Shown here one piece after another: positions 1 through 64,000 of a stretch of DNA of 64,000 nt. The first letter of the stretch is position 1; each line of letters opens with the position of its first letter. The stretch spans positions 16,313,424 to 16,377,423 of the forward strand of contig NC_085047.1 in the NCBI RefSeq assembly GCF_963662255.1, given 5' to 3'. A program made the position numbers and the translations under genes. The notes beneath the pieces were generated by a model, which had not been told where the DNA came from, did no database searches, and worked only from the letters and a program-made list of their open reading frames with translations. This DNA is from Cinclus cinclus. Lineage: Eukaryota; Chordata; Aves; Passeriformes; Cinclidae.

Positions 1-188
1 AATAGAATGTAATTTTTAGCATTATATTTTGGGATTAGCAAATCTTTACTTTCATGTAACATTTAACTTGAACTTTTGTCCAGGTCACATTAGAAAGAGT
101 ACTGGGAAATAACCAAAATTGCAGTCAAGTTTTCTTTCCTAAAGTTCACTCAGTGTAAGTGCCCTTGTTCCAGGGAGTAGTTGGTTTG

Positions 189-228
<40 letters not shown>

Positions 229-2895
229 AAAAAAAAAACATAAGTACTTCAGTGTTGAAGTGCTCAGTTTGAGCAACCAAAGGTAGCTCTGGTTTTTGGC
301 CAGTGCTGACCACCCATCCTTGGGACACCTGGTTTCCCAGAAGGTGTCTCTTTCTGAGGACACATGAATAAACACAGCTTTGACTGTGCATACCTAAAAA
401 ATTACAAAAGTACTTCTTGTATGAAAATACAATTGTGTATTTGTGATCCTGCACATTCATGCTTTATATACGGATATACACTTGTGGGAATTTTTGTATA
501 CTTGGACTTTAAATCCCAGGGAGCACAACCCCACCAATCTTTCTACCTTACATCTGTGCAAAACAGTTCTCTCCTCCCAGGCTGGTAAACCTTTATAACA
601 CTTCCTTCTCACTTTTCATTTATGTAAATGCTTGTCCTGATGCAATTGAAATGTAAATACCCAGGTCTGTGTGTGTCTGCCTTCCCAGACAGCATGTACT
701 GTGCACACCTCCAAGCTGGAATAGCTCCAGGTGTGTTCTGGCAAAGCAAATCCTGCCACTCATCCTGGTCCCCTACTCTTTATTACAAAAAGTGCAGGCT
801 ATATGTACGAAACACAGTGTGAAAATGAAGTTCTTGCACATGCCTCCTTTCTGCTCCCTCAGGGTTGGGAATAATCAGGCTGTGACCTGCTGAGGGTGAC
901 CTTCAGCTAGGGGAAAACAGGAGGTATCACCACTCCCCATTCTTTGGGAGATGTTCTCCTTTCCCCTGAGTTTCACCCATTATTCTGCCTCCCTGCAGTT
1001 TCATGTCACAGCCTTCCCTGTTCTAACATTTGCCTCTGCTGTGGACAGAAGCTCTGCATCAGATGGACAGGCTTGAGGATTTTACAGAGGTGTTTATAGA
1101 TGAATTGCCTCTCCTGGAGTCTGTGGACACCTGAAAATCAAAATACCGATACAGTGAACATTTCAAGGGTCAGTGTGTTGTTCAAGTTCAGTGCAGCAGT
1201 GTTGCCAATTTTATCTTGCATTTTTGTCTTGCTGGGAAGGAATTTGTTCCACTACACTTGAGCACTCCACTGCTACAACCTAATGCCAGTAGCCCTGGCT
1301 TCTGCTGCACAAGCAGACACAAATATAATTTTCAAGCTATTGACAACAGGAATGAATCATGCTGCAGCCTGAAAGGCTGTAGAACTTCAGCTTTGATCAC
1401 AAACTTATGTGCCTCAATTTATCTATGGACTAACTAAATAAGTACAGTATTTGTTTAAACAAAGAGACGGAAAACAAAATTCCTCTCAGCCATCAGCCCA
1501 CTTAGGGAATTCCTAAAATTCCCACAGAATATAAACGGCAAATCCAGCATTTTGTTTTTCTCAAGGCCCCAGTCTCCCTAGGATTTTCTGATCAGATTAT
1601 ATAGCTAGTCTGCAGTCAAGACTCAGATTTGGTTTATTCAGGGACTGACTCATTGCATTTTCCTGTAATCTTGTATTTTAATACCTGCTCAGTTCAAAAT
1701 GTCATTTTGATCTAAATTGGGTGGGTTTGCTATTAATCCTGTGTACATTACTCAAGATGCACAAGATTATATAGATTTAAACTCCTCTTTGTTTAATACA
1801 CCACTTTCAGATAGGCATATGTCAGCACAAGTGATCAATGAGGGATTTTGATTATTTTTTTTTCTGAAGAAATAATGGAAGAAATCAATTTTATAGGCTT
1901 GGAGCTTCCACTGAATAGGATAAACTTTCCTTGTGACAGTAGCATTCTCACACAATAGCAAAAGCTTTTTATTGCTTGTTTGAAGTTTTTTAATACACAG
2001 ACCTACAATTAGAGGGGGGAAAAAAGTGAAATTATCAAAGCAGATTCAAAAAACCTGAAATGATGCTACTACTAAACAAGCACTGAGAATCTCCTTTAGC
2101 AGTCAAAACCTGTGAAGCAAAAGGAACAGGGATAGAGCCTTGTGCTAGAAAACTTTTGAGATCACCATGTGTTTCCATGCTGGAAGGAGGATACACATCT
2201 AAAACCATGCATGGCTAAAACAATCAAACTAATAATTTTCTGCTGCTATTTATATCTAGTCTGATTTTCTCCTGAGAGGCCCCCTCACTCAGGACGAAAA
2301 GAAGTGAACTAATTATTCACTACATTTAGTTCACTCAAAATACTTTTTTTCAGAAGCAGGTTTTTGCTATCAGAAGTATTTCCCCAAAATACTTTCCCCC
2401 CCCCCCCTCAAAATTGGTATTTTTGTTTGTTGCTAAGCAGAGAATGCAGCTTCCCTTCTCCCCTCTCTGTTGCAGAGATTCCAGCTGTAAAGCAGCAGTG
2501 GCTTTACCCCTCCCAGGCCAGCACTGCAGGCTGCAGGGACTTTGAGGCAGCTTCTGGTATCTAGTTTTCCACTAGTTCTTGCATGGAAGGAGCAACTCAT
2601 TACTGAAAAACAAACATTGGGTTGAATATATACCACACTAATCAGGAGCCACAGAAGGATCATCACGGGTGGTTCTTCTAGAGAAATGTTTTCCCTTTTC
2701 TTTTACTTTTTGTCAGAACAGGCTTGTAAAGTTAGCAAAAAGCCTGCCCCAGGAGCTCAGTTTTGTCCTCTTTCTGTATATTCTGCCCTGATAAGAGCTT
2801 CCTGACTCACTGAAGATGGATTCTTACTCTTTGTTTCTCCTTCATTCCTCCATCCCAGCTCTGGGCTGCAGTTGCCTCTCCTCCACCCAGCCCCT
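1..2895. other. Noncoding AT-rich spacer upstream of EPCIP
   Basis: No open frame here looks like a protein. The only distinct features are a poly(A) tract at about 193-223, followed by a second shorter A run, and a C run at about 2396-2408. In mammals the OLIG genes lie on this side of EPCIP at a distance, so this could be intergenic DNA or an EPCIP 5' UTR intron; nothing in the sequence decides between them. Confidence 0.5.
193..223. repeat. Poly(A) tract
   Basis: About 31 consecutive A, then a short break and a second A run to about 239. I see no retrocopy or SINE body next to it, so it is listed as a simple homopolymer. Confidence 0.9.
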
Positions 2896-2896
2896 C

Positions 2897-3030
2897 ATAG
2901 AATCACACGATATTTTGGGTTGGAAAGGACCTTACAGCCCATCTTGTTCCACCCTCAGCTATATGCAGGGACATCTTCACTAGATCAGGTTGATCAAAGC
3001 CCTGTCCAACCTGGCCTTCAACATTCCCAG
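2897..3030 (-). mobile_element. CR1 LINE 3' fragment
   Basis: Starts with the reverse complement of the CR1 3' end (ATAGAATCACACGATATTTT followed by GGGTTGGAAAGGACCTTACA). It continues with the conserved CR1 blocks for the small-amount, two-lobed end region (CCAACCTGGCCTTCAACATT, then CCAGGGATG). This is a short, old, 5'-truncated copy on the minus strand with no coding capacity. Confidence 0.88.
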
Positions 3031-5990
3031 GGATGTCTACGAGGAAAACAGTGGTAGATTCAGACTTCAGCCACATGAAAATCACCAAGGTCTCCTTGAT
3101 AATTAACATCTTCAGGACAGTTAAGTAGTTTTTGATCTCGACCATATCTCACTTCTACTTCCCCATTTCCCAGAAAGTCATTGAAATGGCAGAATTTCTA
3201 TCAGAACTCTTCTTGTAATTGCTGAATTTACCCTCTGACACCAGAACTGAGGTATCTTCAGTTCATAGAATCTAAAATCCATACTTCAAAACTTTTCAGA
3301 GGTGTTTTAATGCTGTAATTGGCAGGTAACTGCTGGGGAAACATTCTTAGCTGTTTGAAGAATTGTATTAACTACTATGGGATAGCAATATGCTACCACT
3401 GCTCAGTGAATTTGGGTGACAGCTCACCCTGGCATAAGAAAAGACCTCTTAGGCAATACAGTGTAATTACTATTCAAGCCACTAATGTGTTCTTATACAC
3501 AGATTTCTTGCTTCATTCTCACACACTAAGTGCTTGCCACACTGGGATTCTGGGAAGCCAGGTGGGGTGGTGGTGCTGAAAGAGATCAGCAGCTATTTAT
3601 CTCCTAATTTTACTGTCCTGTTTTTTTCTACTTCTAATTGTAGATCCCAACCCAGAGCATGTAAAGATGGAAAGGACAGGAATGTAGGTTTTATCTCTAA
3701 TTTATCCATGCAGGGGTGGGGGAATTTTTTGAAGGTTACCACTGGAACAAAAACTTACCAGTAACTCAAAGAAGGAAACATTGCAATCACAGGGCATAAT
3801 TTCAAAACACTGTGTAATTTTTAGCTGACTGTATGAGACCAACTTAGAACAAATACCAGTGCAGTTGAGTGGACGGCATGCATCATTTGAGGCATGGTTG
3901 TCTGGGATGTCTTTAGAAATAATACCACCATGGAGAAGCCATGCTGTTAGAATAAACCACCACCTCTTTGGACAAATTTATTTTTTGCTGGACTGGACAA
4001 GGAGAGGTATTTACCAATGTGATATTATTTCTGCTGGAGGTCATTTTGCAGCCTGGTAGAGCTCTGGATTCTTCTAATTGAAGGTTTCAAAACCTTCAGC
4101 AGTAGTCCAAGACCCCTTCAGTGCATGCCACATTTAGGTTATGGAGTCATTCTGTGTTTTAATAAAAATGTATTTATTAATCATCTCATTCATAATTAAA
4201 AAGTTCAATCACTTTTGATATGCAAATGTGTTACCAGTTTTATTACTCCAGCCACTTTCAAGTGCTGATGAACACTGGGTATAAGGCTGGACAAGAATGA
4301 TGGTCTAAACCAGCTGTCTTGGGCAATTGTATGGAAATAAAATGCAAACCAGCTCCTTCTTACCTTGAGCTTCTGTAGACAAAGGAGTTATTCTTTTCAT
4401 CAGAACAGATACAAAAAAGCAGGTAGGTTTTGGTTACCCATCAGTGAGGGAAGAGCATCCAGATAATTTGCCAAGTTCAGATTTGAAAGCCTGTTGTTTC
4501 CTGAGTTCAAAAGCCTTCTAATATAAACTAGAAAGCTGAAAAATGCTTCTATAATTTTTACAGAATTTTTATACCTGCTATGTAAAATTGTAAAATCCAC
4601 TGTGTCAGGTGGATGAGACTTTAAATAGTTTCACTGATTATACTGGAAGTCTAGCTAAATTTTACTGAAAACTTAGGGAAGAGAAGAAAGTATACCCACA
4701 AGTTTTCCCTAGAAAATTGCATAGAAAATCTTGACATTTAGCACAATCTGCTGCATTATTTGTGTTTCTATAGGTTATGTCTAAAACTATTTTTGGTGAG
4801 TTCAAGGGATACATTCTCTCTGTTAAGGGAAGTGGGTAATGCTCAGAGAGTGACTGTGGTGGAAAGATGTACCACACACACCATATTTCACAGTTTTCTG
4901 AAGTACTCCATCTTTTTCATTTTGGAGATGATGGAGAACAGAACTACAAAAGGCAAGAAAATGACCCCATGTTTTACTTCATCTTAATGGCAATATTACA
5001 AAAAAGGGCTCTGTGTATCTCCCAGAGCCCTACTGAAGGCAGTTCTCCCATCCCTAAAAATTAAAGCAAATCATTTTCCAAGCCTTAAGCAGTGAAGACT
5101 GTGGTTTGATTAAGAACCACATATTGCATATTTTTCTATAGATTGTTGTTAGCTTAAGAAAAGATGCATTGCAGGTGAGTTTCACACTTCACAGACACAT
5201 AACCTGCAAAATATATTTCATTTCCTGCATATCCTTCACCAAAGGCACACAGAAACTAAATCCCAAGAACTGGATAGGAATGTTTCTGATTTGCTGGGAA
5301 CAGAGAAGAACAGAAGTATTTCTGGAGTTTAAATTTCCTGGAATGCTAGAATTTAGAATTTTGTTTGGATTCTGATGGATGGAGCCCAAATGTTATCATA
5401 AGCTAAACCTGACTGGTTGGCTGCAAACCAGTAGAGAACTTTAAAAGTTCTCCACTCTTCAGGTACTGAGAAAAATAAAGGAAACAGGAGTTAAAACTAA
5501 TGAGGATGCATCAAAGTATTTTAGTCTAATGTTTTATGAATATTAAACCCTTAGATGTTAAGTGGAAAAAGCAGTATCACTCCTTTTGACACAGTTGGGA
5601 GTTTGAATCTCTTTTACTTAGTCCAAACTCATGTTGTCGACATTGTCTAGGATTTCTTGCAAATACTACCTCCAACACAGAAAAATCCAAATAATTTCAT
5701 TTACTTGTGAAACTGTGTTGATATTACAGAATTCTGGTCTATCACAACTGTTATTCACTGTTAAGGACTGAGAAAATAAGCAGTGTGGAGGTCTAGTAAT
5801 AGGATTTCCAATGTGATTAAATGCTCAGATAGTGGAACCATTTCTAGCAATAATGATACCACAACATCTACAGCTTGGGTGAGTCTGACCTTTGTAGTTA
5901 AACATCAGCCAGCAGCTGGGCTGGAATTTCTGGTATGTTCCACAACATGGATTAAATATTTGATTTAAAAACTTAAATGTCTGCATGCTT
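3031..5990. other. Noncoding spacer
   Basis: AT-rich unique-looking sequence. All open frames are short and overlap on both strands without recognisable domains. I see no repeat family, RNA gene or promoter here. Confidence 0.5.
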
Positions 5991-5991
5991 C

Positions 5992-6185
5992 TGTCGTGGT
6001 TTGTGAATGGCATTCTCCACTTCAGTACTCCCACTAAAAAAGCCTCCCACACTCCCTTCCCCATACCTCCAACTGGAGGCACAAAAGGCAAGGCTCATGG
6101 GTTGAGATAAGAACAGTTTACTGGGAACAGCAATGAGATAAGAAAACGAACAGGAACAGGAATAGGACAAACAGGAACAAGAATA
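5992..6185 (-). mobile_element. ERV LTR fragment (bird LTR with TGTCGTGGTTT terminus)
   Basis: Begins TGTCGTGGTTT, the terminus of a widespread bird LTR family when read on the opposite strand. About 100 bases later comes the block GGGTTGAGATAAGAACAGTT, also typical of that family. The purine-rich part (AACAGGAACAGGAATAGGAC) follows. The far end fades out, so this is a partial or strongly diverged LTR. The + strand copy of the same terminus is at 35437-35447, there reading AAACCAAGACA. The family assignment is from memory of bird repeats. Confidence 0.6.
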
Positions 6186-7455
6186 TTTATAACAGAAGTC
6201 TACAAAACTGTAGGTGTATTACCATGTTTTCTGAAGTGCTGCAGACAAACATTCTGGATGTGAATCAATCTTTTTACATGATAAGGACCAAATTTTGTTG
6301 AGCCTGTGCCCTACTGCTTCTTTCAATAGAACCTGTCATTTTTGGTCAAAATTTGTCTCTAATGCTTCTTGGTGCTTCAAAACAGTTACATTAAATTAGA
6401 CAAACTTCCCTACATCTTTATAATTTGTGTTAAGAAATTGCACTGTGCTTCATTGCCTGTACCATCATAAAATAATATGTCAGGAAAACACAGATGCTCC
6501 TGGTAAAATTCAACTTCACTCTGAAAACCAAAGGGGTGGCAGCTGATAATCCAAAAATCCCACCAAACATGCTCCCAACAATTTGAGGTGACCCATGGCT
6601 GGGATGGAAACTTCCTCTATTGTCATAGGTATGTGCGGAATTGCTATTTTGCTTTGCCAGGGTAAATGAAGTGGGGGCAGAGCAACTGATAAAGCCTGGA
6701 TCTATCCTATAGTAGTTGCTGTTGAAAACATAATGAGAGATGATCCCTGATCCTCCAAACTTACAGACAGGCTGGAGCAGATGTAGCTTCACATGGATCA
6801 AAATCAAGTTTTATCAGCACTTCATACAGCTCAGAAGGATATGTGCTTGGCCCAGCAATACTTCTGCCCTTAATTGCTCTCCCTCCCTCTTCCCAGTATA
6901 TCCCACACACAGTTTAAGGGAAAGGTTATCACAATACTACTTAGAAATTCAGGTGTAAAATCTAGTGCCTCCAGCCCTTCTCAGACTGCCTCACTCAGTG
7001 AAGTGGAGAACAGGGTCCTTTGTCACCCCTGTCTGGTTGGAAGCAAAGAAAACAGAAAGGAGAAACAAGCAGGAATGGTCCTGCACAACTCCTTGTCCTG
7101 TCCTTACCTCTGCACAGGCCAGGCCAAGGAGCTGTCTGCATAGAGAAGAACGTCTCCAAGCTGTCTTATAAGCACATGAAACCATTTAGTGCAAAAGAAG
7201 AATGAAAAAAGAATCCCAAGCTTTAGTCACAATCCGTTTTCTAAATCAGGGTAGCCATGCTTTTCCCCTTAATGAGGAACTGCAATATGACTCTAAATAG
7301 ATGCAACAGATAATGAGTGGAAAAGCAAAGTAGTATTAACCATTGAGAAATCTTCAGTATAATAAAGAAACTGTTTTTCCTCAGTAGGTAAAAGCCAAGT
7401 GATCTAAATCACTCAGTAGAAGGAGGAGACACTTGGCAGCTTGGCACCAGTGCTA
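6186..7455. other. Noncoding region upstream of EPCIP coding exon
   Basis: No recognisable gene. A polypyrimidine stretch ending in TTTTTCCTCAG at about 7374-7384 lies some 70 bases before the EPCIP start codon. It could be the 3' splice site of the coding exon after a noncoding first exon, an arrangement common for single-coding-exon genes. This is inference only. Confidence 0.4.
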
Positions 7456-8121
7456 ATGAAGCCAATAGCTTACCCTGCTTTCTCCATTTGCCTGGCTCTC
7501 ATTTTGGCCAGATTCCTTGGCATACACATCAGTTTTGTGAGAAGTCAGAAGAACCACACACTAATTTTCACTAAGGAAAACACAATTCGCAACTGCAGCT
7601 GTTCCGTGGCTATCCATGACTGTGATTACTGCCTGGCAAACCTGATGTGCAACTGCAAAACAGTGCTGCCTTCTACAATGGAAAAAACTACCTACAACAA
7701 CCACCTGACCATCTGGTTCACAGACACCTCTGGGCTGGAGATAGTCCTCAACTTCACAAGGGTGTGGGATTTGAAGCTGTCCTTCTGTGGCACCACTCCT
7801 CTCCCAACGGAATATTTGGCCATTTGGGGACTTAGAAAGCTCCGGGTAAACAAGGTCAAGGGACAATTTCCAGAGCAGAGCGTAACCATCTCCAGCAGCA
7901 GCAACAATGGCAAAGACTTGCTTGAGGTACACAAAAAAGACAAGCAAATGCTTGCACATATTTCTTTTCTGGATACCTCACTTTTCAATGGATATTCATT
8001 GCTGAAGTCATACAGTGTGGAAAACATCTCTAGTATTATGAAGCACTTTCCCAGCCTGCTGTACTTTGATGTTTTCTCTACTTCAGACAATGAGAGCTAT
8101 GTTGTAACATTCATTTACTGA
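7456..8121 (+). CDS. EPCIP: EPCIP (C21orf62), exosomal polycystin-1-interacting protein homologue
   Basis: An intact single-exon frame of 221 residues. The protein matches human C21orf62/EPCIP as I remember it: same length (about 219 in human), the shared core NCSC...DCDY.LANLMCNCKTVLP, the segment LTIWFTDTS, the segment LPTEYLAI, and an identical C-terminus SYVVTFIY. Residues 4-22 are hydrophobic and fit a signal peptide, so the product is likely secreted or vesicle-associated. N-glycosylation sequons occur at N33 and N46, with more downstream. The cysteine-rich block lies at about residues 47-67. I chose the ATG at 7456; a longer reading from 7441 would need a TTG start. The gene lies 2.9 kb upstream of PAXBP1 on the same strand, as in human. 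The human protein is reported to bind polycystin-1; its biochemical activity is not known to me. Confidence 0.93.
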   Translation: MKPIAYPAFSICLALILARFLGIHISFVRSQKNHTLIFTKENTIRNCSCSVAIHDCDYCLANLMCNCKTVLPSTMEKTTYNNHLTIWFTDTSGLEIVLNFTRVWDLKLSFCGTTPLPTEYLAIWGLRKLRVNKVKGQFPEQSVTISSSSNNGKDLLEVHKKDKQMLAHISFLDTSLFNGYSLLKSYSVENISSIMKHFPSLLYFDVFSTSDNESYVVTFIY

Positions 8122-8540
8122 GTTATTTAACACAGTCAGTAGTGAGAAGCATGGAAGGCTGCTAAGAGCGATGGGATGCCTTTAAGTCTGTCTGGTTTGT
8201 CCAGGAGGATGTGTTAGGGGACTGTGAGAGAACTCTGCAAGGAGGTGTTTGAAGTAAGAGACTCATCAGATTAGTTCTGCAATCTCTTTCTCTTAAAGAA
8301 CAAAGTAAATGTGAAACAACTGTTTTCCAAAGCATTGTTAGAATTTTTTTGTTTATATATTCCAAGCCGAGAATTGAAATCTGCAGATGGATTTTGTTTT
8401 AAGGTTGTGCCTCAGACAGAAAAAGGCATTTAGGATTTAGAGATTTAGGAAACAGAGGTATTGGAGTTCCCTCTGTGAAGAAGGTATTTACCTGCATCTG
8501 TCCTTTCTTCCTTATCTCACACATAATCTTTATTTCTAGA

Positions 8541-8965
8541 TCACAGAATACTCTGGGTTGGAAGGGAACCACAAGGATCATCAAGTCCAACCCTTAAGTG
8601 AACGGCCCATATGGAGATTGAGCTAAGGACCTGGGTGTTGCTAGCACTCAGCCAATCTTCAGCACAGTCTGCTGTCAGCACGACTGCTGTCAGCACAACT
8701 GCTTCTGGGATCAGACCAGGCAGCTCAGCAGTTGGGTCCTGGAAGTTCCCGAGGATGGAGCCTGCACAGTCTCACTAGCCTACCTGCTGCTCCACTGCCT
8801 TGCCTGTCCTCACTGGCAAGTTTTTTCCATGTATGAACCTTAGCCTTCCCTTCTGCAGGCTAAGCATGCCCAATTCCCTCAAACTTTTCTCACAATCACA
8901 GGTGCCAGCCTCTGCCCGGCTTGATGACTCTCTACTGGACCACTGCAACTGATCCATATTTTTTC
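8541..8965 (-). mobile_element. CR1 LINE 3' fragment
   Basis: Starts with AGATCACAGAATACTCTGGG then TTGGAAGGGAACCACAAGG, the reverse complement of a CR1 3' end. It runs through the CR1 blocks for the list of trimmed surnames of this family: TTCTGCAGGCTAAGCATGCC and CTCTACTGGACCACTGCAAC. Inside is a local direct duplication (GCTGTCAGCACGACT / GCTGTCAGCACAACT, about 8671-8700). No coding capacity remains. It lies 0.4 kb after the EPCIP stop and may be within its 3' UTR. Confidence 0.85.
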
Positions 8966-9324
8966 CAGGGAAAGGCTGCCACCTGCATGATAGATGTGCT
9001 GAGACCTGCAGTTTCCCCAAATGCAGGGAGCTTCAACTATTGTGATAATGGCAAACTGCTGATGTTCTCCCATACGAGAGAGTAGAAATACTCCATACAA
9101 TGACTCTCATCTGACAAGGGAGGTGAGGCTTTGGGCAGACAATTTTCAGATGTGTTGCACAAGAAAGGCTGTCATCTCCTGAAAAACATACATGGGACTA
9201 TTATAATAGTCCAAAGTCTGCTCCTTGCCCATGTCTGCAGGTTTTGAATTCTGTGAGATATGACTAAGACTGGATCCATCCATATAGTATAATAAAAGGC
9301 TTTGAAATAGCAAGCTGAAAGTGC

Positions 9325-9560
9325 CTTGCATTGACAGCAATGGATTACACGAAACTGAGATAAAATGTAAGAAAATTTCTGCCCAGAGAAGCTGTGGCTG
9401 CCCTATCTCTGAAAATGTCCAAGGCCAGGCTGGATGGAGTTTGGAGCAATCTGGTTTAGTGGAAGGTGTCACTGCCCATGGCAGAGGGCATTGAACTGGG
9501 TGGTCTTTATAAGGGCCCTTCCAACCCAAACCAATCTGTGATTCCATGATTCTCTGTGCA
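9325..9560 (+). mobile_element. CR1 LINE 3' end
   Basis: The + strand CR1 tail: the block CCAAGGCCAGGCTGGATGGA, then AAGGTGTCACTGCCCATGGC, then TTCCAACCCAAACCAATCTG, ending in GATTCCATGATTCTCTG. It is 5'-truncated and noncoding. An AATAAA lies just upstream at 9291-9296 and could serve as a poly(A) signal for EPCIP, but nothing here proves that. Confidence 0.88.
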
Positions 9561-10685
9561 CTTAGGGGAATGGCTATCAAGATTCTGAGGAACCAGTGAA
9601 GCTGCTGCAATTTTAAAGTGAGACTATTTCTATTTTAAACAGTCATGTTGATATAACTGTAATCAATGATGAAGCAGTTTTGGTAGGAAGCAAAACATGC
9701 CCACCCCCTCCCACATTACTGTGAGCTTTCCCACTAAAATCAACAATGTGCGTAGTTTCCTTTGTCAGCGCCTTGGCAACAAACCATAGGCCCTTTTCTC
9801 CAAATTACAGATATTTCTAGTCATACCTCTCATGGCTGTCTACTACAGACACAGGCACGTAATTCATGTTATCTGCCCAGGAATCCCCTTCTCCAGCTGT
9901 CGGTGCAAGAGAAGTAACCTTGCCTTCACAAATGGCAACTCACCAATCCTACACAGGATAGTGTTGTGTTAAACAAACACAAAAAAACCCCAAACAAACA
10001 AACAAAACAAACAAACAAACAAACAAACAAACAAAAAAACCAGCCAGAACACGCACATATGTCGATTTGTAAATGTTACCAAGGCTTCCAAAATCCGGAA
10101 AAATGAAACCTAGATGATCTTCAGCAAAGACCTGTTGCCCTCTGGTAAAAAAAAAAAAATGCGCTGAAACCACAGTAATTCCCCATTACCATGAGAGTGG
10201 TATCCAAAAATTCACACACGTAGCAGTAACTGAGGATGTATGTATTCTGGCCTTGTGGGGAAGAAACGAGGTTAATAAATCCATGGGCTTTCTAGCAGAG
10301 CAAATTAAATTTCCAGTTTCGCCACTGCTGTGTTCTAAATAAGGCTGGTGCAAAAGTCCTTTCATTCCAGTACCTAAGTAAGCACTGCAGGATTTTTTCC
10401 CTGGAAAGCGCAAAAAATCCTCAACTACAGAAAACCACAGCTCCGATATTGTGGTGATCTTCCCAGTAGCCCTATTCTGTCCCACCAGATACCAGGAACC
10501 CGATTCTCCAAATTCTATTTTATAAGGCTTTGCTCTGTGGAAATACGGCGTTAAGAAGCTCGCAGAATTTTTCCACAGCAACGCCTCCAAAACGCACATA
10601 CGCCTGTGCGTAATAAAATAAATGTTATAAAATAAGCTCGCCTCACATGATGAATCTTTTCTTTACTATAACTCACTTTATTATT
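9561..10685. other. Spacer between EPCIP and the PAXBP1 CpG island
   Basis: No gene recognised. Holds the CAAA microsatellite described separately. From about 10050 the sequence gradually becomes richer in CpG as it approaches the PAXBP1 promoter. Small frames on the minus strand lack domain signatures. A divergent noncoding transcript from the CpG island, as reported at human PAXBP1, would run through here, but I see no direct evidence for one. Confidence 0.45.
9973..10040. repeat. (CAAA)n microsatellite
   Basis: Repeats of CAAA/AAAC, with a nearly pure block at about 9994-10032, flanked by A runs and an imperfect start. Confidence 0.93.
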
Positions 10686-10689
10686 ACAT

Positions 10690-11735
10690 CACCCGCCCCA
10701 CCCCTTCCTCCCCCCCCCCCCCCTCCTTTCCCGCCCGGCCCGCGCCGCTCTCCCGACACAAGATGGCGGAGGCCGTGAGGGGGCAGCGGGGGCGGGGCGG
10801 ACCGCTCGAGCCCCCGCTCCGCGCGTTCCCCGCCGCGCAGGCGCAGTGCCGCGTCCGCCGCCCGCCGGTGGCCGAGCCGGCGGCAGGGGGCGCTGCGGGC
10901 GGCGGTGCCATGCTCGCGGGGCCGGGCCTGGGCCGCGGCGCGGGGCGGCCGGAGCGGGCGGCACCGGGGACTGGCGGGGCGGCCGGTCGGTGCCCGGCGG
11001 GATGTTCCGCAAGGCGCGGAGGGTGAATGTGCGGAAGCGGAACGACTCGGAGGAGGAGGATGAGGAGCGCGACGAGGAGCCGCCTCAGGAGCCGGCGCCG
11101 GCGGTCGGGGCGGCGGGGGAAGGGCCCAGCGAGGCCTCCATGCCGCTGGCGTCGGGCGCCGGGCTCCTGCCGCTGCCCGCCGGCTGCGTGCCCCTCGCCC
11201 TGCCCGGCAGCCCCGCGGCCTTCGCCTGCGCCGCGAGCTACGGCGCGGCTCTCGGCTTGGGGCTGGGCTTGATGGGAGGCGACCGAGCAGGCCTGGGGGC
11301 TCTGCCGGCGCCCGCTGTTCTGCGCCCCCCGCCGCCGCCGCCTCAGCCCCAGCCCCAGCAGGGCAATGGGCTGCCGGCGGCCGGGCGCCCCAAGGAGAAG
11401 AAGCGGTCGCGGGAGAACAAAGAGGTTCCGAGGGCCAGCCTGCTCAGCTTCCAGGACGAGGAGGAGGGTGAGGCGGGTGGTTGTCTGGCTTTTGGGTCGT
11501 TTCTTGCGGCAGTGGAAGGGACACGGAGCTGCTCAACCTACACTGGCCCTAACCCGGGCCCTCCAAGAGTGCCGGGATCCGTATTTATTTTTTAAAGACA
11601 GTCCCCTGTGTGGTGTGGGGTGATGTGGAATCGCATAAGAGGGAGCGAGCCTTGAGGGTACGGTACAGGCGGCCAGGGATGCACGGGCGGGGAGCTCCCA
11701 TCGGGCCCGCGCTTTCCCCGGCCCGACCTGGCTCC
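10690..11735. promoter_or_regulatory. CpG island and promoter of PAXBP1
   Basis: A sharp rise in GC and CpG content compared with the AT-rich sequence on both sides. It spans the first exon of PAXBP1 and the start of intron 1. It opens with a long pyrimidine stretch (about 10696-10735, including a run of C) and contains several GC-box-like GGGGCGG blocks. No TATA box is apparent, which fits a broad housekeeping-type promoter. The transcription start is not determined; the YY1-like site at 10760 is a plausible anchor. Confidence 0.9.
10760..10769 (+). promoter_or_regulatory. YY1-like site AAGATGGCGG
   Basis: AAGATGGCGG is an exact match to the core YY1 motif that often lies just after the transcription start of CpG-island promoters. 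Its ATG (10763) also opens an upstream reading frame that runs to 11026 and overlaps the PAXBP1 start codon out of frame. Confidence 0.6.
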
Positions 11736-14700
11736 TGCGGGGCCAGCATGCTCCCAGCGGCCTTGGTTGTGGTGCAGTTGTGGTCAAATGGCCTTTGCTT
11801 TCTGTGCCGCTCATGCATCACCTGTGCTGCGTTCACCGCACCTGGGTGGCCCGAGGGTTTGTGCGGGACTAGGTGCAGCCCGTAGTCTCCCCCTGGAGCC
11901 AGCAGCGTTTGCTGAGGAGCATTTGTGCCGTGGCTTTGCGTCGAGTTTGTTTTAATCTGATGTGGCTGGTGTTCACGGGTCACCTCGCACTCGCTGCCTG
12001 TTGCCCGTTCGTATAGTTTTGAGTTGTCTTAGAGGGAATTCTCTTGAAATCACTGAAATTTGGTTTCTAAGACTCGTGATTTGAAATCTTGGTGGAAGTG
12101 CTGAAAACATAGAATTAGACTTTCACTATAGACTGTGAAGAGAACCCTGCAATGTTTGTTAATGGCATTTGTGGATTTCCCGGTACAAAATTAAGAGACT
12201 TAATGAATAAGTATGCTTGATAGATCTAATGTAATGTTACCCAATTTCTCTTTTAAAGAAACGGAAGAAGTTTTCAAAGTGAAGAAATCAAGTTACAGCA
12301 AAAAGATTGTAAAACAGTTGAAGAAAGAATACAAGGAAGATCTTGAAAAATCAAAAGTTAGAACAGAGGTCAATTCTCCAACGGATGGTAAGTGCAAAAC
12401 TATCAGTAACTTTTGTAGTGGCAAATATGAAGTACTATAATTTAATTTCTTGTTTCAAGATGAATTGTTAGTCTTCTAGAGGATTTCACATTTAGAGTTG
12501 AAGTAAAGCACAGATGAAATGTGTTACTTGAGCCTTAGGAATGCTGCAGTTGGTAGAGAGTTCTTTGATTCTCATGTAGAAATTAATGTAGAAGGATGGA
12601 ACTTCTCAGCTCTATTAGATGGTTGTCAGTAGACATCAGTATTCTGAATTGCAGCTGTATTTATGACAGAGGAGTTGCTTATTGAATTAGGAAGGAGTTA
12701 CATTAGTTTGAAAATGTATCTGGTGCTTGTCTGACACAAAGTGTCTTTTTAATGCTTTTTCTTCAAAAAGATTGGTGGGGTGAGCAGAGTGGTGGTGGTC
12801 TTTGTTATTAATTGTTTAACAGCTGCCTGTTTCAGGACTTGGACCTTTGAGTAGACTTGGTTAAGATGACAGACTGAAAGTGATGGAGCAAAAGGATCTG
12901 TTAACAGTGTTCAGTCATTGAGAGCTTGAAATAGAGCCTGGGACTTCAATTTCGTTGTACTGTTGGTTTTTGGGAAGCTCATTGGTAAAGTGTAGTGGTT
13001 GCTTTTCCACTTAAGTTTATATAGATTATGTAATGCTATGAGAACGAGCTGGGAGGCTTATGATCTAAAGATTGCAATGATCTAGAGAAGCACTTGGGGA
13101 TTGAACATGGTCCCATGCAGGAAATACCCTTTTAAAATTTAATTAAATTGTTTTTAAAGGTTTTGTCTGCATTTAGAAAATCCACAGATTCTGTTATTAG
13201 AATCCTTAAATTGCCTATGCAGTGGTGTGGGGCATGAACAAAACCAGAAATTATCACTTCTGTGGCTAATGTTCATGTCATCTGTGAAAACCTGGATTCT
13301 TGCTTCTGTCACAGAGATCGTTAAACACTGCATTTTGCACATGGCTGTGGGGGCCATGTTTATTTAATTTCTGTTTGTTTTGCTCTCCCTAATTCATGTG
13401 GCTATAGTTCAGAGATTTCAAGGCTGCTACTGAGAGAGTAGCTTGGATTCTTTAAACAAATGCTTGAGTCTGTGCAGATTGGGTAGCTGAGTTTAATGTG
13501 AATTTTTTTACATAATATTTGTGCTTGCTGCCTGTTATCTGTATGTTACCCACCTAATGTAAGGTGTAGCCGAAGAAGAAAATGAATGGTTCTTTTGAAA
13601 TCAGTTGGTTCTTGAGGAAAGACTTGGCAGTGCTTTCTCATTGCATATGTAACAGACTTTGACAAAGTTGCACAAGGTTGAGTTCCCCCACTTTTTTAAT
13701 ACTTGATGATACAGAGAATGTTTAGTGGTTGGTGGGGCCTGCCTTGTCACATTTTATTTTGAGAGGATGTCCATGATTTAATCACAGTTAAGAAAGTATA
13801 TTTTCCTAGATCTCAAACAATAAAATTATTTTTTTAACATTTTAATTTGATTTTCCCTTTTGGTTGTTATATCTTAAAAAAATACTTTTGAGTGATCTTT
13901 ATGAAAGGAGTAAAACATGGACTTTGCTGTCTTATCAGTCGAAGCGCCACTAGAAAAGACAGGACAGAATAAGGATATAGGCCAAGAAGATGGGACTGCA
14001 AACAGTGAGCATGGTGAAGAAGAAATGGAAGTTGAAAGTGAGAAGGAAGAAGAAAAACCAAAAGCTGGTGGTGCTTTTTCAAGTGCACTGTCATCACTGA
14101 ATGTTCTCCGCCCAGGTTGGTTTTTGTAACATGTCTGATAAGTTACCAAGTGATTTAGCCAATGTTTACAGCAGACAAATGTGTGCGAGAGATTAGGAAA
14201 TAGTTTCCAACAATTTAGCATCTTGAAAATTCAAGAAACGGGTATTTTCTAAAGGTGTTCAGTTTTACAAGACGTATGAGAGAAAATGTTTTGCTACAGA
14301 ATGCTTCATCCTGATGTAGGATGCAGGAATTCGTCTCTCAGATGACAAACTGAAAAAAAAATCTAGATTTGGAATAGGTAACTTCACATGAGATTTAACT
14401 GCTTTCAGTTAAAATCTCTTCTTTAATTCAAATGTTTTAATTATGGGCCTGCAAGGTATCAGAAATATTTTCCTATCCTGTTTTGTGTACTGAGGTTCTA
14501 GTCAGGCCCTGAGGCCAAAGAAATACCTCTGAGAAAATATTTTTGAAACTAGTTTGCTAATTATGGTAGCCTGCTCCCCAAATACAACATGCGTGTCCTG
14601 GGTCCTCACGTTGATTTATATGACTTATGATTTATATATTTATATGTAAGTTGTATTAAGTTTTGTGCTGTAGATTTTAGAGTTTGTACTTAGGTCTGAT

Positions 14701-17700
14701 GCTTTTCATGTTTCCCCTTGATTGTACAGTCTTCTGTATATTAACTGTGTCTGATTTGGTGTCCTCTTAATCTCTGACTGATGATTGTCTGTTGAAATGG
14801 CCGATGCTTTTTATTCCCCCAAAATAAGAAGAGCTGGGAGCAATATTGGGATAGGAAAGTTTTTGGGGATACAGTCGTGCACCTCATTTTCTTCCCCCAT
14901 TTGCAATAGTCTGCTCTGGTAAAGGGCATCCTCTTCTTTAGGAACATTTCCTATAGAAGCATCAGGCTTCTGCTCTTACGACACGAGCTGCTGGAAGTAG
15001 AGTCAGGCTTTCTGTGACAATCCCAACTTTGAGGTTTTCTGGTTCATAAAGTTGACATGTTTAGCGTCTAAGTTGCTTGCAGATGTTTTCTGTGAGTATG
15101 GCTTTGTTTCCTTTCGTGGGTTTTTTTTTCTGTGTGCACAGATGATTTGGTACAGTGACGGTGATGAGTAAGAAATTGTAGCACCTGTTTTGTTGCAGTG
15201 GTTAACAGTGCACACATCTGTCTCTAGGAGAAATTCCAGATGCTGCTTTTATTCATGCCGCTAGGAAAAAGCGTCAAATGGCTCGTGAACTTGGAGACTT
15301 TACCCCTGTTGACAGTGAACCAGGTAAAGGCCGCCTTGTTCGAGAAGACGAAAATGATGCCAGTGATGATGAAGATGATGACGAGAAGAGGAGGATAGTT
15401 TTTACAGTGAAGGAAAAATCCCAAAGGCAAAAGATTGCTGAGGAAATAGGTAAACCCTTTTTTGAAAGATCAGCTGATAAATATTCATGCTGTTTTCACT
15501 GCCAGTGCTCCTATTCAGCAGTTTTAAACAACATGCTTTTCAAACAATTTGGAGTTGCATAATGTTTCTGAGGAAAAGTACCACATAATGGAATATGCTT
15601 GTAAAATTTTGAGCATAAAACTCTGTTCCTGTGCACACTGCTGACTGTGATAGGAACTTACACTAAGGATCAATTCTTGTTTTTCCTGTACTCTGTTTTT
15701 AGGAAGTATATAGTTGTGAAAAGAAAAACATTTAATACAGAATTCTTTTTGCTAGCAAGAAGGTAAAATAACCTTTTGGAAAAGGAGGTAGACGTTAGAT
15801 GGTTTTACCAGCAGTGAATTGCAATTTTTAGCATCGGATCTTTCAAGTGGAACCTCTGTGCTAACAATTCACAGGCCAGTGTCCTTAATGCCTCGTGAAG
15901 AGGAAAGGAGGATGCTCTGAGATGTTCTCACTGAGGCATGGTTTCAGGTTTTTTAATTCACGGCCCTTATAATTATGAATGCATTATCTTCTTTTTCTTG
16001 TATGAAGGTATTGAGGGAAGCGATGATGAAGCACTAGTGGCAGGGGAGCAAGATGAAGAACTCAGTAGATGGGAGCAGGAGCAGATACGAAAAGGAATCA
16101 ACATACCCCAGGCATGTATATAATCTTTTTTTATTTGCTTCTGCAAGTATTGGCTAAATTCTTTACAAATTTGAATAGTTCACAGAAGGGTGTTTCATTT
16201 GAGAAATTAAGTCTGTAAATTCTGATGCTCTTTAAAGAGTAGTGTGAGTATTTAGAATGGTAATGACACTAAGAATTTGTCCATTGACCTTCTTGAGCGC
16301 ATTTGTTTCTTCGGCCTTAGCTATCGGATGCTTAAATCCCCTTGGCAATTACATCTTGTGATGTAATCTGCTTACATTTTTCACTTTGATTTGAGATGTG
16401 TAAGAAAGTAAGTTTCCCCTTTCTTCAAAGCCTAATATAGTATAATTGCATTTCCTCTGCCACTAGGTTCAACCAAGTCAGCCTGCAGAAGTGAATAATG
16501 TGTACTACCAGAACACTTACCAGACTCTGTCTTATGGTTCATCATATGGCATTCCGTACACCTATGCTGCGTATGGATCATCGGATACCAAGTCTCAAAA
16601 AGCAGATAACACAGTTCCTTTCAAAACTCCCAGTAATGAGATGACTCCTGTTACTATTGATTTGGTAAAGAAACAGCTTAAAGACAGGTAGGACAGACCA
16701 TCTTTTTAGACTTAAAGACCTGTCCCCTAGGTTTCTGTTCCTCAGGTGTCTTTTAGTCTCGGTGAGCAAACACAGAGTTTCATCGCTGGAAAAATACTGA
16801 CTGGCACATCCATAAAAAAAAAAAAGGCAAACAAAAAAGCTCAAAGTGAAGATGACATTGACACTTTGTTCGAAAATCTCCTTGGATTCCTTCTGTGCAA
16901 GTGAAGCTTTAAATATGAGGCCACTGATCTTGTTGAAGAGAGGTCTGAGTTGCATCTTCTGGACACTGCACAGTCTTATAGTGAAGAAATGAAAGGCCAG
17001 TGAGGTGTTTAGCTTATCAAGCTGCATTCCTGTAAACTGTGAATCAGAGATTTCCCCTTCAGTAGATAAAGAATTTAATTTTTAGTGTATACAGGGATTT
17101 TTTGGCTTAAACACTGTAATCTGCTTGTCAGGTATGCAAAAGGTATGGAATGAACAGCACAATTGCAATGAGAAATCATATGTCATGAACAGCTTGCACT
17201 TTACATGTCTTCAAAAGTGGTTGGTATGCCCCTTGTAGTGTTGCAGCCTTTGACAATGAATCAAGTCAGTAGAGGAAAAAGAATGCTTTGTGTAAGCTGT
17301 AGTTCCCATCCACCCCCAGTCTGTCCAGCCAGCTTTTCATTAGGGACAGCCTTGCACTATTCTGTGTGCTGTCAGCTCCTGTAAAAGTTTGTAGGAGTGG
17401 CCAATGCAATGCATAGACTACAGCATAGTCTAGCAAATGAGTTTCAGGCATGGGCCTTCCAGTTCATGAAGAGAGGGGAGAAGGTGTCAAATCAAAGGTG
17501 GAGAATGTCTTTGCAAAATTTCCAGTATATAGGCTCAGTACTTGCACTGTACTGTCTGTTTGTCTCAATGGTCTGAAATAGACAGACTTTTGGATGTAAA
17601 TTTACTATTTATCCATTGCCCTTCAGGTTGGACTCTATGAAAGAAATGCACAAAGCTAATCGGCAGCAATATGAGAAACATCAGCAAAGCCAAGAGGACT

Positions 17701-20700
17701 CTACCAAGGCAATTGAAAGATTAGAAGGGTCTTCTGGGGGTATTGGTGAACGGTATAAGTTTTTGCAAGAAATGCGAGGGTATGTCCAAGACTTGCTTGA
17801 GTGTTTCAGTGAAAAGGTAAGGATGCAAAAACATTAATCTCTTTACAAAAAAAAAAAAAAAAAAAAAAAAGGTCTCTTATTACATGCCAAACACCACAAC
17901 TCCCTCTGTTTTCGAAAAAAGTCCTTTGAGAGCATATTCTTCAAAAGGTTTGGTTATTTGAGGATTGAAAAGAACTTTTTATCATGCTAAGCTGATATCA
18001 GAAATCTCTCCTCCCAGCTCACTGACTTTAGATTGCCTAAAAACTTGCAGATTTTGTGTCTTCAGGATTTTGGTAGTTACTCTTGCATTTCGACTTCACT
18101 CAGTTACTCCTTTTTACTTGAGTGGGATATCAGGTTAGCAAAAATAAGGGACACTGCTACTTTCTGGAGTGCTTGGTGTACACAATAACAGAGACTTGTA
18201 TTTTCTGTGTTATAAACTTCCTCCTGCCAGATGTTTCTAGATACCGCTCTGGAGTCTGAAGGAGAGAAGTTTTAAAGCCTAGTACAGCTGTTCAAAGATA
18301 CCCACACTTAAAAATATATTTCTTTCATGTAGTGTGATACTTCTATGCATCTCTAAGCCAAAAACTTAGTCTTTTTCTTACATTTTGCACTGTGTTTTGA
18401 TTACTTACTTCGTTGTAAATATAATAGAAACTCCTGAAAAAAACATACATTATCTATACATATTAGGCACACACAGGAGCTGTAGAATTCAGTTGGCTGT
18501 TTCTCCATTGTCTTCTGACTTGACTACAGTAGTAGTATATTAATTTCTTAATATCTTGTCAGAATAATTGAGTGGTTTTAAGCTTCTGCTTGCCTAGCCC
18601 ATTAAGTGTGGGAGAGGAATGGAAAAGCATTTTGGGTGCTGATGGGTTAGACATGAATTGTCCACTCTTAGTGGGACTGGGAGAGCCCAGTCTATGTCCT
18701 GTAAAAGTGGAGAGTAACTGTGTCATGAGCAGACCCAGGAAATGTGGGACAGTTAATTCACCCATCTGATTGATTAGTGTAACTAATTAGTTGCAGTTGA
18801 TTGTTCACTTAAGAAGCCCTATTCCAGAGTCTGTATTAGCATTAGCTGTTGAAGATTAATAAAGGTACTTTGCTAAGCATCGTTGGCAGTGCTGGTCACC
18901 CAGATGGCTGAATTCCTACTAAAGATAAGTTTTTTTTACATTATCGCTCTGAGATAAATTTGTATTTCAGAAGTCAGGTTAAATATCTGTGTCTCTATTC
19001 AGTGTTTGCTTTTTAAAGACCTTTTCTTCAATTACTTTTGTGGTAACTATAAACCATGTCTGGATGCTCACCTCGATAGCTGTCTTGTTCAAATGTTTTT
19101 AAGATGTGACTTTTATCATCTCAGGCTTCTTAGGGGCATTCACAGAGTTTTGCTGGTTTCAGGTGGAGGCTGCTGCTGTACTTGTATGTAAAGTGAGTTG
19201 CAAAAGCAGCAGTTGATGTGGTCAGTCTAACAGGAGCATTTCATTTATTTTGTATTGTTTGGTCAGGTAATGTGATTTGGAATTCACTGTTTTCAGTATG
19301 ACAAGAGTATTGGCAAATTTAGAAGCAGTAGCCCACAGGACACTGAAAAGTTTTCTAAAACAGAGATGTCGGGAGGGGACAAAGTCCAGTAATAAAATTA
19401 GTATCACTTTTTATTTAAATGAAATGCAGTAGGATGGTAAATTGTTCTAATCTTTTGAGTATAGAGATAAATTACCTTCAGCTTTTTTTGTAGCACCTGT
19501 GTCCCTGACTGCTTCTATTTAAAGTGTTGTTTATTATTTACAGTAATGTATATAGTCATGTATTATAATATACATGAGGATACATGTATATATATATGTA
19601 ATAATAGTACCATCATGTATATTCATATATATACACATACATATATGGAAACTTATCTTTAAATATGATATTTTGAAGAGATTCTGAATGTTAGGATCAC
19701 TTTGTCCTTTCCTAAGACTCAGCAGAGGGTATAACAAGGCAGCTATTCTACAGATTTTATAAACAAGCACTAAGAAGGGCAAATCCTGTGTAATACCTTT
19801 TTCCCCCCATAAATAAGAAAACGAGTAGAGTGGAAGATGGTTGCATGACTTCCTTCAGAAGTGATTACTGTCAAAATTATGCTTTCTGAGAAGGCTGGCG
19901 AGTCACAGTAGCATTTTTACATTTTGAATGTAGGAACGTACAGTGGATACAGAAACTTTGCATTGTTCTGGGCGTACCTTTGACAGCACAAGTAAATGAA
20001 CTGTTACGTTACCTGCTGAAGTGAATTACCAAAACATGCTCTGTGTGTCAGAATTACCCTTGTGATCTAAATGTTTAGAGACCTTTCTGTTTTTCCTCTT
20101 CCACTGTTTACAGGGAAATTGAGCAAAAAAACCCCCTTGAAAACACTGAATTTAAGGTACTGACTAAACAGATCAGGGAATGAGGGCTGTAACTTTATAG
20201 TAGTCAGTGAAATTGTCAGCCACTCATTAACTACAGTACTGATTAGAGAAGAATAAGGGCTTCTAAGTCTCTTGTATTCTAAATGAGAAATATTTTGGAT
20301 TCATATATCTGAATACATCACTAAGTTTCTTTTTTAATACTGAGAAAATTACAGAACGAACCACTAAGGATGCTTTGAAAAATTTTCATTTAACTTTTCA
20401 GTCTTAGAATTTCCTCAACATGCTTAAGAGAAGAAGCTATATTTTCTATGGTAAACTGCAGTAAAACTAGTACTTTTAAACTATTATTTCTGTTTTCAAA
20501 ACTGTCTTAAATTCAGAGTATAAACGTCCAGCACATGGAAGCTTATTCTCTCCTTGTCTTTCTCTCTACTCTTTCTTCCAAAAGAAAGGTGTGTGTATTT
20601 TGAGTTGGTGCAGAGCTGCTTTCATTTTAATCCCTGGAGCCTGGTTTATCCCATAAAGCTAAAACCATTTACTTTTCTGATGTGTATGTCAGTCTCAGCG

Positions 20701-23700
20701 AGCTGAAATGGCCCTGTAGCTATAAACTCAGAATTTTACATTTTACTGAAGGAGTTCTTTAATAGCTGCTGAGTCACATTCTGAAATACATCAGGAAACA
20801 ATTTTTGATTTTATCTTTTGTTTTGAAAAAAATCCATAATCCTGGATGGTAGGCAGCAATGAAATATAAAAGACTGGAAGACTGTGGAGTAAGCATACAT
20901 CTCAGAGGTAAGGAGGACATGGCTTAAGTGTTCATACCAAAAGGACTTGCCTTTCCAAATTAAGGGATGGTGAACACTTCTGGTTTGCATTTGAATATTT
21001 ATAATGATCTAATTTTAACTTGTCCCAGGAAATGGAAAAAAAAATACCAGTGAACCTGCTCTTTAATGTCAGGAAATTCCCGGCTGTCATAATAACATCT
21101 ATTTTTGTTAGAGATGCTACTAAAATAGTTCATTAAAAAAAAAAAAAGTCTGACCTGACCTACCTGATTAATTCAAGGTTATGCTTAATGCATAACTTGC
21201 ACAAATTGTAGTATTTTAATTTTTGTGATAAGCTAGAGGAGTATTTGACTGATTTGAATTACCTGTTGGCATAACGCCCTTATTCAGGGTTTGATTTCAT
21301 TTCAGTAATAATATTTATGCTATTAAGAGTTAGACCAAAACAATAGCTGCTGGCTTCAGTAGGTTAGATCGATGGGTGTTTTTTTATTGCATGCAGTCAG
21401 GTTATTTTCTCACAGAAGTATAGAATGCTTCCACATTCTTGTTTAAAGATAGAGAGGAAACAACTGATGTCTGAAAACTGCAGACCTTTATACAACACAT
21501 AACACACTTGGTAGGGAAAGCAAGAGTACCAGAAATTAAATATCCTGCACTAAATAGGATGTCTGGCTGTGTAGACTCATTCAAGCCATGGAAGTTGCTG
21601 TCAGAATGCTCTTGTTCTGATTGAAAGCTGCCAGTGTTAAATGTATGCACTTTCCACAACTTGAACTGTTTCCTGGTGCAAATGATACGTATGAGTAAAA
21701 GGCAGGACTGTGTGCTGCTGGGAGCACAGTGACAGCGTTTTGCTCCGGAATAGACTGGGACCCCAGAAGCTGAGCAGCTCAGGATCCGGGTATTACGTGG
21801 TGTGTTGTATTTTTACAGGTGCCTCTGATTAACGAACTTGAATCTGCAATGCATCAGCTGTACAAACAGCGAGCTTCCCGCCTTGTCCAAAGACGACAAG
21901 ATGATATTAAAGATGAATCTTCGGAGTTTTCAAGCCATTCAAGTCAGTCCATCTTGAAGGTTTTTATTATTCATTAAACAACCTTGTTTACTTAGTATAA
22001 CTTAATTGAAATGTCAATGTTTAATGTATGACTGTCTTATTATTGAGATGAGTAGAAGCAAGTTTAGATGAAAGTTCTCTAATCTGTTTTGTTTTATATT
22101 CAAAACCACTGTAACTCTGACTTCACCTCTCCTTTCTGTTTATCTTAACTATATTTTCTCCTTCCTAGCACTAAAAATGTATGCATGGTGGCTGTGGGAG
22201 TAGTGGTAGTATGTGACTCCCCATTTTCTTCTTATATCAGGACTTTAAAAATCTTATTTTAACCTTCCCGAATCTACAAACGTCATTTAACATGTACAGT
22301 TAACTGTATGAAGCCACAAAGCACTGGGCTAGACTTCTGTCTAATGTTCTCTTTTGTAGCCAGTATAAGTATTTGATTTCAGACACTTATCTGGTAAATT
22401 AAAGAACTGGAAAACTAATCAGACTAGTACAGTGACCCTGTATGAAATGCACCTTAAGAATAGCCAGTTAAAATTCCTGCTTACTGCTAATTTGTGGATG
22501 GGGGGTTCTCGCTGAGGTGGTTTCTTGTGGTGGCTACTCTTCAGTATGTAGAACTCTACAAAAGCATAAATGTTAACTTGGATGAAAATACATGTTTCTT
22601 GGAGGAGGTTTTATTCAGCATATTAAATCAATGGATGAATTGGAGTCCTCTATGCTTCAGAGAGCTTCCCATTTTTAAAAATGGCTTTCTTTCTGTCCTG
22701 TTGCTGATGTAAAATTGTATAATCAATGCCATTTCTCTGTTCTGCCACAGTTGCTGGAGATGAAGTCTTGTTAATACCATTAGCTAGAAATCACTGAAGA
22801 TTATGAAGTGCTAGGGTGTCAGAGTTGGTCATTCCTTTATAGAGTGGTTAGTTTACATATTCCTTTTAGGACTGTTATTTGAAGTTCCAGGCATCATGGC
22901 CTTGCAGTTTTAGCATAAAAATGCTGTTGTGTGAACTAGAAACCCATTTCCTAAAAGAAGCTTAGAATGGATTTTTTTATACTGAAATTTAATGTTAGGA
23001 TAGGAATAGTTCTCATTGCTGAGGTTGGGTTTTATAAAGAGATACATTTAATATCTGGAAGATTAGAGATGGCTCTTAGTAGTTCAGGTATTAAATTGGA
23101 ATACTGACATAGATCAGCATTAATACTTTAAATGATGAATTTGTAAATTGACTTTGTGAGAACATATAAATTTATTCTGAAGTTTGGATAGGCAGTTGTT
23201 TAAATGTTAATGCTTATTCTTTAATGGGTGGATTTGGGCAGTAGCTAGGATTCAGTCTACTGTTTAAAATTTACCTGGAAAGGAGGAACTGGAAACAACT
23301 TCTGCCTGCTATCGACTGTTCTAGCTGTGCTGTTTTCTATAGCCAGGAATACAGATAAACAGGGCTTGAATAGAGGAGAGAAGATGGTTTATCTTTCTGT
23401 AGATTTTGATGTGTTTGAAACTTCAGGCAATCTAAAACATAGGAACTTAGAAACACTGTAACTAGAACTCTGAAATAGTGCACACTCTTGCCCCAGTCAC
23501 TCTTGTCTGCTTTTTTTTTTTGCTAGTTTTCTTCTCAAAAATTATGTGGTGAATGTGTTTATGTAAGGAACACTTTTTTCTTGGACATTTATTTAAGCTA
23601 TTTCTGTTAAAACTGTTGACTTTTACAGAGTTTGGCACTGTTGTGAGAGGGATAAGAGTGAAGTATGGTGAAAACTATTTGATATTTAAGTGGAAATTTT

Positions 23701-26700
23701 TCCAAACTCCCCTGTTTTCTGTTTTAACCTCTACATATTGTGAATTCAGGCTTCTGGGGGACATTGTGTTTTGCTTTTTTTAAACTTCGACTTTCTATTT
23801 CAAATTACACTTAGTTTAAAAGTGGGTAAAAGGCTCTTTATGAAACTGCCTACAGCACATTTATAGAATCATAAATAAGCATTTTAATTTTCATCAATGT
23901 AATTTTACAGATAAAGCACTGATGGCACCAAATCTTGATTCTTTTGGGCGAGACAGAGTGATCTATCAAGAACAAGTCAAGCGTCGAACTGCGGAAAGAG
24001 AGGCTAGAAGGTAGAGAATGAGATTTCTTTTCTCCTTTAGGAGTCTTTGCTTGCCAGATACAACTGTCCTGTGTGACATACTAACATGAGTGACAATGTT
24101 TGCCTCTTCCTTGCAAAGGGAAGAAAACACTTCAACTGGTGTGCTGGGTAGGGGTATTATGTATCCCAGCTTGTCATGCAAGTGTACAAAACATTCCATG
24201 ATACTGATTTAAAATCACTAAAAGAAACCATAGTAAGTACATGCCATATCAATATGGTCTCTGCCAGTTTTGTTTCTCTTCATTGTTTGAGGCAGCAACA
24301 TAGTGGAATGCTTGAGGTGGTGGCATAGTAGAAGTTCTTTACAGCTTGACTTTCCTAGAACTAAAAGGACAAGCTAAGTGGGCATATTTATTGTATAGGT
24401 GGGGAAAACAGCTGGTTTCTCTTGCTTTACTGGAGCTGGTTTATACAAATGATAGCTGGTTTATACTGGTTTATACTGCTCCTTTCCAGAGCTCGCCGTA
24501 GACAAGCGAGAGAGCAAACTGGGAAGATGGCAGATCACCTTGAAGGCCTTTCCAGCGATGATGAGGAAACTTCAACAGATATCACAAACTTCACCTTGGA
24601 GCGAGGTTAGAAGAGCTACCCAAGCTTTATCACAGAATCACAGCTTGGTCTGGGTTGGAAAGGGACCTTAAAGCCCATCCAGTTCCAGCCCCCTGCCATG
24701 GAGGGACACACTCCACTAGAGCAGGTTGCTCCAAGCCCCATCCAACCTGGCCTTGAACATTTCCAGGCATGGGACAATCACAGCTTCTCTGGGCAACCTG
24801 TGTCAGGGCCTCCCCACCCTCGCAAGGAAGAATTTCTTCCCAGTATCCCACCTAACCCTGCCCTGTGTCAGTGGGAAACTGTTCTCCCTTGTCCTGTCAC
24901 TCCAGTCTCTTGTAAATAGTCCCTCTCCATCCTGCAGACTCCCTTCAGGTACTCCAAGGCCACAGTGAAGTTACCCTGAAGCCTCTTCTCCAGGCTAAAC
25001 AATCCCAGTTCTCTTACATAACAAAATACCAAATATTTGACAGGAAAAAGAAATCTATCCAAATGCAGCCCTGTTTATATACTTCACCATACTTTGGAAG
25101 GAGTTTAGGAACTTCTGATTCCTGGATCATCAGTGTGACCAGAATAGTCTCTATCACAAACCTGTTGTGTGTCTTGCAGCTGACTGGATAGCCCATCCTT
25201 AGGTTCTTTTTATTTAATTCAAACATGCTTTTGGTGGCAAGCATTAAGCATTTGGACCGTCAGTAAGTCTTCCAGTTTGTGAAATAGTTTATCATTCTTG
25301 AAATACATGTTTGTCTTACTTGTGAAATTTTGAAAACCTCAGTGCTTTAAAAATCTTTTTTTGGTTCATGGCAAGTATTTAGTGGAGTTGTGAATAAGGT
25401 TCTAGAAGTACAATGACAGAAGTTTTGTAGAATCTTCTTGTGCAAAGTTTGCAAATGATAGGAATGTTGAATGCAGACATTGCAGAAAAAATCTCGTGGT
25501 ACAGTTAGCATTTGCTCTGATTAAAAGAGAATCGGGTTGGAAGAGAGGAGGAGGAGGAGAGCAGCAAGGATCACATACATAGAATTGTTTGTGTTGCATT
25601 TGAGGAGAAATTGAATAGTTTTGGTCTCTTGAAGTAGGAGAACAGTGTCAGCTTTTCACAGTATGAGAGCTAGGGACCATGAAATTAAGTGATAGGATAG
25701 GTTTAAAATAAAGAGGTTATTTCCCACAGAGAAGGTAATAAATGGCAAAGTCATTGCTGTAGGTGGTTGTGGAGACCTGAAGTATGAACCTGTTAGAAAA
25801 GCAATTAGATGAACTGTCTAGCTGTTAGGTCCTTTGGAAGTGCAGACACTTCCACACCTTTAGTTGTTGCGTGATGTACTGCAGTTTTATGATTGCAATG
25901 ATTTTCTGCATACAGGGAGGGATCTTGGATAAACAGAACAATTGTTCAGGGTAGTTAGGTGGTATAATTAACTTTGCCAAATTAGATTATCTAGATTCAA
26001 TGGGGATGAATTGCATTTGGTAATTTGGCAGTTTATGTGTGCAAAAGCATTTTGTAGAAATTTCTTCAGTTTCTGAATAGGCACAGTGTTTCTAAAGCTT
26101 TTTTGCTATTGTTTGTAGCTCTCATGTTAGTCCAGAAACAGTAGTAGAACAGAGGAGTGCACTTTTGGACTTGGTAACTTTATATGTAGTGTTTTTTCTT
26201 AATCCCAGTATAAAAAGTGTGGTTATATGACATAATCTTCTGTTCCCTCAACCCTGTCTCTTGTGTGTACTAGTTGTTGCTCACTGTGTAAGGGTTTCTA
26301 CTGTAGCCAAACATTTACAACTGTGCCAAAACATGACTGATTAAAATGAAACTAATTCGAAAAGATGAAGGGGTAATAAAATATAGAGAAAAAGGTCCGG
26401 GCTACATGGAATACTGGTACTGTAAATACAAAAAATAGAAAAGAAGGTGCTATAGGATTGTAATCACTGCCCAGTGCTAACAGGCACGTTCTGGGCATGG
26501 TGTCTGCCAAGGACCCACCCTGTCTGAACTGTCAGTTCAGTTGATTTATCTCAGATGCCATCCTATATTTGCACTTGGATTATCAGAGATGTAGAATAAT
26601 CTGGGTTGGAAGGGGCCTGGAGATAAGCTGTTTGAAACTCCGATGCAAAGCAAGGCCAGCTTTGAAGTTAGATCCACTCTGAATACAGCCCAGTATGTCA

Positions 26701-29700
26701 CCAAGCCCAGTATGTCACCAATCCTAATTACGTCTGGTAACTTAAAATCCTTCCATGAAATGTTCAAAGTAAGACCTGTGATGAAACAGCCTATTGAAGA
26801 GTACTCGTGCTCCTGTTTTTATATCTTTGTGTGTTTGAGGCAGGAGTAACAGAACTTCTAAAGGTGATGGGGGTTTTTTTTTGGTTTTGTTTATGGGAGT
26901 TAGGCTATGCCAGTGAGCATCAAAGAATGTCTTGAAAGAGGCATTAGAGGGAGTAGGTGATTAACTTTTTGTTCCTTTTCTCCCATGCTAGATCGTATAT
27001 TAAAAGAATCCAGCAAAGTTTTTGAAGATGTTTTGGAAAGCTTTTACTCCATTGATTGCATTAAGTCACAGTTCGAAGCTTGGCGCTCCAAGTACTTTGC
27101 TTCTTATAAGGATGCTTATATTGGCCTCTGTTTACCAAAGTTGTTTAACCCTTTAATCAGACTTCAGCTGCTTACCTGGACTCCTTTGGAGGTAAGTTCC
27201 TCTGCAAGCAGCTTCTATGTTAGCTGCTACATGGTGGACTTGAGCACTTCAGCAGAGCAAAGTAAATTGCACCTTTGATGTGTGCTTCTCTTAAAAGTGT
27301 GTTCTAGGGATGAAGGTTCAAATAGGCACCTGTCTTGGGGCAAAATTTTTCTGGAGAGTGCCTGGACTAGCTGATCCTCTATGTTCCAGCAGACCGGAAT
27401 TCAATCTGGCACGTTGCTAGTTCCTTCTCAGGAAGTGGTGTAGACCAAAGTCTGCAACTGGCCATGGCAGTGGATTGGAACTAGGTGATCTTTAAAGTCC
27501 CTTCCAGGGAACACTGGATGGTTCTATGAAAATATGTTCAGTTTTAAAATAGTTCAGGGAAAATTGTGGCTCTAGATGATGCTGTTTCATCAGAAGTGGA
27601 ACTAAGAGACTTGTTCTTACCAAAGAATTGCAACCTGTGTCTCTAGGTTTTATGTTTTTCTCTCACCTACACCTCCATACCCTGTAGTATTCTGGCTGGC
27701 AATTTCCAAGTCTTTCTCATAGTACTCACTGCCCAGTTATGTAGGGAACATGGGAAAAGCAGGACAGCACTGTGGGCAGCCCAGTGTCCCTGGCACGCAT
27801 TTCTTGTCCAGCCTGGATATGTATGCTTTCATGAGATTCCACCAGGACAGACAGTTCAGGTGGCTTTTGACTCCCTCCGTGTTCCTCCCTTTTTCAGCAG
27901 TGCTTCTTTTTTTCCTTAACTACCTAGAGAATATCTACAGAATATTTTCTGTCACCTCTTCTCCAACTACAGAGGAGGGGAAGGCATGACTCCTCTTCAG
28001 AGAAAGTTGAGAACATGAAAATAATTTTATTACTTTCATGTTTGACTTCATTAATCAAACAAGGAAAAATCTAAGTGAGATGCCCTCATTAAATTTAAAA
28101 CTTTTTTTGTGAATTCTCCCCTTCCCCCATGCTATTTCTGAATTTTTGGGTTGACAAAACAAAGCTCATGTTAGTTAGAGACGTGGTACAGAATTGTCAA
28201 GTCTAACTGTATTCACTACTCTCTGTTACTGATCCTTGTAAGCACTTTGTTAAGGTAGAAAAATTACAAGGTGCTCATAAAGAGGGGTTTTCAATCCAAA
28301 AGGCATAATTTTATAATGCAGCACAATTGAGCTGTGCTTCTGACTTGAACCCTAATCTGTAGGCTTTAGTTTGGCTCAGGTGTAAATAGAAGTTAAAATC
28401 TGTGGGGCAAAAACTGCTAAAAAAAGTCAGTCTTGCTTCAGCCATTTTCTCTTTTCGTTACATCTAGTGGCTGTTCTGGTAGAATGAATTGTTTATTTTG
28501 GAAGAGTGTTTTAAAGCTGTTTTTGTGAGTGTATCCTACTTGTATACATAATACTTTCTCTATGTGTTGACTTCAAATCTTTGTTTAGGAGCCTAACCCC
28601 AGTTCTTTTTTTTATTAGGGCAAGTGTCGAGATTTTGAAACAATGTTGTGGTTTGAGTCATTGCTCTTTTATGGCTGTGAAGAGCAGGAGCAGGTGAAAG
28701 ATGATGCTGATATTTCCCTATTGCCTACCATTGTAGAGAGAGTCGTTCTTCCTAAATTAACAGGTATAGGCTTAGAAAATGAGGGTGAAGGGGTTGTGGA
28801 ATCTGATGATTGTTTATGCTTTCAGATTTCACTGTTTTGTAAATAATTGCGTGGATATCTCAGTACCTGTATTTGAGTATTTGTAAAGTGGGGTCTTTCA
28901 TCTCTTACAGTAATTTCTGAAAATATCTGGGATCCCTTTTCTACCACGCAGACATCTAGAATGGTAGCAATTGTACAGAAACTAATAGATGGATATCCCT
29001 CAGTGGTGAATGCAGAAAACAAAAATACACAAGTAAGTTGTTGGATTTTTTTTCTTAAATATGTTGCATAAGTTAAGGAATTTGAAAGCACTTTTAATAC
29101 CTTACATTGGGAAATACAGCAATAAAAATGATTTTTATATTGTTTGGTGCTGTGCAGCCTTATGGTGAGGAGTAAAGCATGGCGATAAATTAAAGGAAGA
29201 AACTCAGTGGGGCCTCCCCAAAATATATACTAGAGATAAAAAAGATACACCAAATGTACTAAGACTTGTTGGTCTCCAGTTTTGGAAATACTCAGGCTTT
29301 TCTTTTTTAGAACTTTGCAGCCTTTTCAAATATATTGCCTGAAAATTAGATTGTTTTACTTGCCTTCTATGAATGCAGGAACCAGTATTAAGAGTTCAGG
29401 TTTTAACCAAGTGTCAAAATTCAGCTCTGTTAATTATTGCAGACTTCTTTAAGACTATTTATTTTTGTGCTCAAATATTGTATGCATGTTTACTGTTGCA
29501 GTCACAAATGTTCTTTGTTGGTTTAAAAATCAGTTTTTGAGTGTTTTAACTACTAAGCAGTGCACTGGACATATAAAATAAAATTATCCGTTTCAGATGC
29601 TTTTAAAGGCATTGTTGCTAAGAATGAGGAGAACACTGGATGATGATGTATTCATGCCCTTGTATCCAAAAAAGTAAGTTTACTTTCAACTATGGTGTCA

Positions 29701-32700
29701 GACCTTTCTTAGCAAGTCACTGTATTCTGTGCATAGTTAAGAGGGGTTTTTCTTAGTGTGGTTCAGTGCCTGAGTACAGGAAATCTTCTGTTATCCTTCT
29801 GGGATCATTTAGCAAAGACAAGAAGGGTGGAAGGGAATATTTGTGGAAATGAACTGTGTGTTGGAAGGAAAAAGCCAGCAAAGGCAAGACAGAGGTGTGG
29901 TCTTGGTTGTGCATTAAAGTGATTTCTTACTTTCCAGCATCTTAGAAAACAAGAACTCTGGTCCATATTTGTTTTTCCAACGTCAGTTTTGGTCCTCTGT
30001 TAAGGTAAGTCAGTAAATATGTCCAGTAAATCTTTGATCTAAGACAGTGTAGTAATAAAATCCTCCCCAAATTTGTGGAACATGGTAGATGGAAACTGCT
30101 CAGTTTCATTTTCAGAAATTCCAACTCTGGGTTCATAGTCTTTGATAAGCCCTGGGCCCTCTTCATGGTGTGTCTGGTCACTGGTGGTATCCCCCAGTAT
30201 TGGGCCCAGTCCTGTTTCATATCCTTACTGATGATCTGGATGAGGGGATCAAGTGCACCCTCAGTAAGTTTGTGGTTGACACCAAGTTGGGCAGTAGTGT
30301 TGATCTGCTAGAGGGCAGGAAGGCTCTGCAGAGCGACCTGGATTGATGAGGCCAGCGGGATGATGGTCGACAAGGCCGTGCTGGGTCTCTGCACTTTGTC
30401 TACAGTGACCCCAGAGCTGCAGGCTGGGGGCTTAGTGGCTGGAAAGCTGCTGGGCAGGAAAGGCCCTGTGGGTGCAGGTCAGCAGCTGAAGGTGAGCCAG
30501 CAGTGCCCAGGTGGGCAAGAAGGTCAAGGGTACCTGGCCTGTACCAGCAATGGTCCAGGCAGTGATTGTGCCCCTGTGCTGGGCACTGCTGAGGCCACAC
30601 CTCAAATGCTGTGTCCAGCTCTGGGCCCCTCAAGTTAGGAAGGACATTTGGGGGGCTGGAGCATATCCAGAAAGGGTCTAGAGGGGAAATCCTGTGAGGA
30701 GCAGCTGAGAGAGTTGGGGTTGTTTAGCCTGGAGGAAGTGGGGAAAGGAGGGGGGGACAGGATGGGGACACCTTATCAACTGCCTGACAGTCAGGTGTGG
30801 CCAGGTGGGGTTGGGCTCTGCTCCCAGGCAACCAGTGACAGCATGAGAGGAAGTGTTTTCAAGCTGTGCCAGGAGAACTTCAGGATGGACATCAGGAAGA
30901 ATTTTTTCACAGAAAGGATAATTAACCATGGGAATGGACTGCCTAGCAAGGTGGTGGAGTCACATCCCTGGAGGTGTTTAAGAAGGTGGACATGGCACTC
31001 CATATTCTGGTCAAGTTGACAAGGTGGTGTTTGGTCTAAGAGTGAATTTGATCTCAGAGATCTTTTCCAGCCTAATTGATTCTGTAGTTGAAAAGGTTGT
31101 CAAGTGGAAGCACCATAATTTCAACTTGAATGTTATGGGATCACTTAGCTTACTCATCCCAGCTTTTTTATATCCTTGTGCTTGTCAGAATAAAATATAC
31201 TACTTCTAGGGAGTGGGGGACCTCAAAGCTGTGGTGTCATAGTTTATTCCAGTGAAACACTATGAAGAAAATGAACTTCCAGCTAAACAGAAAAATAGAC
31301 ACTGATGTTGACTGAATAGCTGTTCTCCATGATCATGCAAACAGAACACTTCTCTGGAATTTTCTCTTTAAATTGCAGCAGCAAGGGAGACTGTATTCTA
31401 AATAGATTTGCAAAAACATTTAAAATATTCTAAAATGTTTGATATGTTTGATCAACTCTCTGGTTTCAGTACATTTTGGAATAGTTATTTTCCCTGTGTT
31501 ATATTTTCAGTTATTGGGAAACTTTCTCCAGTGGTATGGAATCCTATCAAACAAAACTCTACAGGAGCTGTCCATAGATGGGTTGCTGAATCGATACATT
31601 CTTATGGCTTTTCAAAACTCAGAGTATGGAGAGGACAGCATTAAGAAAGCTCAGAGTGTAAGTAAAATCAAGTAATGTTTGAAGGAATGGACTTCAGCTG
31701 AAAGGAAAATATAGTTAAAATTTGACATTGCCTATGAAATCTTGGCTTTGATACCTTAAAAGCTGTAGTCAGTGAAAAATAGATTTTTTTTTTTCTTTCA
31801 GTATATAGACTAAAGAAAGAACCTTCTCTGGCTCATGACTGTAGAGGGATGAGGTATACTGTGTATTTCAACGCTTTACTGCTCGGATTTTGGTGTGGGC
31901 TTTTTCATAGTTTTCTCATTTTTTTCACTCAGTTGACCCTTGTCCCTGCAGTATTATTAGGCAGACTTCACCAGTCATGTTTACATAGCTTTTAAACATT
32001 TTGTTATGTTGTGTTTAACTTCCTTTTCCCTGTTTTTTGTAGGTAATTGCTTGCTTCCCTAAGCAGTGGTTCACTAATCTAACAGGAGACAAGACTATTT
32101 CTCAGCTAGAAAACTTCTGTAGATACCTTGTTCACCTGGCTGATACAATTTACAGAAACAGCATTGGTTGCTCTGATGTAGAGAAGAGAAATGCAAGGTA
32201 ACTTTTTTTGAGCTAAAGCAGTTGCAATTGTTGTGATTTGATTTATTTTGCCAGTGTATGCAAGCATTGGTAACTCTCTCCATCCTGCTGTGTGCCTTAG
32301 GAAAATTCTTTGAATTCACATGTTATAAATGGATATTTTTAAGGTGTCTGAAAATAGCAACTGCTGGAAATACTGAAACACTGATAATGTATTTTGCACT
32401 ACTGCTTAGTGTCCTGGATTCTTCAAGGGGTTTATAAAAAGAAGGGAGAAGCACTTTTTATATCAGCAAAGACTGTCAGGGTGATGGGGGTGGCTTTAAA
32501 CCTGAAGGAGGAGATATTTATGTTAGATATTGGGAAGGAATTCTTGGCTGTGAAGGTGGTGAGGCCCTGGTCTCTGGCTGCCCAGAGAAGCTTCCTGTCC
32601 CTGGAAGTGTTCAAGGCCAGGTTGGATGGAGCTCTGAGCAACCTGGTTTGCTGGAAGGTGTCCCTGTCCATGGCAGGGGTTGGACTGAGATAAGCTTTAA

Positions 32701-33478
32701 GGTACCTTCCAACCCAAAGCATTCCATGATTCTGCCAAATTTTGTAGCTGCCAGTTTGGACTGGTTCACCTTGTGAGCCTGTTGCTGATTCCTGCATAGT
32801 GGCAAACTGTCTTTTGTATACAGTTCAAAAATTCTGGCTATTTACACAACCAACTAGATGAACCTGGTTTTGCCTGAGATTCAAGAGTAATTTTACTTTT
32901 ATCCAATGATCAGCTTAATTAAAAGTTTGCATTAGACATGTTACTGCTGGCCAGGTAAGCTGACTTGCTATGGGAACAGCAACAGCACAGGAATGAACAG
33001 TCTTCCAGTCTTGGTGCAGTCCTGTGTTTCAGTGTAACAGTTTGGGATTTAAGTTTTTGAACTCTCTTCTTTTGGTGGTGTGTTTCTAAATTTGAAACAA
33101 CTTTCTTCACCAGGTAAAATGGTAACTTGGTAAAAATTTTTATTGGAAGAGAGACATCCTATTTTCATAGCCAGTTCTAATTTGATTTCTGTCCTTCTGC
33201 TTTTTCCCAGCATTTAACAAATCTTTTGCCATTACCCTCATTAAGCAAATAGACTAAAATCTATTGGAACAACAGGAATATGAAATGTAAGGCTCCATAC
33301 TGTCTTCTGCTGGAAAATTAATCCATGTCATTGATTGTTCTGTCTCTGCCTCTTTTTTAGGGAGCACATCAAGCAGATCATAAAGCTTCTAGCAAGTATC
33401 CGAGCTCTGGATCATGCTGTTACTGTTGCAAATGATCATAATGTAAAAGAATTCAAGATTCTAATAGAAGGAAAATAG
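11002..33478 (+). CDS. PAXBP1: PAXBP1 (GCFC1), PAX3/7-binding protein 1, 18 coding exons
   Basis: I resolve 18 exons: 11002-11467, 12259-12387, 13939-14115, 15228-15449, 16008-16111, 16467-16687, 17627-17816, 21819-21942, 23911-24010, 24490-24605, 26992-27191, 28619-28763, 28911-29032, 29597-29673, 29938-30004, 31511-31657, 32043-32197, 33361-33478. They sum to 2880 bases (959 residues plus stop) and every junction keeps frame. The start [15 protein letters not shown] and the end [10 protein letters not shown] match human PAXBP1, remembered as about 917 residues; the extra length is in the Gly/Ala/Pro-rich part of exon 1. An acidic N-terminus (about 14-30), a basic [10 protein letters not shown] motif in exon 1, acidic clusters near 300, a charged helical region (about 435-560), and the GCFC domain (about 615-905) follow in order. 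The human protein is nuclear and links PAX3/PAX7 to an H3K4 methyltransferase complex in muscle precursors. Exon 5 ends in a GC donor. The gene is intact. Confidence 0.96.
16112..16466 (+). other. GC-AG intron (PAXBP1 intron 5)
   Basis: Exon 5 must end after the codons for NIPQ, because exon 6 resumes in phase 0 with VQPSQPAE, as in the human protein. The intron then starts CAG|GCATGT and ends CACTAG. A GT six bases in (CAT|GTATAT) would break the frame. All other introns of the gene, as far as I placed them, start with GT. Confidence 0.82.
17846..17870. repeat. Poly(A) tract in PAXBP1 intron 7
   Basis: Run of about 24 A shortly after the exon 7 donor. Simple homopolymer; the rest of the 4-kb intron shows only ordinary AT-rich sequence and the TA-rich tract near 19.6 kb. 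Confidence 0.85.
19552..19650. repeat. TA/CA-rich low-complexity tract in PAXBP1 intron 7
   Basis: Alternating TATATA, ATACATG and CATATA blocks, including TGTATATATATATGTAATAA and CATATATATACACATACATA. The tract is close to self-complementary in places, so it could cruciform or be length-variable. Confidence 0.8.
24628..25025 (-). mobile_element. CR1 LINE 3' fragment in PAXBP1 intron 10
   Basis: Starts with the reverse complement of a CR1 3' end (TATCACAGAATCACAGCTTG, then GGGTTGGAAAGGGACCTTAA), close to a consensus copy. It runs through CCAACCTGGCCTTGAACATT, CTCTGGGCAACCTGTGTCAG, and AGGCTAAACAATCCCAGTTC. It begins only about 22 bases after the exon 10 donor at 24605, leaving very little original intron between them. 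Confidence 0.93.
26585..26735 (-). mobile_element. CR1-like fragment in PAXBP1 intron 10
   Basis: Contains AGAATAATCTGGGTTGGAAG then GGGCCTGGAGATAAGC and later AAGCAAGGCCAGCTTTGAAG, all found in CR1 3' parts read on the minus strand. At about 26687-26722 there is a short direct duplication of the phrase CCCAGTATGTCACCAA. Confidence 0.7.
27340..27530 (+). mobile_element. Degenerate CR1 3' end in PAXBP1 intron 11
   Basis: Blocks such as CAACTGGCCATGGCAGTGGA, AACTAGGTGATCTTTAAAGT and CCCTTCCAGGGAACACTGGA, then GATGGTTCTATG, fit an old CR1 3' end on the + strand. More diverged than the other copies. Confidence 0.6.
30165..31088 (+). mobile_element. Truncated CR1 LINE with end of reverse transcriptase, PAXBP1 intron 15
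   Basis: From about 30165 the sequence matches the C-terminal part of the CR1 reverse transcriptase (blocks GATGATCTGGATGAGGGGAT and ACACCAAGTTGGGCAGTAGT). It continues through the CR1 3' UTR (CTGTGTCCAGCTCTGGGCCC, GAATTTTTTCACAGAAAGGA, GGTGGTGGAGTCACATCCCT) to a CR1 tail ending near 31088 (TTTTCCAGCCTAATTGATTC). It has no intact coding frame and is 5'-truncated. Confidence 0.93.
32470..32738 (+). mobile_element. CR1 LINE 3' end in PAXBP1 intron 17
   Basis: Reads ATATTGGGAAGGAATTCTTG, CTGCCCAGAGAAGCTTCCTG, GTTCAAGGCCAGGTTGGATG, and TTCCAACCCAAAGCATTCCA, then TGATTCTGC: a clean CR1 3' end on the + strand. Confidence 0.93.
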
Positions 33479-33935
33479 ACTTTTCCCACCACTCATTTTG
33501 AGCTTTAAAACCATTCCTGATGTGTAATTTATGTACATATGTAAAGTTTCTTAAAGTGTAAAGTATTGATCTTTGTTTTAATACAAAGTGCATTCTTATA
33601 TACAGCATCCTTAAAAATAAAAATCATTGATTTCATTGAAAACAAAAATGGAATCCCAAGGTTGTCATCTTTCCAGAAGCTAGATTTTTCCTCAAGTTCC
33701 TCAAAATCTTGCTCACAAAAATACTTTGTGCCCATATTCAGTGGTCATCTACTCCTGTTATTTGTTCCATGGTTAACTGGAATGTGTATAATAGATTCTG
33801 TGTAATACAATGTATGCATATATTTATACCACCATGTTGCTTTCACACTGGAGATAGAGATGTTGTACTGTTGCAAAAGCTTTTCATTTGCTAAAAAATA
33901 CTTATTTTGACAATAAAATGATCTTATTCTTGGTC
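33479..33935 (+). other. PAXBP1 3' UTR
   Basis: AT-rich sequence after the TAG at 33476-33478. It contains AATAAA at 33616-33621 and again at 33912-33917, the latter followed by a T/G-rich stretch (CTTATTCTTGG), a reasonable downstream element. A further AATAAA at 34834-34839 could support a longer form. The end of the transcript cannot be fixed without RNA data. Confidence 0.6.
33912..33917 (+). terminator. Probable PAXBP1 poly(A) signal AATAAA
   Basis: Canonical hexamer 434 bases after the stop codon, with a U/G-rich stretch just after it. An earlier AATAAA at 33616 is an alternative. Confidence 0.55.
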
Positions 33936-35150
33936 AAAAAGGCTGCTAAAACATTCACATATATGGAAAGTCACTACTTGAAGAGTAGAAGCACATTGAA
34001 GTAGATCCTGACCTTTAGAAAGCAGATGTGCACTCCAAGTGGAATAACTAAAACATGATTTGCCTTCAGCATATGGAAATCTTCCGACTGTTCTTCAAAA
34101 GGAAGATCTGGATCAGTGGTGAAGGATTTTTTTTTATGTAGGCAAACAATGAGAATTTGTGATTATTGTGCGTGTCTAGATGGTGGCACTTCCTAAGCTC
34201 CAAACACCTTTCATTTTGTAGGACTAATGGTTTACCTCTGGTTTCCTTTTCTAAGTTGCTTAAGTAGTGTCTAGATTTTGAGGGGGGTGGGGTGGGTTTG
34301 GGTTTGGTCTTTTGTTTGTTTTGGTTTTTTGGTTTCATTTTGTAATGTCATTCGTGGAACCTATTTCTTCAGGTTAGAGTGGCTGAAGATAGGGAGCAAA
34401 ATGAAAGTGAAAAAACCTTTGAAGCATTTATATTGTAGTAAATATTCAAATGTTACACTTCCCACTAAATATCATCTAAGGATTGTCCTAAAAAACCCAG
34501 GGTGTTCAATTTAAATGTGAAAACCACTTCAAAAATCTGTTACATACACGAGAGCACTAGTGACTTGATCTTGGGGTCCAAGGCAGGTAGACAGCTGTAA
34601 CAGCCTTGGGTTTAGAGATATTCTCCATGTGTGCCCAACTTTTTTCCTAGGAGACTCCTAGCAATTAATTTGCATACTGAATAATACTTATGCTTATGTC
34701 ACATGGTATAAATGAATGTATTAAACACATACCATTTGTAACGTGCACGCTTCCTTGGGACACTGGATAGTTGTTTTGAACAGTTGGGGTTGATGAAGCA
34801 CACTCAGAAATACCTGCTTTTAAAAATTGTTTCAATAAATTCATCTGTCAAGGGGTTACTGCAGTGCAACTTGGTAGGCTTTGTTCCTTTAGGAAGGTAT
34901 TGAAGGAAATGATGTGGGTGTTGGTTCTGGTTGACTATTCCAATACGTCAGAAAAAAATAATCTTTTGAGCTGGATTTCTGAAACGAACACAATAGGATG
35001 AACATTGGAATTCACATACCTACATAAATCATAGTTTAGATACTTGAAATACCATTGCAGTTGTAGTTGCATGATTTAATAGTGACAGATTGGATCTTTC
35101 TGTGCTAAACATGTTACTGATTTCAGTATCTTGAAGAGGACCTGAAGGGA
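33936..35150. other. Spacer after PAXBP1
   Basis: No gene. Holds a GT-rich low-complexity stretch at about 34278-34335 (GGGGTGGGGTGGGTTTGGGT and repeats of TTTTGGTT). An AATAAA lies at 34834. SYNJ1, which follows PAXBP1 in human, is not seen here or anywhere else in the window. Confidence 0.5.
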
Positions 35151-35199
35151 GCCTGTAAGAGAGCAGGAGAGGCACCTTGGACATGGGCTGGAAGCGACA

Positions 35200-35447
35200 G
35201 GTAAGTGTCCATTGGAGCTGAGGGAGTTGTCAGTTGTCTTTGTTATTTAGACTGTTGCTGTTACTGTTGTTTTCTTCTCTCCTTCCTGTTTTCCAGCAAA
35301 TTATTCCTATCTCAACGCATGATCTTTACCTTTTGTGTCCCCAAATCTCCTGCCTTGGGGAAGGGGAGAAGTGAGCAAGTGGCTCATAGTTTAGAATGGT
35401 TTCAGTGGGAGCAGTAAATCTGGAAGTACCATTCCAAAACCAAGACA
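35200..35447 (+). mobile_element. LTR 3' part of an ERVL-like element
   Basis: Contains CCTATCTCAACGCATGATCT, then a GGGGAAGGGGAGAAGTGAGC block, and ends AAACCAAGACA at 35437-35447. These are the + strand counterparts of the LTR family seen at 5992 on the minus strand: AAACCAAGACA differs by one base from the reverse complement of TGTCGTGGTTT. The 5' side of the LTR merges into unrecognised sequence, so its start is approximate. Confidence 0.6.
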
Positions 35448-37200
35448 GCCTTGATTGGGTCCCAGTGTGAGGCACAAGGAGGGCACACCCCACAAGAGTG
35501 GGTTGGAAACAAACTTGATCTCAGTGTTTGCTGTATTAGGTCCAGAGCCACTGGTCACAATGGTGCTTGGTCCGTTCACGTGGGCTTGGTACCTAACCCT
35601 GGCTCTATTCCTGTATGTGCTCCTCGGGGTGACCTTTTACAGAGCAGGGACAAGGATCAGCATTTCTTTGTTGCTGTCCTGTGGGATATGAGTTTATGAC
35701 ATGATAACATCAAGGGCAATGAGGATGCTCTGGGATGTGTATTCAGTGCTGCTCTCCTGCCCTTACTTCAGCACTACCTTTGGGAGCCCATTAATAACCG
35801 TACCCAGTCTGGGGGGGACAGGGGAAGGAGGATTTTTCCCCCTTTCTCCCCCTCTTCCCCCCCTTTTCCTCCTTCAGGCCTGCTACACCTCCAAGAAGGC
35901 CATTCAGAGACCTGTACCAAGGGGGAATAGTCATGAGTGGCATGGAATGTGCCAGAAAATTGGCCAAGTTTTTAAGGAATTCTCTGCTCCAGTGGTTTAG
36001 GAGTTCACCCCTGAACAACTACGGGACTCTGATAAAGTGACAGAATATTTGCAAGGAGAAGGCTGTGGCCACTCAAGCCATGAGCAGCTGACTGCAGTGT
36101 GTTGGGCCCTGGCTACTCTTCATGGGACACTGGTGGTCAGTAGCCAGCACCCTCAGGGGAGGAGGAGGAGGAAACGGAGCAACAGGCACCGTGGCCACAC
36201 TAACTGCAGCTGAACCAGGGGAACAACCCGTGCTGGGAACAGTCACCCCTGCACAGAAGAAGGAATCCAAGACAAAATCAGTTGTTAGTGAGAGATGGCA
36301 AAGTGTCTTGTCTGTGGAAAGACTGTCCGAGGACCTGCAGCAATTTAAAGACTACTAGCAGTGATTAAAAGAAGTGTCCCACACCCCACCAATTGAGCCT
36401 GGAGTCTCTGTTACTGGGAGCAGCAACCTCCTGCTTGAGAGAGGGTGAACACCATGAGTAACCTGTGGTTTTACCTCCATGATTATGGAGAGGACGTGAA
36501 GAAGAGGGATGGAAAACCCACCTCTGCCCTGGCAGCACAAGTACATGAGCTAATGGGAAGAACATAATCCTTGAAGAAATGCCTCAAGGAAAATGCCTTT
36601 CCAGTTTCCTGTGGGCAAGTGCTCAGACACAATAGGAAGGCTGATGTTACTTTTGATCCCGTTGAAGGATTCCAGTTCCTGTTTACCATAAGTGAGCAGT
36701 GAGTACCATGACCAGAACTAGAAGGACCCTGTCTCCTGCCAGGTGGAGGATAGGGACAATCTGATAGCCTGGCTTTAATGATATATTGGATATAAGGCTT
36801 TAATTGACAATGGTGCACAAAGGACTCTGATGCCATCAAAATATGCAGAATCCTTCAGTATTTCTGGGGTGAAAGAGGGATGCCAACAGTGACTGTGCTG
36901 GAAGCTGAAGTGAGCCTGACTGCAAACAAATGGCAGAATCACCCCATTGTGATTGGCCCAGAGGCCCTGGACATCCCGGGCATGGATTACCTCAGGAGAG
37001 GGTATTTCAAGGACCCAAAAGGACATAATTGGGCTTTTGGGATAGCTGCTGTGGACATGGGAAATTAAACAGCTACAACTCACACAGAAAAATGTAAAGA
37101 AGGAATTGCTGGACTCACCCTTCTCCTCACTGCCTATCAGTGTACCACAAACACTGGGGCTATGCACTCTTCTTGCCAGCTGTATGTAGGGTCTCCTACA
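35448..37200 (+). mobile_element. ERVL-like internal remnant (gag to protease), degenerate
   Basis: Broken retroviral-type internal sequence on the + strand, directly after an LTR end. The part at about 36770-37070 matches the ERVL protease/pol border region: a protease-like segment with an aspartate-to-asparagine change in the usual D-T/S-G active-site triad, then a segment with DYLRRGYFKDPKG (about 36985-37020). The part before it is probably gag, by position. Stop codons and frameshifts occur throughout, and reverse transcriptase, integrase and env are not recognisable. It is a dead copy with no coding capacity. Confidence 0.75.
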
Positions 37201-37639
37201 GTCTGGTGAGTCCACCTGCCAATTTGAAATCTCCAAAATCCCCCAGAGTAAGGTCCTAGAACAAAAAGAAAGGGCTGGGCATCACCCTCCACTTGCAGCC
37301 TGTGCACACCCTGGTGCTATTCCGTCTCCTTCTCTATGTCATTTATCATTCTTACCCTCTTACAGACCCAAGATCCCTAACAGTTTATAACTGCTCCCAC
37401 ATAACAGTATCACAACAAAAAGCTCGTGCTTTTACCTTCCTTGTCATTGTTGCTCAGCTCCACGTGATGGCGGCAGTGTAGTTGCAAAATATGTAAATGT
37501 CCTGATTCTCTAGAGGGAATGAAGTGTGCACATCCCAAGCTGAAATTGTCAGTGCTGGCGAAAATCAGTGTGTCAGGACAGAAAATTTGTCTGGCCTTCA
37601 GATTCCATTTGCAACCCAAAATTCATATCATGGTCTAGA

Positions 37640-38636
37640 AGCATTCACTCCCTCTTATGGCTGGTAAACTGCTGTTTCCTGGGAAGGAAAACCTGGAAAG
37701 CCAGTGGTTTTAAGTGCTGATCATAGGCTGCCCACTGGAGGTGAAGGCCAGCAACAGGCTTTCCTGCCTGGCACCTGTTGTGTTGGAGCAATCCTTGGAC
37801 ATACTCAATTTTTGAGCTTAGCCTGAAATTTCCAAAGTGGGGTCCAAGAACTGAGTGACAGGACCATTCCTTTGGAAATAAAGAACATAGTGCCAGTGTT
37901 GCTGGTGCAGATCACAGGCTTCCAAGGAGACATAAAGGCCAGCAAGATCTTCCTGTCCTAAAATGTTTTTTGTATAAGCAACCTTTGGATGTGTCCAAAA
38001 TTGCAGGAGGTATCCTCAAAGAGAAAAACAGTTATTTTACATGAAGGAAAGCACCTAGACCATGCATTTCACTAGGAGACAATTTAGCCAGGGGAGGTAA
38101 AGACCAGCAACCCTTCTTCCCTTTGCAGTTTGGATGAATTTGTCAAGAGGTAGTGTCCCGAATGTGAATCGCATTACCTTTCCTTGGAAATATAAACAAG
38201 CTCATCCTGCACGTGATTGTCTGTCCAGTGAAGGTAAAGACCTTTCTGTCCTGGCACCTTTCTCTCTTAGATCAATCCTAGGACAAATTCAGTATTGGAG
38301 TGGTAGGCAAGTTTTGGCTGTAAGCTCCTGGAAAAGGATGGCTGTGCTTTTACCTGGGAAGGAAAGCACCACGTGCCAGTGTGGCAGCTGCAGAGGAGAG
38401 GCTGCCTCACAGAGGTAAAGGCCAGCAACCACTTTCTGTTCTGGAACCTCTTGTGTGGGACCATTTCCTGGATGTATTTGACTGAGCAGAGGTATCCAAA
38501 TTTGTAGGAGGGAGAGAGAAAGGGGGTGAAGCAGCCCTCCTGGGAAAGGAGAGCACCTTGCCCCAGTGTTTTTTGTACACATGGTAGGCTGCCCAGGCAA
38601 GATAAATGACAACAAAACCTTTTTTCTTGGGACTTT

Positions 38637-38669
<33 letters not shown>

Positions 38670-39300
38670 CGGAGAGAGTAATTCTGTGCCTTATTTAATT
38701 TTGAAGACTGAATTTAAATTTTGCATATGCCCTCCAAAAAGTGAAATGGTAGTGTCTTTCCTTGTGAATGAAAATATGTAGCCCCAGTGGTGGCTGAAGT
38801 CAACAGGCTGCTCAGGAAAGCTAAAAGCCAGTAAGTTTGTTCTCATGGGGCCTCCTGTATAGCCTCAATTTTGATATGAAGGTTAAATTTAAATTTTAAA
38901 ATATAAATGTATTTAAATTTTGGATGTGGGCTCCAGAAAGTGGTTGAGACTGCCTTTCCTTGGGCAGAAAAGCACTAAGCTGGCAGTATTGATGGAGCAG
39001 ATGACAGTCTGCCAAGGAGAGAGAAGGACTCGTATCAGCTTTGTGTTCTGGCATCTTTTATTTGGGAGCAATCCCTGCATGTCTTTAATGATGGTGCTCA
39101 GATTCAAATTTTGGAGGAGATATTCCGAAATTTATGGCAGCACATTCACCTTTGCAAGGAAAGCACTTAGTCCTCATGGTGGTGGTGCAGGTAAGAGCTG
39201 TCCAGGAGAGGTAAAGGCCAGCACAAACTTTCTGTCCTGGCACCTTTTGTTTGGGCTCAAAGCCCAGACGGATTGCTTTTTGGAGGTGGTAACCAAATAG
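37640..39300 (+). repeat. Tandem ~185-bp repeat array, forward half
   Basis: About nine imperfect copies. Each carries the phrase GGTAAAGGCCAGCAA or a variant, near 37743, 37935, 38100, 38235, 38417, 38603, 38822, 39022 and 39212. It is followed by CTGTCCTGGCACCTTTTGTG-like and GGAGCAATCCTTGGATGT-like blocks and preceded by CCTTGGGAAGGAAAGCACC-like blocks. Spacing ranges from 135 to 219 bases, mostly 165-200. Copies differ by many substitutions and small indels, so the array is old. It carries no consistent reading frame. I do not recognise the unit. Confidence 0.82.
38639..38669. repeat. Poly(T) tract inside the array
   Basis: About 30 T in a row, inside the unit that starts near 38603. It accounts for the longest unit spacing (about 219). 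Looks like a homopolymer expansion or a small retro-insertion tail. Confidence 0.85.
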
Positions 39301-39359
39301 GGGATGTTGTCACCTGAAGACTATGAGTAAGTAATTTATTTTGATGTATCTGGTTTAAT

Positions 39360-40965
39360 AACCATGATCTTCCAGGACAAAGACAAATTCCCCACCAACA
39401 CTGAGACTATTGTACATTCCTTCCCAAAGAAAAGTAGTGACATCCTATTTCAGAATCCCACCTCTTGAATTTGCAGCTGAGCTCCAAAATTGAGTATGTT
39501 CAAGATTTTCTCCCACACATAAGGTTCCAGGAGAAAATCCTCTTGCTGGCCTTTATCACCCCTGAGTGATCTTTTCTCTGCAGCAGCAATACTGGAGTTA
39601 GTTCTGTTCCATCCCTGGGGGAAGTGCTGTCATCCTCTTTCAGGAAACTAACTCTGAAAATTCCTTCAAAACTCATTATATTCAAGGATTGCTCCTCCAC
39701 AGAAGGTTCCAGGACAGAAAGCTGTTGCTGGCCTTTACCTCCATCAGACACTTGATCACCTAGAGCACCCCAACTGTCAAAAAGTGCTTTCCTCCCCCAG
39801 GAAAGGTACTGTCATCCTCCTTCAGGAGCTCATTTACCAGTTCTGCAGCCTACCTGCAGAATTACAGAATACATCCTGAATTGCTCTCACACAAAATGTG
39901 CCAGGATGGAAAAACCCTTCCTGAGCCTTTACATCCTATGAACAGCCTATCATCTGCATTGCCAGCACTGGGAGTATGTGCCTTCCTTTCCAAAGAAAGC
40001 TACTGCCCTACTTCTTCAGAAGCCCCTCCCCTAACTTTGGATACTAGCTCCAAAACTGAATACAAATGGGGATTGCTGTCATAGGAAAAGTGCTAGAAGA
40101 GAAACCTATTGTTGACTTTTATATTCCCTGGCTACCTCCCATTTCCAACACTGAAAGTGGGATCAGGCTCTGTCCTTTCTATGGTTAGGTATTGTCTTTC
40201 TTTTTCACAAGAGCTTCTCTGAAAATTGGAGCCAGGCTCCAACATATCCTGGATTCTTTCAGTCCTGAATACATCCAAGACAGAAAGTTGTTGCTGGCTT
40301 TTACCACCTCTGGGCAGCCTTTCATCTGAATCACCAACACTGGCACTATGTGCATTCCTTTCCAAGGAAAAGGTGCTGTCATTCTCTTTCATGAGCTCAA
40401 CACTGAAATGTGAAGCTGAGCTCCAAAACTAAACATGTCCAGGGACTGCTCCCACACAACAGTTTCCAAAGTATTTCTGGGCATCTCATCTGCACCACCA
40501 GCGCTGGGGGGCTAAGTGGTTTCCTTCCTAAGGAAAGGTAACTTGATCTTCTTTCAGGGGTCCACTCCAGAATCTTGACACCACACCCAAAAGGTATGGG
40601 ATGGCTCCTACACAAAAAGTGCCAAGAAAGAAAGTTGATCGTGGCTGAGAATTGCCATAGGCACCCTGCAAATCTGCACTACCAACACTGGAGCTGGGTG
40701 CTTTCCTTCCCAAGGAGAGGTAGGTAATGTAATCCTCTTTCATGAGTCGACCTCCAAAATCTGGTTATCTCCCCCAAACTGGAATAGCACTGGGGATTGC
40801 TCCCACAGACACAATGCCAAGAGAGAAAGACATTGCTGGCCTTAACCTCCCTTGGGCAACCCATCATCTCCACACCAACACTGTGCCAAGGAAAGGCACC
40901 ATCATCCTCCTTCAGGAGCCCACCACACATCACAGTATTTTCTCCCTCACTTGCAATGACAGCCT
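39360..40965 (-). repeat. Tandem ~185-bp repeat array, reversed half
   Basis: The same unit in the opposite orientation. TTGCTGGCCTTTA-type phrases, the reverse complement of the forward core, lie near 39543, 39724, 39920, 40110, 40290, 40640 and 40832, with partial copies near 39372 and 40475. Spacing is mostly 165-200. The blocks TTCCAGGACAGAAAG and CACTGGGAGTATGTGCCTTC are the reverse complements of the forward blocks. With the forward half it makes a degenerate palindrome about 3.3 kb long, centred near 39.3 kb. Confidence 0.82.
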
Positions 40966-43200
40966 GCATAAGAAACTTTAATGCAAGTGATTAATTTGCC
41001 TTTTACAAACCTAGAAACTCAGAGCTGAATAGTACTACATGAAAACCTGAAGAGTTCACAAAGGGAGTCACATACACAAAATCTTACTTTTTGAGGTCAA
41101 CACAGATGTTCTGCCTTTTTAGGGCAGAGACAGCTCCCAGTTCTGTCCTTAATGCACTGCTAGAGATGGATGGTGGGAGCTGGTTTGAACAGGCACAAAC
41201 CCTCTGATGGCAACTTTAAGGGCATACAGCCCCAACACTTATTTTACTTAAAAGTCTCTTGCTCTGTACTCACAACAGATCTGAGCTACACTACACAATT
41301 CCTGCCAGCCTGGGTTGTAGCAGAAGGGAAACACCTAAAGGACAAAGCCTCCAAAAGAATGTCCCCACACACAGTTCTGTTGTTGCCCATCAGTCTGAGA
41401 TTTCCAAGCAGTCAAGAGTCCAGATTTTTATGTAAGAATTTGTAAGTCTACCACAAAGCTGAAACAGCAGATTTTACAAATGAGAAGACCAAGATAAATT
41501 CTGGCATTCTGTATAGCACAAAGCACAGAACTTCATTCAGTCCTTCATCTGCTATTTTCATTTGCATGTAAAAGGTTTACTGTAATTCTTGTAGAAAGAG
41601 GAAAAAGGACATAAAAGCACAGGAATTGTCAGTGTCTTTAAAGTCCTTATAAAAGCCTGTGAAACAATTCACAGGACAGATGTTCAACAAGAACAATGAC
41701 AGGTCCATAGGCTTTTTGGGATAACATCTGGATAGATGCATGTTAGCAGTTTCTTGGTTTTATGGGTAAGCAGGACTGATTTACTTCAGAGACCAGAATA
41801 AGAGTCTGAAAATTATAGGTACCTTTAAAGACTCCCACACCACATGTGAAAAATGGACCTGCCCAACAGACAGTTGTCAGTGATATTTCCCAAGCTCCCA
41901 TGGTCTGCTGTTAATACAAATCTAGGGATTCTGTGACTTCTGTTGTCTTTTATCCCTACACCTGTCCCCTGGTTTTTAACCATCTACTTTGTTAAGAGTA
42001 GTAATTTCACACAGTTGCTGATTATCTTGCATTCAAGTAAGTGTTGCAAATATGGGTAGTTATAATTACAATGACCAATTATGTCACTATACCAACCAAC
42101 AGTGTTATAACATCTGCATTTAAATACCTTCGCTGCTGATTTAATACACCATTTTTCACTGCCACTCAGAATTATCTGACAGGCCTGTATAAGTGCAACC
42201 TGGTGAGGCTCCACCTGAAGGACTTTAGAAGATCCTGCATTAACACAAATCAAGTGTATTTTTAACAAGAATCAAAGTAACAGGAATGAAAATTCAGAGC
42301 AGTAGAGGCTGTTCCCTGAAAATCTCTTTCTTATTTCCTAGAAATGTTGCCAGGCTGACATGAAATGTATCTTCTGAATTATCACCACTGGGCCAATAAA
42401 TAAAATTGCAATATGATTTCGAACTTCTGAGTCTCTCTCATCACCAAATACTTTTAAACAAAATCACGGCAGTTCACCTGAAAGCTTGAGATTTATAGCC
42501 TTTAACAAGTTAATGAAGTTGAATAGATAAAAGCTCTGGGGTTCTATTTTGATTACCAAGTCTTGTTTCTTCCCAAGTCTCTCCCCTCCATCTCCTCTTG
42601 CACAATAAACATGAAATAGTAGATTGTAAAAAATTAGGAAACCTTGTTAAAGCATCATACTAAATTCTTACTAGACTATTACCATATATCAAGAAAGCCT
42701 TAAATGTTATTTCTCAAGTTAACAAGATACACTCAACTTAGTCGTACTGCAAAATTATTCTCAATCATTACTTATTTGTTAACCATTTTTAGGGTTTTTA
42801 TTTTAAATTCTGCCTGTCTTGGCTCTGCCATTCATATGAAACAGCAGGTGTTCCACGTGGCAAATTTAATCTTCAGTAGGTTGAGAAGAACAATCATGTA
42901 TTTAAGAATATGAAATTTAAAAAAAAAAAAAAAATCAGTAGAACAAAATACACTCTACTGAGGAAATATTGTGAGTAGCTTAGTAGATACCCAACTTTGG
43001 TACAATCACCTCTCTAGATTACTAGATTTCAGCTTTGTCTGAAGAATCCTAAGATAGTGGTTTGGGCCCATTAAACTTATAAACTACATAGAGACTATTT
43101 TGGTACCGCTTTCAGAACTGTTTGAGCAGTACTACATAAATGAATAATGCACCAGTAGAGACTTTCACAGCAGAGGACTTACACAAAATAGAAAAGCCTT
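40966..43200. other. Spacer between the array and the BACH1 3' UTR
   Basis: AT-rich unique-looking sequence; no second LTR matching the AAACC(A/C)AGACA terminus found. Short A runs near 42916. No gene recognised. Confidence 0.45.
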
Positions 43201-44324
43201 TGTAGAAAGGATAGTGGTTTTTATTGTAGACTTAGAAAATACTGAATTATGAAAAATACAAAATCAACTGTTGTAATTATCTGTTTATTTTACAATCTGT
43301 ATGCCATCATACCCTTATGGCTTTAAGACAATCTGTCCAAAGTATTTTATAACATGCTTTAACAAAGTATTTTACAATTTCAAAATTGAGTATTTCTTCA
43401 CTGGAAGGAAAAAAAAATAAAACCAAACTCCAAAAAAAAAATTTTCCTGAGAATTCTGTATCATAAAATTGTCATTCATTCGTTAACATTTGCAAGTTGA
43501 TGATATAGGCTTATAGAAGTCAACATGCAACTTGTAGGTCTATGGTATTAAATAAATATTTAAAAAATTATTTAGATGCAGCTGGTCAGGCAAAAACCTA
43601 CCCTCAAACTTCACCTGCAGCCAAGTGTGTCAGGGCTCTGGGCACTGGATAATATCCCAGACAGCCACTCCCTACAAAGATGCTCCACCTTGTTATGACA
43701 AGGATTTACCCCAGGGAATTCTATTTCCAACTATGTGCACTATTAGGACAATGCTTTAATGCCATTGTCCACGTCATTTCAGAATATCACCAGCTTTAAA
43801 AGTGAGAGTAGTTATGAACAGTAGAGGTTTGGGCTTGGAATTTTCTTTTGATTGTTTCTTGTTGGTTTGCTTTTCATATAAAATGGAAACATAAGAGCAA
43901 AATGCTTCCCAGGGTGGCAGCCTAGGAGGGATACAGGATTAAATTAACCAGGAACCTACAGAAACTGGAGGAAAAGCCCAGAGAGCTTCATAAAGTAATA
44001 TATATAAAGGATCATCATATCTCAATGACAGCAATCTAAAAGAATTTCAATTCAATTACCATGACGTCTGCCGTGCAGTATTTATTTCTGAATTTCAATT
44101 ACTGCAAGTATTGTGATTTATACAAGCTATGATCCATACTTTTTCCCTTACAAAGTAATGATATATGATGAAAATCCAAGAGATTTTACTAGAGATTTGA
44201 ATCAACTTTCAGTCCCATAGGTGAGGTAGTGTAGTCATTTGTGTTATGTGCTGGTTACGAGAAGTCCTGTTGAAATCTGTCAATTTTAAAATTTTTGTTT
44301 TAAATAAGTGACTTACTGTATTTA

Positions 44325-44332
44325 TTAATGCT
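44325..44332 (-). promoter_or_regulatory. miR-155 8-base seed match in BACH1 3' UTR
   Basis: TTAATGCT on the + strand gives AGCATTAA on the transcript, an exact 8-base match to the miR-155 seed. Six-base AGCATT matches lie at 43750-43755 and 45515-45520. BACH1 is an established miR-155 target in mammals. Confidence 0.6.
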
Positions 44333-45286
44333 ATGTTACCTATGGATGGTGGGAGGAGGAAAAAAAAAGAGCCTTGCCAAGAACAAGTTTTGTCTCACTG
44401 CAAGGTAAAACTGAAAAGCAGTATTTACAAGGGCCTTGCTTAGTTGCTGCCTACTGTACATGCACACGAAGACACAAAAAAGCTAATACACATTCTGAGG
44501 TAGGAAATGAAGAATTCCACTGGCTTGTACAAGATTCTTCATGTTTTGTAAACCAGCAAACCCAAAGTTTTCTGTGGTGAGGTTCAATACTTAGTTCTGG
44601 TGTGAGAATAACATCAAAATACCAAAGCATCATTGGTATACAATATGCATCCACTGCTATGTAAAAATCTAGAAAATGGGGATTATTTTCAGTAGCTGAA
44701 TTTCTCCCTCACAAAGTAATAAAGGAAATATCTCCAGCTCATTTCTTCAATAAACTTTTTATATATCTATGCTAATAGCACAAGCCATTGAAAATACACT
44801 ACAGGTTTAGCCATAAAGCATTCTGAAGACTGATTCTGAAATAGAACTTTACTGGTCCCAGTGATCAGAGAACAAATATTTGTAACTTACTTTAGGCAGT
44901 TAGGCACTGAAAGAAAAAAATGCGGCGCCTGAATACCTTAAAGAAAAAAGTCTGTCCTTAGACTTTGACAATACTTTGATTCCAACTTGCCACATACAAG
45001 CAGCAAGCTTGAAGGTGCTAGGACAGGAAGTCACAATACAGCAGTGAGTTTTAATAAGCCTATGGGATTCAGATGCCAGAGGATCCAATGCACACTCATC
45101 CAAGAACTGCACCGTTCTTGATGTTTCACATGTCTGCCTTCCACAGCACGTTATTCCTCCCACTAAATTTAGAGAAGAGAGCAGTATGTGGCAGCACCTC
45201 TGCTGCTCCAGTTCTTTTAATTCTGTGCTACAGAGACAAGGCAAAAGCACTTATTCAATAAAAGCCTACTAATCAATTCTACTAGT

Positions 45287-45306
45287 AGTAGTAGTGGACT
45301 ACTACT
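45287..45306. repeat. Short inverted repeat AGTAGTAGT-GG-ACTACTACT
   Basis: A 9-base perfect stem with a 2-base spacer, made from AGT triplets and their reverse complement. It lies in the probable BACH1 3' UTR. Confidence 0.85.
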
Positions 45307-45874
45307 TTAATACAGTAAAAGTCTTCTCTGCCACGGGGAAGGGGCTATTCCAGAATCTCCTCATCCTGTCATGTTACTTAGCCCATCTACCAAATTAACA
45401 TTTATAGAGCTATACACGCTTCTTAAGGTTTGTCGACCGAGAAAAAAAAGTCTCAGAAGAATTCCAGGTACAAAAGTCATTGTGCATAAACAGCTGTCAG
45501 GAGGCTTTCCTTAAAATGCTGAGTGGCATTAAGTACTGTGGCATAAATCAGAGTAGGCTGCTCTATACTTGAACAAGACTTCCTCATAAATAAGCACCTG
45601 TGCATGGAATTTGTACTTTCCAATACCTTTCCTGAACCCTCCTTGACATCACCACACAGAAAAAGCACCAAGGCTGGCGCATACAAATTGCATTCTGGAA
45701 CTACACAGAGCAAACCCAAAGCTTGCAAAGTAATAATGGTGACCATGTAATTGTCAACACAGTTTCAAAAGATTAAACTTTTCTCTTTTCTCTCACTTAG
45801 TAAGTTACTTTCCAATAACGCTCAATCCCACTTGTAGTTGCAATGTTGAGAGGCTGGCAATGGGAAGGAGAGAT

Positions 45875-48800
45875 TCACTCATCTGTAGTGCATTTGTCAG
45901 TCATTTGCTGGCAGAAGTCTGTGATGCCACTGCTCTGCCCACACGGTTCCACAAGCGACGTCTGCTCCAACGTTCTGGCAGGAACTGGATGCGGTTCTTG
46001 TACTCGATCGTACGTGGCCTCGCACGCGCTCTCGACACACTGGTAACAGGAACTCTGCTCAGCTGTAGGTGTGACACCTGAAAGACCATTTGCTGATTCT
46101 ACAGATGCTGGTACCACAAGCTCACTATCAGATGGAGCTGTTTGTTCTCTTTTTGGGAACAAAAATGAGAGCGGACAATCTGAAGAAGAATATTTTGCAA
46201 GTATTTGTATTTGCTCTTGACTCAAGGCTGCTTCCTTACACACCTGCTGGCAAAGTCCAGTCAGATTCTGCTTTGTCTCACCCAGAGTTGATAAAATGTG
46301 GTTTCTTTCCTTCAGCAAATTCTCCTTCTCATTTTGCTGCAGAAAGAAAAACCGTGTTTTAGTCTACATTTTCATAAAAACTAGGACTTAAGCTCCTCTC
46401 AAAGCTAAAACAGGACTTTGAATACTCTGGTCTGCTGAAACAGAAGTAATTTGACATTAACAAAGTAAGCAGCAACACCATCAAACACATATCAAAAGGC
46501 CAACCCTAACCTCTCTGGAAGTATCATCAGCTAAGCTATTTTATGTGGTTTTCAGATACGCAGCTTTTTCCAAACTCATGCTGGCAGACAAAGGAGTAAT
46601 TTGGAGTTACTGAACAAATGAAACATTTGTTGCACTTACTGTAAATACTGCTGAAGCACTAGTTCTAGAGGGTAACACAAACCATTACCAATGATTCAAC
46701 AAAACACAAAGCAATCTTCACAGAATTCTGTATTTTAAAATTGAAACGCTGAAAATCAAACATTACGTTTTAATTATTGATACTATTCCACTAGGTGAAA
46801 GCAACTTCCATTCTCAAGAAGTGCCAAATCCACTATAGGATAAACAGGGGAGTTAAGTATAGTTCCTAAATTAGATAGAGACTTTAGGAAAGGTAAAGTA
46901 AGATGTGCTGAAGAATAGACAACCTAGAGATAATGTAGCAGGATTGTCCAAACACATGGCAACAAGCAGGATAGCAACTCACTAATAAATAACAAGTAGA
47001 AAATATAATTTAAGCTTTTTTTTTTTGGCTTCAACATTGTGAATTTTTCTGAGGCTTCTGACAGAACTGGCTAAAGATGAAAAGACACTGATAACTGAGA
47101 TGTCTAATCATGGAAACAAGCAACATTTTGAATAAAGAAAAATGAGGAAGTGGCAAAGAAGGATAGGGAACAAGCAAGACCATCATGAAGAAGTCGAATG
47201 AAAAGGACAAAGAACCCAAATCCAAACATATTGCAACACAAACTTTTTAAATTCTGTAATTAATTAAAAGAAAACACAGTTTTCAAGACATGCAAAGTTT
47301 GAAATAGTTTTCAAGTTCTAATCATAGGGAGTATGTGTTACAACTGCTGTTATGTCAATTCACTCCTGGAAAGTTTTATTATTTTCACTCCTCCTGACAT
47401 CCCCTTTTTGCAGAGAAACCTCATACTGCAACTTCTACAACTTCTTTTTGAAAGAACTGATTAAGTTTAGGCAGCATTTGGCAAGAGGAACAGTTGTTGC
47501 CAGTTCTTTTTGTCTAAAATTAGTAGAAAGAGGACTTTGAGAATTAATTTGTACTTGTCAGCATACTAGGAGCAGCTGTTAATCATAAAATATGCCACAC
47601 TGGAAAGGATCCATCAGAGTCACTGAATCCAACTCCTGGGCCTGCACAGGATCGCTTAAGAGTCATACCCTGTGCCTGAGAACTTTGTCCAAACACTCTT
47701 GATCTCAGCCCTGGGGAGTCTGCTACAGTGTCCAACCACCCTCTGGGGGGGGGGGGGGGAGGGGGAAGAGACTTTTCCTAATATCCAACCTAAACATCCC
47801 ATGACTCAGCTTTATGCTGTTGCCTTGAGTCTTGTCACTGGTTACAGAGAGAAGAGAGTGGCACCTGCCCCTTCTGAGGATGTTGAATGTTGCATACAAA
47901 TAAAGATATTATAAAAGAAAGGCCGTATAAAACCAGGCCTTGCTCTGCTGAATTACCAGTTAAGCCTGTAAGTTCCCATAAGAATCAGAGGAATGAAAAG
48001 TCAGGTAACAAAACAACCTATTCTTGTAGAGAATAGCTGCACTGTTATAAGAGATCTATCCCATGAGGATCTACACAGAAGTGTGAACACCTGTAGATAG
48101 AGAGCATCTTAACATGTACACACACAAACACTTTCTAACCAATGAATTGAGTGGCAAGAAAACTATTAGCCAAATGGAATTAAACACAGAAATCTATGAA
48201 AACCGTATAAAATGAGTTATGTGAATAAAGAAGGAGCTTTTCTGCATGAAGAAATTGAGTCCCATCTGCATTATTGCAACAGTTGAAGACCTCAATGAAG
48301 TCTCCCCTCAGTCTCCTTTTCTCCAGGCTAAACAGAACAAATGCCCACAGTCATAAGATTTCCCCCCTTCAGACCTTTCCCCATCCTCATGACCCTTCTT
48401 TGGATGCTCTCCAATGGTTTATTAAGCCACTTTTTAAACCGTGGTGCCCAAAACTGCACACAATGTTCAAGGTGAGGCTGCCCCAGTGCAGAGCAGAGCA
48501 GGACAATCCCCTCCCTTGCCCTGCTGGTGATGCTGTCCTGGTGCCCCCCAGGACATGGATGTCCCTCCTGGCTGCCAGGGCACTCCTGACTCGTGTTCAG
48601 CTGGCCATGGACCAGGAACACCAGGTCCCTTTCTGCAGTGCTGCTCTGCAGCCCCTCATTCCCCATTCCATACACACAGCCAGGGTTGCCCTGTCCCACA
48701 GCAGAATCCAGCACGTGCCCTCGTTAATCTTCACCCAGCTGGTCATTGTCCAAGTCCCCAGTTTGTCCAGGTCTCTCTGCAGGGCCTCTCTGCCCTTCAG

Positions 48801-51800
48801 GGAGTTGACAACTCCTCCCAGTTTCGTGTCAATGGCAAACTGCCAGCGTGTTCCATTGAGTCCTGTGTCCAGGTTGTTAATGAAGATGGTGAGGAGCACA
48901 GGGCTCAGGATGGAGCCCTGCAGAACCCCACCAGGGACCAGTGCCAACCTGATGCCATCCCAGCCACTGTCACCATTTGTTCCTGACTCATGAGCCAGTT
49001 CCTCTCCCACACCATGATGTGTTTATCCAGCTGTGGGCTGGACATTTTGTTCAGAAGGGTTCTGAGGGAGCTTGTCAAAAGCTTTGGTGAAGTTCAAGAG
49101 GATTGCATCTACTGGCTTCCCTAGATCAGCTGGGTGGGTTACCTGTCATACAAGGAAATCAGGTTTGACAAGCAGAACTTCCCCCTCATGGAGCCTTGCT
49201 GCCTGTGTCCAATTCCTGCATTGTCCTCCAGGTGTTTTCAAATACTTATCAGAATCTTCTTTCCCATTCTGTTAGAGGCACTCAGCTGTGTAGCATGGAC
49301 TAATGAAATTATCTGGACTGGTATTTAAAACAAACATGAACATTCAGAAATAGTTATCCTAGCATAAATTTCTCACTCCCCTTCTGAAGCTGTTGACAGG
49401 TTAATACATCTAAATAATATTGTTTTATTTTATCAGCATTATACTAATACTACAAAGTAATGTCAGTTAGTTTTGAGGTTATAATAAACAGAGTTGAATC
49501 TTCTGCTAAAGAATGTACTTAGCTCACACACCTCACCCTGATATAACATATATAACAAGATCTCAATTACATTTTTCTTGGAGCAATGACACATCCTCCT
49601 CCTCAGCTACAGAATCCTCAGCAAAGTAATGCTTCTTGAGACCAGCTGTCCTCTACTCTGCTCCCCCTTGCAAGTACCCTCATTTTAAAAGTTTCAAAGT
49701 GAAAAATCAAAGGATGGGTCAGGTTGGAAGGGACCACAGTTGGTCATCTGGTACAACCTCCCTGCTCAGTCAGGGTCATCCCTTTGTACAGGAGAAAGTA
49801 CAAGGAATGTGAATATACACAGTCTCTGAAAGAGCTGTTTCTAACAAGTCAACATCTTCTTAAGTAGCCCTTGTGTATTCTCAAATATTGAACATTAGTG
49901 ACCAACAAGAACACCCAGATTCACCTAAAAAGTCAGTAAGCAAAGACTATATGGGGAGGTAAAAAAATTACTTCATCAGTACAGAAGATTAAGAGACATC
50001 ATCAAAGGTAACTCTCCCAGATAACAGATTCAGCATTGAACAATATTTTTCTTCAATATAAGTAGAACTTAACATAAGATTTTCAGTTTTACAGAATCAC
50101 TTGGTAGGGGAGGTACCTCAGCAGGTCTGTAGTTGACCGGCTGCTCAAAACGAAGTCAGAAATCAGGTAAGATCAGGCTGCTCAGGGCTTTGCTCAGTCA
50201 TGCCACAAAACCCTCAAAGACAGGGCATGTACAGCCTTACAGGGTAAACTGCTTCACTGACTCCCTGTCCCCACTGGAAGAAAAAAAACCTTTCTTTATA
50301 TTCAGATGAAATCCTCCCTTGTAATTTAAGGCCACGTCTCTTGTTCTCTTGCTGTCAAGTACTCCCCCCAGGAAGTCTGAAGATCTTCCACCACCAAAGG
50401 CTGTGTAACCTCAAGGAATGCCCGACAAATGTGGGCAGGTAGCCATTAGGTCTCCCCATCCCTTTTCCAGGCAGAAGCCACATTTATTCTGACTCTCACC
50501 ACAGAACTATTTCAGGCCTGGCCATCCCAGTGGCCTTCACCCAACTTTGCTCCAGCCTATCACTGTGCTCCTGGAACTAGGAGGGGTGAAAACCCAGGAA
50601 AAGATTCAGTGTTACACATGCCAAGACAGGTAACAACCACTACCCTCCTGTTGCACAGCCCAGGACACTGATGGCCTTTTCTTTAGTCTGGACATATTGC
50701 TGATCCATGGTCAGCCTGCCCAGGCCCCAAGGTGCTTGTCAGAAAAGCTACTTGCCAGCTGTCAGTCTCCAGCCTCTAGCCAGGCAGGGGTCAGTCTGTT
50801 CCAAATATAGGATTTTTCCAGGAAACACACCACAAGCATCTTCTGAGAGAAAAAGAAACTGAAGCAGCACCAAACAGAAACTAATACAAGACAACATGCT
50901 GCACATACTGGAAACCAGGATGAGGAATTCCACCAAAAGGTATTTCCTAACTGGTAGTACAGAGTATTATCTACTCGTCAAGAGTTGTCAAACTATAGCT
51001 ACACCACTCTATTCCCTCTCGAAGTCACGTTACAGATGTTACCATGAGAAGACCAAAGTCCAAAAGGTCTGAGACATGACTGACCCACAGAACAGGAACA
51101 AGGCAGGTGCCATCATGCATGAAGCAACCTGGATGTACCACACACAGCCCTTCTGAGACATCTCTTTTCTTCTACCCACCTAGAAAATCACACCTAGACA
51201 GATCTTAAGATTTCTGTATTTGTGTACAACTTACACAAATATGATGATCTGTGGCTATCAGGCATAGTCAACAGCTCCAAACAGGGTCTCTTCAGGTATT
51301 TCTTAAGAAACTTATCAGCACAGTAAAAAAAAAAAAAAGTAACTGAAACATGTTTGTGCCTAGAGAATGATTCATATAACTCAGACCTCACCTCACAGTT
51401 CTCAAGATTCAACACTCATTATCTAGGTCTTGCACAGTGTTACCTGTCAAACAGCAGACATTCAGTCTGTTCCAGCACAAGTCCATAGAAAAGAAAGAAG
51501 GATATTATGTTATAATTATTAGGCTCAAACAACCACATGTCTAATCTTGCAGATCAACCTTTAATTCCCTGCCCAAGTATTGCAAAATATCGACAGAGTT
51601 ACATAACAGAAATGACAACATGATGACAAAACCAGGCAAAAAGTTCTGAAATGTCAGAAATGCAACTTCTCTCTCCAGTAAGGATATTATTAATACATTC
51701 ACCTGATTACCTCCCTCACAAACCACCTTCTTCACTGAGCATGGCCTGCTCTTTCAGCTCAGGGCTCTATGGCACTGCACTCTCTCCTTCAAAACCGATC

Positions 51801-54800
51801 TCCTCACTGCAGAAGTAGGAGTAGATGCAGTGAAAGATGATGATCATGGGAAAATAAATTTCCAGCACATGGCACTTGGCTCTAATTTTATTTTCCTTTT
51901 CACTTTGATGTCAAAAAAGATGCAATATGACTGCTATGTTCCAGCTGATGAAGATACCAAATTCAGGTACACCAAGCCTCAAATGCTACATGAACAACAA
52001 TAAGAATACAGTAGTCCTAAACAACTGAACTGTTTTGTGCACGTGGTATGGCTGACTATGAAACTGAGATGAGAGAGTCAAAGACTTATTTTTCTGAAAA
52101 GCCACTCTATTTTATTGCCATTGCTATTTTTGCATAATCCTAACCTCAGATTATCTACACTTCTCTTAAACTACATATTTATCTTTTTTTACCTTCTTAA
52201 GGAGGAGAAAATATATTAACAGATGGCTTCAGAGAAATCTGGATGCATCAATTCCTCAGCTACAATCTTGATGCAACTGCTAAAAAGGCAAGCAACTTCC
52301 CAAGTTCTTCTGTATCTTCCACCTTTCTGCAGGGGTCTTATTTTTAACATTCAAGACTCAGGAAACAGTTTGCCAGGCCATGTTGACATGTTCCAAGAAC
52401 AGTACTTACACAACTAACAATTGTGCAACTGCAAACTTGACCATGAGCAATACCATGAGCTGAAGAACAAAATCTCAAAGCAAGAAAGGGGAAGAGACAA
52501 AAACAGTGTAGGATAACAGTCTGGGAAACATTCTGTACAATTAAATTCTAAGCTTATAGGTTTCAGAAACATAATTGACCAAAAATTATGCTGTGATGCA
52601 TGTTTTATTTGAATGGAAACAAGTCCGCAGAAGGAAAGAGGTTTGTACTTTAGAGCAAGGTTCAGAAAAATCTAGAACTGCTCTATCAAGAAGTTATACA
52701 ATACTGATAAAGTTTTTTAAGCTGGAGTAGAAAAAGTAGTAAACAACCTCACTCTCAATCTACTGCCAGATAGACAGTCAAGATGTTTAGACAAAGACAT
52801 GAGAACAGCAATGAATATTTATACATACCAGTTTTTCAATTTCAGACTCAAGATTTTGTATGCAGTCAAGTTTTCTCTTGCGACATCGCTGTGCTGCAAT
52901 TCTGTTTTTACTTCGTCTTCGAATATCATGAATACAGTCCAATTGTTCAGGAGTTAATTTATGCATTTTCAGAAACGACTGGAAGTCATTTCTGGAAAGT
53001 GAAATAATCCTTTGTGCATTAAACGGCAGTTTTACCTAGAATGAGAGATACACTTGTAAATCCAAGGTGGAACTGATATACACAAACACCAACAAGTCAA
53101 GTTTCCATTTTAAGGATTCTTTACCACACAACCCATCTTTCTTCCTACATCTCAGAGACAAGAGCAAACTAATATAACCATCAGATGATGGCATAAAATC
53201 CTGGGGATTCAATTACAGGAGCAAGAGAATATTTGCACATTTACACTAGATCCTTACATGCATATTCAGAGTAGGATAAAAGCTTTGTGCATCCAATATG
53301 CAGGTGATATACTCTAAGAAGTGGACTTACAGTTTGGTGAGGTACTAAACAGGTATCAAGACCCACTAATGTAGTCTAAAGTTTTCTCAAGGCTGCTATT
53401 AAGACTGCATCCTTCATACATTTTTATACCTATGCTTTTTTTTTTTCCTGCAGGAAAAGTTCATCTGAAACAGGCAGTTCCTTAAAATACAGAAGTTAGA
53501 ATATTTGTCTTTTCTTTCTTAGTGTTGGAGATGAGAGAGGACCAGGCTTTTGCTACTGTTATATACCTGAACTACAAAAGCATTTGAGATCACAAAGTGT
53601 TAATACTGAAAAACATTTACCTTTACAAAATAATCACTATGATTTTTGAGTATCCAACTAAAGACACTTTATTTTAATCCTCACATTTGAGTATAGTAAG
53701 TAGCAGAATATGTTACCTTACTGTGGTGAAAGATCTGAAAACAGTTTAAAAAGAACACAGACAAATCTTTTCTCTGATTTGCTACTACAGGTGATGAACA
53801 GGCAAAAAATAATAAAAAACCCCAGAGGACTGTTCTCAGCCATGAAGCCATCTTCTCCATTACATAAAGGTGAGGAATATATTTAATAAATTCTGGCCTT
53901 TATTCTAGCATTCCATGTATTGATGGCAGGCTCCACTTATGTTCAGTCTCAGTAAGGCCCTGCACCTTGAAAACATAAAAACCCTAGTGCTTTAAGAACA
54001 ACTAAATTTTTGTAACACTGAATGATCCCTCATGCAGGATTACACTGCAATTCTATGATTCTAAGAACTGAGGTAGAAATTGCTCCAGGTATATCTTTTA
54101 GGATTAGACTCCTCTTGTATGATGTCTGTCTAAACCATAACTAAAGCAGTAACAAAGAAAGGAAGTGCCAGATAATTACTGCAGCTGGAAAAACAAAAAT
54201 CACCTTAGTCTTGGAGAAGGAGATATTATTAAACAGTCTTAAATACATAGTCACTGGACTTCACATTAAATCTGAAGTATCATTTATCTCCCACCTTCAC
54301 CTCACAGCCCAGAATAAAACCAAGAAAACTGGTAAGTTTCTATTATACAAAGGTTCCAAGAAGTTTAGTTTTCTTAAATCTAACTGAAGCAGACAAAAGG
54401 AAAAAACAAAAAATCTAAAAATGAACCTTCATGCCTTGATTTAAGACTCAAACTTTTCTGACAGTTGTTCCAGAAAAAAATCTTAAAATACCTAATGTGT
54501 AAGCATCTAACACTTCAGTATCTGACCAAAAATAGCTTCATATTTTAATTCAGTCTCCCTGAATTAACAGTGACCTTCCATATAAACCTCTGAATGGTTA
54601 TTTAAAGTTTCAGTTCCAGACTTTTTAAAACAAGCAGCCACAAAAAAAAAAAACAAAAAAACCTAACGAACAAAAAAAACCCCAAAACAACAAAACACAG
54701 AAGACTCAGAAGTGGATGTTCGACTAGGGCCTTAGGAGACTGGGAAACAAAGGATACATCAGGATGTTCTTACCTCACATTCTTGTTCTCTTGCTGAACA

Positions 54801-57800
54801 GGATTCACTGTCTCCTTCAGTGTCAGTCTCCGAATCCTCTCCCAAACTTATCACGTAGTTATAGGGACACTGTTCTTGTTGCTGTCCCTGAACATAATCT
54901 CCACTGTTCATTTCAGAGGTGTTGGAGCATCCTTCAGCACTAAGGTTGCTTATAAAGGGGCAGTTAACAGAATTCAGTGTTGTAAAAGTTCGCTGAGGGC
55001 AAGGTTCAGGGCTTTCACTAATCCTGATCCCCAGCCATGGACACTCTGATTTTTTCCCCGAGTACACTGGTTCCAAGTACTCTTTAGAAACTGCAGGTGG
55101 TAGATGCATTTGACAGGCATCTGTGCTGTGAATATCACTCCAGAACCCCTGTGCCAGCTGTTCTGCTATCTCCCTCTCCACACTGCTTCGATCTCCAGCT
55201 GAGGTGATGTTAGCGGCTTCCCTAATGCACAAATCCACCTTTGAAGATGTGTTACCTTGACTTTCAGTTTTGTCATTTCCAGCTCCAGTACTTGACACAG
55301 TTTTTTCCGCTAAGACTGTGTTGTTTTGCATACTACTGAAATTTGAGTTACCATATTGCTCACAACTATGTAAAACTGACACAGAATTGGGTCCATGAGG
55401 TGCAGCAGTGTTTTGGGGGAAAGCAGCAAGATCCATTTTCTCCACAGGACATGACACATTCCGAGTTACAGAATCTTTCTTTGACTCCTCTTTTTTCTGA
55501 ATGCCTTCTTCCCCTTCTTCCATTTCTACCTGAGTCTCTTCACAGTTTGAGATCAGCTGCATAGGTGCACACTCCTGAGCTTTTTGTATGCCATCATTAT
55601 CAGGTGTTTCCTTCTCAAGAGAAGTTGAAAATGGTGATACCTGAACATCTTTAACACTGGAGTTGGACTCTGAAGTATGAACTTTGTCATTTCCGAAAGC
55701 TTTCTGGAATTTTCTATACTTTGGGCATTGGGAAGATAAGCTGGAAGCACTACCCCTTTCTAAATGTACAGGATCACAGTTTTGATTGGCATTATCTTGG
55801 AGAACGGGCGATGATTTAGCATTTTCTTCATCTTTACAGGGCTTCGTGCCAGGAATCTGACTATATTCCTTTTCTAGAAGTGCTTCTACTTCACAATTTA
55901 TTTCTAGGTCTCCATCATCCACATTGCCAGTTTTAGTGTTTGCTTTCTGACAATGTTGCGTGCAACATTTCTTCCTAGGACATTGCTGCTGGTCCAGTTT
56001 AAAGTCCAAAAATCTGAATTTGAGAAACTGAAAGCAGGACTCTTCAATGTTGCGTACACCCAAAAATTCTGCACATTTGCAAACTTCAGACACATTGTCT
56101 TTATTTAAAACAAGTTTTGCTGTATATGCAAACTGAAGCAAAGGACTAAATCCTTTAAGTGTTACCTATTACAGAAACAAACATAAAAAGCAGTAGTACG
56201 GTCAATTTGGATTTAATCAGAGAAATACACTAATTTACCTGTCCTGCCAACAAGACAGCACAGGACAAAAGCAGCAGACTTGCTCCATGGTGAAAACCTG
56301 GTCTAACTCATTCTGAAGCAATTTTTCTGATACAGTTTTATCATGTACATTTTGTAACAGTTTTCTTCACTGCAATCAATCTCTTAATAAAATGTTCTAA
56401 AAGTGAAAAAATATTGCTGTATGCTGAAAACCAGTAACTAGATTCCAGCCTCACAAAGATATATTTCAAAGCAAATTGTACATTAATTACTCTGGAGTTT
56501 GCTGCTGGTATTTAATTGTAGTTTTTGAAGTCCAATTACTGTTAATCACTTAGTCTTACGCACCACTGATGTAAAAAAAAAAAAAAAAAAAAAAAATTGA
56601 AAAAATGGAGTTTGACCACATACGATTATTTACTACTACTGCTGCCTACTCCTTTCTTACTCCCACAGATTTGAAGAAATGCACTCAAAAACTGTACACC
56701 AAACAGAATTCTCAGTTTAAAGCCCCTTTAGAGCAAGTGATTTTAACTGAACATTTATGTTTTCACAACAGCTGCCTATCAGGGAATCCACAGAGAAACA
56801 AAAACTGTATCATGAGAAACTGCACAAGACCTTCTGCACTTGAAAAAAATGTCTAAGGAACCAAGTAGAAAGCCACAAAAATCCCACAATTACCAACTAC
56901 ATAACACTTCCTTCAGCCTTTTCTCTGCAAATAAATAAAGCAGCATTTATGTCCGCTATTAAATAAGTATTTATGTCCACTATTAATACTTAAATTCAAG
57001 TTCACACTCTGCTCCCCATCTTTACTGAAATGAACAGTATTTTAGGCTAAATAAAGCACTATATCAATGCATTAATTACACTGAATCCTTCTGCCAGCAA
57101 AAATAATGAATTATTCATGCAATTCAATTTAAGAATCAGTTGAAGGTTAGTTTACTTTGTTTTTCTTAGTAGTTGTTTGGTATGGTCTTTTTAAAGAACA
57201 CTACACATGAAAGGAAGTTGATGAGATCTGCACAGAGACTAGTTCTTTAAAATTGTAAACTCTTATGACCTACCTAAAGAATTCTTAAAATAGTATTTGA
57301 AATATGCTCTGGAAATTACACCACCACATTAATTCATCCTTTATAATGTGGGGAAGTAGAATGTAAAAGAGTTTTTCCGTGAGCTGTCAAGATGTCTTCA
57401 GACTTAGCGTAGATAACAAAACATTAAAATGGCTTTACAAATAAGTAGCATTCATACATGAAACTGAAAGAAAAAAATACAGTGGTATTTTAAAACTGTG
57501 CCTTCTTGCTGTTTAAGGGAGAAACAAATACTGCAAGAACTGCAAGGATCAAGAGGGGACAAACACTCCACTCCTTTCACTTTCTCTTACTCATTTCTAA
57601 CTAGCTATGCTCAAACAAGAAAAAAGCCCTAAAAAGACTGTTAGTGTGACTGATCTAGAAAAGCAACTCCTGCAGTAGTCATTTATTTAATTTTTATTTG
57701 GGATGAAAGTCAAAGAATAAAAACCCTTGCAAGAAACCAACAGACCCTAGACCAAGACGACAGTACTTAGCCTTTACAAGATATATATGAAGTACTCGAA

Positions 57801-58193
57801 TTCAAAAAATATTTTTGGTATCCCAGATTGTAGGCTGGTCTCTTTCAGCTCTTAAATCCCCTGTCAGTTAAACCCCAGCCTACCATAAAGGAGAACTGAA
57901 CAAAGCAGGCTAGAAGCACTGGCAGGTAAAATGCAGAAGGGAGTGACACTCACCTCTTCCGGTAAAGTGATGATAAGATCAGCGTCCACCTGACCCACAA
58001 TTCTTGAAAGGAAGTAACTGCTGCAAGCTGCAAGCACAGCTTTGTGAGCCCGAAATCGCTGATCTTCCACTAGAATTGTAACATCACAAAGGATATCTTG
58101 CTTTCGCTGGTCATCAAGGCTGAGGAGTACATTGGTACTGTGCACTGAAGATTCATAGGCAAACACCACACTGTTGTTCTCACTTAGAGACAT
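45875..58193 (-). CDS. BACH1: BACH1, BTB-bZIP heme-regulated transcription repressor
   Basis: Minus-strand gene with four coding exons: 58193-57954, 56165-54774, 53035-52829 and 46336-45875. All three junctions are phase 0 with GT-AG ends. The sum is 766 residues; human is about 736. The start [20 protein letters not shown] and the end [14 protein letters not shown] match human BACH1. The BTB domain covers about residues 1-128 (MSLSENN to the [10 protein letters not shown] region). The bZIP basic region is at 583-599 ([17 protein letters not shown]), followed by the leucine zipper across the exon 4/5 junction. Cys-Pro heme-binding dipeptides are at C455, C469, C482, C513 and C667, with more in the middle region. 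It pairs with small MAF proteins at MARE/ARE sites and represses HMOX1 and similar genes; heme binding causes its release, export and decay. Noncoding exon 1 and the promoter are not found and may lie beyond 64 kb. Confidence 0.97.
47588..47881 (-). mobile_element. CR1 LINE 3' part, split by a solo LTR
   Basis: Minus-strand CR1: AGTCACTGAATCCAACTCCT, then CACTCTTGATCTCAGCCCTG and GAAGAGAGTGGCACCTGCCC. It contains a G run at about 47745-47758. It stops at CTTCTGAGGAT and resumes after the LTR at 48282 with GTTGAAGACCTCAATGAAG, so it and the part at 48282-49265 are one element. Confidence 0.9.
47888..48281 (+). mobile_element. Solo LTR, ERVK-type, with 6-bp target duplication
   Basis: Starts TGTTGCATAC and ends ATTGCAACA, with matching TGTTG/CAACA ends. 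It is flanked by a perfect GTTGAA duplication at 47882-47887 and 48282-48287. Six-base duplications are typical of class II (ERVK) insertions. A TATAAAA lies at about 48206-48212 and AATAAA at 48224-48229, followed by GAGTCCCATCTGCATTATTG near the end, as in bird LTR R/U5 regions. Length is 394 bases. No internal virus sequence lies next to it. Confidence 0.85.
48282..49265 (-). mobile_element. CR1 LINE, reverse transcriptase C-terminal part and 3' region
   Basis: The 5' side of the split element, minus strand. At about 48720-49010 the translated minus strand resembles the CR1 reverse transcriptase C-terminal part (a [20 protein letters not shown] motif and a [14 protein letters not shown] block), but the usual catalytic aspartate pair is changed or lost. 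Further blocks: AAGCTTTGGTGAAGTTCAAG and GGACATTTTGTTCAGAAGGG. Not functional. Confidence 0.9.
49705..49795 (-). mobile_element. Small CR1 fragment in BACH1 last intron
   Basis: GGTTGGAAGGGACCACAGTT, then GGTCATCTGGTACAACCTCC and CTGCTCAGTCAGGGTCATCC are standard minus-strand CR1 blocks. Confidence 0.8.
50090..50720 (-). mobile_element. CR1 LINE fragment in BACH1 last intron
   Basis: Minus-strand CR1: ACCTCAGCAGGTCTGTAGTT, GATCAGGCTGCTCAGGGCTT, GGAAGAAAAAAAACCTTTCT, TGGCCTTCACCCAACTTTGC, and TCACTGTGCTCCTGGAACTA. More diverged than the 48-kb copy. Noncoding. Confidence 0.8.
56573..56596. repeat. Poly(A) tract in BACH1 intron
   Basis: About 24 A in a row. Simple homopolymer between coding exons 1 and 2. 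Confidence 0.85.
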
Positions 58194-61100
58194 TCTGTAT
58201 CACAGCTGGTAGTGTGAGGCTCAGTGGAAAGCATGCTTCTGTGCTTCAGACCTCGGGGAGCAAAGAAACAACAACAGTACCTGGTGAAAGTCATGTCCAA
58301 CAGGAATCTATTGGTACTGAAACACGAGCATGTTAAACATGCACTGCCTTGGCCTAATTCTTCTTCAAATGAATACACGCTTGTGAACAAAGTACCCAAA
58401 CCTTGATATGTACATCTTAACACTGCTTTTGTAGTCTCAGACCACAAAATGGACTTCAGCAAAAGAACAGTTCTTTCCTTGTCAAGTGATTCAGGGAAAT
58501 AAATTTACTGTAACACCTAGAAATTATCTAGGCTTTCACTCTTAGTAACTGGTATATTCTAACTTCAACACTAAGAAAATGTAGAGAAATAAAACAGATT
58601 CATTACACTAAAATTCACCAAAATACTATGTGAGCTACTTCTGTTTACTGATTCACCTAGTGCAGACTAAAATATGTGTTCTATCTTCTTTCAAAAGTAT
58701 TTTGTCTGCTAAACCAATCAAGCACTGGTAAAATATCAATTTTCTCTCTAGTAGGTTTCATTCTTAAATTTTAATTCCCTACCTGACTTAATGCAAATTT
58801 TTCTCCCCTTTTCTGTTCATGACTAATTGATTTGTCACACTTGTTACATGGATCATTATGATTCAGATCACCTGGCAATGGAAAACCATCTTTCTGACAA
58901 AATTCTCAAAGAAAAGTATTCATTGGATAATAAACAACAGTTAAAGGTATACAGTATTTAAAACCTTGAAACATATAACTCATAATGGTTCTGAAGATTC
59001 CTAAATTTGCAGAAAAAAAATACTAGGGAGAAGGCAGCTCTGCTAGAGAGTACAAAGTTTGAAAGTATTTCCAAGTCTGATCTTTACACTGTATTTCACT
59101 TTCAATTGAACCTTCTTCCAAATTAAAAGGAAGAAAAACTATTATTAAGAAGTGCCCTTGCTCAATCAAGAAACCACTTAAGTCAGATTTGGAACTATCC
59201 TGCAATGAAAACATGGTATGACTAGGACACGTTATACCTTAACAAACCAAGCATTCAGATTACACTTGACCCCAGAGTTCCTGTAATTGAGCACAGCTGT
59301 GGAGACTCACTTCAGCTGACATGGGACTACCTCATCCTTCTATTGCTCAACAGAGGTTGTTGCCATCTGCCAGCTCCCAACAATAATAAAAGTGTAGCCA
59401 GTGCACATCCTCAGGTTTCAGATGTGGGGAAACTTTCACAACCTTGGGTGCGCAGAGGACATGGCCACATTTAAACACACCGTGGAAAAGAAGCAACCAC
59501 GCTGCCAGCTGTGCTCCTGGTTACTCACTGCTCAAGCTATTTTCATGGCACACAGGCATTTTGAGTGAACTTCTGAACAGAAAGAGGGAAGAAAAAGATC
59601 CCCATTTCCAGTGGCAATAGCAGCACAGTACTAGTCTGCACCCCAGTGAAGTGCACAGCACATCAGCATTACCTGACCTTCCCACACCCTTATGGAACAC
59701 TGTATGCTCAACTTCAGTAACAAAATGTACAAATGTATGGTGAAAACAAAAGTTTTGAGGGGAAAATCCCAAAAGTTCCACAAACAAGAGTTTTCTCCTC
59801 TAAGAAGTGGTAGAGAAAATTGCTATATACCATGCGCTGTTTATCCTAAAGGGCTTATTTTTGGAAGGAGACAGTTTAAATGTTTTCATATACCTAATAA
59901 CAAGACTACAGACTCATTAACTTAGGAAATATTTGATTTTCAGTCAATTTACATGTGAACAAAATTCCTCATGGAACAGCTTTTCATGAAATTCTACTTT
60001 TTGAAGAGCTTATGACAAGTAACGTGCAATATAAATTATATATTCCTAACTGGATTGCTCTATAGCCTAACTTATCATATTGCTCACATCTTACAGCACA
60101 CAAAGTATAACTCTGTATTTGTTACAAGGTAAAAAAAAACCCCAAAACACCAAAAAGGAACAAAGGACTAAAGAGAAAAATTGAAGACTAAATCCGCAGT
60201 GTTAGGGGGCGCAGGGAAGTATTATAGATGAGGACATATTCTGGGTGAACACTCAGGCAAAACTCATGAGGGAGACTATAGTTAAACACAAGCCTTAAAG
60301 TGTTCTTTATTTCTATCTTCTTTGAAGAAAGAACCTTCAGACAGACAACACACATCATATATGGTGCTTTTGGGCTTCTCCTGATGAAATAATCTATTCC
60401 AATACCCAGTTCCATTCATTATACTTGCATAGCACAGAAGGCTAAAATGAACACCAGTTTATTTTTATAGATACAGACAAATGAATGCAGAGAAGAGTTA
60501 ACCCTTCTCACTTATCCCTGTGAGGCACACACTATCCTTTCAAAACAGCTTGCGGACTACTTGGAGCACTTAAGAGAGAGCTTCCCAAAAAAAAAAATAA
60601 AAAAAATAGCTTTCAACACTGAAACACTACCTTCTGTTTCTTGAGAGGTGAATGAAATACGTAGTTTGAGCATAACTCAATTTAACACTTTACTCTTACA
60701 GAATGTTGTACATCCTAATTGTGAGGACTTCATCAGTCAGGTTATGTTCCCCCTATATTTAAACAGGATGGCAAGATTTTGAGGTATCCATAATATAAAA
60801 TACAGCATTTAATAAGCATTTCAAACTTTAAGAGAACCTTTAAAAAACCCCCCACAAAAGCAGAAAACACCACCTCTACACTACACTCAAGCACTAAATT
60901 CATCTCAATCTTTGTAAAATTTAGGTACTGTCAGATACAATAAAAAGAAATCCAAAGGTAAAGCACCAGAAAACTGAAAATGTTTGTGAAAACAAAACCA
61001 AAGAAATTACAACCACTGTAAGAAGATGTTACACTTAAGAACTAACAGAGATCAAACTTGTCAATGTCTGAATTCTGTTTTCCAGTTCAGTAATAAGGGC

Positions 61101-64000
61101 ACAGTACCACATTTATGATAGTATCTGTCACGACAGCCAACCAGATTTTCCCCAGCAGTGTGAGTACAAAATAACTTCTCTGTAACTAGATCTGCTGTAC
61201 ACACATCCACAACAAGAATGTTTACTGTCACAGCAAAGAGAAAAAGTACATCTCTTCTGTAAACTGTTTAATTTCTCTTCTACCATAACTGTTCTTCTAG
61301 AGCACTCAATTCTTAAAATTAGTTTTATTTATGAATGGGTGGACAGAGAGGGGAAAAGGTATGAAGTAGAGAAAACAATTCAATTAAACTTAGAAGTTTG
61401 TGCTGCAACCATCATAAGGATAGGCCTTCTAGGCTTTTCTGTCCATTTTACATTATTTAATTTTCTACAAGTATTATTTATCAGGTTCCTTTTTCTACTC
61501 TCATTAACATTATTAACATCAGTAACCAGGTATTAAAAAGGAAAACTGATACTACAAACAACAATAACAAATTGTATCCTTGGAAAGCAGCCTAAAACTC
61601 CTATAACGATATTTGTATTTTAAAAGTAACCTTCAAGTAATGAAAACTAAAAGCAAGCACAGATAACTCGGAAAAGTATTCCATGAGCAGATGACTATGT
61701 CGAAATCACTGCTCACAAAGGAGGTGCCAACAACCATGTGACTGAATGCAGAAGATACTAAGAAAAAAAACCCATGCAAGAGTATTATTTAAGTTATTTA
61801 TATAACAGATATTACAATAAAAAATATGGAGGGTATAAAAAGATCTTCCAAAACTTAAACAGTTCTTACAATACAAGATGGAAGGATTAAAGAAGTAACA
61901 ACATGAAAGCTCAACTTAGTACAAATCCTCAGCTCATGGAGGAAAAGTAGTACTGATAGCATTTCTAAAATCCCTCTCATCTGAAACCCTGCACACCTAG
62001 TAACCTCTCACTCTCAAGACTGAAAATTAAAAAAAAAACATGAACATAAGCATACACACTTGCTAATATAAAACCTACATAAACACTTGAAGCACAATCA
62101 GCCAAGTTCTGCTTTGAGAACAAAACCAAGCCTGCTACTACAAAGTTTTCATTCTTTATCAGTGATCTTGAGATAAATAATGTTTTACAAAGGACAGAAG
62201 TATTTCCTCCTAAGTACCAGCTATAAAACTTTATTCTGCTTTACCACAGAGAAGTAACTCCATTTTTTTCTCCCTACTAGTATGCAATTATGAAAATTAT
62301 GCCCAGTGGTTACCTGCAAAACTACCGTATCTTCAGCGAATTTAGACATTTCTACATCCAAATGACTGTGTATATATACACACATATTTATTTCCGAAGA
62401 ACATATAAATACTTATCTTAATGAAAATCAGTACTGCTACCACATTTAAAAAAGGAATACATGTTTGTTTAAGTACACAGTATAGAGACCAAAGCAAGAT
62501 GCTTATCAGGACTCATTGTAAAATACATATCTCATCCACAGCTCATTTTTCTCATGCATTCAAAGTCATTCATTATATTATTACAGGAAGGAAATAGTGA
62601 GGTACAATGAGTGTAAGGCACTTTAAAATTAGGCTGCAGGTTTGCTCATCTGATGGCTTACAACTGGTAACAACCACTGCTCTTTACTAGCTGACTGTAG
62701 AATAAAGGTAGATACAAAATCCTTTACTTCCTCCCACCACAACCTCTGCTTTAAAGAGTCACTTGGTACAGATCCTTAGGTAAACCATAAAATCCCTCCA
62801 TTGATATTTAAAAAAAAAAATATTCCAAAGATGAGGATCATGACTTCTGAAACCAGTTAAAGCTATAAGGAATTGCTGTTGCTAAGTTACATAAGAAAAA
62901 TAGTAACAAAACAGGTAACATTGCTGAGGAATGTACCCAGTGCAGGTAGAGTACAAGAATAGGAACAGAATACCAGAGTAGAATTCCTAATAATGTAATG
63001 TACTTCTCATCCACACAAACATCCCACACAAGGTAGACAAACTTTCAGCAAACTTTTACACAAAGCTCAGCACCACCACATGTAAGAGTACAATCAACAT
63101 CCTGTGGACAAACAAATGTCCTAGAAGAGTTCAAGGAAGCTAAAAGGCATCAAGTTTGTCACTGAGGCTGACAAAAGCACACACATTTGTGTACATGTTT
63201 ACCAGCATGCTTTTTGAGCATTCTGAGTCTGAATGTTTCAAGTGTCATTAAAAATACTAAATCCGAGCACAGAAACCCATGGAAATCAATGACAGCCACA
63301 CCTTTACTACTTTGAAGACTTAGACTTTCAGGAAAAACAGCTTATTACATTTCACAATCTTAACTCTTTGTGCTAAATCCAAGGACTTGGAAAATGAAAT
63401 TCCAGTATCTAATGGTCACCAAGATAAAATGGGAACACCAAATCCAGAGGCAGATCCACCCCCACAAAGTTCGCCTTCCAAATCTTCCCCCCCCCCGTAG
63501 TTTGAAAACTACAGGTTTTTCAAATTCAAGAAATGCAGACTGAAAAGCAGAGTAGACTGGAGAAGGTTTTGACACATACATCATTTGACCTTCCCCCTCT
63601 CCTCCTGGACAGCTGAGGACCTGGCACTCCAGTAAGCCTTGCAGAGCAGCTACTCCTATCCAGCAGGATCTCACTGTGCCTCTGTCACCAGGAATTTCCT
63701 TATCACCAGCTGAACATTGACAAAGAGAGGTGTCATCCAAAGGCACCCATATTTAACTCAATCTAGAATCCAAACCTAACAATTGTCTCAAAGACTCACT
63801 GCCAAATAAAACACAGTAATCTACCTTGTTACCATCAATTGTAGCACACCTAAGAGCAACTGGAGCAATAAACTAGCTAATATGGACCTGTGGTCCTTCT
63901 GTTGTAAGCCATAGTTCTAGCAGGAGCCAAGCAACGCCACCTGAGTTACAAAAATTACATCCCATGAGTTCAGTGCTTTCTTTTAAAGAGCAAAAAGCCT
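58194..64000. other. BACH1 5' region: 5' UTR exon part and probable intron 1
   Basis: Upstream of the BACH1 start codon. A candidate 3' splice site CTGTGATACAG lies directly before the ATG, and another (CTACCAG) further out; the true exon start is unknown. The rest is AT-rich, with no CpG island, no clear promoter, and no recognisable repeat family. Short frames, including one at 63360-63746 on the minus strand, have no domain signature. The BACH1 promoter is probably beyond the end of the window. Confidence 0.5.

Follow-up and report, generated by a model that had tools for sequence, protein, structure and literature searches.

Within the 64,000 nucleotides of the Cinclus cinclus genome analysed here (hereafter the window), positions 37062-40926 hold about 20 copies of a unit of about 190 bp in 3865 bp, arranged as three blocks whose orientation runs minus, plus, minus (X, F and R). 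In our judgement, this locus is probably a decayed satellite-like array whose middle block, of about nine units, was reversed relative to both of its sides by one inversion. The arrangement itself supports this reading, because a plus block between two minus blocks is what one internal flip gives. That a single inversion, and not two fold-back events, produced the switches is our inference, as is the absence of a present function.

Three orientation blocks at a gene-order breakpoint

Complete units measure 137-219 bp, run head-to-tail with a roughly constant period in each block, and yield a consensus of 190 bp. Block X (37062-37616, minus strand) comprises about three degenerate reverse units, with unit starts at 37602, 37436, 37287 and 37120. 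A 190-position profile that draws solely on units F1-F8 and R1-R8, aligned in wrap-around mode to 36000-37674 (minus strand), scored 100.4 for this block with 367 of 542 positions identical to the consensus, whereas 120 draws of the same length (60 positions elsewhere in the window, both strands) scored no higher than 27.1; within the block, 37129-37270 was found at E 8.4e-6 by a profile made from forward units only and at E 9.8e-4 by one made from reverse units only. A left spacer of 58 bp (37617-37674), not clearly recognisable as unit, leads to block F (37675-39318, plus strand), which begins with a partial unit and continues with nine units starting at 37740, 37931, 38096, 38233, 38414, 38601, 38820, 39021 and 39210. 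The last of these is cut at unit position 109, and the wrap-around score of the block, 1206.5, falls to 1196.1 if the alignment is carried on to 39384; a T-rich run of 36 bases (38634-38669, plus strand; Tandem Repeats Finder, 94% matches) interrupts the sixth forward unit. Beyond a central spacer of 65 bp (39319-39383) with no detectable unit similarity, block R (39384-40926, minus strand; score 1336.2) consists of eight reverse units and a half unit, with unit position 173 at its left edge and 94 at its right. Each orientation can be recognised from the other: with the forward-only profile, E-values for the eight full units of block R range from 1.1e-12 to 2.9e-29, and the reverse-only profile recovers every one of the nine units of F, some of them only over part of their length, at E 1.6e-6 to 5.3e-30. 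When the initial unit profile, before hits were added to it, was run over the 64-kb window, it gave no match at E < 0.5 beyond 37.06-40.93 kb, and the unit occurs at one locus in this window. Our literature search returned nothing under the name Tgut191A or for the core motif.

A preliminary description of this DNA had proposed a giant palindrome starting at 37640, with about nine forward and eight or nine reverse copies and a switch at about 39300-39360. Profile searches and wrap-around alignment agree with these counts for blocks F and R and locate the switch at 39319-39383, and the opposite-direction diagonals for which a dot plot had been suggested are present, the best self-match pairing 38106-40606 with its own reverse complement (E 1.4e-117). 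The array begins at 37062, however, and its three blocks, which show no significant forward/reverse mirror in the registers tested, do not make a single palindrome. A reverse copy seen at 37530-37625 does consist of reverse units but is not stray, being part of the roughly three-copy block X.

The array lies between two genes that point towards it. On its left, EPCIP/C21orf62 (7441-8121, plus strand; Pfam PF15137) is followed by PAXBP1 (plus strand), whose first exon is represented by an ORF from 10846 and whose internal exons lie near 27 and 32 kb, with a stop codon ending at 33478; the upstream exons match 8ro2_PX, PAX3- and PAX7-binding protein 1. The part at 33365-33478 (plus strand), up to the stop codon, we take to be part of the last exon from its match to human C-terminal peptides. 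The right neighbour is BACH1, represented in part by exons within 45875-56141 (minus strand) with its stop codon at 45875. Over 92% of its length, the ORF at 54759-56141 (minus strand) matches Cinclus cinclus BACH1 isoform X2 with 100% identity; this record is without one stretch and hence ranks eighth by E-value, the full-coverage matches above it reaching 95% identity (best 120 of 348 matches); the ORF at 45875-46318 equals, by eye, the C-terminus of the same isoform. PAXBP1 and BACH1 are therefore tail to tail, with 12.4 kb between their 3' ends, the array inside this gap and no further gene recognised between 33478 and 45875. The array is probably, though not certainly, outside both 3' UTRs, because AATAAA or ATTAAA signals precede it from each flanking stop codon. 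GC skew in 2-kb bins is positive in all bins from 12 to 40 kb and negative from 40 kb on, a change of sign at the array that fits the transcription of PAXBP1 and BACH1 towards each other.

In human, the order of the region is given as MAP3K7CL, BACH1, GRIK1 ... SYNJ1, PAXBP1, C21orf62, OLIG2 (PMC12652779), so that GRIK1 to SYNJ1 separate the two genes and the PAXBP1-BACH1 junction is absent. The array thus sits at a gene-order breakpoint relative to human, which bears out the earlier remark that gene order changes here, the comparison with human alone assigning the change to neither lineage. Neither SYNJ1 nor GRIK1 was recognised within the 64-kb window, and among the papers listed by a literature search, titles and abstract openings gave nothing on this junction in birds. 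The assembly, bCinCin1.1, is described as built from HiFi and Hi-C data (PMC11747308). An assembly artefact is unlikely by inference, as a fold in the assembly would give near-identical arms and F and R are only about 56% identical.

Possible fragments of other elements lie nearby. An open frame of 86 aa (36808-37068, plus strand) ends in a stop codon that overlaps the left edge of the array (37062) by 7 bases. The protein collection contains 81 relatives of it, and wherever an organism is named, the entry is a hypothetical protein from a bird (stork, swallow, crane, pigeon); Pfam gave no match, and presumably the frame resembles a piece of retroviral polymerase or protease. An insertion at this place may have cut the array. 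On the other side, 48597-49010 (minus strand) holds a reverse-transcriptase-like fragment with an RVT_1 match below the curated cut-off (E 0.037), which we take to be probably CR1; this CR1-like piece at 48.6 kb gave no match to the first unit profile at E up to 10.

Near star-like divergence without a significant mirror

The 16 units from which the consensus was built are 72.6% identical to it, and leave-one-out means are 71.7% for F, 73.5% for R and 67.7% for X. Among themselves the units are far less alike: mean pairwise identity, computed without block X and the two partial units, F0 and R9, is 53.9% within F, 59.6% within R and 56.2% between F and R. At averages of 54-60% these units are not homogenised in the manner of a satellite array, but the near star-like pattern is compatible with a past homogenisation that stopped. 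A tree of 20 units does not separate forward, reverse and X units, which are interspersed and mostly sit on long tips, with moderate support for F4-F9 (0.87), F6-F7 (0.81) and one deeper branch (0.92). With unit and column rates removed, similarity is slightly higher within than between orientations, though not significantly (p 0.065). The star is imperfect because a few pairs group moderately and because within-orientation pairs are slightly more alike. Since X units are more diverged than those of F and R, block X could be the older one.

A check for mirroring of forward and reverse units about the centre had been suggested, and it revealed no significant mirror in the registers tested. In the identity matrix, none of the mirror registers 7 to 12 stands out in a permutation test (best of six, p 0.32), and after rate correction the mean residuals for registers 6 to 13 range from -0.79 to 0.08, with no significant signal. 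The highest raw mirror excess, 0.035, belongs to the outermost register, 14, which contains four pairs and is outside the permutation test on registers 7-12. At the expected register the excess is 0.011, barely below the 95% limit of the simulated null, 0.012. Simulations of exact-register inverted copies (300 per setting) show what these values would mean: for copies made after 0.04 substitutions per site, an excess of at most 0.011 occurred in 0.3% of runs and one of at most 0.017, the value of the best tested register, in 4.7%, whereas for copies made after 0.02 substitutions per site the proportions were 28% and 59%. An exact-register inverted copy made after about 4% divergence would have shown itself, so that any copying of the forward arm into a reverse one would date from a time when the units were nearly identical. 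Because any later copy of this kind would leave a mirror signal, the blocks presumably formed at that stage and decayed afterwards. A mirror palindrome spanning whole arms is accordingly not supported by the identity matrix, the rate-corrected residuals, the several registers or the simulations, although a very early copy would escape them all.

Decay has been uniform along the unit. Identity to the consensus ranges from 0.63 to 0.82 per 10-bp bin, the best 15-bp window has a p of 0.15, and the consensus is without CpG; such evenness is as in neutral decay. A conserved protein-binding core at GGTAAAGGCCAGCAA, the core sequence given in the preliminary description, was considered and rejected, bins 1-10 (0.80) and 11-20 (0.72) being nothing special beside 0.726 overall. 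The mean K2P distance to the consensus is 0.33. Neutral rates of 2-3e-9 per site per year would place the age of the units very roughly at 110-165 million years. At that age other birds should share the array, and we therefore predict that it is common to them.

How might the blocks have arisen?

We envision a scenario whereby a nearly homogeneous array, its units all facing the same way, built up where the 3' ends of PAXBP1 and BACH1 face each other, a single inversion within it turned a segment of about 1.7 kb with small losses at the segment ends, and turnover then ceased, so that the units would have decayed independently to about 72-73% identity with the consensus. The preliminary description had held that simple tandem duplication does not suffice for this structure, which we support, and that an inverted duplication or a fusion of arrays is needed; something beyond tandem duplication is indeed required, but an inverted duplication of a whole arm is not demonstrated, and a single flipped segment explains both switches.

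The ends of the blocks bear on this scenario directly. They fall at unit positions 177 (X right), 126 (F left), 109 (F right), 173 (R left) and 94 (R right). From the right end of X to the right end of F, the gap is about the length of the 65-bp spacer, which fits an inversion. If the inversion is undone, the left ends of F and R do not meet, and the restored second joint therefore requires that roughly 80-140 bp were lost. Forced alignment of the central spacer gave p 0.215 as the tail of F9 and p 0.720 as a continuation of R; the left spacer gave p 0.955 as the start of F and p 0.010 as a continuation of X (two positive controls reached z of about 12). Local scores of the left spacer with the wrap-around profile fall within the null, and block X may extend slightly into it, as the p of 0.010 suggests. 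Counting against the inversion are the two restored joints, which are not both in phase, the two spacers, which it leaves unaccounted for, the greater divergence of X, the slight and non-significant excess of likeness within orientations, and the few groupings in the tree.

The main rival, which we regard as unlikely, derives F, the central spacer and R from a decayed DNA transposon of the foldback type, with long terminal inverted repeats that consist of tandem repeats of about 190 bp, X being the remnant of a second copy. Tetris (TIR-220) of Drosophila virilis is such an element, with terminal inverted repeats of up to 1,735 bp that contain repeats of about 220 bp (PMC4079207), and the long inverted arms here, of 1644 and 1543 bp, with opposite units of about 190 bp inside them and a non-repeat centre of 65 bp, reproduce its layout. 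The outer ends of the arms, however, stop at unlike unit positions, 126 and 94. Shared terminal domains were sought and not found, for which reason we do not file the locus as a foldback element: a comparison of 33479-37061 and 37601-37700 with 40927-45870 revealed no similarity outside the units at E <= 1. Near the three pairs of ends there is no exact target-site repeat of at least 5 bp, though one could have decayed at the age of the array. Block X would moreover call for a second event, and among the papers listed by a literature search, no title or abstract opening names such a bird element.

Somewhat more doubtful still is a fold-back duplication, in which one arm was copied backwards after a break or template switch in a homogeneous array, giving a true palindrome, with X stemming from a second event of this kind. 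The strong anti-diagonal of the self-comparison would be expected from it, and if the central spacer is counted as the lost tail of F9, F ends at about 174 beside the start of R at 173, a symmetric fold-back centre. That spacer is nevertheless without unit similarity, the registers and residuals reported above carry no significant mirror signal, and two events are needed in place of one. The mirror would be invisible if the copy predates about 2-4% divergence. The junction phases do not decide between inversion and fold-back.

A functional locus kept by selection, whose switch-spanning transcripts form a long hairpin RNA or which has a role in chromatin, is very improbable, and we have seen no evidence of function. 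Predicted RNA folding is strong relative to 20 dinucleotide shuffles for each stretch (39000-39700, z -3.86; 38700-40000, z -7.05), with z of 0.54 and -0.77 for two control stretches of about 700 bases that match the shorter stretch only. Strong folding is nevertheless expected from any inverted repeat, and the arms pair poorly: F and R are about 56% identical and share no exact inverted match longer than 18 bp. The even conservation leaves no protected core, and there is no Rfam match at gathering scores within the window. A known RNA family or a tRNA-derived unit is likewise rejected, no tRNA being found in the whole 64 kb, as is a coding origin: the longest ORF with both start and stop codon that lies entirely within the array (38920-39300, 126 aa) has no relative in the protein collection, none of 11 candidate matches reaching E <= 1.

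Comparison with known inverted arrays

Inverted blocks within satellites are already known elsewhere. Among the systems compared, the array fits best the orientation switches within satellites such as those of human, whose arrays, including GsatII at 12p11.1, are described as having units of about 188-200 bp and internal inversions (Warburton et al. 2008, PMC2588610). Like these GsatII-type arrays, one of which has complex multiple inversions, the dipper array combines units of the 190-bp class with switches of orientation; unlike the human arrays listed there, which are mostly tens to hundreds of kb long (PMC2588610), it spans 3.9 kb, is intergenic and has units only about 73% like their consensus. 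With Tetris it shares two opposed arms of tandem repeats of about 200 bp around a middle part. Tetris is reported to have outer flanking domains in its terminal inverted repeats, repeats in 69 contigs and target-site duplications in three complete copies (PMC4079207), whereas the dipper array shows no flank domain or target-site repeat and has a third block. In Tribolium madens, satellites with macro-dyad symmetries have opposed arrays able to form hairpins (PMC13081366). There, too, arrays meet in opposite orientation, but as described the units are of about 110 bp, the arrays multi-megabase and probably (peri)centromeric, and the inversion sites conserved (PMC13081366).

A further parallel comes from Atlantic cod, in which inverted tandem arrays of hAT-MITEs are reported at inversion breakpoints (PMC12368964). 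The cod arrays (units of 167-169 bp, 1.3-5.8 kb, inverted) resemble the dipper array in lying at breakpoints, here a breakpoint of gene order; they occupy breakpoint pairs of known inversions (PMC12368964), whereas the dipper window shows one side of a rearrangement, and neither event is dated. It is conceivable, if rather improbable, that the rearrangement joining BACH1 to PAXBP1 in the songbird lineage took place through this array: opposed copies here and near SYNJ1 or GRIK1 would have recombined, and the flipped block would be a second product. If so, the locus would correspond in birds, as a fossil, to the breakpoint arrays of cod, and the divergence of its units would serve as a relative clock. 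Should the dipper also carry the unit close to SYNJ1 or GRIK1, this would be a case in which one can still read the repeat that lay behind an old change of vertebrate gene order. If the array is neutral, it would be a fossil in which unit turnover stopped at about one time, and might thus provide a rough clock and a predicted marker common to other birds.
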